This document shows, one piece after another, positions 1 to 64,000 of a stretch of 64,000 nt of DNA; within the stretch, counting starts at the first letter, position 1, and the number at the start of each line of letters is the position of its first letter. This DNA is from Halichondria panicea (lineage: Eukaryota; Porifera; Demospongiae; Suberitida; Halichondriidae), in NCBI RefSeq assembly GCF_963675165.1, contig NC_087377.1, positions 7,271,122-7,335,121 on the forward strand, in the 5' to 3' direction. Under the pieces are notes generated by a model. It did not search any database. It was not told the origin of the DNA and saw nothing but the letters and a program-made list of their open reading frames with translations. The translations under genes were made by a program, and so were the position numbers.

Positions 1-1990
1 AAGAGGCCAACAGGGAAAGGTGGTGGACTGGCTGCAAAAGGCAAATCACCATGGTTACGTGGGAATCCCGGGATACTTGGACAGGGGGTACATATATATA
101 GGCATCGACAATTATTTAATAATTATGGTTCAATATTAACATAATTATAGACTATAATTATATATAATATACATGCATGCATGCAGTGAGATTTTATATA
201 CTGGAAGCATGCAGTGAGATTTTATATACTGGAAGGATAATAATTATGATGATGCATGCCTGCCATGCATGCAGTGCATGCTGACTCACCAACAGTGACA
301 ACAGCATGAAGCCAATTTATTACTTCTGGTGTGAATGCTTGTAACACATCTGATGTTCCCACAATTTGTGTGTACTCCATCCTAAGAGCAAAACCAAATC
401 CACGAAAGCCAAGTTCATCAAGTTCATCAAACTGTAAATATTAATAAGAGTCACTGACACTGGAGCATCTAAAACCTATTATATATACAGGACTGGGGCA
501 CTTAAAACCTTACTGCAGTGCTGAACTGGGGCACCTAAAAACCTTACCGCAGTACTGGACTGGGGCACCTAAAACCTTATTGCAGTGCTGAACTGGGGCA
601 CCTAAAACCTTATTGCAGTGCTAAACTGGGGCACCTAAAACCTTATTGTAGTACTTGACTGGGGCACCTAAAACCTTATATTGCGCAGTATATACTGCAT
701 GCATGGACTGGGGTATGGACTGGGATATGGCCTAAACCTTATATATATATATACTGCATGCAGTACTAGATTGGGGCGCCTAAATTCTTACTGCAGTATG
801 CATAAACTGGACTGCATGGGGCACCTAAAACCTTATAATTATACTGGAGTACATGCATGGGGCTGCATGGGGAACCTAAAACCTTACTGCATTCAGTACA
901 GGACTGGGGCACCTATAGAACCTACTGTATATAACAGAACAACTTGGCCGCATGATTCTCTGAGCTGCATGCGCATGCACCAGACGAGTATATAACTGCG
1001 TAATTATAGGGGGTACATTTGCCGATTTGGCGAATCAAAGTGAGGGTCGACAAAATTAAAAATTGCCTAGATACGCAGTCCCAGTATAATTTTATCGTAC
1101 AAAGTTATAATGATCTCATGATCGTCAAATTAAAAATCAGCAATAATACTTCAATCGCCAAACAATATAATTATATAGGCTCCCCAAATTACCCGCTATA
1201 TATACGGTATGGTTTTATAATTAGGTGCTCTGCGTGGTTCAAATATACTTATAATGTGCTGTATGCGTATATACACGTATATATAATTAACATACCAGCT
1301 TCTGAATCTTCCCAAAACGTTTCTCAGCTTCTTTTAGGACACCTTTATGGGAGAGTTGCTCATTCGTTTCAGAACGTTCTCTCAGAGCTTGTTTCTCATC
1401 GCTAGACAAGTTATTATAAGCTTCACTGGCTTCCTTGTTAAAAACACCTGGATTTCCAGCGGTTGCAATGGCACTCTTTCCACCTGTGTGCATGCATGCA
1501 GAACAATAGAGTATCTTGACAATGCATGTGTTTGTATGTGGATGTCGTATACATGCATGTATATATGTCTAGACCATGTATGCATGACGCTAATATATAT
1601 ATACCTTCAGATTTTCCGTACTCTTTTAGAAATTGGTGCCATGGCCCGCTTGACTTCTTCGGAATGTTGTACTGATCAGAGGGACCAGATTCACCCGCAT
1701 CAATGCCACCATGCTTAATTTTCATGTTTTCTCGGCGTATCCAGTTCTGTTCAACATCCATGAATCAATTCATCAAAAATACTACGTACTTCACTCAGTG
1801 AAAAAATGGTAATAAATCTACCTATAGATCTGCATAGTACATGATATAGTAAAAATAAATGTACCCTTATCTGCTTCTCGTTGAGGCCTGTACGGTCCTT
1901 TGCCATTTCCAGGAATGGTTGCTTTTTTTTGCCCCAACCTGTCATACCCTTTCGGTACAGCGACAGCAATATTGTAGTTGTTGAAGTGGA
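1..1990 (-). CDS. Homeodomain-like helix protein, 3' part (partial gene)
   Basis: I see a chain of minus-strand exons at about 1990-1865, 1746-1605, 1483-1296, 431-290 and 31-1, joined by GT-AG introns with matching phases, continuing off the left edge. The first two join to give GLNEKQIRNWIRREN, which resembles the recognition helix of a homeodomain (TGL-x-x-KQV-x-NWF-x-N-x-R), with Ile for the usual Phe. The next exons are charged and helical (EASEAYNNLSSDEKQALRER), a little like an HMG box. The exon at 431-290 begins FDELDELGFRGFGFALRMEY and is not recognised. Intron 1295-432 is filled by a tandem repeat. A sequence-specific DNA-binding role is inferred from the helix only. The 5' limit is uncertain because I could not fix the first acceptor. 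Confidence 0.5.
432..960. repeat. Tandem minisatellite (about 43 bp unit) in an intron
   Basis: About ten imperfect copies of a unit containing actggggcacctaaaacctta, spaced roughly 40-60 bp, lie in the intron of the leftmost minus-strand gene. The first copies are regular; later ones are interrupted by TA and GCATGC stretches. No coding role is apparent. Confidence 0.7.
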
Positions 1991-2152
1991 GAAAGGGGCA
2001 CATCTTACAGCCTCCATAGAAATAGTCACAGGTAAAACCGACAATGAGTGCAGTGAAAGAAAGGCACCTTGATGGCTATATCTACATGTGGTTGAATAAC
2101 CCTTAAAAGTCTTCTTTTAAGTAAGGGGAGGGGCTGGTCTGCATGCAGAACT

Positions 2153-2204
2153 TAGCCTCGATCCCAGCCCTTTCTCAATTGAGAGCGGCCTGGAATCGAG
2201 GCTA
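2153..2204. repeat. Miniature palindrome with TAGCCTCG termini
   Basis: The ends tagcctcgatcccagccc and gcggcctggaatcgaggcta are inverted copies with almost no interior. They match the termini of the larger elements at 15131-15730 and 56902-57989, so this looks like a terminal-repeat-only relic of that family. The flanking 9-mers match only partly. Confidence 0.5.
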
Positions 2205-2229
2205 TTGAGAACCTAAACCCAGTACCGCA

Positions 2230-2701
2230 GTGCTTAGGTTCTTCCGGTATTCCAGTAAGCCACTGGGAAAAGGTTTCCGAACTGGGTGTCGAGAGAGACA
2301 AGCAAGAGCCCAAGAAACAGCTGAAGAGAAAGAAGTCAGGCTAGCCAAACGCAGAGAAAAGCACAGGGCACTCAAATTCAAGGTAACCATTGCATGGATG
2401 CCAGTAGAGCATCCCAGCAACTGAGACGGGACAAAGAGACTCCTGAGGCTAGGCAGGCACGCCTACAGCAAATGGCTGCTTCCACCAAACCAGCAGAGCT
2501 TCAGGTAAGTACAGGTGGCGTACAGGTGATATAAGCCAGTGTAATTTTCATTACAGATACTCCTGAGGCCAGACAGGCACGCCTACAGCAAATGGCTGCT
2601 AAGTGCCACTTGTCAGTGGCGTTCATGATGATAAGCCAGTGTTTTTTTTCTACAGAGACTCCTGAGGCCAGACAGGCACGCTTGGAACAAGACAGGCATA
2701 G
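2230..2701 (+). pseudogene. Broken gene with tandem ETPEARQARL exons (Helitron-type N-terminal repeats?)
   Basis: The first segment (2230-2381) is a basic, charged coiled stretch (RERQARAQETAEEKEVRLAK). It is followed after a frame change by an exon ending at 2504 with ETPEARQARLQQMAA, a 52 bp intron, an exon from 2557 with the same TPEARQARLQQMAA, and after a pyrimidine-rich acceptor an exon at 2656-2701 with ETPEARQARLEQDRHR. Short introns therefore separate near-identical exons. Runs of ETPE-x-RQARL repeats are familiar from N-terminal parts of Helitron-like helicase proteins in invertebrates (from memory, not checked). No helicase or Rep domain lies nearby, so this is a fragment. The frame change between the first two segments suggests decay. 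Confidence 0.4.
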
Positions 2702-2796
2702 GTATTCACAACACATAGATGTGAACCACCTGTACTGCGCTCACGCTCGCCCCATGACACCTTGTGTCACCCTAGTAAAGCTTCATGCTCCATCAT

Positions 2797-4940
2797 TATG
2801 CCTCGGTGCGCATGCGCAAGCGAGGTATACAGTAGTGTGTTTGTGTGTCTGTCTGTGTGTACGTGTGTACGTACGTGTGTGTGTGTGTGTAGACTGCTAC
2901 AGCTGCTCAAAGATGAATCAAGTGAAAGTAAAAGTTTCTATAGGCTTCTAGTCATGGATTTTAATTCGTGGATTTGCAAAATAATGCTTCGTTCTCGAGT
3001 TATTCCTAGTTTACTTACTTGGAATGCCATTGCAGCCTTTTCAGAAGAGCACGTAGCCAAACTTGTTTACCGAATGTTGCTACTCTACTTAGTAGTTAGC
3101 TCTGCACTAGAACGCTAGCTATTGGTAGCTGCAAGAGTGAGAATAGAGCTGCAAGGCTCTGCAGACGGATTAATTTTAGACTTGAACTTTTGGAATCGAT
3201 CGTTTTTAACAACAATCACGGTCGACCATTACCCAATCTTAGACTTTGCATGATTATTCAGTGGAAGCATAGATTGAGTACAGCGGTTTTCAGAGTTCTT
3301 GCATGCAATGTCTAGAGCGGAAGTACTTGTCACGTGAACCATTACCTAACAAGATTCATTCCAAATCGATTTTTTTCCAATACATGGTTTAGGAGAAAAT
3401 CAACCTTTGGAAACAGCCTTTGCAAGCCTTTTGCGTCACCGCTGAAGCTATCCTTGAGATTGTAAGCAGTTCAAATAGTTTTGTGAGCTACTATTAGTAA
3501 CATAAGACTGGATGTCTGGAGCTAAGAGAGATTCTACTGTCTGTAAGACTCATCAACTTGCAGCAACACAAAATGAGTAGGCAGGCCGGGGCAAGCCACT
3601 TCAACCAGTTCCGTATAATACTGGGAAGCTACACTCCTATTTCAGACTTCTCTGAATAACTAGTAACGAGGAGTAATTTTGTAATTAAAAACTCAATGTA
3701 AAAAAACTTGTCTGACTCAGCAATATTTGTGGGAATATCACGTGACAAGTGACTTCCGCTCTAGACATTGGAGATGCAAGAACTCTGAAAACCGCTGTAG
3801 TTAACAGGGATTGGAAACGGGATCACGTGCGACAATGACTCCAACGTTGCCTCTTGAAACCATCCGTGTTACGGTTCAGAGTGCAATAGGCAGTGGGCGT
3901 TAACCTCCAGCAGCAACTAAAACCATGCTAAAACTCCTCTTCTCCAGCTTCTAAAGTTGGGCTGGGCACAACCCAGCCTATAAATCTCTAGTGTTCATCA
4001 TTTGGAACCACATTAGTTGTGAATTTGTCCAAGTTTGAGTTTCAAGACGACCCTACAACACTTTTGTGAGTTTTGTATGCTTTTTCTCCCTAGAACCAGA
4101 GTTTAAACTAGTGTTCAAGCTGGCGCTGTGCTAATGCCTCTCGCCATGTTTTTGCTTTCGCTCAAAAGTATTAGAGTGTTATCTATAATGAATTTTATAT
4201 TAAAGTTAGCTTATCTATATAAAGTCACTGAGAAGAAAATACTTATTTACATGCATTTATTGTTGTTATTTATTGTATTATGTGGCTTACCAGGACCTCA
4301 AGAAAGAAGAAAATTGATTCTTCCAGGATCTGTAGTTCAGTGTATATAATATCTAAGAAGAAAAGACCTGTGTACATGCATATTGTTTGTTATATGGTAG
4401 TGTTTTGTGGTTTACCAGGCCCTCAAGACAAAAATGATTCTGCCAGGAGAATCTGGATCTGGATCTTGGATATCACACGTGGGAATGAGCGCGCATGCGC
4501 ATTACATCCACAGGAATAATTAAAGGGTGTGTCCAAAGAGATCAATGGCTACTGTACTGCTAGCTAGCTAGCTAGCTGTTTTAACAGATATTTTCTGAGT
4601 ATTGTAGCTAACAAAAAGCTAGCGGTTTAGTGCAAGGCTAACTCATATGTTGAATAGAAAGTTTGTGCGGACAGATGATGCTATGAAAGATTCTGAAGAG
4701 ACTGCAACAGCCTTCAATGTGAGTCAAACTAGCCATAACTCGAGAAAGAAGCTTTAGTTTGCTAATCCACGAATCAAAATCCAAGAGAACGTGGCTAGAA
4801 GCCTATAGAAGCTGTTAGTTTTCGTCGCATTGCAACCGTTGAGCAGTTATAGCTGGAATACACACACACACAGACAGACAGACACACACACAGTCAGCTT
4901 TACCATATCCCTCGTGCGGCTACGCCTCGAGGCATAATAA
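2797..4940. repeat. Large foldback element with nested inverted repeats
   Basis: The segment 2797-2972 (TG-rich microsatellite, then aggcttctag and a gattttaattcgtgg end) is an inverted copy of 4757-4940. Inside it, 3284-3350 (cagcggttttcagagttcttgc) is inverted at about 3735-3800. Between about 4190 and 4450 a 120 bp unit (tacatgcat, ttaccagg-cctcaaga, ccagga) is present twice in tandem. No ORF is convincing, so I read this as a non-autonomous foldback element with later insertions. Confidence 0.6.
4558..4577. repeat. (GCTA)n microsatellite
   Basis: Five GCTA units in a row lie inside the foldback region. Nothing else is visible here. Confidence 0.8.
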
Positions 4941-5740
4941 TCTTTAACCTAGAAGAAGTATATAGTGTTTCAAAGTATTCCATTAGTGATTGTAATGAGC
5001 CACAATGGTGTTGATTGAAAAACATGTGTTGCTGATTTCAAGTATCAACTACACTAATTAATTTATGTGTTTATTTGTACCTCTATGCAGAGGTGAAGAG
5101 GTTATAATTTCACAATTTTTAGTTATAGGCCAAGCATAGGAATAGGTTCATCGTAATGTCTTATTTATATGACCTGAATGCATTCTTGTGAGAAGTTACA
5201 CCATGCTCAATTTAGTAGGTAAACGTTGAACATGTCGACCGTTTGTGTATGCAGATATGCCTTGAAGACCCAAATTCCAACATCATCAGGCAAATACAAG
5301 AAAGAAATAACTTCAGAAAGATTATGGGATCCCTATATAAGTTAAAAAGTCATAAAAGAACAAGAAAGTTTTTTCGTATATAGTTTTTGTTTTTTTTGTA
5401 ACTTTTCCATACCAGCTTCATTTCAGTTTATATTTCACAAAAATGTCATAAATATCACAATAATAATGGCCAATAGACAGTTGATATTTCCAAATGGCCA
5501 ACAGGCATAATAATATATAATTCTGTCTTTATAGAGTCTATAGTGTCTTAGGTGAGATCCAGAGGAGAGTTTTGCTCAATCTGGCTGATGCTACAAGCTC
5601 TCCCCTACAGCATGTATGCAGGAACGATAACATTTGCTGCTCATCAGCCTGTCTTCTGTCTTTTTGCTACTCATAGCCAGCCACCTTCGGTATAGCCTCG
5701 ATTCAAGCCTGGAGGCCTGGTTTCGAGGCCTGATCATATA
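4941..5740. other. Intergenic, no gene recognised
   Basis: This is AT-rich sequence without a supported exon. It ends near a degenerate TAGCCTCGAT terminus at about 5695 (tagcctcgattcaagcctgg) and a short stretch at 5753-5780 that is an inverted match of 3858-3885 (aaccatccgtgttacggtt on one strand). Confidence 0.5.
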
Positions 5741-5785
5741 CATGACGTCAACCGTAACACGGATGGTTTCATCCGGTTCTATTGC

Positions 5786-6210
5786 GTTTCCAATCCCTCT
5801 CCCTCCTTAATCTATGGTGGAAGCTATTAGCTGTTTAATAGTAGCTTTATGTTATGTAGCTTTGGCATCTCCACCGAGGCATCAGCACCTGCTGTGCTTT
5901 CATTATCCCAGAGAAGAGTGCAGTGTGCATGTGGTAATAATAACATAGCAATCTAGATATATATATAGGGCTAGGGTATAGATATACTACTATAGTAATG
6001 AGGTTCCCCCCATTTTTTGATACCGTATAGCGGGTAATTTTCGGAGGACAAAATATTCGTGGTTCAGCATGTCTCACCCTGTAGGTAAAGGTAGGCAAGG
6101 TCGCTTCATTCGTGGGTAAAATATTCGTGGTCAGACCTCCAACCGCGAAACCACGAATATTTTGCCCCCAGGAAAATTACCAGCTACATCATAGATAAAA
6201 GATTGGAAAC
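5786..6210. mobile_element. Inverted-repeat element with GCGTTTCCAATC termini, carrying a nested MITE
   Basis: The left end gcgtttccaatccctctcc...atctatgg is inverted at the right end (catagataaaagattggaaacgc, 6187-6209). The same terminal sequence appears at 3808 (inverted), 17080 (inverted), 18540 and 44889. A TA-flanked MITE lies inside at 6021-6190. Non-coding. Confidence 0.5.
6021..6190. mobile_element. Tc1/mariner-type MITE, copy 1 (degenerate)
   Basis: It starts ccgtatagcgggtaattttcg after TA and carries the family's internal inverted motifs (aatattcgtgg / ccacgaatatt) and ggtaggcaaggtcgcttcat. The right terminus is degenerate (gaaaattaccagct). See the cleaner copies at 25990, 33532 and 38030. 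Confidence 0.75.
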
Positions 6211-6238
6211 GCCTCACGTGATGCTGCACAAAACCAGT

Positions 6239-6318
6239 GTGATGACACATTATCTGAATTATAGCCGCGTCTATCAGCAAAGCGAAACGCGGCTATAATT
6301 CAGATAATGTGTCATCAC
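6239..6318. repeat. Perfect 32-bp inverted repeat (hairpin)
   Basis: Arms 6239-6270 and 6287-6318 are exact reverse complements, starting gtgatgacacattatctgaa, with a 16-base loop. In RNA this would be a very stable hairpin. It may be a tiny MITE or an element relic; no coding potential. Confidence 0.85.
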
Positions 6319-6357
6319 TCTATAGCACAGTAGCTCCTACTTTATAAAGGTCAGAGG

Positions 6358-6645
6358 TCAGTTTGACATGACAGAATACGACCTTTGTGAGAGGTCACCC
6401 CTTTTAGGGACTCTGTCTGCGCGCTCATAGGCAATGTTCCTCTTGAGTACTGAAGCATAAGCTTCGTTGGGCTGCTCAATTCCTGCAAATGTTGATGACC
6501 AATCCACTCTTCCATCTGACTCTGGAACCTCAACTGCATGTCAATTGTTCAAGATAAGTTAAATGATTTAGGTACCTTTATTTTGTCTCCGTTTCCTTAA
6601 AATCACAACGACAATTCCAACAGCGGCGACCTCCTCTGACCTCAC
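6358..6645 (-). CDS. Single-pass membrane protein, last two exons
   Basis: Minus-strand exon about 6645-6576 encodes a hydrophobic stretch AAVGIVVVILRKRRQNK, the end of a membrane helix followed by a basic stop-transfer cluster. Its donor (AAAG/GTACC) joins in phase to the acceptor at 6533 (CATGCAG/TTGAG). The second exon (6533-6358) encodes a 58-residue cytoplasmic tail from VEVPESDGRVDW to the stop TGA at 6360-6358, with tyrosines in NEAYASV and RSYSVM. Upstream exons are not seen; a MITE lies immediately upstream at 6659-6798, so the gene may be cut off. The protein is not identified; the arrangement resembles the tail of the receptor at 26-35 kb. Confidence 0.45.
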
Positions 6646-6658
6646 ATTAGCCTCTAAC

Positions 6659-6798
6659 ACAGGCTCTCCTTTTTGTTATCACATCGTTCAATAAGATAAA
6701 ATACTGTATTAATTCGTTCAATGAGATAAAATACGGTAGCTAGTATAGGAGGAATAAAGAAAGAAATAGACGTAGAGTTAGGAAAAAAGAGGCCTGTA
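6659..6798. mobile_element. MITE with AGGCTCTCCTTTTT termini
   Basis: Left end acaggctctcctttttg is inverted at the right (aaaaaagaggcctgt). The interior carries aataagataaaatact and caatgagataaaatacgg, shared with copies at 12967-13072 and about 18106-18195. Related elements lie at 7326-7428 and 11679-11800. Confidence 0.6.
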
Positions 6799-6849
6799 TC
6801 GGGAAGTCGCGTGAGGGTAGAAGAAGGGTGAAAATGAGCGTGGGCATGC

Positions 6850-7325
6850 TGAGCTAGAGATGTTGGACTGCCCATGCAGAGATCTATGACTAATACAACT
6901 TTACATGCAGCATGCAAGCTGGACATGGACTTGGAACTGGAAGTTTGCAAGCACTATAGCTAGCTATACCTTAGTCTTAGCTAGATGATCTACTAGTTAT
7001 GTGTTCAGATTCTATCAGACTATCACCTTTTCTTGTGTCTTTCTACATGCTATTATAAATTATAGTCTACTGATAGTATAGATCAAGAATAGCTTAGTCA
7101 TCATTATCATATAGCAGGTAGCTACTGCCACCAGAGCTGGCCACGCTGGTTCGATCTCTGATCTGACTTGTAGCACATATCTATGCTTGTAGCACAGCTT
7201 GGTGGTTGTCTCAGTACAGTCTTATTAACTCTGAATGCGTGGGAGAATATCTTACGTCATGATTGTGGGCTACATATCGCCCACGTTCATAAAAATCCTT
7301 GTGGATCACGTGATTTCCCAAACCG
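6850..7325. other. Intergenic, no gene recognised
   Basis: Mixed AT-rich sequence with many stops in all frames. I see no exon, tRNA or repeat copy that I can support. Confidence 0.5.
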
Positions 7326-7428
7326 CCTTACTTTTTCTTAACTGTACGCCCATTTCTTTCTTTGCTGCCTCACTACGTCTTTCTTATGATTTATGGATGA
7401 ACAGTGACAACAGCAAGAAAAAGTAAGG
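7326..7428. mobile_element. MITE with CCTTACTTTTTCTT termini
   Basis: Exact 14-bp terminal inverted repeats: ccttactttttctt at 7326-7339 and aagaaaaagtaagg at 7415-7428. The next bases (cctgggatcgaggcta) resemble the TAGCCTCGAT family terminus. Confidence 0.65.
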
Positions 7429-7469
7429 CCTGGGATCGAGGCTAACCTCACATCACAAAATAGAACTCC

Positions 7470-7627
7470 TGTTGCAGAGTAATAAGCTTAATCAACTTGG
7501 TAAGTTTGAGATTTCACAAAACACGTGTAAGAGTAAAACTAGAAATTACACTTAAATAGAACATAACATAATCTAGAACATTCCATACAAGTGTCCATAC
7601 AACTATAAGTGTCCATGTATTCTAACA
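7470..7627 (-). repeat. Copia 3' LTR
   Basis: It runs TGTTAGAATACATGG...CTCTGCAACA on the minus strand (158 bp, TG...CA). The adjacent inner sequence GCGAGAAGGAG is the polypurine tract. The pol stop codon TAG lies inside the first bases of the LTR, so coding and LTR overlap by a few bases. Confidence 0.9.
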
Positions 7628-8110
7628 CTCCTTCTCGCTTGCGTTGGGATGTTCAATTATTAGTGCCACTCCGGCCATGAGTCTCAATTTCTCAAACTGT
7701 TCATCATTCAGTCCTTTGGTCATACAATCAGCGTTCGTTCGACAATATTCAAGTTCCACCTTTCCATTTCCAACTTGTTCTCGGATATAATGGTATTTGA
7801 TTCCAATATGTTTAGATCGACCATGGAACTGAGGATTTCTTGCTATACTTATAGCAGACTGGTTGTCTTCGAAGATGACCATTTTCTTCGGTGGTTCTTT
7901 CTTTATATCGGCAAGTAATTGCTGCAACCAGACAGATTCTTGAGCAGTACTGGCAAGGGCAATGTACTCAGCTTCTGCGGTTGAGAGTGCCACGCAAGCT
8001 TGTTTCTTACTTCTCCAACTTATGGCTGTTCCACCAATTTGGAACACATACCCAGAGGTAGACTTGCGATCATCCAGGTCACCACCCCAGTCAGCGTCAG
8101 AGAAACCCAC
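7622..8110 (-). pseudogene. Copia pol: RNase H segment
   Basis: The segment encodes the Copia-type RNase H with the hallmarks KSTSGYVFQIGGTAISWRSK, LSTAEAEYIAL and FEDNQSAI. It degrades the RNA strand of the RNA/DNA hybrid during reverse transcription. It is separated from the RT segment by a frameshift near 8190 (AVKRIFRYLKGT is readable just upstream in another frame). The C-terminus ends KEC-stop at the LTR. Confidence 0.9.
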
Positions 8111-8194
8111 ACAATCCTTATCGGTGCTTGTCTTGAAGAGGAGACCATACTTCTGAGTCCCTTTCAGATACCGAAAGATTCGCTTTACAGCAAT

Positions 8195-9136
8195 TCAATG
8201 TTGCTTTGTTGGCTTTGCACAAAACTTAGCCACATTACCGACAGCATAGGTAATATCAGGCCTTGTGGCAGCGGACAGGTATAGGAGACTTCCCACAGCT
8301 GACTGATACTGTGCTTGATCTACAAAAGTGTCCTCATCTTTTGCTTTCACCAACTTTGTACTTGTGTCCACAGGAGTTCGAATCGTCTTGCAATCTTGCA
8401 TACCGTATCGCTTCAAAATGTTCTCAGTGTACGACTGTTGGCCCATCCAAACATATCCTGTAGTCTGGTCTTGGATGAATTTTACACCTAGGAAGTAATG
8501 CAAAGCTCCCATGTCTTTCACTTCAAACTGGCGTGACAGAGCTTGCTTGACTTCAGTCATTCGCTTTTGGGTCTTTCCAGCTAGAAGAATATCATCCACA
8601 TATACGGCAATCAGGAACATCTCTCCTTCTGTAGCCATATAGATACAGGGGTCTCCAGTGGCTTGTACGAATCCCATGTTCTTCAGGTGAGAATTTAAGG
8701 CAGAATTCCAGCATCTTGGACTTTGTTTTAAACCATAGAGGCTTTTCTTCAATCTGCACACCAAATCCGTCTTGCCTTTGACTGCATACCCCTCTGGCTG
8801 AGCCATGTACACTTCCTCTTGCAGTTCTCCATTTAAGAAGGCAGTAGTGACATCCATTTGATGCAACTTCAAACCATGCTGTACTGCAAGTGCTACAACA
8901 GTTCTCTGAGATTCAAATCGGACTACCGGCGAAAATGTTTTATCGTAATCTTGACCGTATCGTTGTGAGTATCCTTGTGCTACTAAACGAGCCTTGTGTC
9001 TTTCGATTGTTCCATTAGCACCTTTCTTGGTTTTAAATACCCACTTAGAACCAGCAGTTTTTCTGTCTTTGGGTAGATCCCACACCTCGTTCGTATATGT
9101 AGGGATTCCATCTCCTTCTCCATTGCATTCACCCAT
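8195..9136 (-). pseudogene. Copia pol: reverse transcriptase segment
   Basis: The segment contains the canonical Copia RT blocks: WVFKTKKGANGTIERHKARL, QMDVTTAFLNGEL, LKKSLYGLKQSPRCWN and the catalytic YVDDILLAG, so the polymerase residues are present. It copies element RNA to cDNA using the tRNA primer bound at the PBS. The frame breaks at both ends (near 9136 and 8195), so no full-length polyprotein is made from this copy. Confidence 0.92.
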
Positions 9137-9261
9137 TTAGTCTTGTCTGATCGAGTCATTGCTTCCTCTAGGGTGGTAGGATCTTCAGAGATTCCTGCAA
9201 TTATTGCTCAACCATAGTAATCAGGCTCTCTTCTTTGTCTTGACGATCGTCTAACTTGTTC

Positions 9262-10190
9262 TTAAGGTTCGTCGTCTTCGCTTAGACATTCAGTGTGATC
9301 AACTTCATGGGAACTATCATCCCCTTCACTTGAGCAATCGAGTTCAACAGTCCGTGTTTCTTGCTCGTTCTGAGTTGTTATCACATCACGACTGAAAATT
9401 ATTTTCTCTCGTTCTATGTCATAGAGACGGTAGGCTTTGGTTTCAGTACCGTATCCTAACATGAGACATTTCCTTGCCTTGGCGTCAAGCTTTTGTCGCT
9501 CATCACTAAGAATATGTGCATAGCACACACAACCAAAAGTCTTGAGATGGCTAACGTTTGGCTTTTCTTCAGTCCAGGCCTCAAAAGGTGTCTTTCCTTC
9601 AACAGCTGTTGTTGGACTACGATTTCGAAGATACGCGGCTGTTAAGAGTGCTTCAGCCCAGAAATTCTTCTGCAATTTAGAGTCAGATAGCATTGAGCGT
9701 ACCATTTCCATCAGTGTTCTATTCATACGTTCTGCCACCCCGTTCTGTTGGGGAGTCTTTGGCACTGTGAACTGATGACGTACTCCTTCTTTCTTCTCTA
9801 GAGGTGTACTCTCCTCCATTATCTGTTCGTAGAGTCTTCAGTTTTCGTCCACTCGAGTTTTCCACTAGGGCCTTCCACTCCATGAACTTCTGAAACACTT
9901 GATCCTTGCTCTTAAGCACATATACCCACACGTATCGAGTGGCATCGTCAATAAATGTGACGAAATAGAGACCTCCACCCTTTGATGGTGTAGAGATTTT
10001 GCCACAGACATCACTATGTACAAGTCCTAGGGGTACCTTGGCTCTCTTTCCTCCAGTCTTTGGAAAATGGCTCTTGTGATGTTTTCCATCAACGCATGCT
10101 TGGCAGAAGCTGATCTCTTTTGACGAGTCATAGTCAAAACCAGTTACAAGTTCCTCTCTGGCTAGCTTCTGTAAGTTTCTTACACTAATG
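9262..10190 (-). pseudogene. Copia pol: integrase segment
   Basis: Reading in shifting frames, the N-terminal zinc-binding part (GHISVRNLQKLAREELV, then C-x2-C as FCQACVDGKHH) is followed by HSDVCGKISTPS, FIDDATRYVWVYVLK, TDNGGEYTS and PQQNGVAERMNRTLMEM. These give the D-D-E triad in TDNGGE and GVAERMN positions expected for Copia integrase. Further on, PFEAWTEEKPNVSHLKTFGC is the usual C-terminal landmark. Frameshifts lie near 9820 and 9930. Confidence 0.9.
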
Positions 10191-11404
10191 TGTCCATACT
10201 TTCGATGCCAGTTGTCGACTCTTCGACCTTAGTCTCTTCGACCTTTGTCTCGGCTGCGTGTGTGTACACGCTATTCGAAAAACAGTTCAAATAGTACAGT
10301 TCTCCTGCTTTGGTTGCAACAGCTACAAGCCTTTTGTTGAATAAAATCTGACAGTTGGCTTTCCCGAATCTCACAGTTTTTCCATTTTCTGTAGCCACTG
10401 AGACACTGAGCAGATTATATGACAATCTTGGGACATTTTGCAACTTGCAGGTCTGGCTTCTGCCACTGGGTAATTTGCTGTTTAGCACCACGACTCCGCG
10501 TCCAACAGCATCAACTTCATACCCATCACCCAGTTTGACTTTCAATGGTGCCTCAAGATTCTTGTACTCGACAAATACACTACGATCGTTGCACATGTGG
10601 CTGGTAGCACCCGAGTCCACTATCCAAGCAGCCTTAATTGGATCTCCCGTCATCGCATGCTGTGCACATAGTATCACATCCTCGTCCACTTGAGCTGCAT
10701 TAGCCTTGGGTGGGATTCTACAGTTTTTCTTGATGTGACCGAGTTTTCCACAATTGTAACACTTTGGGCCTTTCTTCTTGAATTTATGACTGGCAGCCAT
10801 GGCTCTGTCATTTCCAGCACTAGATTCTTCTTTACCCTTCAGCTTGCGCTCCTCATGTAGTAACCTCTCAGTAACAAGTTCCATCTTGGGTACTTTAGCG
10901 TTTGCTTCGAGAGCTGTGACAAGCATGCTATACGACTCCGGTAGGCTAGCAAGTAGATGAACAACTCGATCTTCTTCCGAGACAGGATCGTCTATCACTG
11001 ACAGAGCGTCAAATACTTCTGTCATAGCCTTCACATGAACATGTACGGAATCACCGTCTTTCAGTCTAAGGGCATACAGTTTGGGCATACAGTTTACGTC
11101 GCAGTTCTGACTTATTCGCCCAGGTTTTCTTCTGAAATTGGTTTCTCCAGACTTCCACAGGATCCTCAGGAGTTCCAAGTAGGTACAGCAGCGATGGTTG
11201 AGCACAATAATTGCTAGTGCACGATCCTTCCTAGCCAAAAAACTTAGCTAGCCTGTCTGCATCACCTTCTCCAGGAGCGAGTTCAGAGCCATTCACGATT
11301 CCCCACAATCCATCATTCATCAATGCCATTTGACATTGGATTTTCCATGTAGGGAAGTTTGACCCGTTCAAGGGTTGAACAGTCACCGACTTCGATTCAG
11401 CCAT
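10191..11404 (-). pseudogene. Copia gag and protease segment
   Basis: Gag starts at the ATG at 11404 (MAESKSVTVQPLNGSNFPTW) and shifts frame near 11235 and again near 11130. Later come LLASLPESYSMLVTAL, the zinc knuckle CYNCGKLGHIKKNC (CCHC) and the protease active site WIVDSGATSHM. Gag packages the RNA; the protease would cut the polyprotein. At least two frameshifts make this copy inactive. Confidence 0.9.
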
Positions 11405-11471
11405 TGTTCGATCAGGTAAGTCTTTCAATACTGTAACTAACAACAAATAGCTTATAGGAGCTAAACAAGGC

Positions 11472-11485
11472 CTGGGCCCATAACC
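11472..11485 (-). promoter_or_regulatory. Copia primer-binding site: initiator tRNA-Met anticodon arm
   Basis: Directly inside the 5' LTR the minus strand reads GGTTATGGGCCCAG. It is the exact complement of CTGGGCCCATAACC, the anticodon stem-loop of animal initiator tRNA-Met. Priming from an internal tRNA site (a half-tRNA) is the mode known for Drosophila copia, rather than the usual tRNA 3' end. Confidence 0.85.
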
Positions 11486-11570
11486 TGTTGCAGAGTAATA
11501 AGCTTAATCAACTTGGTAAGTTTGAGATTGCACAAAACACGTGTAAGAGTAAAACTAGAAATTACACTTA
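11486..11570 (-). repeat. Copia 5' LTR, inner part
   Basis: This 85 bp segment matches 7470-7554 with a single mismatch (gagattgcac versus gagatttcac). The LTR stops after ...attacactta and resumes at about 14337. Confidence 0.9.
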
Positions 11571-11678
11571 CCTTAAGGTGACATATTTTCACAGGTAGAT
11601 TTGTTTGCAGTTTTGTACATTTTGCGGTATAATTTTTTGCGAAATGTCGATCTGGATACATTAAACTAGCCTCCTTCG

Positions 11679-11800
11679 CAGGCCTTCCTTTTTCAGTTGT
11701 AATTTTGTTTCTGTTGTTTGTCACAATGTTAACACCATACAGGAATAATTGGAGGAGCAAAGAAAGAAAAAAGGAAGCCACTAAGAAAAGGAAGGCCTGC
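11679..11800. mobile_element. MITE with CAGGCCTTCCTTTT termini
   Basis: Exact 14-bp inverted ends: caggccttcctttt (11679-11692) and aaaaggaaggcctg (11787-11800). It belongs to the same loose group as 6659-6798. Confidence 0.65.
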
Positions 11801-12966
11801 CCCGCTAAGTCTTGTGATCTGCTACTGACGTAGCCCGGGCAAATTTAATTGAGCGTGGGCAAGAGTAAACCGCAATATCTGTCCTCCCACACACTGTAAC
11901 CTTCCTCTACTATCTATGCTGTGACACACTACTGTATTTACCAGGAACTTAACTAGAGGCAAAGCAGTGTGTGAAGCTACAGAACACAGTATGTAGAAGT
12001 TAGCTCTACAAGATGAAGCATGAAAGGCTAGAGTACTGTATCTGATAATAGCCCTTGTCAAAAGGACCTGGACAAAGAAGGAACCTATCCCAGATCCTGG
12101 ACAACTCACAGCAATACTTCTGACATGCCAAAATTGACAGATCCCTTCGTGTCATCAGAAGGAATGTTTTAGTCCAAGTCATAATAAAGAAGAAGATTGC
12201 CCTGGCATAATCACACTATCCAAACTAGAAGTGCAAGGGCTACCAATTTTATCCTCGTATAATTACAGTAGAACTACAGCAGAACTACAGACTACAAGAC
12301 TCGCCTTATCAAACTCAATGTGCTCCCACTCTCAAGACCTCACGCTCGACCTAGTCAAATTACAGCAGACAATGTAGACCTGAGTGCTTATCTACAGGTA
12401 TTATTTCCGTATCCACTATAGAGCTGGTTCTACTGCCAGAAAGTTTCCAAAAGGAGCAGAACCTCTAAAACTACTACTACAATAGGATTACACGACTATG
12501 GAATTGACGATCTAACATCAATACAATCTATTACATATATTGAACGAAGGGAAAATTCGACATTGGTGCTCGTGCCCCTGTGAAAACTGTCTCATGCACA
12601 CAAATTAGTATGGTTTAGTCTCACTCTGTCAGTACTCATGACATCACAACCTTGCAACATTGTCATGTCATTCTCAAATACACTGTTTCTAGACTAGACT
12701 ACTGCTCAATAATAACTCAAGCCTCAATTTGAGGCTTGAGGATAGGCTCAAAGATAGACCTTTAGTCTTCAGACTTCACTATGCTAGGTACTATTAAAAG
12801 CCATCGTATGATAATATCTCTCCAGACTTGCATGAAGTAAATCTGCAATGCGTAGGCATCCTGTGGCTTTGTTGCCTGTCAGGCTCCGCCCATCTACTAA
12901 AAGCCCACGCTCATTTTCACTGTGCCACCACTGTGCCACCGTCACGCGACTTAGCGAGGCAGGCAG

Positions 12967-13072
12967 GCTCTCCTTTTTCTTGGACGGTTTGTTCTTTCTT
13001 TCTTTGTTCCTCCAATTCTTACCGTATTTTATCTTATTGACCGTGTGACAAAGAACAGAAAAAGGAGAGGCT
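12967..13072. mobile_element. MITE with GCTCTCCTTTTTCT termini
   Basis: Left gctctcctttttct and right agaaaaaggagaggc are inverted. The interior ttaccgtattttatcttatt is the reverse of the interior in the 6659-6798 copy. Confidence 0.6.
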
Positions 13073-13467
13073 GCAAAGGAGGCTAACATTAAACAAGAGG
13101 GCGGCCAATTATTTGCGAGTACTAATTTTTGCGATTTTACTCTCATTCGCAGAAATAGCAGAAATTAATACACGCGAAAATATGTCACCAAGCAGAGATC
13201 GGTTTGAACGCTAGGGTGGGTGTCTGCAGAGCCAGCTTGCTTCCAAAAGCCAAACCATCATGGCATTAGGTCATACTGGTTAGGACAGAACAGTATAGTG
13301 CTAGGGCTGTTGCGGAGTAAGCTGTTAGTGTTAAATGCAGTACACTAGTAAAATGGCTCTCATCTGGCATGGCAATGGTCACTTGGCGTCAACAACTACA
13401 TGTAAGCATCAGGAAACCCCTCCTTACCGTATAGTCTGCTGTTTCTTATTATACGAATAAAGGGGCG

Positions 13468-13623
13468 GGGCGACTCGAAGAGTTTTCCAAAAGAGAGTAA
13501 GTTGAAACAAAGTTACGGCCATTTCTAGCTGTTTTTGTAGGCTAATATGGCGACTGTAGAGTAGTAACAAGGATATATTTTTTGCTGTAAGGTCTCTATG
13601 AACAAGAACTCTTCGAGTCGCCC
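13468..13623. mobile_element. 156-bp foldback with GGGCGACTCGAAGAGTT ends
   Basis: Exact 17-bp inverted ends lie at 13468-13484 and 13607-13623. The interior contains atggcgactgtagag but no ORF. Probably a MITE. Confidence 0.65.
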
Positions 13624-14336
13624 TCCAGTAAGTCTTTAGGCATCGAATACTGGTCAGAAAGACAACCTGGAAGCTATGCAGTCAACAAAACTTGACGCTA
13701 AAATTTTTAGTTTTTTCCAGCTGACCTCAGACCACTTCATTGGATTATAAGACATAGATACTTTTAGCTACAATAATAGCTAGCATTGTTTCATGTTCTC
13801 TTTTCATTGATAATCATTGCTAGTTACAAAAATAATGTAGTGATGAGAAATAAAGAAAATAAATATCTTATGAATTATTCATGAGCAACAAATGTTTGAT
13901 TTACAGGTGAAATAGTTGAGACGAGCCGAGGCGAAAGCCTAACCAGCTGCCCCCGTCACAGTGCCCTCCGCCAGGGAAGGGCACTGGAGAAAATTAAAGT
14001 AAGATGTTTAACGAAAAATAGATTAAAATAAGAGGTAAACTAAACATAAGAGATGGGCCAAGCTATGGCGCTAATGGGTGGGAGCTCATGGGTTGGGGAA
14101 ATAGATAGCACACTCGTTCTGGTTGCTGCTGACTTACGCCACGAGGTAACGAATGTTACTGCGCATGTGTCTAAATTCCCATGTGAGCGCAAGCCACGAG
14201 GTAACTGACTGCCCATTGCTGCGCATGTGCGAGCCCCTTTGACCTGCTCCGCCCTGTTAACCCCATTTAATAAACCACTAAATTCCATTTAACACCCACG
14301 CAAATTTGAGCGTGGGTGGAACAGTATACCGTAACC

Positions 14337-14415
14337 TTAAAATAGAACAACATAATCTAGAACATTCCATACAAGTGTCCATACAATTAACTATAAGTGT
14401 CCATGTATTCTAACA
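14337..14415 (-). repeat. Copia 5' LTR, outer part
   Basis: This matches the outer half of the 3' LTR (tctagaacattccatacaag and tgtccatgtattctaaca) with a 4-bp insertion and a 2-bp deletion. Confidence 0.88.
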
Positions 14416-14560
14416 ACTCTAGTTGGGCGGAGCCCGACCGTCCCTGACGGGAGGTCGGGGGACACGCTTATATAGGATTTGTACTTGTGTGTTATGTAAT
14501 ACTGCTTGGAGCATCATGAATATAATTATTTTAAGTGGGTGTTAAACGCAATATGTACCG
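14416..14560. promoter_or_regulatory. GC-rich box plus TATA-like repeat
   Basis: The stretch gttgggcggagcccgacc...cacgcttatataggat occurs inverted at 25539-25600, where a CCAAT-like agccaatca precedes tatataag. The two copies share the GC-rich hairpin and TATA-like element. It could be a promoter carried by a dispersed repeat; activity is unproven. Confidence 0.35.
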
Positions 14561-14631
14561 CACTGCACCACACTGGCTGGTACTGAACAACATGACTTTG
14601 CTACTAAATTAAAATAAAGTACTGAGCAAGA

Positions 14632-14861
14632 ATGGCCCAAGTGTTACAATGTTTTGGATGTGGGGATGAGCTATCAAGGCCTGGTAACAGGAGAGGAAAG
14701 GAAGTGCTGGACCTGTGGACAATGCTACTGGAGAATGAGGAAGAACAGATGTGTGCTGATGTCCACATTAACAGTATTGTAAATGGCAGTGATAAAAACA
14801 GATTGCCCAAAATGTGCAGGAAATGTTTCAGTAGATATAGCAGCTTTCTTGAAGCACAGGT
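14632..14861 (+). CDS. ZAD-like zinc-binding first exon
   Basis: The ATG at 14632 opens MAQVLQCFGCGDELSR and the exon ends LPKMCRKCFSRYSSFLEAQ at a GTAATA donor. The pattern is C-x2-C ... C-x2-C with about 55 residues between pairs and a helical end, as in zinc-finger-associated (ZAD) type domains. Such domains mediate dimerisation of DNA-binding proteins in insects. I find no following exon before the convergent RecQ-like pseudogene, so this may be a 5' fragment. Family assignment rests on the cysteine spacing only. Confidence 0.4.
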
Positions 14862-14897
14862 AATAATGAAAATAAAATTTGTAATTAGCTGAAAGAA

Positions 14898-16938
14898 GTA
14901 ACTAAGTCTTAGGTCACACTGTCCACATAAACATGACTTAGAACAAATATCACAGCACAAGCAATTGAAACCGAGATCAACATGTTTGTAATTGTCAATA
15001 TTTCGGAAAAGACCACCCCTTCTACAATCTGTAGTGTTGAAGTTTGAAGCATGTTCTTTAATCTCATTATCAACTTGATGGTAAATTCTTGCCTTCAAAA
15101 GGGTTACACGTGATGGTTTACCATCTCGACTAGCCTCGATTCCAGGCCGATTAAAATACGGCCTGGTACCTATTGCAGGGGTGATAGTGCGCATGCGTTA
15201 GTTTATTCTCCAGAATCTGGGGAATCCCCTTTTTCTTTCTCTCATCTATTTTCTATCTTTGTAAATCAGCTTAGCTGTCTATTGCGTTGTTCCAGAAGGC
15301 TTTCACACTAGTTTGAAGCCAGAAGAGGCTCTCATCTACCTCTATGACGGTTGTATGGTCAGGATGTCTTACCTTGGATCTGTACAGGCTATGGGAAGTG
15401 TATGGTGCCTCAAACTGCTACTTGCGAAGACAACCCGGCTATAGGACCATCCTAGACGTAGATGAGAGCCTCTTCTGTCTTAAAACTAGTGTTCAAGCCT
15501 TCTAGACCAACGCAATAGAAGGCATAAGCCACAGCTTTACAGAACTCAGTCATAGAGATAAAGTATTACGGAACATATTTTTAGTAAACGGACTAATTTC
15601 CTGTGTAATTTACTAAGGTTTTACGTTCGTAGTACGATTACCCATATTCTGGGTAATTTGAAGCGCATGCGCACTATCACCCCTGCAATAGGTACCAGGC
15701 CGTATTTTAATCGGCCTTGAATCGAGGCTACATCTCGACCTGCTCTACCGGTCTCTTGTACATAGCTACTGATATCGTCTGACAGGCCAACATGAATGAT
15801 TTACCGAATGTTGGGACAATCAACACCCATACCAAATGCCATAGTAGCTACAACAATGCGAAGATTGCCATCACCCTTAAATAAACGAATGATTTCAGAT
15901 TTATGGGCTGGATCAGTGACACTTGTAAACATGTCCACGAGGCGAAATTCAGAAAGATCAGGTGCATCATCAGGATTTGTGAATGCAGCTCCAAGGTAAT
16001 CCTTAAAGAAGAGGTACATGTCACCACACACTCCAAAAGAACGTCCATATATGATTGTTTTGGGAAACTTGTTTCTCTCGATTACCAATTTCTGGGCCAA
16101 GTTTTGGAATGTCTCTGGTATACTTTTAAATAATCCAACAGCATAAATCAAATTTGGGATTACTGGGACTCTCGTAATGACAAATGGGTTTCTTAGGCCA
16201 ACAATACAGGAAATTAATGAAATGTCACTTCGGGTAGCTGTTGCTGTTAGTGCCATCACATGAACTGATGTTGGAATGAGGCTGCGCACTTCTCTAATTC
16301 TCAACAGCATTTGCCTGAAAGTCTCACCCCTGCAATAATATTATTGGTACACATGTTAATAAAAAACGATGAGTCAAATACATACCATTTCTTCACACAA
16401 TGAGCTTCATCGATTATTAAAGCCTTGAGTCTATTAGCATACACATCTCCCCCCAGAAGTCTTCTCCAATGCTTTTTGCTGATGATCATTTCAGGTGTAA
16501 AGAATACTAGCTGATACTTTCCGTGGAAGATCGCATCCATTGTAGCTGCATCAGACATCTTGCCCGAGACATATGTGCTAGAGATGCCTTTAGAACAATA
16601 GATGGCTACCTATATATAGAATAAAAGCATCCAGCTTAGAATGATCTAGTTATGTGTAAACAGCTCATATGCACATGTACGTATAATTATATGTATGTTC
16701 TATCTAGCCTTACATACCTGATCATGAATGATGGCCAGCAGAGGAGTGACTACTACTACAAGAATGACCTTTCTCCTTCTCCAATATTTTGTCAAATGCT
16801 GCAGGCAAACAAGCATAGCAAAGGCTCTTTCCAAATCCAGTAGGCAATACAGCAAAGACATCTCTGCCTCTCAGAAAAGAAGTGACTACTTCCAAGCTCG
16901 TTAGCAGCTTCTGTGACAGCTTGTGTAACTTTCTCCAT
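14898..16938 (-). pseudogene. RecQ-like DNA helicase pseudogene
   Basis: Minus-strand exons at 16938-16718, 16609-16386 and 16329 to about 14898 encode a RecQ-type superfamily 2 helicase, which would unwind DNA 3'-5'. Motifs in order: FAVLPTGFGKS (Walker A, out of frame with the start), VVVVTPLLAIIHDQ (Ia), LVFFTPEMI, LIIDEAHCV (II, DEAH), MALTATATRSD (III), IVVATMAFGMGVDCPNIR (V), YVQETGRAGRDG (VI), then a RecQ zinc-binding tail with CRRGG and CCDIC. It is dead several ways: frameshifts around the first exon's Walker A and again before VILVVVV, a TAA (15803-15801) where the motif expects Gln (CAA), and a 600 bp element inserted inside the codon run for GRAGRDG. No RQC/HRDC domain is visible. 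Confidence 0.88.
15131..15730. mobile_element. MULE-like non-autonomous element, 600 bp, 9-bp TSD
   Basis: Ends TAGCCTCGATTCCAGGCC and its inverted copy, with terminal repeats continuing for about 70 bp to gtgcgcatgcg. The flanks are catctcgac at 15122-15130 and again at 15731-15739, a perfect 9-bp duplication. Removing the element and one copy of the duplication rejoins the RecQ reading frame exactly. The interior is itself inverted (agaggctctcatctac / gatgagagcctcttct). Nine-bp duplications and long terminal repeats fit Mutator-like elements; no transposase is encoded. Confidence 0.85.
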
Positions 16939-17350
16939 TTTGCTCAAGGCAGCTCCGCCCAGCTGCACACCCACCTAGCTAAGTGGGTGTTAACCAACCA
17001 CTTGCAATACTGCAATCTGATTGGGCTGCACTCCTCAGTGCAGCAGTACAAAATGGAGTTTAAGTTCGTTAAACCGTAGATGTAGGAGAGAGGGATAGAG
17101 CGGTTGCATCGCGCGTCATCCACCCACGCACAAAAGTTTTTGGAGGACAACTAGCCTCGATTCCAAGCCGCTGAGAAAGGCGGCCTGGTATACACTGTTT
17201 ACGCATGCGCCAGAATTACCAAGAATCTTGGTAATCGTAAATTGCAGTATATTTATCAGTATTCTTATTCCGCATTAGTTTGTAAAACATTGATATCCGT
17301 TTCATTTATAATGATGTCATTGAAAAAAGAAATCTAGTCCAAGTTGTGTA

Positions 17351-17740
17351 ATGGCTGCTACCTTCTCTTCTGCTCTTGTGTACGCGTTATCCTGTGTTGG
17401 AATACCAGGTCTAGTCTTGAAAGACAAGCAGCTGGAGGCGTTGAAGTGTCTGTACGCTGGTGTTTATGTGGGTACCGTACCGACCGGCTATGGCAAGTCC
17501 CAGAGCAAGTCCCAGAGCAAGTCCATCTGCTTTCCAGACACTCCCTTTCTTGATTGATATGAAGCTTGACAGGACCAGTGCACCTCTCTCTGAAAGAAGT
17601 GTTGTGATGGTGATTTCTCTTGTTTCTCTGAGTGAAGCCATCTTCAAAGTGTTGGTGTGTCTGTTCGACGTTCAGTGCCATTCTCTCTGGAAGGAAGTAT
17701 TGTTGTGACATTTGCTGAAAATTGGTCACAGAGTAAGTAC
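17351..17740 (+). pseudogene. RecQ-like helicase N-terminal remnant
   Basis: From the ATG at 17351: MAATFSSALVYALSCVGIPG, then LKDKQLEALKCLYAG (the Q-motif region of RecQ) and VPTGYGKS (Walker A). Immediately after the Walker A serine a CCCAGAGCAAGT unit is repeated, adding QSKSQSKS, and then the frame slips: ICF in one frame, FQTLPFLIDMKLD in another, then VVMVISLVSLSEA, and HLQSVGVSVRRSVPFSLEGS in a third. The helicase core beyond motif Ia is missing. It is a different paralogue from the minus-strand copy and cannot be functional. Confidence 0.75.
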
Positions 17741-18105
17741 GTGGTATCTGATCCGAGAACTGTGTGGCCTGAATGTGTTTACAATCCAAGGGACTTGTGT
17801 GTATCCGATCCGAGGGACTTGTTGCTTGAGTGTGTATCCGGACTTGTTGCTTGAGTGTGTATTAATGGATAGTGCTTTCAATGGTAAATCTATTGTGTAA
17901 ATCAATAAGTATAGTCCTCACATTATGTTACGTCACAGCCACTGTACTTATCCACATTTATTTTTTATCCACAGGTTTAACTAATTTCTTATGAGATTAA
18001 CTTGTCGCCTGAGTGTGTATCCGATCCAAGCCTCAAGTTAATGAATAAATCTACAGAGCTGATGTTTTACTTAGCTGTCTCTGTCTACAGTATATGCAGA
18101 GAGGT

Positions 18106-18254
18106 AGCCTCTTCTTTTTCTTTTTTCTGTTCTTTATCACAATAAGATAAAATACTGTTTTAACGTTCAATGAGATAAATACGGTAAATAATAAATTAAT
18201 TGTCCACCCACGCGCCAACAGTAAATACCAGGCCCACTATTCAAGTCGAGGCTA
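18106..18254. mobile_element. Degenerate MITE (AATAAGATAAAAT family)
   Basis: It carries tcttctttttctttttt, aataagataaaatactg and caatgagataaatacgg as in 6659-6798, then ccacccacgcg and ccaggcc...gaggcta. Ends are eroded. Confidence 0.45.
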
Positions 18255-18579
18255 TTAAGTTGGCAGCAAAAGAGAAGCCTCTGAGTGTCACAAATACATT
18301 CACAATTTCAGGGAACTAAGCATCCTCTAATGATTTTATATCTACTGTGAAACAAGTATCCAATACCACTAGCTCTGCACATTCTCCTTACTATTACCAT
18401 GTACCACCAATGCACTGTTGTGTTGATTGTGTCTCTTTCCCTCTTCTTTCACCGCTTATGCAATGAGTTTTCCTCATTTTGAGGCAAGAAAAAAGACAAG
18501 AAAGCGAGGCGCGGATGTTTTCCGAGGCCCACTTCCGTTTCCAATCCCTCTCTCCTACATCTATGGTTAAACGGAGTTA

Positions 18580-19258
18580 ATGGGGTGGAGCGTATGTCTC
18601 ACATGTATGGTAAAGCGCATGGGTAATATGATAATATCACATGGCGAAGTATCACATGGCCTCGTGCTTGCTATAATCTTAACTCGATTGTCTCCTCTAC
18701 GTACATACAAGGGAGTCAAGTGAGTTGTCACACTGGTACAGGAGCTGGCTTTATCAGTCTGACCATCCAAACATAAAATCGGTCCTGACAGGGCACAGGG
18801 CATCAGTCCAGCGGTAGCAACCTATAGCCCACAGGTTAGTAGCAAGTAATTAATCATACAGCATTCCATAGGGACAATGTGCTTAGTGGGATACAGACAT
18901 CCCAGCACCAGCACTATAAGCTATTGGCATGGTGATTAACCACCCCTTAAAAGCAACCACCCCATAAAAGCATTCAACGGTCCAGGGCTGGGCAGTCTGC
19001 ACGGACCTTTGGTACTGTTAGCAGGTATGTAATTAATAAGCACCTGTAATTAATAAGCACAGTAAGCACAGTTAGTATGTATGTAATTAAAGTTAATTAA
19101 ACACCCTTGATGAACTCTCCGTGGGGGTGAGTGGCTGTGATATCTGCGGGGGTGAAGTGCTTAGCGGGACAACGGCGTCCTGCTAATCACCTAACCCCCT
19201 CTCCAGTACCTCCCCCCCCCATCCAAATGGGTCGAGCGACCCTGGGATACATTGCCCA
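18580..19258. other. Intergenic, no gene recognised
   Basis: Short local duplications (gcttagtgggatac / gcttagcgggacaac; aattaataagcac twice) and a C9 run are present, but no supported exon. Confidence 0.5.
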
Positions 19259-20420
19259 CTAAGTGAACACACATTGAACGCAGAATACAGACTGAGCAGT
19301 CTGACAGAATATGACATACTGTCTGGGGCATTTACCATGAACACATAACAGACTGGGCTGTCTGGGGCATACAGTCAGGCGTGAACACAGAATATGGCAT
19401 TGACCCAATACAGACTGGGCTGTCATACAGAACAGACTGGGCTGTCTGGGCAGAATACGGCCAATAGGGCATTGACCGTGAACACAGAACAGACTGGGCT
19501 GTCTGGGGCATAGCACAGAATACGGCATTGACCCAATAGGGCATTGACCGTGAACACAGAATAGACTGGGCTGTCTGGGGCATAGCACAGAATACGGCAT
19601 TGACCCAATAGGGCATTGACCGTGAACACAGAACAGACTGGGCTGTCTGGGGCATAGCACAGAATACGGCATTGACCCAATAGGGCATTGACCGTGAACA
19701 CAGAACAGACTGGGCTGTCTGGGGCATAGCACAGAATACGGCATTGACCCAATACCGTGCACACAGAACAGACTGGGCTGTCTGGGGCATAGCACAAAAT
19801 ACGGCATTGACCCAATAGGGCATTGACCGTGGACACAGAACAGACTGGGCTGTCTGGGGCATAGCACAGAATACGGCATTGACCCAATAGGGCATTGACC
19901 GTGAACACAGAACAGACTGGGCTGTCTGGGGCAGAGCATAGAATACGGCATTGACCCATTGACTGTGAACACAGAACAGACTGGGCTGTCTGGGGTATAG
20001 CACAGAATACGGCCAATAGGGCATTGACCGTGAACACAGAACAGACTGGGCTGTCTGGGGCATAGCACAGAATACGGCATTGACCCGTTAACACAGAACA
20101 GACTGGGCTGTCTGGGGCATAGCACAGAATACGGCATTGACCCAATACGGGCATTGACCATTAACACAGAACAGACTGGGCTGTCTGGGGCATTGACCGT
20201 GAACACTGAATACGGCATTGACCCAATACGGGCATTGACCGTTAACACAAAACAGACTGGGCTGTCTGGGGCATTGACCGTGAACACAGAGTACGGTCAA
20301 AATACGGCATTGACCCAATACAGACTGGGCCGTTAAAACAGAACTGTCGGGGGCAATGACCGTGAGCATTGACCCAATACAGACGGGGCTGTCTGGGGCA
20401 TGGTTAATTATACCCAAGGG
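19259..20420. repeat. 72-bp tandem satellite (about 15 units)
   Basis: The unit runs cagactgggctgtctggggc, atagcacagaatacggcatt, gacccaatagggcattgacc, gtgaacacagaa. Spacing of agactggg at 19491, 19563, 19635 and 19707 is exactly 72 bp. Outer units are shortened or rearranged. Because 72 is a multiple of three and the unit lacks minus-strand stops, long frames of up to 342 codons stay open on the minus strand. I regard these as a by-product, not proteins. Confidence 0.9.
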
Positions 20421-20494
20421 ATTTGGTGGCCCCTCATTACTTCACTTGCGTTGTAGAATTCAAATTACCTCTCAAAAAAAAAAAAAAAAAAGGC

Positions 20495-20640
20495 GATCTA
20501 GGGCAGTGGTCGGGCAACCTTCAATACATAATATGGTCTAGGGCATTGGTCGGGCGACCTTGAACACACAATACAGACCAAGGGCATTGGTCGGGCGACC
20601 TTGAACAGACCGGGCCGTCTAGGGCAGTGGTACTCTAACT
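20495..20640. repeat. Second tandem repeat (gggcattggtcgggcgacctt)
   Basis: Three or four units of about 57 bp with ctagggca-tggtcgggc-accttgaacacac lie just after the 72-bp array and a poly-A run (20467-20490). The units share a gacc-gggc theme with the satellite but are a different sequence. Confidence 0.6.
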
Positions 20641-20722
20641 GATAGCTAGCAGGCTAATTCTTTAGCAGCTTATACAGACCGGGCAGCCGGGGGCTCTTGT
20701 CGTTAAGTTTAAACGGGTTGTT

Positions 20723-21187
20723 ACCCGAGGCGCGCGTGGGCGGCCACGGATATAGTAGTCTGTTGGTTTGTTTGTTTGTGATCGGCTTTTCTGCTCACCT
20801 GGATGCTGAGTTTACAGCCTTCACGCAACAATATCTTGATTTAAATAAGGGTCACTAAAGTAGAAAGCTGTATAAGCCTTATACCAGGAACAATGGAACA
20901 GGGTCACTAAAGTAGAAAGCCTTAATTATAGCTCCTGCTGCTTTAGCTGACTGGGATCCTACTCCATGCCGGACCTGGAGCCATACTTCTCTGAGACTCC
21001 AGGCTTCTTTGCTGTGGGCCACAGTGCATATAGTACCACTACCGGTTCTCAAATGTTTCAGCATGCCTCCAGTCTGGTTTAGTTTTATTGCTCCTTATAG
21101 TTGCTGTGCAAGTCATACGTGAGAACATCACTATATGCACTGCATTATATTTCTGGTTTCTTTATAATCATGTCACCAGCCGAGGGT
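20723..21187 (+). mobile_element. Dispersed repeat, copy 1 (465 bp)
   Basis: It starts acccgaggcgcgcgtgggcg and ends caccagccgagggt; another copy with the same ends lies at 35861-36587. Shared blocks include atcttgatttaaat, agggtcactaaagtagaaag and ttctctgagactccaggctt. The termini acccgaggc / gccgagggt are an imperfect inverted pair. No coding capacity. Confidence 0.7.
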
Positions 21188-21189
21188 TT

Positions 21190-22680
21190 GCTAATGTATG
21201 TGCATTTATACTTTAGAAAATCATGAGAAAATAGTTGACGGTAGGTAAATAATAGAGCATATAATGATCATGGCCACCTCGCTCTTCTGGCACCAAGGGT
21301 ATTGATGCCTGGTGCGAAAAGTATATGTACATAATGTAAAGCTATACCATTGCCTTGATCGATATCAGGATGATCAGGTTGCGGCATCAAAAAAAAAAAA
21401 AAAATAGTTGGCAGCTACCAATAACTAGCGTGGTACATTAGCATTATATATGTGCGAATTAAACAGACCAATGGCTAGTATTCTACACCCTGTAGTCATT
21501 TAATTTCAGCAGCGAAGCAACGAACTTTAGTGTGGTTTTAGCATTGATTGGACTAACAATTAGCCATGTAGGATGTGGGCGTGTTCTGAGCTACTGCGCA
21601 CATGCTACTGCGCACATGCAGCTCAATGAAACTGCCAAATGGAAAAAAAAAATTGTTGAGAGGTTGTCTCGTACACAAACTGTTGCGGGACCTCGGGTGC
21701 CTGGCAAAGAAGTAGAAACTCGTACCTTCACGTGGGAGTATAGATCATGCATGGATTCACCCTACATTTGATCCTGCTGTTGCTAGAATTAAAACGTAAA
21801 GGGATCGATCGAGACAATCTCCCGTATTGGTCATGATCCTTTACCAACGTTAGGCGATGCATGTGTAGCAATTACGATACACCAGCTCAGACGGGACATG
21901 GGACCACATGCACGCACGTCTGTAGATCAACGCAGCTCAGATCATTGCCGGCACCAATTTGTGTTTATCTTTGCCGAAAAGGCATACCCTGCTAGGTCTA
22001 TTAAGCCTAGAGTAAACATTATTAAGAACCATTTTTATTTCCTTCCTATAGGAGCGGAGCAACACAACAAACACATAAATTGAGCGCGTTACCTTTATCA
22101 TATAGCTAGCCAGTATACAATCCCCGTGCACACACAAAATTGTATTGCGCGGTAAAACTCTTCAACTGATGAACTAATTGAGCAGTATGAGGTCACACTA
22201 GCGGGGCATAGCCCGGACAACTACCCCGAAAGTATATACTGTTAGTCATGGCGATAGTTCGCTGCACTCCTCAGTGCAGCAGCACAACTCTAAGAGCATC
22301 CCCCGACCAAGCATGCGATTATATAATTATTGTACAAATTCCATCGGGTGAATTGCCTGGCGGCATATGCATGAGGATCAAATATCACACCGACACCACT
22401 AGAATCATATAACCCAACAGGGGAACAGAGAAAGGCCGCACTAACATAATTATTACGGGTGCGTGTGTGTGTATTGTAGAATAGCTTAGGTTTCCACAAT
22501 CAACAAGTGCTTCATCCGGCATATATACATGACCGGCAGACATAATGATAATGACTCATGCTATTCGACTTTCATGCCTCATGCAGGCTGCTGCAGGCTG
22601 CTAGCCAATTCTGGAAAAACGGAGTGCTATTTAAAAGTCTGTAGACTGCGGTGGGCTGTCGCATGGCAGACTCAGACTAT
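21190..22680. other. Intergenic; one short ORF not recognised
   Basis: An open frame at 21532-21771 includes LSRTQTVAGPRVPGKEVETR and could be part of an exon, but I find no family or splice context. The direct repeat ctactgcgcacatg occurs twice at 21591-21618. A poly-A run lies at 21390-21405. Confidence 0.4.
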
Positions 22681-22689
22681 AGGAAAACA

Positions 22690-23045
22690 GCCTCTCTACA
22701 CGCCATTCTCGGCAAGACGTGGCTCCAACTTAAAAGTTCGGGGAACAAAGCGAGCTATCGCTATAGCGTGGAACTGACTATCGCATAGCTCTACACATTA
22801 ATATGTACTCTCAGGCTTCTGGCCATTTTCAGGCAAGACATGACTCCAATTTAAAAATTCGTGGAGCAAAGCGAGCTAGCATAGCTCTACACATTAATAT
22901 GTACTCTCAGGCTTAGACTGGCCATTTCAGGCAAGACATGACTCCAATTTTATATCGTGGAGCAAAGCGAGCTAGCATAGCTTTACACACTAATATGTAC
23001 TCTCAGGCTTCTGGCCATTTCAGGCAAGACATGACTCCAATTAAT
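22690..23045. repeat. Tandem repeat, about 105 bp unit, 3-4 copies
   Basis: Units share ggcaagacatgactccaatt, gagcaaagcgagctagcata and gctctacacattaatatgta, ctctcaggctt. The first unit is the most diverged. Non-coding. Confidence 0.75.
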
Positions 23046-23722
23046 TGGAACAAATAGTAATGTCGCCGTTGTCATATAGCCGCGTTGGTTCTTGGGAACT
23101 GACTGGTGCATGGCAGGGCTGCCTCCATTCTGTCAGTATTAAACTTGGACAAAACGGAGAGCACAACAACGTGGACAAAAAGGAGAGCACAACAATGTGC
23201 CGTACAGAACACCATGAGTGTATTCATTTGGCAATGTTCTTAACAGAGCGTGACTAACATTGTTAGCCAATTTTGTCGTTAGTTCTGTACGTCGTCATAA
23301 GACGTAGTACGGTACATGTTAGGGAGTCCTACATACACTTCCTTGGGCTCAGTTAAATAAATAAACAATACTACTTCCTTGGAGGGGGCTCGCAGCTAAG
23401 CTTCTCACCTATTTATTCTCCCTCGCCCATGGATTAATGTTATTCATAGTCATAATTAGTCATTAAGGCATCTCCAACCGGGTGATAACCGCTAATGATA
23501 TTCATAGCTGCAGTCTTGGGCTTGGCTTGCGATAAACAGCTCAGCCCCTTCCTACGTCGCTCCACCCTACCAACTCCCCTGGCTAGGTAGTTGGGAATGG
23601 TGATATTAACAGGAAGGTTTCCATATGCTGATTCAGCAGTTTCGAATTATGAACGCCCTCCATATTTTTATTCATGTCCACATGGCCATGGTGTACTGTA
23701 TAAGCAAGTTTAGATCTGATTT

Positions 23723-25201
23723 ATGGCTGAGCTAGTGGCTCATAGTATGGCTTCATCGTTTGGAGGAGGCTTGCACAACATGGGCAATACATGCTTTGCA
23801 AACTCTGTACTTCAGGGTATGTTTTATACATCTCGTATACAGAAGGTATTGTGTGATGAACGAGTACCACATGGTAAGGAGAATATTAATAATGCACATT
23901 CAATTGTTCATGTAAAATTTGTAACAGAACATAGTCAGGGAAGTGAACAGTTATGCATGGTGTGCACACTTAAAAGCCTGTACGACGAATGTCAGACGAG
24001 ATCCCAAGTTCATCCCTCTGGCATATACTCTCAGCTGAAAAGTAAGGAAGGAAATAATGACATTGTACGTTAGTGCATACAAGCTGCTTACTTTTTATTG
24101 AATATACCGAAGGTTTGATGCATCACTGGCAGCCATGCAGGTAATCAAGAAGATGCTCACGAGTTCATGTTGGCAATTCTTGACAGAATAAACAGCCACC
24201 TAGTTGTAGACGAGAAGTAAGTGAAGTAAGTGTAGATATTAATTACACTCAGTCAGTATTGCAAACATCACATGCACAGCATGACTCAGTCAGCAATGGA
24301 TAAAGTAATGGCAACTCTCTTATCGACCACTGGTATGCTTTAAATATTGATAGTACGTGACTATACTTGTTCCTTCAGTTAAATGCAGTGAGTGTGAGCA
24401 AGTTTCCACTACATCTATGGTTTCTAGCCACATTCTAATTGTACGTAAGAATAATAATTATAGGGAATTATAATGATCACAGGGAGAAAGTATAGAGAAG
24501 TGCATTGAAGCTACTTTTAGCGAGGTGCACCTCAGTGGGTGTAATCATGTAACAGGTATAATTATTAGAAGATTATAAGAGACGTGTGAAAACACAAAAC
24601 ATTATAATTATAGGTGCAAATCTCCTTCAGAGTACAAAGGTACACAATGTAGGAAATGAGTGTATCTCACAAGGTGAGATGGTTGCCTATCATATAAAAA
24701 CTTTTATTTACATACTATATGTCATTAGAATTGATACTACTGTGCTGCAAGGATGTACCTACACTGCATAGGGTATGTAATGGTGGTAAGTACGTTCAAG
24801 AATCTGAGATAAAGGGTAACTTGCCTGATGAAGTGGTGGACGAAGATTTGATCAGTATCCAATCTTACTTCTCTAAGAAACTCCTGGATAAAAAAGGTAC
24901 AATAATGTATAATAATTTGGTATTGATTATTGCTCTTCTTAGTTCAAGCAAAGAGAACAGAATGGAAAGAGAACAGAATGGAAATGTGGAGCCATTACGT
25001 CAAAGTGGAACATGGTTATGTGTGATTCATGTTTTGTCTGGTATCATTGGTAAGTCCAAAGAATAAAAATTAATGTAGCTACTACATACATTTTTAATAA
25101 CTATCTCTTGTATAGGTCTTGCACTGACATTGAAGTAGAGAAGAATACTCCTTCAGAAGATACAGATTGGTACTGCAGGAACTGTGCAAAGAAAATCATT
25201 T
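23723..25201 (+). CDS. Ubiquitin-specific-protease-like gene running into a PHD finger
   Basis: Exon 1 (23723-24041) carries the USP catalytic box GLHNMGNTCFANSVLQ with its Cys. Exon 2 (24141-24216) has NQEDAHEFMLAIL, the QDAHEF box. Exons at 24280-24332, 24379-24440 (VKCSECEQVSTTS, zinc-binding) and 24483-24555 (GESIEKCIEATFSEVHLSG) continue in phase. The downstream USP part with the catalytic His is not found: an exon from 24614 and a segment with GNLPDEVVDEDLISIQSYF follow instead. Then exons 24943-25049 and 25116 onward join to give WNMVMCDSCFVWYHW and SCTDI ... DWYCRNC, a PHD finger (Cys4-His-Cys3), which usually binds histone tails. USPs remove ubiquitin from proteins; without the His box this one may be inactive, or two genes may be abutting. 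Confidence 0.6.
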
Positions 25202-25985
25202 TTATAATAATAAATTTTTATTTAATATTAATTTTTGTAGACTACTTTTTACTATCTATTCCATAGCCCTCCATCTTCTTACCTTCTTCACAGTCCACAG
25301 TAGGCTAGAGTAGTGTAGATGAGCTAGTCCACAGGAGTCTACTAGTACAGTCTCAGAAGAAGAAGAATTCAAATAGGAGCCCTGACACATACTGTACACT
25401 GTGGAAACCGCGCTGAGTCAGCACAATATATGCTGTGTCAGCATATGGAAACCTTCCTGTTATTAGTCGCTTTCGTAGTTGGTGGCTCTACTGAAGTCAG
25501 CCAATCAACATCAGCGTAACTAACATTAATCCTATATAAGCGTGTCACCCGGCCACCCGTTGGGAACGGGTGCCGGGCTCCGCCCAGCTATAACAACTCC
25601 TTCTCAACCTCATACTTGACTGAAGTCTTTATTCCCTCCATTTCCAGAGCCATTGAATGAGATAATTCATCTTTGCTTGTAAGTGAATGTACAATTTACA
25701 CAATAGCATTTACCTCTATTTAGAACGCGACATTAAAAAATAATTGTCAACGCAGCTGTCGCTACTTTTAGAGGTCAGAACATTTCTGAAGCTCCTGGGT
25801 GTCGCATATTTGGAGGGTCGCCTTAAATCAAGGTCTTACGGTACACTTTAAATACATGTATACAGTCATGCATATTGATAATACTTCTGATAAAGGCAAT
25901 TTAAGTGGATGCTTATCTCATTAGATGTACATGTATCCTAAAAATCCAGGACAAAGGAGCTACCGTATGCATGCAGCTTGGCCGG
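25202..25985. other. Intergenic with promoter-like repeat
   Basis: After the PHD exon there is an AT-rich stretch, then agccaatca, tatataag and a GC-rich hairpin (gccacccgttgggaacgggtgccgg, shortened here) shared in inverted form with 14416-14480. No exon is supported. Confidence 0.4.
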
Positions 25986-25989
25986 GAAT

Positions 25990-26196
25990 ACCGTATAGCG
26001 GGTAATTTTCGGGGGACAAAATATTCGTGGTTCAGCAATATTGAGACATTTCATGGGTAATATTTTTGTGGTTGCTGCTTGCACTGCAGGTAAAGGTAGG
26101 CAAGGTCGCTTCATTCGTGGGTAAATATTCGTGGTCATACCTCCAACCACGAAAACCACGAATATTTTGCCCCACGAAAATTACACGCTATACGGT
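25990..26196. mobile_element. Tc1/mariner-type MITE, copy 2
   Basis: Between two TA dinucleotides: ccgtatagcgggtaattttc at the left, cgaaaattacacgctatacgg at the right. Internal inverted motifs are aatattcgtggttcagcaat and ccacgaatattttgcc. It sits about 50 bp upstream of the receptor start codon, so it may form part of its promoter region. Confidence 0.85.
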
Positions 26197-26246
26197 ATTT
26201 TGTACATGAGTCTTTACTTTTGTAGGTTTGTGTAGCTGGCGTCACA

Positions 26247-29200
26247 ATGGAGTACCTACGAGTGTTGACTGTCGTTATCATTATGCTCACACATCTGATT
26301 GTTCCTGGAAAAGGTTTGCACATACACCATCACTTCCCGATTGTGGCATTATAAGTATTAATTGACACACCCTTAATTTTTTAATCAATGTGCTCTTTTG
26401 GTTACCAATTCCAATATTTATTGTCCCGCTCCATTTTGGTGAGGGTTGTGAATAATGAATACAAGGAATGTACCCTATAGCGGGTATATTTCGAGGGTAT
26501 ATTTCGAGGGTATAAATTTTCGCGGAAATGCCTTTAGAAAGTTTTCATGGATTTAATTTTCGTTGAATAGCAGCCTTTTTGCAGCATGCATGCATGCATG
26601 CGATATTAAATGTGTGGTTATAAATTAATAATAATTATAAATGTTCGCGGTAATGTATGACTTGTACTAGTAGTAATTTTAAACTTTCGAACACACGTAC
26701 TTCTAGCTCAGTGTTCTTGCTCTTATACAATGCTTCTTACCATTCTGGAGGGCGGTTCAAAGCGGTTTTTTCTTCCAAAAAACATCTCACCATAATTATG
26801 TAGACTAACATGGCAGTCAGAGCCACGAAAAACAGTACCTGTACGTAGCTTCACTATAAGCAGATATATTTTGAAAAAAGGCTACTGAAAGCTCATAAGA
26901 AAAACAGATTAATGGTGCTCTGACCTCCTCTGCTCATATAGATCATAATCCTGTTAGAGTATAAATACTAGTCTAGATCCATCGTAGAATCTTTTCAGCA
27001 GTGTAGGGAAGGTGAGAGGGCGGTGGGAATGCTCCTAGACCACTCTGGTTATTTGCAGTGTCTCTGTAAAGCCTACAAAACAGTGGAGCATCAAGGTACC
27101 TAATGGTGCCTAATCGATTAGATTCTTATGAGTGCACGTGATAAAACCTGACGGTGGATGGCGCGCGTCCAACCTCCTCTGATTCTAGCTAGCTGCTTAC
27201 GATCACTAGATCTAGCTCATGAATAATTAATGAGCAAATGGTTTATTGTAACATATTGGACTTCTTGTTGTGTGCAGTGATACGTACACCGGTCACTGCA
27301 TGTGTATACAGTACATAGCACTCCAATGATTAACTTTTTATGTGTTATTTCTCACAGCTCAGTTTACAGTACAGCCATTGTCAGTGGAGAGAGCTGAGGG
27401 ACTGGAGGCAGTGTTCAGGTGTCGGTATCAAGCGGAGGGATTCGATGTGTCGTATGATTGGTTTATAAACAATTCCTTTGTTGGAGCAGATTCAGACACT
27501 GTTAGAGTACGTCGACCTTCATCTCCTGGTGGACCAACTACACTGATAATATTGGCCACTCCACAGCACAACAACTCTATTGTGTATTGTGAGGCTATAA
27601 TCAGAAATGGTTCTGATCGTACGTTTGAGATTTCATCCACAGCATCTCTAGTTGTTCGTGGTGAGTCAGTAATTATATCTTGATTGTCTTGGCATAATTT
27701 GTCCTTCTTTTATTACATTAGAGACGGTCCTCACTCCCTTTATTGTTGCACCAAACACCATCACCGTGATATGGAATGCTCTACCTCTCACTGAGTACTG
27801 TGTGGACATCAACACGACAACTTTGGACTTCACTGAAACAGTGGCCCTTGATTCTCTGTGTGGATTCACTAATGAGTACATCTTCATGTACTCTGATAAC
27901 AGTGTGTGTGCCAGATTCACTGTGACTCCTACTGATGGAGAGATGAGGGGAACAACCAGTGAATTATGTACTGGGTTATTTACGAGAGTAGAAGGTGTGT
28001 TTATACCATAATAATAGTACGTATTACACTTCTATAATATTATGCAGGTAGTGGAGAACAACACCGTATTCTTGAAAATAAAAGGAATAAATTAGTCAAG
28101 TTTAGGGCAACTGTGAGTGATTCCATTTTAGGGTTAGTGTTAGGGTTAGGGTTAGCTGTTTGTTACGTTGGTAAGAATGCATTTTTAGTTTGTTGAGTTC
28201 TCTCTAACATTTTAGGTTCCAAGTTGTACAAAGTTCACTCGGTATCGTGTAGACTCTGACTTATTGACTCCCTCCATCAACCTTCCAATCACGGACCCTC
28301 TTCTGTTTGATGGCTCACTCAGTTTCTCCCTCCCCACTGACAAGATGACAGAATACAGTGTCACACTGACTGATGAGAATGGAATAGACCTCGTGTTTGA
28401 GAACATTCCAATCAGTGAGTCTATCACGTTTATTTTGAGCTGATAAAAATATATAATTATTTGTGTGATAATTATCTCTATCAGGTACATTTGACATTCA
28501 AAACCTGCTAGTGTCTGAATGTGCTGGTGGTGGTGGTATTTGTGTGAGCATTGAGTATGTTGAAGGTACTGTCTCTCCCGGAGCTCTCGTCTGTGTGATA
28601 CTTGTCGTTAATGAAGTGCTTGACTTTGCTAACATGAAACTGGTTACCATCCCTCGGAATTCTATTGAGAATTTCACCATTCCTGTTTCTAGTGGAGAAT
28701 ACCGAGTGATTGCTTTTGATCTGGAGAGCAACCATTTACCAAACATGCCCATGTCTATGGTAGCACTCAGTCAAGACATTATGACAGTGAACTCTGATGG
28801 TGAAGGTACGTGCTCTGTGTGTTATTGTTGTGCTATAATTATAGTCATTTACCGTAGACATTACCAGTCCACCACCAAGAGAGGGCATCAGTGCAACCAA
28901 TTTAACAAATGGAGAGGTTGAAGTGACTTGCTGTGACCGGGATTGTCTAGTCTTGTTCCAATCCACCACCATCTTGGACCGAGTACCTGTTGGTTTCATC
29001 AACGCATCTGAAGTATCAAATTCAATTTCTGTGAATGATTCAACTGTCCTCTCTTTAAATGACACTTTTGTGGTGGCGTACTCTTGGAATAGTTTGGAGA
29101 CCATCTTTGATGGGGAGGTATCGCTCATTAGACGACTTGACCAACTCAATAGTACCTGTAAGTGCCTATGTAGATTATCACAACTGGATAATCAATTATT

Positions 29201-32200
29201 CCGCCTCCTCCTCATTCATATTGCAGCTGCTCCCACTTGTCCAACAGCTGCTCCCACTATACCTACAACGTCTGATCCACAAACAGACCCACCTCCTCCT
29301 CGTATGGAGTCTCTGCCAATATTACAAAATGTAGTTATCCCTGGTGAGTTAAAAAACGTGTGTGCTAATATCATTACTTTAAGTAGCATGTGAGCTAGAT
29401 ACACTATTACGACCATTAATTAAGGCTTAATTTAGCTCGTAACATCTCTCTCTCCCTGTTCAGTTATTATTGTTGCGATGGTTATTATCATCACTTCGAT
29501 ACTCATCGTTCTTGTTGTTTTGTGTCTGGTGAAGAAATATAAACGAAGTGGCAAGGTGTTTTATTCCAGGTACAATCATTATCAATTTGAATGGTACTCG
29601 TAGCAGTACGTAAGAATGTGGTTGTCATGTGCTACATCATCTAATTTAAAGTACATTTGCCAGCATTCATGCTAATTATGATCTACAAGCAATCCAATTA
29701 GGCCGTAAACATACGTACATGTACAATTGTTACGCGGGTGCATATAGTATGATTGAAATAGGGATGTTTCACAACAATATTCGTTTAGTAAGAATCTTAT
29801 GTTTACATTTCTTAATGTTAAAATAATAATTCTCTTAATTCACAGTAACTCTGAAGGCGGCAGTGTGGTGAGTATTACATTTATGTTGCAATGATAAACT
29901 CTCTTGCGTTGTGTATTTGTGCTGATATTGCGCTGACAATGTATTTTTATAGCCCCCACACGTAAGAATACTTTCCCAGTTCATAATTATGTTTGTACAA
30001 GTACTACATGTAGCTTCCTTGTTCACCTAAACTAGGAAGCATGTTTGTATTCACTCATGAGCTGATGCTATGGTTTCGTATTAGCAACGTCCTGTGTTCA
30101 TGTTTCAATATCCCCCTCAGTGACAACTATAATTGCTGACATGTAGATACTGATTTGTATTAGTCATTTGAAGGTACATTTAGGTACTGCTACATGTACA
30201 TGCAAAGAGTATCTACTCTTGATACAATGTATTGTTATGATGTGTTTTCACAGGTTGTTATTTCCACTATCAGATCCCTGGGGGCCTTGTTTCTATGGGA
30301 GAGACTGATCTGTATGCGTGTTGCTTGAATGAGTAAATAATAATGTTTAATGTGTATTGTCTACAGGATGTGGGTGCCTCAATAACATCGCAAGTAGCAT
30401 TTTACAATGTCGCCCGCCCTGAGAACATGTCTCTGGAACGCAACACGGCTGACACTGACGATACACCTCCACCAGGTTATGATGTCGTGCATAAAGAGAA
30501 CTTGCCAGGTCCTGAATATGAAACTGTACCATCAGCTAAGGCAGGCAAACCTACACCCACCACCAGTGAGAACCCTCCACCCCTTCCCCCTTCCATGATA
30601 CGAGGAGACAGTGATGCACCTGATCTACCACCCCCCTACAATCCTGCCGTGGATAACGAGAGTGTTGTTGTTATGTCAGTGGAGAGCTCTATCAGCCAGG
30701 GTGTGGAGAATCAGTCAGTAGATGAGGAAGTTATTAATGAGTCATTGAAGACAGATCTATCGGTCAGCGACACAGAACATGATGGTACTACAGAAGAGGC
30801 CATTAGTAGCTCTGAAGCTCAACCAGATATCAACCATGTAGACACAGTACAAGGTGCAGAGAGTGGAGCTGGTATCAATGACCATGGTGGACAAGAGGCA
30901 ATGATCGCTGTGCAGGTGAGTGCTTTATAGTACAAGTAAAGGTTTTCTGTGACGCTTTCTCCTTTGTCTCTTTTACATGATTGTGGTTTTGTGTGGCGCG
31001 TTTGTATACGTGTAAATGCACACTACAATAATTCAGTAAAATCAGTATTTCATGCAAACATTTGCTAAATGCAACTGTGCATGACAATATGTACATGCAT
31101 GGTTACAGCCCATTGAGCAGGATACAGCTGCATGTAGTATAATACCCGTGTTGGTCATGTATGTTTATGTGTGTTGTGTGTCAACACGCAGTACCTGGTG
31201 ATCCTTAAGTGTGTAAGGAAAAGCACCTGCGGTACATTATTTAAGTGTGTCCAAATAAGCTCAAATGGACACAAAGCGCTCATTGTTACTTAATGTAGTT
31301 CTGTCCCGGCCTACCGTACACTGTAGCTCCGTTGCTTCATGCACATACAATGCTACTTTTTTTACCATTACCATCAATACCATTTTTCTATCTACACTGT
31401 ATATGGTTGTTGGGGGTCAATAAAGATGTTACTATACTGTGTATTGTCTACAGGACGTGGGTGCCTCAATAATATCTCCAGTAGCACTCTACGATATCGC
31501 CTGCCCTGAGCACATGTCTCTGGACTGCAACACGGACGATACACCTCCACCAGGTTATGACGTCATATGTAAGGAAAACATGCAAAGTCCTGAATACGAA
31601 ACTATACCATTAGCTAAGGCAGGCGAACCTACATTCACCACTAGTGAGAACCTTCCCCCTCCCATGATACAAGGTTTGGACAACGATGTGGTGCTTATAG
31701 AGGAGACCACTAGCACTTCACAAGCAAAGAACGAGCGTACAGAGGATGGAGGTGATGATGGACTTGAGGCAATGATTACTGCACAAGTGAGAGCTATATG
31801 TATATACCTGTAGTGTGTAGACCGCTGTCTGTGATGTGGTACGTATTATACCCTAAATTTAACAGCTGCTTTTGTAGTCTCTCTTTGTCCCTTTTTGTGG
31901 GTACTTTATGTCTTTAATATACATGTATGTGGACGTCAGAGATTGTACAGCTGTGTGTGATTAATGTGTATGCAAGTGTCTGGCAGTTGTACAGTGATTC
32001 CAGGGAATGAAGCTCTACATGTCGGAAGCCTCCGTGCTTGAATACAATGACATCTTTTATAGTAATAGTAATAATATCAGTGGGGAAAGTACATATTACT
32101 AGTCTCAGTCTGTGTCACAATGTCCTATCAGGACTGAATTCATGTACGTACATTACAGGCGTTGTGAGTAATTACAGTAGACAGGAAGTATTGTTTATTA

Positions 32201-35200
32201 ATTACACTGGCCATTATAATAATATTTTTGGCAAATTGACTTTACAGTAATTATTAGCACCCCACCCACTCCCACGCAGCACCAGTACACGCTGGTGGTT
32301 CCCAAGCCAGCCAGCAGTGATGCCAAGGTGAAGGACTCATCCAAAGTCATCTACTCTGAGGTGGACAAGGACAAACTCAAACCAGTCGTCCCAACACCAG
32401 GTACTTGTTCAGTATACAGTGGAGCCCCTGAATGATAACCTTTTATAACCTGTTCAATTAATATTGTTTCAGGCAGACATTATTTTTGGCAAAAGTATCA
32501 ATAAGTAGTATACATGTTTACTGTAGATACTCACTATAATTATGTGGGAGAATAAATTTTGGGGATAGTGCTTACTAGTACATGACATCGCGTGTCAGCT
32601 AATTCCCTAAGTGGAGACGGTTGACAGTTTCATGTGTGTACATGTAGTGTAACTCCAAAACTTTGTGCTGGTAGTTTTCGAAACTAGTTGGACTGCTTTC
32701 ATCATGAGAGGCCAGATATCTCAATAACTTGCACATGTGTTATGCCCTGTCCTGTAGTTGCCAAAGCACAAGGGCAGTATATTCCGGTAGAGACCAAGCC
32801 AGCCAGCAGTGATACCAAGGTGATAGACTCGACCAAGGTCGTCTATGTCGTGGTAGACAAGGACAAACTGAAACCAGTCGATCTGAACGACCCACCAGGT
32901 AGGTCACTCTTATCCACTCTGAATATACCCTCTGACCTAGTTCCTACCTACCTACTTATTCTTTGGAAGTGTTTGTTGTTTTTAGAGCGTCTTTATCATT
33001 CCCTGAATCCCACCTGCTGACTAAACGGAAAATGAATCTCAAAAGCCAGTCAATTATTGCCGCTCATGCAACAGAAATTGTTGTTTTGGGTGTTTATAAT
33101 GTTATTATATCAATATTCCCTACCGCATTCAAGTGCTATCCTTTCAGGGGTGAGAATTTGCCTCCACATACATAATTATACATTTAGGTTTCCTATGCAA
33201 TATTAGAGGAAATATTTCTCTTATTCGGTACGTGATTGGATGTTTACTGTTATAATTGTATTCTTATGTTTTCTTAGAGGACATTTTTCCCTTATTTGGT
33301 GCTTTTTAGATTCACTGTTCAGTTGTAGTATGACCAGTAACAGTAGTCCCATGAAACAACTTTCATTATCTCCCTCTCCAGCTATTCCACCACGACGCCC
33401 TGTCACCAACACTGAGGAGCTGCACACAGAGAAGACACTAGGTGTGTGGTTAGTATACTTATACGCAATAGTTTTAAGAGTAGACATCCCATAAATTATT
33501 GTCTTGTTTTCTAATACATGTACATGTATATACCGTATACCAGGTAATTTTCGAGGGTCAAAACAAAATATTCGTGGTTCAGCAATATTTAGCCATTCGT
33601 GGTTTTTATTTTCGTGGTTGCTGCTTGCACTGCAGGTAAAGGTAGGTAAGGTCTCTTCATTCGTGGGTAAAACATTCGTGGTGGTCCAGTGTTAAACCAC
33701 GAAAACCATGAATATTTTGCCACGAAAATTACCCGCTGTACGGTAGTGTAGTTATGTACAAACATTTGTAAACTGTGGGAAAGTAACTGTGGGAAGGTAA
33801 ACGTTGTTCGTCATATCAGTTAATACAATGCTGTGATGGTTCCACATTACACTAATTCCTCAAGAGTTCATGAATAGAGCAGGTGTGTCATTTATGATTG
33901 TGTGTACAAGTGTAATATTGAATGTGTGACTCTAATAAATTACGAGCCGCAAAACACATACAGATTGCAGATTTCTCAATAACTGGATAATTATTATTAT
34001 AATTATGCGCACTCCTGATATGAGTAATAAATATTTTTTGTGTGGTTGCCAAAATACATGGGCTCATTTCCTAATCAAATTCCATCAATGTGCCAATAAT
34101 TATGTCCATTGGAATTCAATCTCAACCAATCTCTCCCTCCAGCTCTTCCACCACGACAACGGCCCCCACCACCACCGCCCACCCACGAAACGCTCATGGA
34201 TCTGCTACACAATGTTGACAATAAGTGGGAGGATATCGCCAAGGCACTGAAAATTGACGAGGACAGAGTTGACAAAATCTTCACAAACAATGAAAATGAT
34301 TATCTGCGACTACACGAACTGTTGGAGTATTACTTCATGAACGTCCATTTCAGTCACTCTTGGGAGGAGATGGTGCGAGTGCTGACGGAGATAGGGGAGC
34401 ATGATGGTTTGGCTGGGAGAATAAAAGCTGAGAAAATACAAGGTGTGTTTGGTACTCGTTAGAAAGAGTGGCATTTTGCAGTCTTGTCAATTATCGCTCA
34501 TAACTTGCCCCATTTACACCTACATGTAGCACCAATGTATTTAAGGGGTGAATCCCTTCAACCTTCGGTGTAAATTCTCCCCAAGTGGTACGAATTGTAG
34601 CTTTCGTGCAGTTGTAAGAGTTCTGTTTTCGTTGTGTGGGAAACACCTGTCTATACTACCACAATGCAAGCATTCCAGTGTTTACACAAGAACAACATGC
34701 AGCTAATATAATAAACAAGCATTGATATACATAGCCTGAGAACGAGTGTTGTATGAAGTATACATGCAGGCACAGACCCCGAGGGCAAGCTGCCTGTATC
34801 AATAACACAAGGATTCTCATGCTATACATGTATGCAATAGCATGTGTTTTATATCACCCCTTATGCCTCGACTACGTAACTGTGAAGTAAAAAAATAGCA
34901 CGGGAGGGACTGTATGACTTTTATTACATGCTCATTATAATTATTATGATGATACGCGATGCACTGCAAGTATCATTGGATGGGGTCTCGTGTAATAATT
35001 TTTGGTGATGTAATGTCCGAGGGCTAATTATTGTATCCCTGCCAATAACTAATACTAGCAGTAGGAGGTCAAGAAGAGCTCCACCATTGAATTGAGCCGT
35101 TGCATGTATAAACGCTCGTTTAGTAAGTATGTTTATGGGATTCTGTACTCTAATACTGTACTTGTACTCCGTATTCTACCTATAATTATGGTGCGAAATT

Positions 35201-35505
35201 TCAAGGCACTTAACTTTCATGGAATTACTTACAAAACATAAATTTCGCTCTATACGTACATTATGTCAATGCACGTTGCGTCCGCTGTTAGCAATGTTTG
35301 TGGAGGACCCTTGAAAACATTACGGTATACGTGTATAAATTACTACTTGAAGTCAATTAGTACTGTGTCTCTATACTATATACAACATGTGTGCTAAATT
35401 TGCCATTGCGTGACTGTATGGAGTGTACAGAATTATAATACATTGTTTGCTGTATTCATGCATGCAGGTGGCGAGGTGCTCCATAAGTTGTCTTCAGTGG
35501 TATAA
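26247..35505 (+). CDS. Ig-domain / transmembrane / Death-domain receptor, 18 exons
   Basis: Exons: 26247-26313, 27358-27660, 27722-27994, 28048-28112, 28216-28414, 28485-28805, 28858-29157, 29227-29343, 29464-29569, 29846-29867, 29953-29961, 30367-30915, 31454-31786, 32280-32400, 32758-32898, 33382-33441, 34143-34442, 35468-35505. All junctions are GT-AG and phases agree throughout. Exon 1 is a signal peptide (MEYLRVLTVVIIMLTHLIVP). Exon 2 is an Ig domain (FRCRY, YDWFINN, SIVYCEA). Exons 3-7 are a cysteine-bearing ectodomain with many N-x-S/T sites, and exon 8 a Pro/Thr stalk. Exon 9 holds the membrane helix (VIIVAMVIIITSILIVLVVL) and KKYKR. The tail has PPGYDV, PPPYNP (PPxY), YETV, VIYSEV and proline runs. 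Exon 17 is a Death domain (KWEDIAKALKIDEDRVDKI, SWEEMVRVLTEIGEHDGLA). It probably senses an outside ligand and signals through death-fold adaptors and SH2/WW proteins (inference). No known orthologue is recognised. Confidence 0.85.
28128..28157 (+). repeat. Interstitial TTAGGG tract in receptor intron
   Basis: Four TTAGGG-type units (ttagggttagtgttagggttagggtta, written here only as a type) lie in the intron between exons 4 and 5. They match the animal telomere repeat, though the tract is short. Confidence 0.7.
30367..31786 (+). repeat. Tandemly duplicated cytoplasmic exon (receptor exons 12 and 13)
   Basis: Exon 12 (549 bp) and exon 13 (333 bp) both follow tattgtctacag and open DVGASI-x-S-x-V-A, then PE-x-MSL, DDTPPPGYDV, PEYET and EAMI-x-Q. 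Both are phase 0 at each end, so either or both could be spliced in. Exon 12 alone carries PPPYNP and a longer acidic region. Confidence 0.85.
32280..32898 (+). repeat. Second duplicated exon pair (receptor exons 14 and 15)
   Basis: Both encode KPASSD-x-KV-x-DS-x-KV, then IYSEVDKDKLKPV in exon 14 and VYVVVDKDKLKPV in exon 15. Each has a V/I-x-Y-x-x-V core fitting an ITIM-like phosphotyrosine motif. The duplication therefore doubles a possible SH2 docking site. Confidence 0.8.
33532..33744. mobile_element. Tc1/mariner-type MITE, copy 3 (in receptor intron)
   Basis: Between TA dinucleotides: ccgtataccaggtaattttc and cgaaaattacccgctgtacgg. Same interior as the other copies. It lies in the intron between exons 16 and 17, leaving splice sites intact. 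Confidence 0.85.
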
Positions 35506-35509
35506 GTGT

Positions 35510-35860
35510 TTGACTAGAAACGTTTGAGACAATAATCATTTATGTATAAATGCCATTTTAATCCCATTCTTAATTAATAATTATATAATGTATAAGCACC
35601 TTATCATTGTTTTTGTAATTTACTGAACATAGCGTGCACTTCTCTTGATAACGCTACATTGATTTCTACATTGAAATTTTTGTTTTGTATTGAAAACTGG
35701 ATAGTTTATGCTCATAAATCGATTCAAGTTGATATGGTATAATTGTTAATTATTTAAAGACTTTTCACGGCCAGTATAACAATGTTAATATAATTATGTG
35801 TTATAATAATAATTATTCATAGAATTGTACCACACCCAGTATGCGAATGCATTAATTATT
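35510..35860. other. 3' UTR/intergenic of the receptor gene
   Basis: AT-rich sequence after the receptor stop codon, with no ORF. I cannot place a poly(A) signal with confidence. Confidence 0.4.
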
Positions 35861-36587
35861 ACCCGAGGCGCGCGTGGGCGGCCACGGGTATAGTAGGTAT
35901 GTTGGTCTGTTTGTTTGTCACAGGTATATCTACTCACCTGGATGCCACAGCGCTGCGTTTACAGCATAGATAGCCTTCACAGAACAATATCTTGATTTAA
36001 ATAGTGGCAGATTTTGATGTTAAAGCTTAGAAGCTTGAATAAGCTTGTGACTAGGTCTGCTTACCTGGATGTTCTAGCACTGCGTTTACAGCATAAGTAG
36101 CCTCCACACAACAAGTTAGTACTTTTGATAGTGGCAGCTTTCGGTGTTAAAGCTCCTTTGTCTAATAAAAGCGAGCAAAATGTAGCTTGAACAGAACTTG
36201 CACATGCGTTACTTATAACTGAAGTGATCCTGTACCAAGAACGATGGAACAGGGTCACTAAAGTAGAAAGCTGTATATACCAGGAACAATGGAACAGGGT
36301 CACTAAAGTAGAAGCTTGAATTATAGCATAGATAGTAGCTCCTGCTGCTGGCTGGGATCCTACTCCATGCAGAACCTGGAGCCATACTTCTCTGAGACTC
36401 CAGGCTTCTTTACTGTGATCCTAATCCACAGTGCTATAGTACCACTACCTGTTCTCAAATGTTTCAGCATGCCTCCAGTCTGTTTATTGCTCCTGAGTTG
36501 CTGTGCAAGTCCTACATGATAACAACATCACTATATGCACTGCATTATATTTCTGGTTTCTTTTTAATCATGTCACCAGCCGAGGGT
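35861..36587 (+). mobile_element. Dispersed repeat, copy 2 (727 bp)
   Basis: Same ends as the copy at 20723-21187 and the same orientation. It is longer because internal blocks (ctcacctggatg...gcgtttacagcata; aacaggg-tcactaaagtagaa) are present twice, which suggests internal duplication here or deletion in the other copy. Confidence 0.7.
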
Positions 36588-36589
36588 TT

Positions 36590-37129
36590 GCACTTTAGTG
36601 CTCTAGTTACAGTCATAATTTAATTATTATTGGGCTGTGGCTGATGTACATCTTATAAACCATTTGAACAGAAATTCTCTGCACAAGATGGATGTTTGAT
36701 CTGCATGGGGCACAAATTTTGTGATACCCTCCCATGAAAATGCAAAAACATATTTTGGCTTTATTGCACCCATGCAGGACACCCACCTGGCAATTAAATA
36801 TACACGACTTCATGAACGGGACCAACCAACCACGCCCATGCATTCACCTGGTTGTTGAAAGGTTATTATGGCAACAAGTATACTTTTTAAATTTTTAGTT
36901 AATGGAGCGTTGTTTTCCCACAGAATGATGGCCTCCTACGCAGCATGTCTTTAAATCAGAAGCTAAAGTGGGCATGGAGATAATATTAACAAGTAGCTAT
37001 AGCATGACAATAATTATTGTGTATATAGCCTCGTCTCCAGTTGTCAAGTGTATAAGTATATATAAAGTCATACACAGTCCCTTCGGTGTTATTGATTAAG
37101 GGTTGTCGTGACATAAAACAATTAATATA
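36590..37129. other. Intergenic, no gene recognised
   Basis: No supported exon; a short minus-strand frame at 36613-36843 has no recognisable features. Confidence 0.4.
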
Positions 37130-37286
37130 CAGTGGAACCTGTAATGGACACCTTTGGGGAACAATGTTTTGGCCTTTATACAGAGGTGGCCTTTGTTGTT
37201 TTGTACATAAACTGTTCATTTGGGACTTGGCCGTTATATAGCAACTGGCCTTTATTCAGAGGTGGTTGTTAACAGAGGTTCCACTA
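37130..37286. mobile_element. MITE with CAGTGGAACCT termini
   Basis: Left cagtggaacct (37130-37140) is inverted at the right (aggttccact, 37276-37285). The interior repeats ggcctttatacagaggtgg and ggcctttattcagaggtgg. About 157 bp, non-coding. Confidence 0.65.
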
Positions 37287-37289
37287 GCT

Positions 37290-38025
37290 GTACATACATG
37301 CAGTGCATATCCAGATAGTTGTACTGAATGTGTATCTCATAGTAGGTGAATGAATTATAAGCTAACAACAATAATTATACAAAAGTTGTTATATTGGGAA
37401 ACCATTTAGGTGAACGGGCCGGGGACGGTGATGAGTCACTTCAGGCAACAGATTGCAAACAGTTTGCCGTAGAGATCAAAGAATTTTTTAAAGATTTATC
37501 ATTTCTTTGTTATTCTAAACCACACGTACTATACTATGCTGTCATGAGAACACGTATCAAAGTGGCCATTTGTGAGTGGCAGCTGAGTTTAGTGACATGC
37601 AGTCACCCCTGCTTTTACAAAAAAAGTCCTCCATTTTAATTTCCAAATGACTTTATTTCGATGATTTCCCCTCCTTTTCCTAGTGTCGTAACCAACAGTA
37701 AAACAGAGCTAATAGCAAACAGTATTAATTGTATGCAACGAAGGTGTAGTTCGAAGATTGTGTAGAACACCTCAGTTGCTTGCGGGTTGTATGCAAATTT
37801 GCAGGAAATTTGTTTTGTATAAGGCGACGAATTGCCTGAAAGTTCCCTGGTGTATGGTGTATTAGTCACTATACAACTAGGCCCTGATAAATTATGCTCA
37901 AAATAATTTTTAGCATAATAGGTGTCTAAAGAATAATTGGGCATCAATGTTCATTTTTTTGGTAAAGATCATTACATTAAGTTTTGCATAACGACATTTT
38001 CATGGCAAAAAAATGCTGAAGAAGG
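37290..38025. other. Intergenic with one possible exon
   Basis: A frame at 37412-37490, after an acceptor-like ccatttag, reads GERAGDGDESLQATDCKQFA and VEIKEFFKDLS. It looks protein-like but has no partner exons that I can identify. Confidence 0.25.
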
Positions 38026-38029
38026 TGAA

Positions 38030-38197
38030 TACCGTATAGCGGGTAATTTTTGGGGGGACAATATATTTCGTGGTTCAGCAATATTGAGACATTTCGTGGT
38101 TGCAGCTTGCACTGCATGTATAAAGGTAGGCAAGGTCGCTTCATTCGTGGTCAGACCTCCAACCACGAAAACCACGAATATTACACGCTATACGGTA
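38030..38197. mobile_element. Tc1/mariner-type MITE, copy 4
   Basis: Between TA dinucleotides: ccgtatagcgggtaattttt and attacacgctatacgg. It is slightly shortened near the right end (ccacgaatattacacgc). Confidence 0.85.
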
Positions 38198-38454
38198 TCA
38201 TGATCAGTTCAGGTAGTGTTACATTTTTAGGGGAGAATAATAGGCAAAAGAATAAGAGTAAAATAAATCAGGGCCTATAATTATACAACTGCACAGCTTT
38301 GCCAGGGCTTACAAGAACTGAAGGTAAGTCATGAGTGCATGTGAAAGCTAGTAATAAAAGAAACACTTGCTATTGCATGCTTATAATAAGCCTCCCACTC
38401 TCTCAGGGGTGAACCTGCCACTTATTGAAAAAATGCCAGTTTGTGGACCAAAAG

Positions 38455-38529
38455 TTAGCCTCGTTCCTTAAAAAGCTTAAAATAATGCTAGGTATTTTTC
38501 TAAGAAAAATCGACCTGGGAACGAGGCTA
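38455..38529. mobile_element. 75-bp MULE-like miniature element
   Basis: It begins tagcctcgttcctt and ends gggaacgaggcta. Flanks accaaaagt and atcaaaaat match at 7 of 9 positions, consistent with an aged 9-bp duplication. Confidence 0.5.
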
Positions 38530-38780
38530 ATCAAAAATTGACAATTTATTCAAGCATACTCGTAATGTTTGGACCTTATAATTATATATATATCAGACAG
38601 CCGTTAGCAATATTTACGTGCACATTCCAGTATATGCATGGATTAGGATAGATTATGCTGCATAATTTGCACATTTTTTAATGAGAATTGCAGATAGAGG
38701 CATAAGCAGTACGAATCATAGTCCGTACATTTGTAGACCTGCTGCATGGTGGTTAATTATCTTATTGTTGGCATTCTATA

Positions 38781-38996
38781 ATTATCAAGGGCATATAAAA
38801 GAAGAGAGGGCATGTAACTCCTATATGAGCAGAGTTCAAACGTGCGCGGATGAATGTGCATGACTGTGCATGAAATGCCTATTTTTACCACTTCATGCAA
38901 ATACAGGCATTCCTCTGCCCTCGTTTGAACTCTGCTAGCTACGTGTACTGATAGTGGAGTTGCATGCCCTCTCTTCTTTTATACGCCCTTGATAAT
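38781..38996. mobile_element. 216-bp foldback element
   Basis: Left arm attatcaagggcatataaaa, gaagagagggcatg, gagttcaaac is inverted in the right arm (gtttgaactctg, catgccctctcttc, ttttatacgcccttgataat). The arms are about 75-80 bp with small mismatches. Confidence 0.75.
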
Positions 38997-38999
38997 ATT

Positions 39000-39545
39000 A
39001 TTATGATAGTGTTCTATACCCTTGTGTAAGGTTATAATTATGTTGTGCGAGGAATAATAGGCGATTTGGTGGACTTGAGCATAAAACATAAATAAATTTG
39101 GTATAAACATCAGGAGCACATGAAATAAATGCCATAAGTGGTCAGGTTCTCCAGACATTCACACAAGCAGTGTCCACACTTGCAAAGGGTAGTCCGTGAG
39201 AGCAGAGTAGTACTGTTGGCTGGGTGGGGGAAACCAAATGAACGACTTGGCATAATAATTATATTGCTGAAAAAGCTTCTACTACCATAATTACTAGAAT
39301 GTGTTGCGAGTATCAAACATTTGCGAACTTTGCAATGGTTGATCAATTCACAACAATAAAATTCGCAAACCTAATAAATACACACGATCCTTAATTGCCA
39401 TAATGCAATAGTTAGATCTGCTGATTTGGCTCATTCGCAAAGGTATTTCACCCGCGAATTTTATTTTGGGCTCAGTATTTTAGTATAAGTCCAAATAATA
39501 CCATACCCACGTATTTACCTCCAACTGCACACGAACTTTAAACCT
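39000..39545. other. Intergenic with possible CKCGHC fragment on the minus strand
   Basis: The minus frame at 39346-39110 contains FPHPANSTTLLSRTTLCKCG and HCLCECLENL. A CxCGxC cluster of this sort occurs in some transposon-derived proteins, but there is too little to assign. Confidence 0.25.
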
Positions 39546-39550
39546 TCAAG

Positions 39551-40703
39551 AGGTTTACCAACCCAGCGTCAAATTGCTATATGAATGCTGTCCTTCAATG
39601 CATGTTCAACATTTTCAATGAGTACATTCAGGAGATTGCGACAAGAACTGTTGCTGGATTAGTAAGTACAGAGTAGACTCTTTAATATAGGGAGATAGAA
39701 TCAATCCACATAAAAGGTGCTTGAATGGATGTACTGTGCCATCACAATCCAGGTCATCTGTAGCATTGGTGCAAATGGAAGGGTACTGAGTGGCTACTCA
39801 TACATGCAAAGTTGCTCTACATCTGCCACAGTACATCTTGTTTACCAGGTAAATGACAGCATTTTCTGTTATAACAAAATAAGTGTTTGTATAACAGATG
39901 TATCATTAAGGACATAAAGAAGGGGCAACAATATGATGCTCACGAATTCTACTTGGCTCTTTTAGCTAGCTTCGAGGGGAAAGTAGATATCTCTCTTTAT
40001 CTATGGTGTCAGGTATTAATTTAGAAGTCATCATTTGACGTGTGATATTTGTGTACATTATATCGCATGCGTTCAATTGCCATAGAACAGTACAGTATAG
40101 TAGTTACAGAGTCACTATAATTACTACAGATGCCTTGACATGAAGCTAGAATTGGAGACAAGTAATGAACTGGGGGCGTTACCAAAATGCCTCTGTATTC
40201 ACGTAAATCAACCAAGATACACACGTAAGTTTCAAACGGGGTGAACAAAGAGTTCTCATACAGAAATTGTACAAACTTCAAAGTCCAAATTCAGGTACTT
40301 AATAATTATGCCTACACAGAATGATAATAACTTGCTGTTTTCTTACTTATAGACGAGTACTCTCTACGTTCCAAGCAAACAAAGTGTGTAGACATTGATG
40401 ACAGTTGTATAGTACACAATCAGTTGACTGTCACACTGGGACATTACACAGCCTTCTTTCGGTCAATCAAGGATCAATCTAAATGGTTTCGTGCAAGTGA
40501 CAGTGATGTAAGTATGACATAATTATACAACACGGATAGACACTAATTTTGTACAATTTGAAACTATAGGTGAGCTTAGCAACTGTATTGCAACAAATGT
40601 TGAATTGGTTCAAGGTAAGTACGTATGTACTGCAGTTAGAAACCGCATACAGGTGACCGACCACCCAACAGTTTTGTTATTGAATACCAGTCGGAGACTT
40701 TGA
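39551..40703 (+). CDS. Ubiquitin-specific protease domain gene
   Basis: Exons at 39551-39661, about 39801-39848, 39898-40012, 40130-40224, 40353-40507, 40570-40614 and probably 40653-40703 carry all core USP boxes. These are NPASNCYMNAVLQCMF (Cys box), GQQYDAHEFYLALL (QDAHEF box), LPKCLCIHVNQPRYT (the usual LPK-x-L-x-IHL-x-RF box) and LTVTLGHYTAFFRSIKDQ (His box) with KWFRASDSD. It would cleave ubiquitin from substrates. The protein is small, about 250-300 residues, with no zinc-ribbon insert visible. The usual GL-x-N of the Cys box reads RFTNP unless one base is missing, so the start is uncertain. Unlike the copy at 23.7 kb, the His box is present. Confidence 0.7.
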
Positions 40704-41340
40704 TGGCTAAATGCTGAGGTACATGTATAACGCATCGCATATGATGACACACAGTTATAATGATTGTACATTGAAACACTGATATCAACAGATGTACATG
40801 TAAAAGTAGTGCTACGTTATAGCATAGAAGAGGGATTGTAACGGAAGTACCCTTGTGTAATATCCGCTTTACTGCGAGGCTGTACATTCTAAACGGGAAG
40901 CTATTGTAAGTATACAGTATATGTACCTATTATGTAATCAACAGATTTACCCAACCCCTTGTGTTCACACAATAATGTAGACCTGCCGGTGAGAGATTTT
41001 CAAACAGAGAACAGGCTCCTAATATAATTATTTTTAGAGCTAAAGAGAGCAAAGAGATTCCACCGCATAGCGTTGTCTTCACTTACATGTGAGTCATTGA
41101 CAAAAAAAGATTGAAACATCATCAAAGCGATGTACACTCTCTGATATCCTACCGAAATCCCGTCACTACAATAGCAAAAGACCAAAAAATTTCCACAATT
41201 TGAACCTAAAAGTTAGAACCTAAAAGTTAAAACCTGTAAACAATAGAAATTTAGGCCTGTTAACTCTTTGTCATATCCATGTGATTATCTTAAAATGTAA
41301 CGATGTTTAATTATTCCAAGCATAATTTATGAGGGCCTAG
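40704..41340. other. Intergenic, no gene recognised
   Basis: AT-rich; short minus-strand frames only. Confidence 0.4.
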
Positions 41341-41342
41341 TC

Positions 41343-41380
41343 CATGCAGCCTCGATTCCAGGCCGCGTGGCCTGGGTATT
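41343..41380 (+). repeat. Lone TAGCCTCGAT-family terminus
   Basis: The sequence cagcctcgattccaggccgc, gtggcctggg matches the termini of the 9-bp-TSD elements, but I find no partner end within the next kilobase. Confidence 0.45.
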
Positions 41381-41404
41381 GTATCAGGTTGTTGTTGTTT
41401 TTAT

Positions 41405-42208
41405 TTGACCCTCGCAGCATTGCACCTAGGGTCCATGCCCGCTTCCCATGCTCTGGGAGCGCTAGGAGTCAGCACTCTGGTCGGTCTGGCAGACACACCT
41501 CTTGTTCTGCTGCCTGGCAAAACCCTGGACACCATTGTGGTGCTGCCGGGGATCCCACTGCTCAAGCGATCGGTGGTAGAGCACATTCTCTCGGGGGCCT
41601 TTTTGGACTTTAGCAAGCTGCCCCCTGCCAAGGGATTCTCGAGGCCAGTGTTGTCCCTGCTGCAAAGGCACAGGGGCAACATTTGTGGTGGCAAACGCTT
41701 CCGAGCTGGCGGACTCAACTTGAGTAGTCCCAGACTTGGTGCAATGTTTTGCGATATACGCAGCTGTGCTGATTGCTAAATCACCAGAGCGAGCCCCGTT
41801 CCTCCACAGCTACACGTCAACATTGGCCCAATTCAGCAAAAGGTATCGGTTCTGGCAGACAGATTGGTCGAAGGTGGATGGTTTTATCGGGTGTTCGGGG
41901 TCAGGACCCCCCCTGGGTTCGAAGCATCTCTTCCCGGCCTCCAGCAAGCGATCACTCAAGAGGAGGGAGGGGCTGGGTGTTTGGGCTCAGGACCCCCCCT
42001 CAATGGGTCTCTTCCCGGCCTCCAGCAAGCGATCACTCAAGAGGAGGCCCCCTCTGGGCGTCGATCCTGGAGCCTTGTCGGCGGTGGAATCGGCCGGGGG
42101 AGCCTTACCGCCCGCCCGTTTGGGGTCGATTGCATCTACTTGCATGTTTGTACAGCTTGCAAAGGGGATCACCCAGAGTCGAGGTGCCCTAAGCAGCGTC
42201 CTGCTTGA
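41405..42208 (+). pseudogene. DIRS/YR-type retroelement gag-like remnant (GC-rich)
   Basis: The frame from 41405 reads TIVVLPGIPLLKRSVVEHIL, SGAFLDFSKLPPAKG and PVLSLLQRHRG. After a frame shift near 41735, QCFAIYAAVLIAKSPERAPF and AQFSKRYRFWQTDWSKVD follow, and near 42150 a third frame gives HVCTACKGDHPESRCPK, a zinc-knuckle-like end. I know this arrangement (PGLP ... DF-x-x-LPPAKG ... Y-x-x-x-VA ... CKY-x-H-x-C-x-x-C-x-G-x-HP) from gag-like proteins upstream of tyrosine-recombinase elements in cnidarians and sponges; not checked. The stretch cttcccggcctccagcaagc is duplicated in tandem (41930-41963 and 42011-42045). Base composition is far more GC-rich than the surroundings, and no recombinase or RT is present. 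Confidence 0.55.
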
Positions 42209-42459
42209 CAATTCAGAACATTGTGGCTAGCTAGTGTAGTAGCATAGGTTGTGGCATGCGCTGTGTTGTGGGAAGACAGAAGCATCTCCACTAGAATACA
42301 AACATACGGAACAGTTTGGTCCAAGATGAGTAGGTGGGAATGAATATTCCATGTCATATCCCCTCCTATGTAGCTGAAGCTCAATGGAGAATAATAGGCT
42401 AGAATCGTGGAATAGAACTGGTGTAATTAAACAAGGGGTGGATCTCTGCACACTGTAAA

Positions 42460-43020
42460 AAATGGTGTGCGTGGTTTTCATGTCAGTAAAGCATGTAGAA
42501 GGAGAAGAGCATGGAAATACCACTGACCTTGTGTGCATTGTGGGTGGTCATAACTCATGCAGGAAACATTTTTTTATCCAGGATGATTCATGTTGCTTCG
42601 TGCGCTATTATGCAAACACGTGCCTTGCTGGAAAAGTGCGGCTCTCCTCTGATAATTATGTCTCAAGATGATATTCTAAGGGAAATCAGCTGGTATTTGG
42701 AAGAGTCTGTACCCTTTTCGATAGACACACGAATGTCGATTTATCAAGTGAGATCTATCATTATTGGTAACTGATGGTCTTAACCAAAATGTTTAACAAT
42801 TCTATTATCTACATGGAGAGCCGGATATTGCTAGCGGTACCTCTGCGGCCTAATGCTTGGTCTAGTCTGGCCATGTGCAATAATTAGTTACTCGTTTCCC
42901 TCATAGTTTCTCATCTGTTATTCGCATAGACAAAACCAACAAGAGACCGTCTTTCTTCATTCCACCGATCCTACCTCACGGCAATGGCATGACAAAGACA
43001 AGGGCTAACACGCTACGAGG
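42460..43020 (+). other. Possible orphan exons, unrecognised
   Basis: One frame (42480-42671) encodes GNTTDLVCIVGGHNSCRKHF and QDDSCCFVRYYANTC. Another segment ending at a GTAATA donor near 43020 encodes NKRPSFFIPPILPHGNGMTK. The phrase PFSIDTRMSIYQ (42716-42749) recurs in altered form at 52203. These could be remnants of one receptor-like gene, but I cannot assemble it. Confidence 0.25.
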
Positions 43021-44055
43021 TAATAAACCTCTAACGACAAGTGTGTACTGATGGAGAAAAAGGATTCGTTTCAGTATTTACCCTTGTTGAGTAAATTCTT
43101 CAAAACCCTCAGATATGTTATGAGGTATTTTTAATGGCTGAAGAATTAATGTCTTCCGGAGGTTACCTCTCAAGTTGCAAGGACAATTGTAAAAACGTAT
43201 ATAGCAACCATAGAGTCAGGTATAATAATTATTTGTATTAAGAATAGCTACTAGTTTAGCGTTCAGATTCAGCAAAACACAAACTGACTACACTAGTTAA
43301 AATTAATGCCAACAAGATTCTCAACTCCCTCTAAATGCCGATGTGGCCCAGTTGTGAAGCCTGAACAAACAAATTCAGTTCCATAACATGCTGCATATGA
43401 TTGGTGTGCTATGCCTATACGGTACAGTAGACAGATCTTACACACTTCGTAATTATGAAAACAACTGAGATGAGAACGTAATCTAGACCCATTGTGGGTA
43501 GATATATGCGTCCATGCATCGCTGCTGAGATGTTTCAGTTTTCTGTTTAATTGCAGCTCTCTGATCTTCTTCCCACAGAACCAGACACTCTAAAAAACAT
43601 TTATTACTGTTGTATTAGGCGGCAATCTAGTATTATTTTGTGCTTTAATATTTCAATTAACGTTTTAACATTACCCTTTAAAAAATAAGAGAAGGTGGAT
43701 TATAATTCACAAGAAACGAAAAAATTTCCTACACCTTTAGCTAACAATAATTATAGCGGTCAATTATTCACATCCAGTGACTTGTGTCGGTATTGATCCA
43801 TTTGTGGGGGAAAGGAAGATACTGTAAAGGAGCCAGTCTCTACCAATAAAGCAAGCTGTTTGTGAAACTTTAGAAAAGCAATTGCTTCCCTGAATTCTAT
43901 GTGAATTGCTTGACAGCGAGTCCAAGCAGCCAGTTTGTTATGGATAAGAAATCGTATACACGACAATAATGTTTCTAAAGATAAAGTGGCGATCCAGTAG
44001 AGAATGATGGTGTGCGAAATTATCTCTAAATCATAATTATACTGTCAATGGCATG
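43021..44055. other. Intergenic, decayed repeats
   Basis: A stretch at 43780-43870 (gaaggaagatactgta, ccaataaagcaagctg) is a distant copy of the gggacat...ccaccaataaag block at 45930-45975, 48010-48615 and 56345-56395. No gene seen. Confidence 0.4.
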
Positions 44056-44667
44056 TATGGGGGTTGCTCTGGAGAGTGTCTTGGAGGAGGTGCGGTCCCT
44101 CTTGGGGGACAAGGTCTCTTGGGGGACAAGGTGGTTGTATCCAAAGTGACCTTATAAAGTCAGGTCGGGTAAGGGACATACAAAAGGTTTACACCCAAAT
44201 CTTTGTAGAGCAAGAAGAGCATGTGAATAATGAGAATGTCGGAGAGGATCAAGCAAGAGATGAGAAATCTCTCTCACATGATGATAGCATGTTAAATATA
44301 GAGCATAGTTTTTATATAACCAGGCATAAAGTATCTATAAAGAATTAAGAGCGGTCATCACATTTTGTATCCAATCCACCCCACTTAGTAAAGACTGTCC
44401 ATGATGATAGCATGTTAATTATAGAGCATAGTTTTTATATAACCAGGCATAAAGTATCTATAAAGAATTAAGAGCGGTCATCACATTTTGTATCCGATCC
44501 ACCCCACTTAGTAAAGACTGTCCATGATGATAGCATGTTAATTATAGAGCATAGTTTTTATATAACTAGGCATAAAGTATCTATAAAGATATTAACACTC
44601 TCCAAGAGGAAAGGTGAGTGCATGCCCTGCATGGTCAAAACTTCACTAAAAAAACTAACACAAAAAT

Positions 44668-44752
44668 ATGACTGACAAGAGCTCTACACCAGAGCGCCGT
44701 CAAAGGCCACCACCGATCGCGAGGCCTGCCGAAGGTCACAAGCAAGGTCTAG
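44668..44752 (+). CDS. Possible proline-rich cytoplasmic exon
   Basis: It reads MTDKSSTPERRQRPPPIARP, AEGHKQGL and ends at a GTAGGT donor. It resembles the proline-rich tail exons of the 26-35 kb receptor and the exon at 52605-52686 in style, but is too short to classify. Confidence 0.25.
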
Positions 44753-44888
44753 GTAGGTAAAATTTATGACTCAATGCAGCTTTTGTTGTTGTATATAATA
44801 GTTATGGTCTCTAGAGACATCACATTTTGTATCCGATCCACCCCACTTAGTAAAGACTGTCAGAAATTGTTTAACGTGAATAGAACCC

Positions 44889-44990
44889 GGGTACTTTCGT
44901 TTCCAATCCCTCTCTTTCCTTTATCTATGGTAGAGGTAATTATTAAGTACCCAGACATAATTTATTATGAATGAAGGAAAGAGAGAAGGA
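44889..44990. repeat. Small foldback with TTTCCAATCCCTCTC end
   Basis: The left end tttccaatccctctctttcc is followed by an inverted match at 44971-44990 (gaaggaaagagagaaggat). The left end is shared with 5786 and 18540. Confidence 0.5.
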
Positions 44991-45399
44991 TACAATTTAA
45001 GATCAAGAGGAAGGTGGATGGGTAAAAGAGATTAGAGTGGTCAAAGAAACGCATACGAAAGGGAAGGGACATACATGAGTGTCTTGGAGGTGCGGATTCT
45101 CTTGGCGGACAAGTGTATCCAAAGTGACCATAAAGTCCTGCATCTTATCAGGTCGGGTAAGGGACATACAAAAGGTTTACACCCAAAGTAGATGTCTCGT
45201 GCCTGAACTGAGGGGGCGAGGTTTCCCCAACCACAAGGGCCCATACAGCTTGAACATCATGGCAATGAAATCTGGATCTCTCGTAAGGGCAAGTACAGCC
45301 CTATTCTTCTCTGATATCAATTTTATCGGTTTGGTTTTTGTGTGTCCGCTGATAAAATAGCATACAGCATAAGATGAGTAAATGCGTAAATGCATGTAT

Positions 45400-46000
45400 A
45401 ATTCCTTGACTTCTGGTCACACGTGTAAGACTAGGAGAAAGTTCCATCTTATAGACTGCTACAAACATGCAGTAAACTGCATGGATACAGATTTCATTTG
45501 CTGGTGAACTTTGTGAAATATCTAGTGAAGCAAGGCAAGTGTGACGTTGAGGTTATATGCAGCTTTTCAACATATAAATTATATTCAAGTTGGCGTATAC
45601 ATACTCCGATTAGAGTTTAGCGTGTAGAGGGAGGGAGGAGAGTACAATCAGTAGTTTAGCGTGTAGAGGGAAGGGTGTACAATCAGTAGTTAGCGTGCAT
45701 GTAGAGGGAGAAGAAGAAAAGTATAAGGAAGGATCAGCTCAGCAAACAACACGTAACAAAAAGTAGCCGTATACTTTTTCTGTTTATTTAGCTAACTATA
45801 ATTATCTAGTGGTGATCACTCACCGAATTTGAAGTACAATTATTTAGCAGAAAAACACAAGTATTGTGATCAACTGATTGTTTTAACATAATTATTATCC
45901 ACATACAAAAGGAACCCAAAAACTAGGGACATAAGACACGTACTGTAAGGGAGCTAATCCCCACCAATAAAGAGAGGTGGGTGTTATGGGTAATTCCATT
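45400..46000. repeat. Dispersed repeat block (agagggaggagagtacaatc group)
   Basis: The sequence agtttagcgtgtagagggag is repeated about three times at 45615-45715. It is followed by agtagccgtatactttttct, gtttatttagctaactat, gtgatcactcaccgaattt and gggacat...ccaccaataaag. The same order recurs at 47670-48060 and 48340-48620. The frame FVKYLVKQGKCDVEV at about 45500 is a cousin of the 203-bp repeat at 48.9 kb. Confidence 0.65.
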
Positions 46001-47000
46001 AGTGATATAACAAAATTAATGTGTACATAGCCATTTTCCTTTATTTATTTATGTAAACCTCCAATGACAAAATTTATTTGATGACTTCGAGTTACAGCTC
46101 ATGTTAAAGATGAATTGTAATGAAGTTTTGAAAATCTAAGAACATGTGGAGCCGACTATCACATGCACCTATGCAGATGGTCATTTGTCACTTAAGGCAA
46201 GAAAATTTTCGTGGATTGCATTGTGTAGTTTGCGAAATTATCTTATAATACAGTGGCGTAGGAACAAAGGGCTGCAGCCCCCCCCCCCCCCCTTTATGGT
46301 TCACAAAATAATTCTTGATTGTTCAAGCCACTATATTCGATCTCTGAGCATGCAACATTTTTCTTGGGGATAACCTTTACCATTATGTTTTATATTACTC
46401 CAGAAAATTGAGGATCTGGAGGCAAAAAAGGGGAAAAAGAAACTTAAAAACTTTTTTCTGATGTTTCTTCTAGCATTTGCAAACCAGAAATCGAGATGTT
46501 TTCTAGACTTTCCTGCATATTGTGGCAACATGGTCTTCTCAGGGCTGGTAGGATAGGGACACTGAATAAATGGTTCAGCTGCAGCGTGTTCATCGGGACC
46601 CAGAGGCACTCACCAAATCACGAGAGAAAATTTACCATTGTTATACCACAATTATTTTAATCAATCGTGTTCAATTATTTAATCGCTGACAAACTGTTAA
46701 TAAATTCTGATCATGTGACCTACAGCCAATGATATCATCAAACCCAGTCATGTGACCGTACAGTGAAGTGTGCTTTTTTTATTTTATACTCGTGATTCAC
46801 CACTATTCAAGTCATCCCAGTCATCCCAGCTTGAAGCTAGGTAGCGTGATCAGCAATAACACAATTAGCAAGCCAGTGTGTTTTAATGCTGGTGCACTCA
46901 GATGATGCAATAATGCTCACGGTTGAGTCACTCCAGTATTTTTGTTACATTCTTGTTATAATAATTATATACATTCATTTTATATTCATTTTCCCATGTA
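46001..47000. other. Intergenic, no gene recognised
   Basis: Contains a C13 run at 46279-46292 and AT-rich DNA. The frame on the minus strand at 46609-46331 shows nothing recognisable. Confidence 0.4.
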
Positions 47001-47079
47001 CACATGTTCCTTAAGTGCTTAATCATCAATAGCTCCAATCTGAAAGAGAATGGGCTTGTGCCAAGGGTACACAAGAACA

Positions 47080-47573
47080 TCATTCAATTCTTGTTGAATT
47101 ATTCTGAGGTGAACGGAGTTCTTCTTCCCGGGAGAGTACCTGGGTACAGTAGCTCCGACATCAAGCTGCTCCCATCCAGCAGCGGTGTATTTGGAAGCTG
47201 TACATGGAATCAATGGGTCAGGAAGAAAGTCGAGCAGCTGCTAACAGGACTTTTTGTCGCCTATGGCAGCAATTCCTACCATACCTTGTCCTCATGAAGC
47301 CGATGACCAACCTGTGCTGGGTGTACCAAAAAAACAGCACAGCCGTATTGAGAGCAGTAAACGATCCTGAGAGTGTTAAATCATCCACGCTCAAGGCCTT
47401 TGAGGGTCACTTGACACTGGTACAGCTCGAGCGATCCTACTATCAGACAACATTGGACCAGTGCAAGGAGTCGAACATATTATGTCTGTTTTTCCCAAGA
47501 TTCACTGTGCCATTGAGCAATGTTGGTGTCTTGCAAAAAAGTACAGTAGACAGTATGTTAATGAATCTATAAT
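47080..47573 (+). pseudogene. Transposon-type uncharacterised protein fragment (FCRLW/MKPMTNLCW)
   Basis: Frame one reads VLLPGRVPGYSSSDIKLLPSS. A one-base shift near 47178 then gives IWKLYMESMGQEESRAAANR, TFCRLWQQFLPYLVLMKPMT, NLCWVYQKNSTAVLRAVNDP and LVQLERSYYQTTLDQCK. This order (GR-x-PGY-x-x-DIKLLPS ... FC-x-LW ... MKPMTDLCW) belongs to a multicopy family of uncharacterised, transposon-like proteins in sponges, cnidarians and fish that I know only from memory. The C-terminal half, where catalytic residues would lie, is absent. Confidence 0.5.
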
Positions 47574-48620
47574 ACGGCTAAGTGCCTCAGTCGTTGGCCA
47601 CTTGTCAAAAAGAAATAATACGGAAATTCTTTGATAAAATAATGTAGGTCATAATTATGTGACACGCTTCGATTAGAGTTTAGTGTGTAGAGAGAAGAGA
47701 GAAGAGAGAAAATATAATGAAAGATCGACCAGCTCTGCAACAAAAAGTAGCAGTACTGTTTTCTGTTTATTTAGCTAACTATACATACCTGGTGGTGTGT
47801 AGAGAGAAGAGAGAAAAATATAATGAAAGATCGACCAGCTCTACAACAAAAAGTAGCAGTACTGTTTTCTATTTATTTAGCTAACTACATACCTGGTAGT
47901 GATCACTCACCCAATCTGAAGTACAATTATTTGAAAGTCAGCAGAAAAACAAAAGTATTGTGCTCAGTTATAATAAATAAAAGGTATCCACACCAACAGG
48001 AATCCAAAAACTAGGGACATGAAGACACTGTAAGGGAGCAGTGAACGATCCTGAGAGTGCACGCTCAAGGCCTTTGAGGGTCACTTAATACTGGTACAGC
48101 TTGAGTGATCCTACTATCAGACTATCAGACAACATTGGACCAGTGCAAGGAGTCGAACATATTATGTCTGAATTCACTGTGCCATTGAGCAATGTTGATG
48201 TCATGCAAAAAAGTACAGTAGACAGTATGTTAATGGATCTATAATACGGCTAAGAAAAGTTGTGCCTCAGTCGTTGGCCACTTGTCAAAAAGAAATGATA
48301 CGGAAATTCTTTGATAAATGTAGGTCATATGTTGTCATTACGATTAGAGTTTAGCGTGTAGAGAGAAGAGAGAAAAATATAATGAAAGCTCTGCAACAAA
48401 AAGTAGCAGTACTGTTTTCTAGCTAACTATATACCTGGTGGTGATTACTCACCGAATCTGAAGTACAATTATTTGAAAGTCAGCAGAAAAACAAAAGTAT
48501 TGTGCTAACATAAACCAGTTATAATAAATAAAAGGTATCCACACCAACAGGAATCCAAAAAATAAGGGACATGAAGACACTAGCTGTAAGGGAGCTAGTC
48601 CATACCAATAAAGAGGTGTT
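47350..48620. repeat. Tandem segmental duplication, about 690 bp unit
   Basis: The block starting acgatcctgagagtg (about 47361) and including aaggagtcgaacatattatg, gtacagtagacagtatgtta, aaagatcgaccagctct and ggtatccacaccaacaggaa is repeated from about 48045. The second copy has deletions inside the coding remnant. A shorter internal duplication (agagaagagagaaaatataa) lies at 47690-47830. Confidence 0.8.
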
Positions 48621-48909
48621 GATTGGTCAGTGTATCTGTTTCTTGTATATACATGGAAAACCCTGGACCTGAGGTCACCATCCACCTTTTATTGCGATGG
48701 TGACATAATCACTTGCCGGGTCAGTGGTTCTGTGATTTTCCACCTTACATCAACACACCCATAGGGAATCTTTTGCAAGACACACCGCCTTCTACTAACA
48801 CGTTTGCTGGTGCCTCACTAGCAAAAACCCTCGACATCAGAGTTAGTGTTAGTGTTAAAGAGTATATCCACAATCAACGTGTATTGCGTGGTAAGTGAAA
48901 TTTAGACTG

Positions 48910-49740
48910 AATCATCGTCACTTGCTAGTGAAAAAGATAGTTGTGAAGTATCTAGTGGAGGTGCTCAAGTGCGATGTAGAGGTTTATGTATTATAATTAT
49001 GAATGTTTAAAAACTATGGTTCAAATATAGCCCCTTCAAAGTGGACCAATTTGTTCGACCTTCCACTGTCGTAATCCGATGTCTGACTATCACACAGTAC
49101 CTCACTAAACTTGGCAATCATCACTTGCTAGTGAAAAAGATAGTTGTGAAGTATCTAGTGGAGGTGCTCAAGCAAGGATGAACACGGTACTGCAATCTCA
49201 CCGGGGTTATTTCTGGCCGGATTAAATTGTTCTGAAGTAAGTGCCTTATGATTTTTGCCTGAAGTATGGGGGGGAAGTAATATCAAGTGCGATGTAGAGG
49301 TTTATGTATTATAATTATGAATGTTTAGAAACTATAGTTCAAATAATAGCCCCTTCAAAGTGGACCAATTTGTTCGACCTTCCACTGTCGTAATCCGATG
49401 TCTGACTATCACACAGTACCTCACTAAACTTGGCAATCATCACTTGCTAGTGAAAAAGATAGTTGTGAAGTATCTAGTGGAGGTGCTCAAGTGCGATGTA
49501 GAGGTTTATGTATTATAATTATGAATGTTTAGAAACTATGGTTCAAATATAGGCCCTTCAAAGTGGACCAATTTGTTCGACCTTCCACTGTCGTAATCCG
49601 ATGTCTGACTATCACACAGTACCTCACTAAACTTGGCAATCATCACTTGCTAGTGAAAAAGATAGTTGTAAAGTATCTAGTGGAGGTGCTCAAGTGCGAT
49701 GTTGAGCTTTATGTAAGTTATGGATAATTGGTTCCGGAAA
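48910..49740 (+). repeat. 203-bp tandem repeat with open coding frame
   Basis: The motif cacttgctagtgaaaaagat starts at 48919, 49122, 49440 and 49644. The first pair and the last pair are about 203-204 bp apart; a short unrelated segment separates the pairs. After an acceptor-like aaatatag, each unit can encode PFKVDQFVRPSTVVIRCLTI, TQYLTKLGNHHLLVKKIVVK and YLVEVLKCDVEVYV. I do not recognise the sequence. It could be a repeated exon of a lost gene. Confidence 0.7.
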
Positions 49741-50450
49741 AGAACCACAACGGTATAATTATGTGATAGAGTTTAGGAAAATGATTGTTACAGTAGTGTA
49801 TTTCAACATGGAAATGCCCTAACGAAAACGAGCACTTGTGGTCTGTCTCTTTGCTCTATCGCTTTCGAGTATATATAGGGGAGCATGTGAGGATCCGATG
49901 GACTAGGACATTGGAAACCTCTCTGCTGAATTTACATCATGTTTTCCGTGGGGTAACAGGCAATTTTGGGATAAGCTTGTCAAGCATTGGAACAGGAAGT
50001 ACCCACGTCTGGTAACCACCCCGTGTGCGCTCCAGGTGAAGTACTCACGGTTAGTGAACCAAGGTGAAAAACGTTTTTGTAAAGTATCTAGTGGAGGTGC
50101 TCAAGTGCGATGTTGAGGTTTATGTACTAATTTATAAGTTATGGATAATAGGTTCCGGAAAAAACCCACAACGGTATGTGATAGAGTTTAGGAAAACGAT
50201 TTATACATTAGTTAATTTCAACATGGAAATGCCCTAAAGAAAGCGAGCAAACACTTGTGGTCTGTCTCTTTGCTGTATCGCTTGAGGGGAGCATGTTGAG
50301 GATCAAATGGACTAGGGCATTGGAAACCTCCCTGCTGAATTTACATCATGTTGTCCGTGGGGTAACAGGCAATTGGGATAAGCTTGTCAAGCATTGGAAC
50401 AGGAAGTAACCACGTCTGGTAACCACCCCGTGTGAATAATACAATGTAAT
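49700..50450 (+). repeat. Duplicated ~320-bp segment with short open frame
   Basis: The block ggttccggaaaagaaccac ... tttacatcatgttttccgtg ... ggaacaggaagtacccacg (49735-50030) recurs at 50145-50435. One frame reads LNLHHVFRGVTGNFWDKLVK, HWNRKYPRLVTTPCALQ before a GTGAAG donor. It has the look of an exon, but I cannot name it. Confidence 0.6.
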
Positions 50451-50739
50451 AAGGCCACCTGACTCCACAGCTAATATTGGGTTCCAGGTCCAAAATTTTT
50501 TCACTAAAAAAAAAACTTTCACTCTGATAAGCTCAGTGCCCTCCTGGCGGGAACTTTGACCTCGACGATGCACCAGCATATTATTTACCTCCTCCTCATC
50601 CAAACAATCCATAGTTCCACCTAACGTCACAGTGACGTTTAGAATTCCACAATTTCATCACCCCTATGATGGCTGGGGACACTAATCCAACAATTCTTCT
50701 GCTACTTCGCCATCACTAATTGTTGGTAATGAACCCGTA

Positions 50740-51240
50740 CAATTTGCAGAACTAGTGTATTATAGAATATAACGGAACTATGGTTCAAATAATATAGCTC
50801 CTTCAAAGTGGAATAATTTGTTCGACCTTTCACCGTCGTAATTGGTTTTTTAATTTAACCCCTCAATCCTATTCTGGCCGTAATTCCTAAAAATGTATTT
50901 TAGTGGCAAAAAGATAGTTGTGAAGTATCTAGTGGAGGTGCTCAAGTGCGATGTAGAGGTTTATGTATTATAATTATGAATGTTTAGAAACTAAGGTTCA
51001 AATATAGCCCCTTCAAAGTGGACCAATTTGTTCGATCTTACACTGTCGTAATCCGATGTCTGACTTTCAGAGCTCTGGTGAATAGAAAAATGGTGAATAG
51101 AAAAATAAAAAAGCACAGGTGTTTAACGAAACTATGGTTCAAATATAGCAAGTGGACCAATTTGTTCGACCTTACACTGTCGTAATCTGACTATCACACA
51201 GTACCTCACTAAACTTGGCAAACTGTTACTGGTTTTTTAA
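50740..51240 (+). repeat. Decayed further copies of the 203-bp unit
   Basis: Fragments of the 48.9 kb repeat (aaagatagttgtgaagtatc, caaagtggaccaatttgttc, tcgtaatccgatgtctgact) are present, interrupted by new sequence (ttttttaatttaac twice). Confidence 0.65.
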
Positions 51241-51572
51241 TTTAACAAATCACCCACTCAATCCTATTCTGACCGTATGTATTTTAAGTTACTTATCATC
51301 GGCCAACACACAGGAAGTGCTCAAAGAATTAAAGCTCATCTGAGGCAGGTTCAACATCGTGGGGTGTAAGGATCGATGCAAAAATAGTCCCTGGATTCGA
51401 ATTTGGTCAAGCTTTTCTTCTGTTTGTTAGTAGAGAAATATGAGATTACAAACCACTGGGCTTCACAACCTTCCCTGAGGGCTCTCCCCGTCGTATGGCC
51501 ATACAGGGCCCGGGATACAACTCTGTGTTCATCTGCTCGGACCATAGCCTAGTTGGAGCCTGTGTACTTTAG

Positions 51573-51766
51573 TCCCTACACCAATCACCAGCGCTGCCAC
51601 TGATGGCTCTCAGGCCGACCCTCTCACTATGCTCATCATCATCATTGGTATACTGTTTGCCCTTGTCCTCATAGTGGTGGTTGTTAATGATGGGGCAGAG
51701 ACAGAGATTCTGTCAACAGCTCTGAAATGGTACTGGCAAGAAAAGATTAAGCGACATGCGTATTGA
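51573..51766 (+). CDS. Orphan transmembrane exon
   Basis: After the acceptor gtactttag the frame reads PTPITSAATDGSQADPLTML, IIIIGILFALVLIVVVVNDG and AETEILSTALKWYWQEKIKR before a TGA. It is a Pro/Thr stalk plus one membrane helix. The layout copies exons 8-9 of the receptor at 26-35 kb, but the sequence differs, and the short tail ends at once. It is probably a relic of a receptor gene. Confidence 0.4.
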
Positions 51767-51789
51767 TGAAAGATGTAAGGTACATTTTG

Positions 51790-52600
51790 TTGGCAAAAAT
51801 TAATGTTATTTGTGGTATGGGTTATTTGTGGTATGGTACTGCATTGAATTTATTGCGTTGTTGTGTACCGCAATAACATAATTAACGCTCACGCTAAATA
51901 GAAATAGAAACAAAATTAATTGCGAAAATTGTTCAACACACAAAACATGCATGTGTAGACGTTTCTTACGGTGTCAAATCTGTCAATTTTGTGTTTTGAA
52001 TTGAGATTGAGGAGGATTGAAAATTAACACCAATTACTTTCTTTCATTACTTCCACTATATTCTTCCCATAATTCAATCTATTCTAGTCAGACAGACGCC
52101 AAAAAATGGATCAAGGAAGCAGTATACTGTTGTATGTCTGTTATTATAATTATATGTGCTTACCCTAGCTTGTAGAAACTAAAGAAAATAATAACAATAA
52201 GAATGTACCCTTTTCGACCGACACATGAAATACTTGCCCCTAGGCTGGCTGCTATTAACTAACCATTGCATGTTTGGTGCTAAAACACAAAACCTACAGT
52301 TTCAGTAAACACGATGAATCTGTAAAACTGTAAAAGTTCCGATACAATGCAATATTCCCAATTGTGTCCGAGTATTCTTTGTATACGCTGGGAACAAGTC
52401 AGGTAGATGTGAAAGTAATCCTCAAATACTCAACAGACAAAGGTGATCAGCTGTGCAAACAATAGGTATCATCTACACCAATCTGACAATATTTACACTT
52501 ACCAAGTGACAAATGTAGACTAGGTGTATATAATTATATGCATTGTCTGTACATGTGCACATAAATCTGCCAAAAAATCTTTTTTCAAAGCTATATATAT
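51790..52600. other. Intergenic, no gene recognised
   Basis: AT-rich. A phrase at 52207-52225 (cccttttcgaccgacacatg) echoes 42711-42730. Nothing else is supported. Confidence 0.4.
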
Positions 52601-52604
52601 ATAG

Positions 52605-52686
52605 CTCATCATGGAAAAAACGGCGGCAAGACTCCAGATAACCCCGGGCCGCCCAAGGCACCACCAAGGGCCAAACCAAAGTCAAG
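52605..52686 (+). CDS. Possible proline/lysine-rich cytoplasmic exon
   Basis: It lies between an ATATATAG acceptor and a GTAAAG donor. One frame reads HHGKNGGKTPDNPGPPKAPP, RAKPKS. It could be part of the tail of the same lost receptor as the membrane exon at 51.6 kb. Confidence 0.25.
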
Positions 52687-52689
52687 GTA

Positions 52690-53200
52690 AAGTTAATACT
52701 TGCTAAGATTCCTGCTATTGTTATAGTCTCTCAGTCTGCATGATATACATGGTGTTTTATTAATAGCTTCTAGTCTCTATAGTCTGCATGAGTGTTTGAT
52801 TAAAAATCAGTGGCGTAGGAATCATGTAGGGGCTGCTTGATGCTGCTACTCAGCTCAGCTAAATTGGCTATAGCTGTGGCTGTTCAGTTTTTTCACTTGA
52901 TGGCCTGTGTTCACCAGTAACTTCTAGGCATTTGTCAACTTCGAATTCGTCCTCCTGAATTTCTGCAGCCATGCATGTTTCCATTAGTATAGCAAGTTGT
53001 TCATTGCTAGCTACAATTATAGCCGTACAGAACTGAGAAGCTAATTGCGGAGCTCAGAAATTGACGATCATTATAACGAACACAGCTGCGATGCTTTTCG
53101 GTATACACTGCAGTATTGATCTCTAAATACCCGGAGAGGGCCACTTCCCTTATCCTGTATCAAAAAAACATTGCAACAAGGCATAAAGCCTTAAGATAAA
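52690..53200. other. Intergenic, no gene recognised
   Basis: AT-rich with short duplications (agtctctcagtctgcatga / agtctctatagtctgcatga). Confidence 0.4.
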
Positions 53201-53231
53201 AGCCACTTTCACTTGCGGTGACAAATATTGA

Positions 53232-54105
53232 GTGTACATGTGGTGCAGTGCACATAGGATCTGCTCAACAAAATGTTGTAAAGAAAACGCACGTAGAAAA
53301 GGCATGCCTAATTTAACTGTTGAAATGTTCCGTTCGTGGATAGATAATAAACATGAGTTAAGTAAACAAACAGCTCGTAAATGGTTGCATATATTGGGAT
53401 TTAAACAGTTGAACCATCAAAAAGGTGTCTATTTTGATGGGCATGAAAGGGACGACGTAGTAGCATTATAGAAAACAATTTCTTGATAAATTAGATATGT
53501 GTTACGGCAATCATACTCCAATTTTACTTCCAGGAGAGTTGCCCCTTGTTTCCATCCACCATGAGTCCACATTTTTTGCTAATGCAGACCAGGATTATTA
53601 CTACGGTGATGACTCTATTACCATACTAAAGCAAAAAAGTTTGGGACAATCTATAATGGTGTCCGATTTCATAGAGGAGGCAAGTGTAGATTTTTTTACA
53701 GCATGATGGTGTTGAAGCATGTTTGTTACTAGAGACTCAAAGTGAGCGATGCAATAGATTTTTGATACAGGTAAATAAAGCTATTGATATATTTAACAGT
53801 AAATACCCTGATAAACAAGCTCTGTTTATATTTGATAATGCTCCATCTCATCGTAAACGTAGTGATGATTCTCTTAATGTGGGTCCTGGTGGAAAGCAAC
53901 CTGTCATGAAAGATACGGTTGTTCGATAGGAAGGTTCAAAAATTGGTTAATGATAGTGGTATTCCTAAGGGTATGAAATTAGACACTTTGGGAATGAATG
54001 CCCAAAAAATGAGAGGTGTTGGGAAGTCATGAAGAATTTCAAAGTGTCAAAACACTTGTTGAAGAACTGGTGGAAAACAGGTCCAACATACGTTTGTTTT
54101 TCCTT
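53232..54105 (+). pseudogene. Tc1/IS630-like DDE transposase remnant
   Basis: Frames with several stops give LSKQTARKWLHILGFKQLNH (end of a helix-turn-helix region) and GVYFDGHERDDVV. Then come VSIHHESTFFANADQDYYYG, KSLGQSIMVSDFIEEA, NSKYPDKQALFIFDNAPSHR and finally EEFQSVKTLVEELVENRSNI. The order matches IS630/Tc1-like DDE enzymes, which cut and paste DNA at TA sites. The usual DEST of the first catalytic Asp reads HEST, the second (FDNAPSH) is present, and the third acidic residue region is lost. The copy is inactive. Confidence 0.65.
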
Positions 54106-56490
54106 AAAATTCAAATTAATGGTTAGTGTGTGTTGACAGTGCAAGGTGTTGTAGCACATGCATCCTCACATACATCATATAATTGTTATTAATTTTGCTG
54201 AAGCACATGGTGGAGGACTGTACACGTACATGATGACGCATGCATGCAAGGAAAGAGAAGGTAACCACTAACAATTGAGTAAAATAACTTCATAAATTAT
54301 TAGGAGTATGAAACAGAGCCGGAAGAAGCGCTTTGACCAAGCCACGTGCTTGCATATAAATGTGAACACGACAGTTGTTTATTTAGTATACTACTTACAG
54401 ATAAAATTGTCAGGTTTTTTCATGACCAGTACATTCATCATTATAGCTCCTTATTTAAAACCAGAATGATTATGTTTACCAAAGAGTATGTTCTTATATT
54501 CACTCAAACTACCCATAATTCATTGCATCATCATAATAAAGTGAAGTGAAATGTCATGTCAAATCTGACCCGTGTCTGTCAGGTACCTTGCCATTTATTT
54601 TTTTAATTACCAGTCTTGTGCTACTATGAAGTGTATTAAAGACGACGAAGGAACTTGCACAGCACGTATTGAAGTGATTAGTGCGATACACACACACGAA
54701 GAAGAATATCCCATATACAGGAGGAGTACAACGAAGCTTGTAACAGGTACGTGACTCTGGCTTTGTATAAGTGTTGTATATAGTATATCATGACATGCAC
54801 TGGTAGATTTATACCCTTCACACACCATAGCGCAACAATTATTTGACCACCCACCCAATGATTATTACACTAAACTCTACGTTGTGTAAGTCCCATCGCC
54901 TTCAGTTTACAGACAAAGTGGGGCTTATCTTGAGTGTACCTCTGGTAGAGGTCCAGTGCTGTGCTGATCTTGAACTTCCTGAAAGTAGGTATGCAGGGAA
55001 CTTGGAAAGAGAAGCTGAAACAAATATTTTGGAACGGGCGTAGGAAAGAATTAACGCTCAGACCACGAAGAAGATACGCTTCCTAGAAATTCTGAAAACA
55101 CGTAGTACTGCTGCTAAAACAGAAAATAAAGATATGCTGAAAAAGTATGCTATAAGAAGGTCCAAGGCGATTACGAAAGGATTTTAAACATGATTGTAGA
55201 TGATGCCAAAAGGTGTACATCAACCATGCAATCTATTTTCAAGGTTTTTAACAATTATTATGTAATAATTATATACGCTGCCATAAGTTTCGTCTTCACA
55301 CCCCTGGAGGCCATGCCGAGCTGAAGTCCGTGCTGGTCTAGTCTGCTTTGTTGCAAGTGAGTGTAAACTGTTGTTTCCTTTTACTTTCCTGTGGAGTTGG
55401 CTGCCATAAGTTTCGTCACACTGGATTACAATATAAACATGCTTCTCGTATGCTGCCCTGAAACTGATGTTCATGCGCATATGTCACAACGAGAGTCTGA
55501 TGACAGCTTATCATAGCCACGGCTCAAGACTAATCCGATTATCAGTAGAAGGATCTCCACTAGATTATGTGTAACTGTTTGGTCTTCAAAAACTAAACTA
55601 ACAGAAAAATAAAAGTGTGAAACTGTGTTTGTTGTATTCAAAAGCTCTTCAATTTCTTCCAAATTGTGGCTCCCCATTCTGATCGACATGTAGAACAAAA
55701 CATTTCTGAGGGAGCGCCTCCATTCAGTCCGGCCATAGCCAGGTCCCACTGTTTGAACTTCACTCTATAGTGGAAACACTGTAAATCTGTTTAGTTTAAT
55801 ATATAAAAATAAAAATAAAGCAGCTATCCTCTCGCTCAAGAAGTCTTGCTTTTATACAGAAAAAGATTCCGGTGCATGTTCTAGAAGGTAGACTTAATTA
55901 TTGTGGTTATGTTTAGTTACCATAAATTATAAGGAATGTTTATTAGTTAATTATCTTCTTGGAGCAGAGACCTCAATAGTCTTTTGTTACGAAGTTATTG
56001 TAAAGAGGCCTGCACGTCTCTGTGTACTATACCCTAATTGCACGTATGTTAAGTTCTGTCAGTTGTTCTCATTGATACCTATTGTTGTGTGAAGTTCTAT
56101 CACTCAAAACTAAAGTCGAAGATACGCGCTGTACCGCTGGTGCTTGTTCAAACACTCTTGCCAACAAACAACAGATTATTTGAAGGGTGCTGTATGGAAA
56201 GCCTTTCGCCATAGGCTGTTACGTATCACCAAAGAGGATGAGGACTGGTATCCAGAGCCAGTAGAAAAACACAAGTATTGTGAGTCTGATCAACTGATTG
56301 TCTTAACCTAAACCAGTTATAAGGTTATACACATCTAACAGGACTATGGACGTGAAGATGCAGTAAGGGAGCTAGTCCCCACCAATAAAGCGAGGTGTGT
56401 GAAACTCAATGGGTGTGTGATAATTACTTAATGATAAAAAATAGAACCAACAACGGCAATGGCAGGACTAACACTATAACTGCTGCATCA
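54106..56490. other. Mostly intergenic with one possible exon
   Basis: A frame at 54612-54748 reads CATMKCIKDDEGTCTARIEV, ISAIHTHEEEYPIYRRST and ends KLVT at a GTACGT donor. Another at 54900-55042 reads VGLILSVPLVEVQCCADLEL, PESRYAGNLEREAET. They may belong to one unrecognised gene. Elsewhere, 55260-55410 has ctgccataagtttcgtc twice, and 56265-56400 repeats the aaacacaagtattgtg ... ccaccaataaag block of 45.8-48.6 kb. Confidence 0.3.
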
Positions 56491-56494
56491 CAAC

Positions 56495-59400
56495 CAGGGT
56501 GTCATACAGGATTTTGAAATAGGGGGGGGAAATCTGCGTGGCGGCGCTCGAGTACGGCACGCAGGGGGGTCCGGGGGCATGCTCCCCTAGAAATTGTTTG
56601 TGCTCTTGAGGTGAATTCTGGTGGGATTTTGGGGGTTTTAAATGGGTGTCAAAATGTGGTTTGTGGGTTTGTATTTTTCTATGTGCATAAGTCAACAAAA
56701 CATGCCATGTGCTCTTAAAAGCATACTCTTAAAGCTTAGACTTTGACTAAGACATGGATATTAGGAACTATTTATCTAATTCTCGTAAGAGATCACATAA
56801 AGAAGTTGCAAGTGACAGTGACAGTGACAGTACTAGTGATAATGAAAGTGTAATGCCTGATCCCCGGTGTACCCAGCCTGCTCAGCTAGTACAATCGAAA
56901 TTAGCCTCGATCCCAGGCCGAGTTTTCGCTTTTATAACGGTTAGGCGAACAACTGGGCCTGGTACTAGTTGTCTGCGCATGCGTCAATCGTTCGTCAGAT
57001 TCTGACGAATGGATATTCTCGTTCACTTTCGTGACATTTATATTCGTGTACTATCGTGTACTAGAAGTCAGTTCCCGTTTTATCATTATTGGAATCGATT
57101 GGAATGGCTGTTAGCTGAAGCTTCTCTCTTCTCTGAAGCTTATTCTGAAGACTGAACAACAAGGGAAGAGGTATAAAGCTTTGTCAAGCTTGTTAAGGTC
57201 AGATATTTTTGTGTGGGCCCTATGGCCGGCTATGCTATCAAGTCTTGTTCATGTTTGGCAAGAATGTAGGTAGACTATAGTTTCATCATTAATATGGTGG
57301 ATCAAGTGAAGAGTGTGAGCTAGAGAACTTGGTGCTGCCATCATCAGCTCGTCGACAATGACACTATAACCGAGAAATTTAATATGTATAGATCTACACG
57401 TATTTAAAATGTCTACTTCTCTGTACAGGAGCAATGGCTAATATCCAGCTATCCCAACAGTGCTCCTCTTGGCTATACTAACGGACGAGACTGGACAGTT
57501 TGAGGTAAGGGTTTAACCGTCTTTGGTTTCTTTTAATATTGTCCTATACTCACAGACACAGGACTGGAGTATGACCTGCTCATTCGAGCGTTGCTGGGTA
57601 GCTCAGAGACATCAAGAGAATCTACGTTTTCTCAAGCAATGAGTTACGAGTTGGGGCCTAGAATCAGAGAAGTCCAGCAGCCTGCTAAATCTTTTTGAAA
57701 CGTAATTTGAAGGCATTCAATCATCCTGAAGTTGCCCTGGGTCACTGTAATTGTGCTGCAGCACAACTGGCAACTCCCCAGGCCTTTGTGAAGCAGCTCC
57801 CTATGTGCATCTTTTGTGTACTCACTCTGTGCATTTTCTGTGTACAAATTTCTATTATTGATTTATTAAATATTTTTGCCGACCACAAATATACAATGAA
57901 AATTTGACGCATGCGCAGACAACTAGTACCAGGCCCAGTTGTTCGCCTAACCGTTATAAAAGCGAAAACTCGGCCTGGGATCGAGGCTAAATCGAAATCT
58001 GATAAGAAAAAGGCCTATAAGTCTAAGTTAACATACCGGCAACAATGGAAACTAAAATATTCCTGGATAGACTGCGCTAATGCAGAAATGGGTATGTTCT
58101 GTGTTATTTGTAAAAAGTATGGCAAACCACCTGGTAATGCCCGTGGAGCATGGACAACACGAGGAATTACAGATTGGAACCATGCGACTGAAATGCTTAA
58201 GCTGCACAATGATTCCAAATGGCACAAAGATGCAGCCATAACAGCCCAGATGGCACAACAGTCAGATCTAAGTGTATTAGAGCTCCAAAATGCTGCGAGT
58301 GCCAGAGACACAAAGGAAAGATGCAAATGGTGATGAACAACTAGCACATCACCTTGAACAATCCCCTGGAAATGCAATGTATACATCTAAGTTTTCGCTG
58401 ACATCGCTTATAGAGGCCATTGCTACGTGGTTACGCTGAAAACTGTTGAAAAGTTTAAGAGAGAGCCCTTTTTTCTCTATTTTAGCAGATGAATGTGAAG
58501 ACATCAGCACTCAAGAAGAGCTTTCGATTTGCTGCCGATGGATTGTAGACGGTCAAGCAGAGGAGCACTTCATATCAGTCTTGCACGTTCTTGCTTGTGA
58601 CGCTGAAACCATCACTGAGGCAATCGAGTCTTTCATTGCTTCAAGTAATCTTCAGTACCGAAAATTGGTTGGACAGGGTTATGATGGAGCTGCTGTATTT
58701 TCAGGATGCAGAAGTGGAGTACAAGTAAGAATGCGCACTCATGCTGCTCATGCTGTGCACGTTCACTGTGCATGCCATAGGCTACAGCTTGCAAGCTTAC
58801 AAGCAGCTAAGACTGTTCCAGAAATACAAAAAGTCTTTGGCATGATGGGTAACATATGGAAGTTGTTCTATTATTCCCCAAAGAAAATGCAAGCACTGAA
58901 AGAAGTACAAGCTGTTCTTGGATTGCCGGAATTGAAGGTGGTGAAACCAAGTGATACCCGTTGGCTTTCACACGAGCGATGTATGCGAGCAATTCGCAAA
59001 GAGCTGCCTGCTCTTATAACTACACTGCAACAGCTGTATGAGACAACAGGTGATGCGGAAGCTTTTGGCTTAAGTACACTTCTCTCTTGTTTTACTGGAG
59101 TAGCCAGTATCTGCTTTCTTTCCTACGTCCTTGACACTCTGGCAAAAATGAATGTTGCCATGCAAAGGAAGGTGACTGACTTTAGCAAGTTAAAAATCAT
59201 GTTGCAATTCACACGTGACGAGCTAAAGTCATTGAAGAGTGACACAGCTGATTGGTGTTGCATAACTACATCCATGTTAGCTTCGCTGGAGACAGAGTAT
59301 GGAATCGACATTGGAAGACACAGAGCTGCATCTCCTCGATCAAAATTTGCAAAGATTAGCAGCATTGAAGAATACCTGTCACTCATTGGAATTCCTTACA

Positions 59401-59755
59401 TTGACACTCTGCTAGGAAATATTGAGAGTCGGTTCTCAGATAGTGTGGTTAAATTGCTGGTTGCTACATCTATTTTCAATCCTTCTCAACTACCAGCAGA
59501 AGGATTTTTATCTTCCTATGGTCTGCAAGAAATTAAGGAACTAGCTGACTTCTATGGCAATGCCGCTTCTGTAGAACATTGTGGTGAAACATATACATCA
59601 CCACCCCTACTCGATGGAGAAGAACTGGTTTCTGAATGGAAATTTTTTAGGCGAGCTCTATGCAAAGAGAAAGAACTATTTGTACGTACTAATCAGACAA
59701 CTCCTAGTATACAAGAGTTGTTGACATCAATGCAAGCATGTGACGCATACAAGGG
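56495..59755 (+). pseudogene. hAT-like transposon (ZMYM-type), interrupted and truncated
   Basis: A hAT-type terminus is likely at 56495 (cagggtgtcatacaggattt), followed by the GC-rich ccgggggcatgctccccta often seen at this end. The ORF starts MDIRNYLSNSRKRSHKEVAS at 56754, is broken at 56901 by an inserted element and resumes at 57999 (DKKKAYKSKLTYRQQWKLKY). A TTF-type zinc finger follows (MGMFCVICKKYGKPPG, WNHATEMLKLHNDSKWH). After a frame shift near 58320, a 437-codon stretch from 58446 carries FFSILADECEDISTQEELSI, GQGYDGAAVFSGCRSG, VHCACHRLQLAS and SDTRWLSHERC, the hAT catalytic core. The C-terminal dimerisation region is missing because the Gypsy LTR begins at 59756. Confidence 0.8.
56902..57989. 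mobile_element. MULE-like non-autonomous element, 1,088 bp, 9-bp TSD
   Basis: Ends TAGCCTCGATCCCAGGCCG and its inverse. The terminal repeats extend beyond 90 bp, through ttttataacggttaggcgaa to gcgcatgcgtc. The duplication aatcgaaat is perfect at 56893-56901 and 57990-57998. Taking out the element plus one copy of it restores the hAT frame (LVQSKSDKKK). The interior has an open frame at 57695-57907 with FNHPEVALGHCNCAAAQLAT, unrecognised, and no transposase. Confidence 0.88.
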
Positions 59756-59999
59756 TGTGGTATCCTTACGACATGGAACTAACATTAAGATAAAGACTTG
59801 TGATTCCGTAAATACTGTACTGTAAACCTGTGATTCCGTAAATACTGTGTTGTGTTAGTTCTAGTGGTTTCATGTTCTTATTTAGTCATTTCTGTACTAT
59901 TGTTCTAGAAGGTTCTTTCTAGTATTGTTTTTGTATAAATAGCCTGTGTATTTTGTATGTATCAGAGTTCTGATTTAATGAATTATTGAAGTTATCTCA
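59756..59999 (+). repeat. Gypsy 5' LTR (244 bp)
   Basis: It begins TGTGGTATCC and ends ...GTTATCTCA just before the primer-binding site TGGCGACGAGGAT. The same TGTGGTA follows the polypurine tract at the window's right edge, which fixes the LTR start. A 20-bp phrase (tgtgattccgtaaatactgt) is repeated within it. The last 23 residues of the upstream hAT frame are encoded by this LTR. Confidence 0.85.
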
Positions 60000-60000
60000 C

Positions 60001-60013
60001 TGGCGACGAGGAT
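60001..60013 (+). promoter_or_regulatory. Gypsy primer-binding site
   Basis: TGGCGACGAGGAT lies one base after the LTR, where a tRNA 3' end would pair. I have not identified which tRNA. Confidence 0.6.
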
Positions 60014-60036
60014 TGTGGATCAAGTAGCCTACAGCA

Positions 60037-63000
60037 ATGGCAGCCACACACTATGGAACTCTCAACAATTACAGACCAGACCAAGAGTCTATCAAGACCT
60101 ACCTGGATCAGGTAGACCTCTACTTCACGGCGAATACAGTCCCTGATGATAAGCAAGTACCTATTCTCCTCAGCTCCATTGGTGCAACGACCTACAGTCT
60201 TCTATGTGACTTGCTTGCACCTGAGGCTCCCAAATCGAAGACAAAGGGAGAAATATTTGCTGCACTACGGAAGCACTACGAACCGACACGAGCGGTGATC
60301 GCAGAACGTTTTCATTTTCAAAAAAGGGATCAAGTCCCTGACGAATCTTTAGCAGAATACGATGCAGCTCTACGCAAGCTGGCAACACACTGCAATTTTG
60401 GGGCGTATCTCACCGAAGCCCTACGTGACCGTTTCGTTGCAGGACTCCGAAGCGAAGCAATGCAAAGAAGACTATTAGCCGAAACAGAACTTACTTTGAA
60501 GAGAGCAATGGAAATCGCACAGGGAATGGAAGCAGCAGAAAGCAACACCAGAGCACTCAAGGCCAGCAACCCCTCCATCAAGAGCATACAAAGCAAAAGG
60601 AGACCGCAGCCAAACCAACCTTGTTACCGCTGTGGAAAGTCGAATCACTCTGCAGCTGATTGCCGTTTCAAGGATGCAGAGTGTCACTCATGTGGAAAGC
60701 AGGGACACATAGCACCAGCCTGCCGCTCCAACCCACCCTCTCAGTTCAAGAAGACAGAGAAGAGACGATTCAAAACTCACCTAGTGGAACCAGATGGGAA
60801 CAGCTCGACCGACTCAGAAGCTGACACTTACCACCTATACCGATTGACCGAGCCTTCTACACAGCCGATCACAGTTACAGTCAAGATCGAGGATACTCCA
60901 CTCAAGATGGAAATCGATACCGGAGCTGCAATATCTATTATCTCTGAGGCCACCAGAAAGGCCAAGTTCTCTAAATTCAAGCTGCGTAAGTCAAATATTT
61001 TGCTAAAGACATATACAGATGAGGCTATGATGGTAACGGGTCAGATTAATGTGTGTGTTAATTATGGAGAACAGGTGGCTCGGCTGGTGCTGGTGGTGGT
61101 TGCTGGAAGTGGACCAAGTCTTTTTGGACGCAATTGGCTGAAGTACCTCCAGTTGGACTGGAAATGTATTGCAACTGTCAAATCTCCCCCTGCAGGTACA
61201 CTAAAGAATTTGTTACACGAATACGATTCATTGTTCAAGGACGAGTTAGGTACTGTGACCTCACACAAAGCCACTCTCAGAGTACGGCCAGATGCTACTC
61301 CTCGGTTTTTCAAACCACGTCCTGTTCCTTATGCAACCAAAGAGGCTATTGGAGATGAATTGGACCGCATGGAGCAACAAGGTATCATCCAGAAAATACC
61401 TAGCAGTGACTGGGCAGCACCGTTGGTCGCAGTTCCCAAGAAAGACGGACGTTTTCGACTCTGCGGCGACTATAAAGTGACTATCAACCAAGACCTTGAA
61501 GTTGATCAGTACCCCTTGCCTAAACCCGAAGACCTATTCGCAACACTAGCAAATGGCTCCCTTTTCACTAAGCTTGATTTGTCACAAGCGTATCTACAGG
61601 TCGAACTCGATAAGGACTCTACCAAATACGTGACTATCAACACCCATCAAGGGTTATACCAGTTCAGCCGACTTCCTTTTGGCGTGGCGTCAGCCCCAGC
61701 AATATTCCAAAGACTGATGGACACCATCCTACGTGGAGTGCCTCACGTTATCTGCTACTTAGACGATCTGTTGATAACAGGAGTGGATGAAGAAGACCAC
61801 CTACACAATCTGGAGCAAGTCCTCAAACTTTTTACGGAACACGGGTTGCGATTGAAGAAGGAAAAATGTATCTTTTTGGCCAAGTCGGTAGAATATCTTG
61901 GTCATCAGATCAGCAAAGAGGGAATCCAAGCTCTTCCAAGTAAAGTTGATGCTATTGCACAGGCTCCAGAACCAAAGAATGTTCAAGAACTTCGCTCCTT
62001 CCTCGGGTTGCTGAACTACTACGGAAAGTTCATCAAGAATCTCTCTAGCATCCTTTACCCAATCAACCAACTTCTGCAAGCGAGTCATAAGTGGGAATGG
62101 ACACAGGAATGTCAGGAAGCTTTTACAGAAGCAAAGAAACAACTTACATCATCTGATGTGCTCACCCACTATGACCCGGACCTACCAATCAACATGGCTG
62201 CGGACGCGTCAGCCTACGGCATTGGAGCCGTTATTTCTCATGTACTACCAGACGGGGCTGAGAGACCAATCTGTTTTGCTTCACGCACGCTAACGACAAG
62301 CGAACAAAACTATGCTCAACTCGAGAAAGAAGCACTGGCATTGGTATTTGGTACCAAGAAGTTTCACCAGTATTTGTATGGCAGGAAATTCACGTTAATC
62401 ACTGATCACAAACCTCTGACAGCTATATTTGGCCCAAAGAAAGGAATACCGTCCCTAGCAGCTGCTCGTCTCCAACGTTGGGCAATTTTTCTCTCAGGTT
62501 ATGATTACAATATCCAATTCAAGCCCACTCAAGCACACAGCAATGCTGATGCATTATCACGTCTCCCCTTGCCAGTACAAGATTCGTACGAAACGGCTGA
62601 CATTAATGCTATTCACACTTTCAATGTGGCTCAAATCGAAGCTCTTCCTGTAACATCTCAGCAGGTGCAGACGGCTACCCGACATGACCCAACCTTAAGC
62701 AAGGTGTTAAAGTATGTCAAATCAGGATGGCCACAGAAAGTGACACCGGATCTACAACCATATTTCAACCGCCGTCTTGAAATTGGCATCGAAAGTGGTT
62801 GCTTGATATGGGGAATTCGCACAATCATTCCACAGAACCTGCATGCAAAGACCCTTCGTGCTCTCCATGAGAACCACCCTGGAATGTCCCGAATGAAGGC
62901 TATTGCCCGCAGTTACGTATGGTGGAGTGGACTCGATAAAGACATCGAAAACCAAGCAAAAGCGTGCCTATCGTGCCAGGAACAAGCCTCTAAACCTGCA

Positions 63001-63981
63001 GTAGCACCACTCCATCCTTGGGTTTGGCCAAACAGCCCATGGAAAAGGATCCATATTGACTACGCTGGTCCATTCTTGAACAAAATGTTTCTAGTGGTTG
63101 TAGACGCCCATTCCAAGTGGCCAGAAGTGATTCAGATGTCTTCCACTACGTCTCAAAACACGATCGAGGCACTGCAAGCACTATTTGCTCGGTATGGACT
63201 ACCAGAACAGATTGTTTCCGACAATGGTGCACAATTCACATCCCAAGAATTTAGCGATTTTGTTCAAGCCAATGGCATAAGACACATACGAAGTGCTCCA
63301 TACCATCCCTCCACGAACGGCCAAGCTGAACGATTTGTACAAACGTTCAAAAGAGCCATGAAAGCTGGAAAGAGAGAAGGACTGAGTTTGAAAACAAGAT
63401 TGGCTCAGTTTTTACTGTCATACCGCTCAACTCCACATGCTACCACTAACGTCTCACCGAGTGAACTGTTCCTTCAAAGAAAAGTACGTACACGATTCGA
63501 TCTCCTCAAACCAAACACAGAGGGAAACGTATCTGACAAGCAGATGAAACAGAAACAGCAACATGACAAACATGCTAAACCAAGGACGTTCTCTGTTGGT
63601 CAACAAGTAATGCTCAAAGATTTCCGAACAAACGGTACATGGCTTCCAGGAAGCATTGTACAACAGACAGGACCAGTATCTTACAAAGTGGAAATTGGTG
63701 ATGGCAGGATACTACGTCGACATATCGACCACATACGTGATAGAACTCATTCTCTTTCCACCACCGAGTCGTCACAAGACGATATAACAAATCCAAACGA
63801 TTTCGACGATACGGCAGCTCACAAGGATTTGCAAGATTTTGAAGTTTCCCCTGATCAGTCAACTGATCCGTCTCCGACCCCACCTGATGAGTCACCCTCG
63901 ACTGGTGCATTAACAGCTCGACAATATCCGCAAAGAAATCGCAACAGGCCTGATCGATATGGTGGGTACACTAACATTTAA
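60037..63981 (+). CDS. Gypsy Gag-Pol polyprotein, 1,314 aa, intact
   Basis: Domains in order: capsid-like gag (residues 1-190); two zinc knuckles at about 195-230 (CYRCGKSNHSAADC, CHSCGKQGHIAPAC); aspartic protease (MEIDTGAAISII, about 290); reverse transcriptase with FTKLDLSQAYLQVEL, LPFGVASAPAIFQR and YLDDLLITG (catalytic DD); RNase H (AADASAYGIGAV, ITDHKPL); integrase with an H-H-C-C finger (HENHPG ... CLSCQEQ) and core D-D-E (HIDYAGPF, SDNGAQFTSQEF, NGQAERFVQTFK). A C-terminal tail with RQYPQRNRNRP follows. RT-RH-IN order defines Ty3/Gypsy. A single frame with gag and pol fused needs no frameshift. The start codon lies 36 bp past the LTR. Confidence 0.96.
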   Translation: MAATHYGTLNNYRPDQESIKTYLDQVDLYFTANTVPDDKQVPILLSSIGATTYSLLCDLLAPEAPKSKTKGEIFAALRKHYEPTRAVIAERFHFQKRDQVPDESLAEYDAALRKLATHCNFGAYLTEALRDRFVAGLRSEAMQRRLLAETELTLKRAMEIAQGMEAAESNTRALKASNPSIKSIQSKRRPQPNQPCYRCGKSNHSAADCRFKDAECHSCGKQGHIAPACRSNPPSQFKKTEKRRFKTHLVEPDGNSSTDSEADTYHLYRLTEPSTQPITVTVKIEDTPLKMEIDTGAAISIISEATRKAKFSKFKLRKSNILLKTYTDEAMMVTGQINVCVNYGEQVARLVLVVVAGSGPSLFGRNWLKYLQLDWKCIATVKSPPAGTLKNLLHEYDSLFKDELGTVTSHKATLRVRPDATPRFFKPRPVPYATKEAIGDELDRMEQQGIIQKIPSSDWAAPLVAVPKKDGRFRLCGDYKVTINQDLEVDQYPLPKPEDLFATLANGSLFTKLDLSQAYLQVELDKDSTKYVTINTHQGLYQFSRLPFGVASAPAIFQRLMDTILRGVPHVICYLDDLLITGVDEEDHLHNLEQVLKLFTEHGLRLKKEKCIFLAKSVEYLGHQISKEGIQALPSKVDAIAQAPEPKNVQELRSFLGLLNYYGKFIKNLSSILYPINQLLQASHKWEWTQECQEAFTEAKKQLTSSDVLTHYDPDLPINMAADASAYGIGAVISHVLPDGAERPICFASRTLTTSEQNYAQLEKEALALVFGTKKFHQYLYGRKFTLITDHKPLTAIFGPKKGIPSLAAARLQRWAIFLSGYDYNIQFKPTQAHSNADALSRLPLPVQDSYETADINAIHTFNVAQIEALPVTSQQVQTATRHDPTLSKVLKYVKSGWPQKVTPDLQPYFNRRLEIGIESGCLIWGIRTIIPQNLHAKTLRALHENHPGMSRMKAIARSYVWWSGLDKDIENQAKACLSCQEQASKPAVAPLHPWVWPNSPWKRIHIDYAGPFLNKMFLVVVDAHSKWPEVIQMSSTTSQNTIEALQALFARYGLPEQIVSDNGAQFTSQEFSDFVQANGIRHIRSAPYHPSTNGQAERFVQTFKRAMKAGKREGLSLKTRLAQFLLSYRSTPHATTNVSPSELFLQRKVRTRFDLLKPNTEGNVSDKQMKQKQQHDKHAKPRTFSVGQQVMLKDFRTNGTWLPGSIVQQTGPVSYKVEIGDGRILRRHIDHIRDRTHSLSTTESSQDDITNPNDFDDTAAHKDLQDFEVSPDQSTDPSPTPPDESPSTGALTARQYPQRNRNRPDRYGGYTNI

Positions 63982-64000
63982 CAGGGGAGGAAATGTGGTA

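Follow-up and report, generated by a model that had tools for sequence, protein, structure and literature searches.

In Hydractinia the Alr receptors are clustered single-pass proteins of the immunoglobulin superfamily (IgSF), present as tens of loci with pseudogenes and carrying tyrosine motifs in their tails, as described in the available parts of two articles (PMC11067881, PMC12065747). In Botryllus the FcoR proteins are type I IgSF receptors encoded at 53 loci, with tails that contain an ITIM, a hemITAM or a core tyrosine motif, and, according to the accessible sections of the same source, sponges, cnidarians and ascidians do not share conserved allorecognition proteins (PMC12065747). For sponges, IgTIR receptors and a Dysidea avara gene combining Ig with CARD have been reported (PMC6208332, available sections).

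The window analysed here is the whole stretch of 64,000 nucleotides at C1:7271122-7335121 of a 131.5-Mb sponge genome in 39 contigs (positions without a contig name are those of the window). In sponges, allorecognition has been ascribed to aggregation factors that are secreted and of which Calx-beta domains are the hallmark, and to our knowledge no sponge membrane receptor deciding between fusion and rejection has been identified. The assignment of the DNA to an early animal, made from the sequence alone in an earlier note, is supported in part: a degenerate DNA pattern of what we take to be the silicatein active-site signature, presumably pointing to a siliceous demosponge, has two genome matches, each of which falls within a Peptidase_C1 match on C2, and the reversed-control pattern has none in the genome.

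The receptor gene is real in the form of one predicted spliced open frame (26247-35505, forward strand, as are all its exons). Seventeen firm exons with AG/GT junctions and consistent phase lead in a single frame from the ATG at 26247 to the TAA ending at 35505, and a 9-nt microexon completes the eighteen phase-consistent exons claimed in the earlier note. The predicted product including the microexon is a type I receptor of 1107 aa, comprising in order a signal peptide, an Ig domain, FN3-like sandwiches, a stalk, a membrane helix, a tail with tyrosine, PPxY and proline-rich elements and a C-terminal Death domain. The single membrane helix is located at about aa 549-571, with ten N-x-S/T sequons on its outer side and a predicted cytoplasmic tail of about 535 residues. 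Splice sites of the same phase were found exactly at the projected position for 13 of 18 exons in each of the paralogues H and D and for 12 of 18 in paralogue G. Since the exon order also recurs across paralogues, including one on another contig (27-52% identity), the gene structure goes beyond what would be expected by chance.

The start codon and predicted signal peptide lie in exon 1 (26247-26313), which has counterparts at the projected position in H, D and G with 54-68% identity. Exon 2 (27358-27660) encodes the Ig domain, recognized by its C44/W57/C100 pattern, by Pfam, by alignment and by a family profile. Its Ig_3 match (20.9 bits, E 5e-4) is below the Pfam cut-off of 30 and the assignment therefore rests on the family, of which eight of ten members match Ig_3 (best E 7.4e-6) and all ten aligned members retain C21, W34 and C77 of the exon. 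The family profile matched 132 PDB sequences at E<=1 (best E 0.0012), and the best 60 of these 132 are Ig-superfamily chains by name. Exon 2 thus belongs, as judged from family-level matches, to the Ig superfamily.

The remaining ectodomain is encoded by six exons. Exon 3 (27722-27994) may encode an FN3-type domain; it gave no Pfam match of its own, the resemblance being weak and to FN3-like segments of L032 (a relative at C1:3.58 Mb). These segments themselves match fn3 below the cut-off. The short exon 4 (28048-28112) and exon 7 (28858-29157) were placed by splicing and paralogues, and exon 5 (28216-28414) is the best-conserved ectodomain exon in the comparison of close copies. For exon 6 (28485-28805) a single-sequence model (pLDDT 66.8) predicts a seven-stranded FN3-like sandwich; the structures most similar to this model were FN3 domains, with glycoside-hydrolase sandwiches ranking equally. 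Neither exon 3 nor exon 6 gave a convincing match in profile searches of the PDB. Exon 8 (29227-29343), identified by splicing and sequence, encodes a Pro/Thr-rich stalk, and exon 9 (29464-29569) the predicted membrane helix with a basic stop-transfer segment, as seen in the sequence and in paralogues.

Downstream of the membrane helix, exon 10 (29846-29867; NSEGGSV) is identical in H, D and G. Exon 11 (29953-29961) is the microexon, which encodes PPH; its form AG-9 nt-GTAAG is kept in H and D, and since it measures 11 nt in G we consider it optional. By sequence or paralogue comparison and motif scans, exon 12 (30367-30915) carries the motifs YNVA, YDVV, YETV and PPPY, and exon 13 (31454-31786) is a second copy of this module with YDIA, YDVI and YETI. 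Exon 14 (32280-32400) contains VIYSEV and exon 15 (32758-32898), a second copy of the exon-14 module, VVYVVV. Both agree with the loose pattern [ILVS]xYxx[ILV], which we take to be the ITIM consensus, and are thus ITIM-type motifs by sequence with a predicted inhibitory role. In addition to these two motifs the long tail has further Yxx(V/I/A) sites and PPxY. Exon 16 (33382-33441), recognized by paralogue comparison, is proline-rich (PPRRP).

Exon 17 (34143-34442) encodes polyproline followed by the Death domain, as indicated by Pfam, the family, a structural model and Foldseek. The exon alone matched Death (PF00531) with 27.4 bits against a cut-off of 22.6 (E 3.7e-6); in the whole-protein scan the match was slightly below this cut-off (21.4 bits), and a Death match was obtained by Pfam in four of five family members. 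A low-confidence single-sequence model of the exon (pLDDT 57.3) shows six helices. The best 18 of its 32 Foldseek matches, and 21 of the 32 overall, are death domains by title (among them p84, ankyrins, FADD, DR3, RIPK1 and p75NTR), and none of the 32 reached E<=0.001. Searched against the PDB, the Death family profile ranked a designed knot and an HP0242 chimera highest (E 0.00029); RIPK1 scored E 0.54 and Ankyrin-2 E 0.63. Taken together, the profile match and the six-helix model place exon 17, at the level of prediction, in the Death domain superfamily. The final residues (...SSVV) and the stop are encoded by exon 18 (35468-35505), conserved in H (83%).

The open frame, the Pfam matches and the family matches hence agree with the earlier proposal that an Ig-type ectodomain and a cytoplasmic Death domain are joined in one predicted polypeptide. 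Of the two domains for which rejection by profile searches had been named as a refutation, Death was not rejected and Ig, below Pfam's own cut-off, was retained at the family level. A whole-protein Pfam scan at E<=10 found Death and Ig_3 alone. Among these matches there was no TNFR_c6, no ZU5 or TSP1 and no TIR, and membership of the TNF receptor superfamily, of UNC5 and of IL1R/IgTIR was rejected, as the earlier note had anticipated from the layout; Calx-beta was likewise absent and a sponge aggregation factor was rejected.

Several other features were observed in the window. A Ubiquitin carboxyl-terminal hydrolase match (UCH, E 9.8e-9; 23720-24073, forward strand) lies directly upstream of the receptor gene. 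On the reverse strand, frames at 7625-11247 resemble a Ty1/copia-type polyprotein by eye, and a Helicase_C match at 15804-16340, RecQ-like by eye, is slightly below the cut-off (20.9 versus 23.5 bits). On the forward strand, a DUF4371 match (58440-59822, E 2.6e-10) and a long frame that appears gag-pol-like by eye (60028-63978) were found. Rfam and tRNA scans of the 64-kb window gave no matches. Elsewhere in the genome, C12:1.04-2.08 Mb holds a dense array of Death matches with many near-equal scores, perhaps NLR-type genes.

The search for paralogues that the earlier note had suggested revealed a clustered family with two tail types. The whole protein retrieved at least 87 rows from the genome, all at C1 6.96-7.70 Mb (42 of 430 candidates scored). 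With exon 6 as query 62 rows were obtained (55 in the main cluster, one on C2 and six on C8), and with the short tail described below 76 rows (53 in the main cluster, 20 at C1 3.44-3.70 Mb, two on C2 and one at C1:8723919). After merging of rows less than 1200 bases apart, the 55 exon-6 rows correspond to at least 53 loci at C1 6.91-7.74 Mb, within about 0.84 Mb, and the 53 short-tail rows to about 48; about 12 main-cluster loci have the long tail with ITIM-like motifs. These numbers of loci are minimum values; some of the loci, in pairs that score identically, may be uncollapsed haplotypes. In the receptor family 29 stretches of C1 and C8 were read, in addition to the relative at C1:3.58 Mb. 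In the latter, Ig and FN3-like pieces occur in two copies and are followed by a membrane segment and a short tail. This relative lies within a second cluster of related short tails (C1:3.44-3.70 Mb, 19 loci). A small cluster at C8:4.48-4.53 Mb contains six exon-6 relatives, at least one of them with the full Ig-to-Death layout. In this C8 locus, which keeps the Ig-TM-ITIM-Death order, exons 2, 3, 5, 6, 7, 9, 12, 15 and 17 match at 27-52% and no convincing separate match was found for exons 1, 4, 8, 10, 13, 14, 16 and 18. Within the window, a partial short-tail piece (6397-6531, reverse strand; 44 of 86 residues, 82%) is a remnant adjoining a retroelement-like region.

Similar ectodomains in this family carry either the long ITIM-like tail or a short tyrosine tail. 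Copies without the long-tail exons could be taken for ectodomain-only genes, secreted or dead; this was rejected, as 12 of 13 such sites have a different hydrophobic membrane segment with short tails beyond it, the 13th stretch being 542 bases. The short tail, read by eye at three sites, contains YASV, YEQT, YESI, YEDV and YVNI. For the counts of motifs, the tree and the selection analysis, exon matches with at least 75% coverage and without a stop were used. The tree of 19 ectodomain rows has two fully supported subfamilies, each with long and short tails; its starred branches force at least three tail changes, and the AU test rejects a single clade for the six long-tail rows of the main cluster. 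The ITIM consensus was present in 19 of 19 exon-14/15-type places passing the filters, including C8, and PP[AP]Y in nine of ten exon-12 rows, the exception being C8. In this family one kind of ectodomain is combined with two tail types, as in vertebrate paired receptors.

Complete Death exons were located at C1:6966045, 7305263 (the gene in the window), 7612692 and 7702009, with a partial one at C1:7554705, and on C8 a complete one at 4536376 and a partial one at 4484239. In the main cluster four of about 12 long-tail loci thus have a Death exon. In one of them, copy J (7612692), exon 16 is interrupted by a stop and the Death domain is shortened; the 10 kb read contained no ectodomain, and this copy may be damaged. 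Copies D, E, F and G share the same end, ALAPRQRHPPPPPIHETSLITV, copy I has a 91% version of this end and copy B a degenerate one. Copy G had been classed beforehand as lacking Death, which its sequence confirmed. Because Death occurs on C8 and in both ectodomain subfamilies (the gene in the window and H in one, A in the other), the simpler reading is that the Death domain was ancestral and was lost in at least five copies sharing the short substitute end. The four Death exons among about 12 long-tail loci, with J defective, imply that Death signalling would be dispensable for many members.

Selection was compared among copies of at least 65% identity. Purifying selection acts on the Death exon (pN/pS 0.26, 0.15-0.42 by codon bootstrap, four copies, J included). 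The Ig exon is near neutral (pN/pS 0.87, 0.65-1.20, codon bootstrap, ten copies); its first strand is constrained (about 0.3), later windows are near 1 (0.8-1.25), and NG86 dN/dS exceeds 1 in 15 of 45 pairs. Significant positive selection on the Ig domain was rejected, as pN/pS is not significantly above 1, and since the interval includes 1, relaxed constraint fits as well as diversification. Values for other exons were 0.79 (exon 12), 0.49 (exon 14), 0.47 (exon 15) and 0.48 (exon 7), so that tail exon 12 is as loose as the Ig exon, and the differences between exons represent a contrast and not proven diversification.

We assign a probability of roughly 0.6 to the reading that the gene is functional and belongs to a clustered and diversifying family of Ig/FN3-type single-pass receptors in which one kind of ectodomain is combined with two tails. 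By analogy it would best be read as the arm that carries Death in a recognition system resembling paired receptors, the most likely setting being the recognition of microbes or of other cells, including self/non-self discrimination. The Ig/FN3 ectodomain would bind a surface or soluble ligand, phosphorylated tail tyrosines would recruit SH2 proteins that damp signalling, and clustering of Death domains could recruit a Death-domain adaptor with caspase or NF-kB output, while the short-tail relatives would set the opposite sign. At C7:1623085-1623814, matches to DED and to part of Death lie 0.45 kb from each other and, from their sequence, suggest a FADD-like adaptor.

Among the alternatives, a family for microbe sensing or general immunity, with an expansion like that of sponge NLRs or SRCRs and without a self/non-self role, in which Death leads to inflammation-like or death responses, has a substantial chance of being correct, though we would not bet on it. 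Pathogen receptors commonly form large clustered families, at least 148 Death matches are present in the genome, and the Ig+CARD gene of Dysidea avara is described, in the available text, as changing after microbial signals (PMC6208332); however, two tails on near-identical ectodomains fit a sign-balanced recognition of host ligands at least equally.

About 50 related receptors in one chromosome stretch make a good candidate for a self/non-self system, and the immune or allorecognition interest voiced in the earlier note is supported in part, by the clustered family and its two tail types; the cluster, the paired tails and the ITIM-like motifs go beyond that note. The stronger proposal that the cluster is a sponge histocompatibility complex, in which the variable Ig domain reads self/non-self, the tails balance activation and inhibition, and the Death members kill in rejection, is tentative and on balance doubtful. 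In sponge allograft studies a death-domain molecule, DD2, and apoptosis have reportedly been linked to rejection. The accessible parts of a report on a sponge graft experiment describe no significant enrichment of apoptosis (PMC5450542).

A receptor for cell adhesion or development that signals through Death without ligand and adheres with ligand would be consistent with the Ig and FN3-like ectodomain, the PPxY motif and the proline-rich tail, and UNC5 and DCC are said to act as such dependence receptors; we nevertheless judge it unlikely, given the absence of ZU5, TSP1 or any other UNC5 domain among the Pfam matches and the tens of clustered, fast-changing copies, which are unusual for a guidance receptor. 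That the gene is a decaying member of a recent array or a set of misjoined exons is very improbable: close copies also have well-conserved introns, so that likeness inside a subfamily partly reflects recency, and some other copies show stops or missing parts, but here each of the 17 firm exons has an open frame and splice sites, the Death exon has a pN/pS of 0.26 and the exon order is identical on C8 at 27-52% identity.

If the reading of a functional clustered family with two tails is true, a two-tail IgSF family in a sponge would move the paired-receptor design towards the animal root, and a tail holding both ITIM-like motifs and Death would unite inhibition and killing in one molecule. The locus is now defined for a direct comparison of polymorphism with graft outcome.

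Among known systems, UNC5 has an Ig ectodomain, one membrane helix and a C-terminal Death domain, as the sponge receptor is predicted to have; it differs in that the sponge receptor has no TSP1 or ZU5 match and has an ITIM-like and PPxY tail. The vertebrate KIR, LILR, Siglec and CEACAM receptors are clustered and combine related ectodomains with tails of opposite sign; in contrast, the sponge short tails are not canonical ITAMs (spacing YESI-x5-YEDV), and we know of no vertebrate paired receptor with a Death domain. The sponge IgTIR and Ig+CARD genes likewise join Ig to an innate-immunity signalling or death-fold domain in one gene, with TIR or CARD in place of Death, and the available text describes neither a cluster nor an ITIM-like tail for them (PMC6208332). 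A description of a clustered Ig-ITIM-Death receptor of sponges was not found in the open-licence literature, which was the scope of the search (subscription papers and preprints lay outside it).

By sequence, the family is a clustered single-pass IgSF family of the Alr/FcoR kind, and by layout Hydractinia Alr and Botryllus FcoR appear to be the closest designs. With Alr it shares clustered single-pass IgSF receptors and tyrosine motifs in the tail; polymorphism and genetic control are established for Alr, for which the available parts of the sources describe no Death domain (PMC11067881, PMC12065747). With FcoR it shares the type I IgSF receptors, the many loci and the ITIM-type tails; FcoR differs in having variable Ig, sushi and C2 Ig domains where the sponge receptor has Ig and FN3-like domains, and, as far as the accessible sections describe, the Death domain occurs in the sponge receptor only (PMC12065747). 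The sponge receptor, which combines an Ig/FN3-like ectodomain, an ITIM-like tail and a C-terminal Death domain and belongs to a paired cluster, is best described as an unusual variant of the clustered paired-receptor kind.
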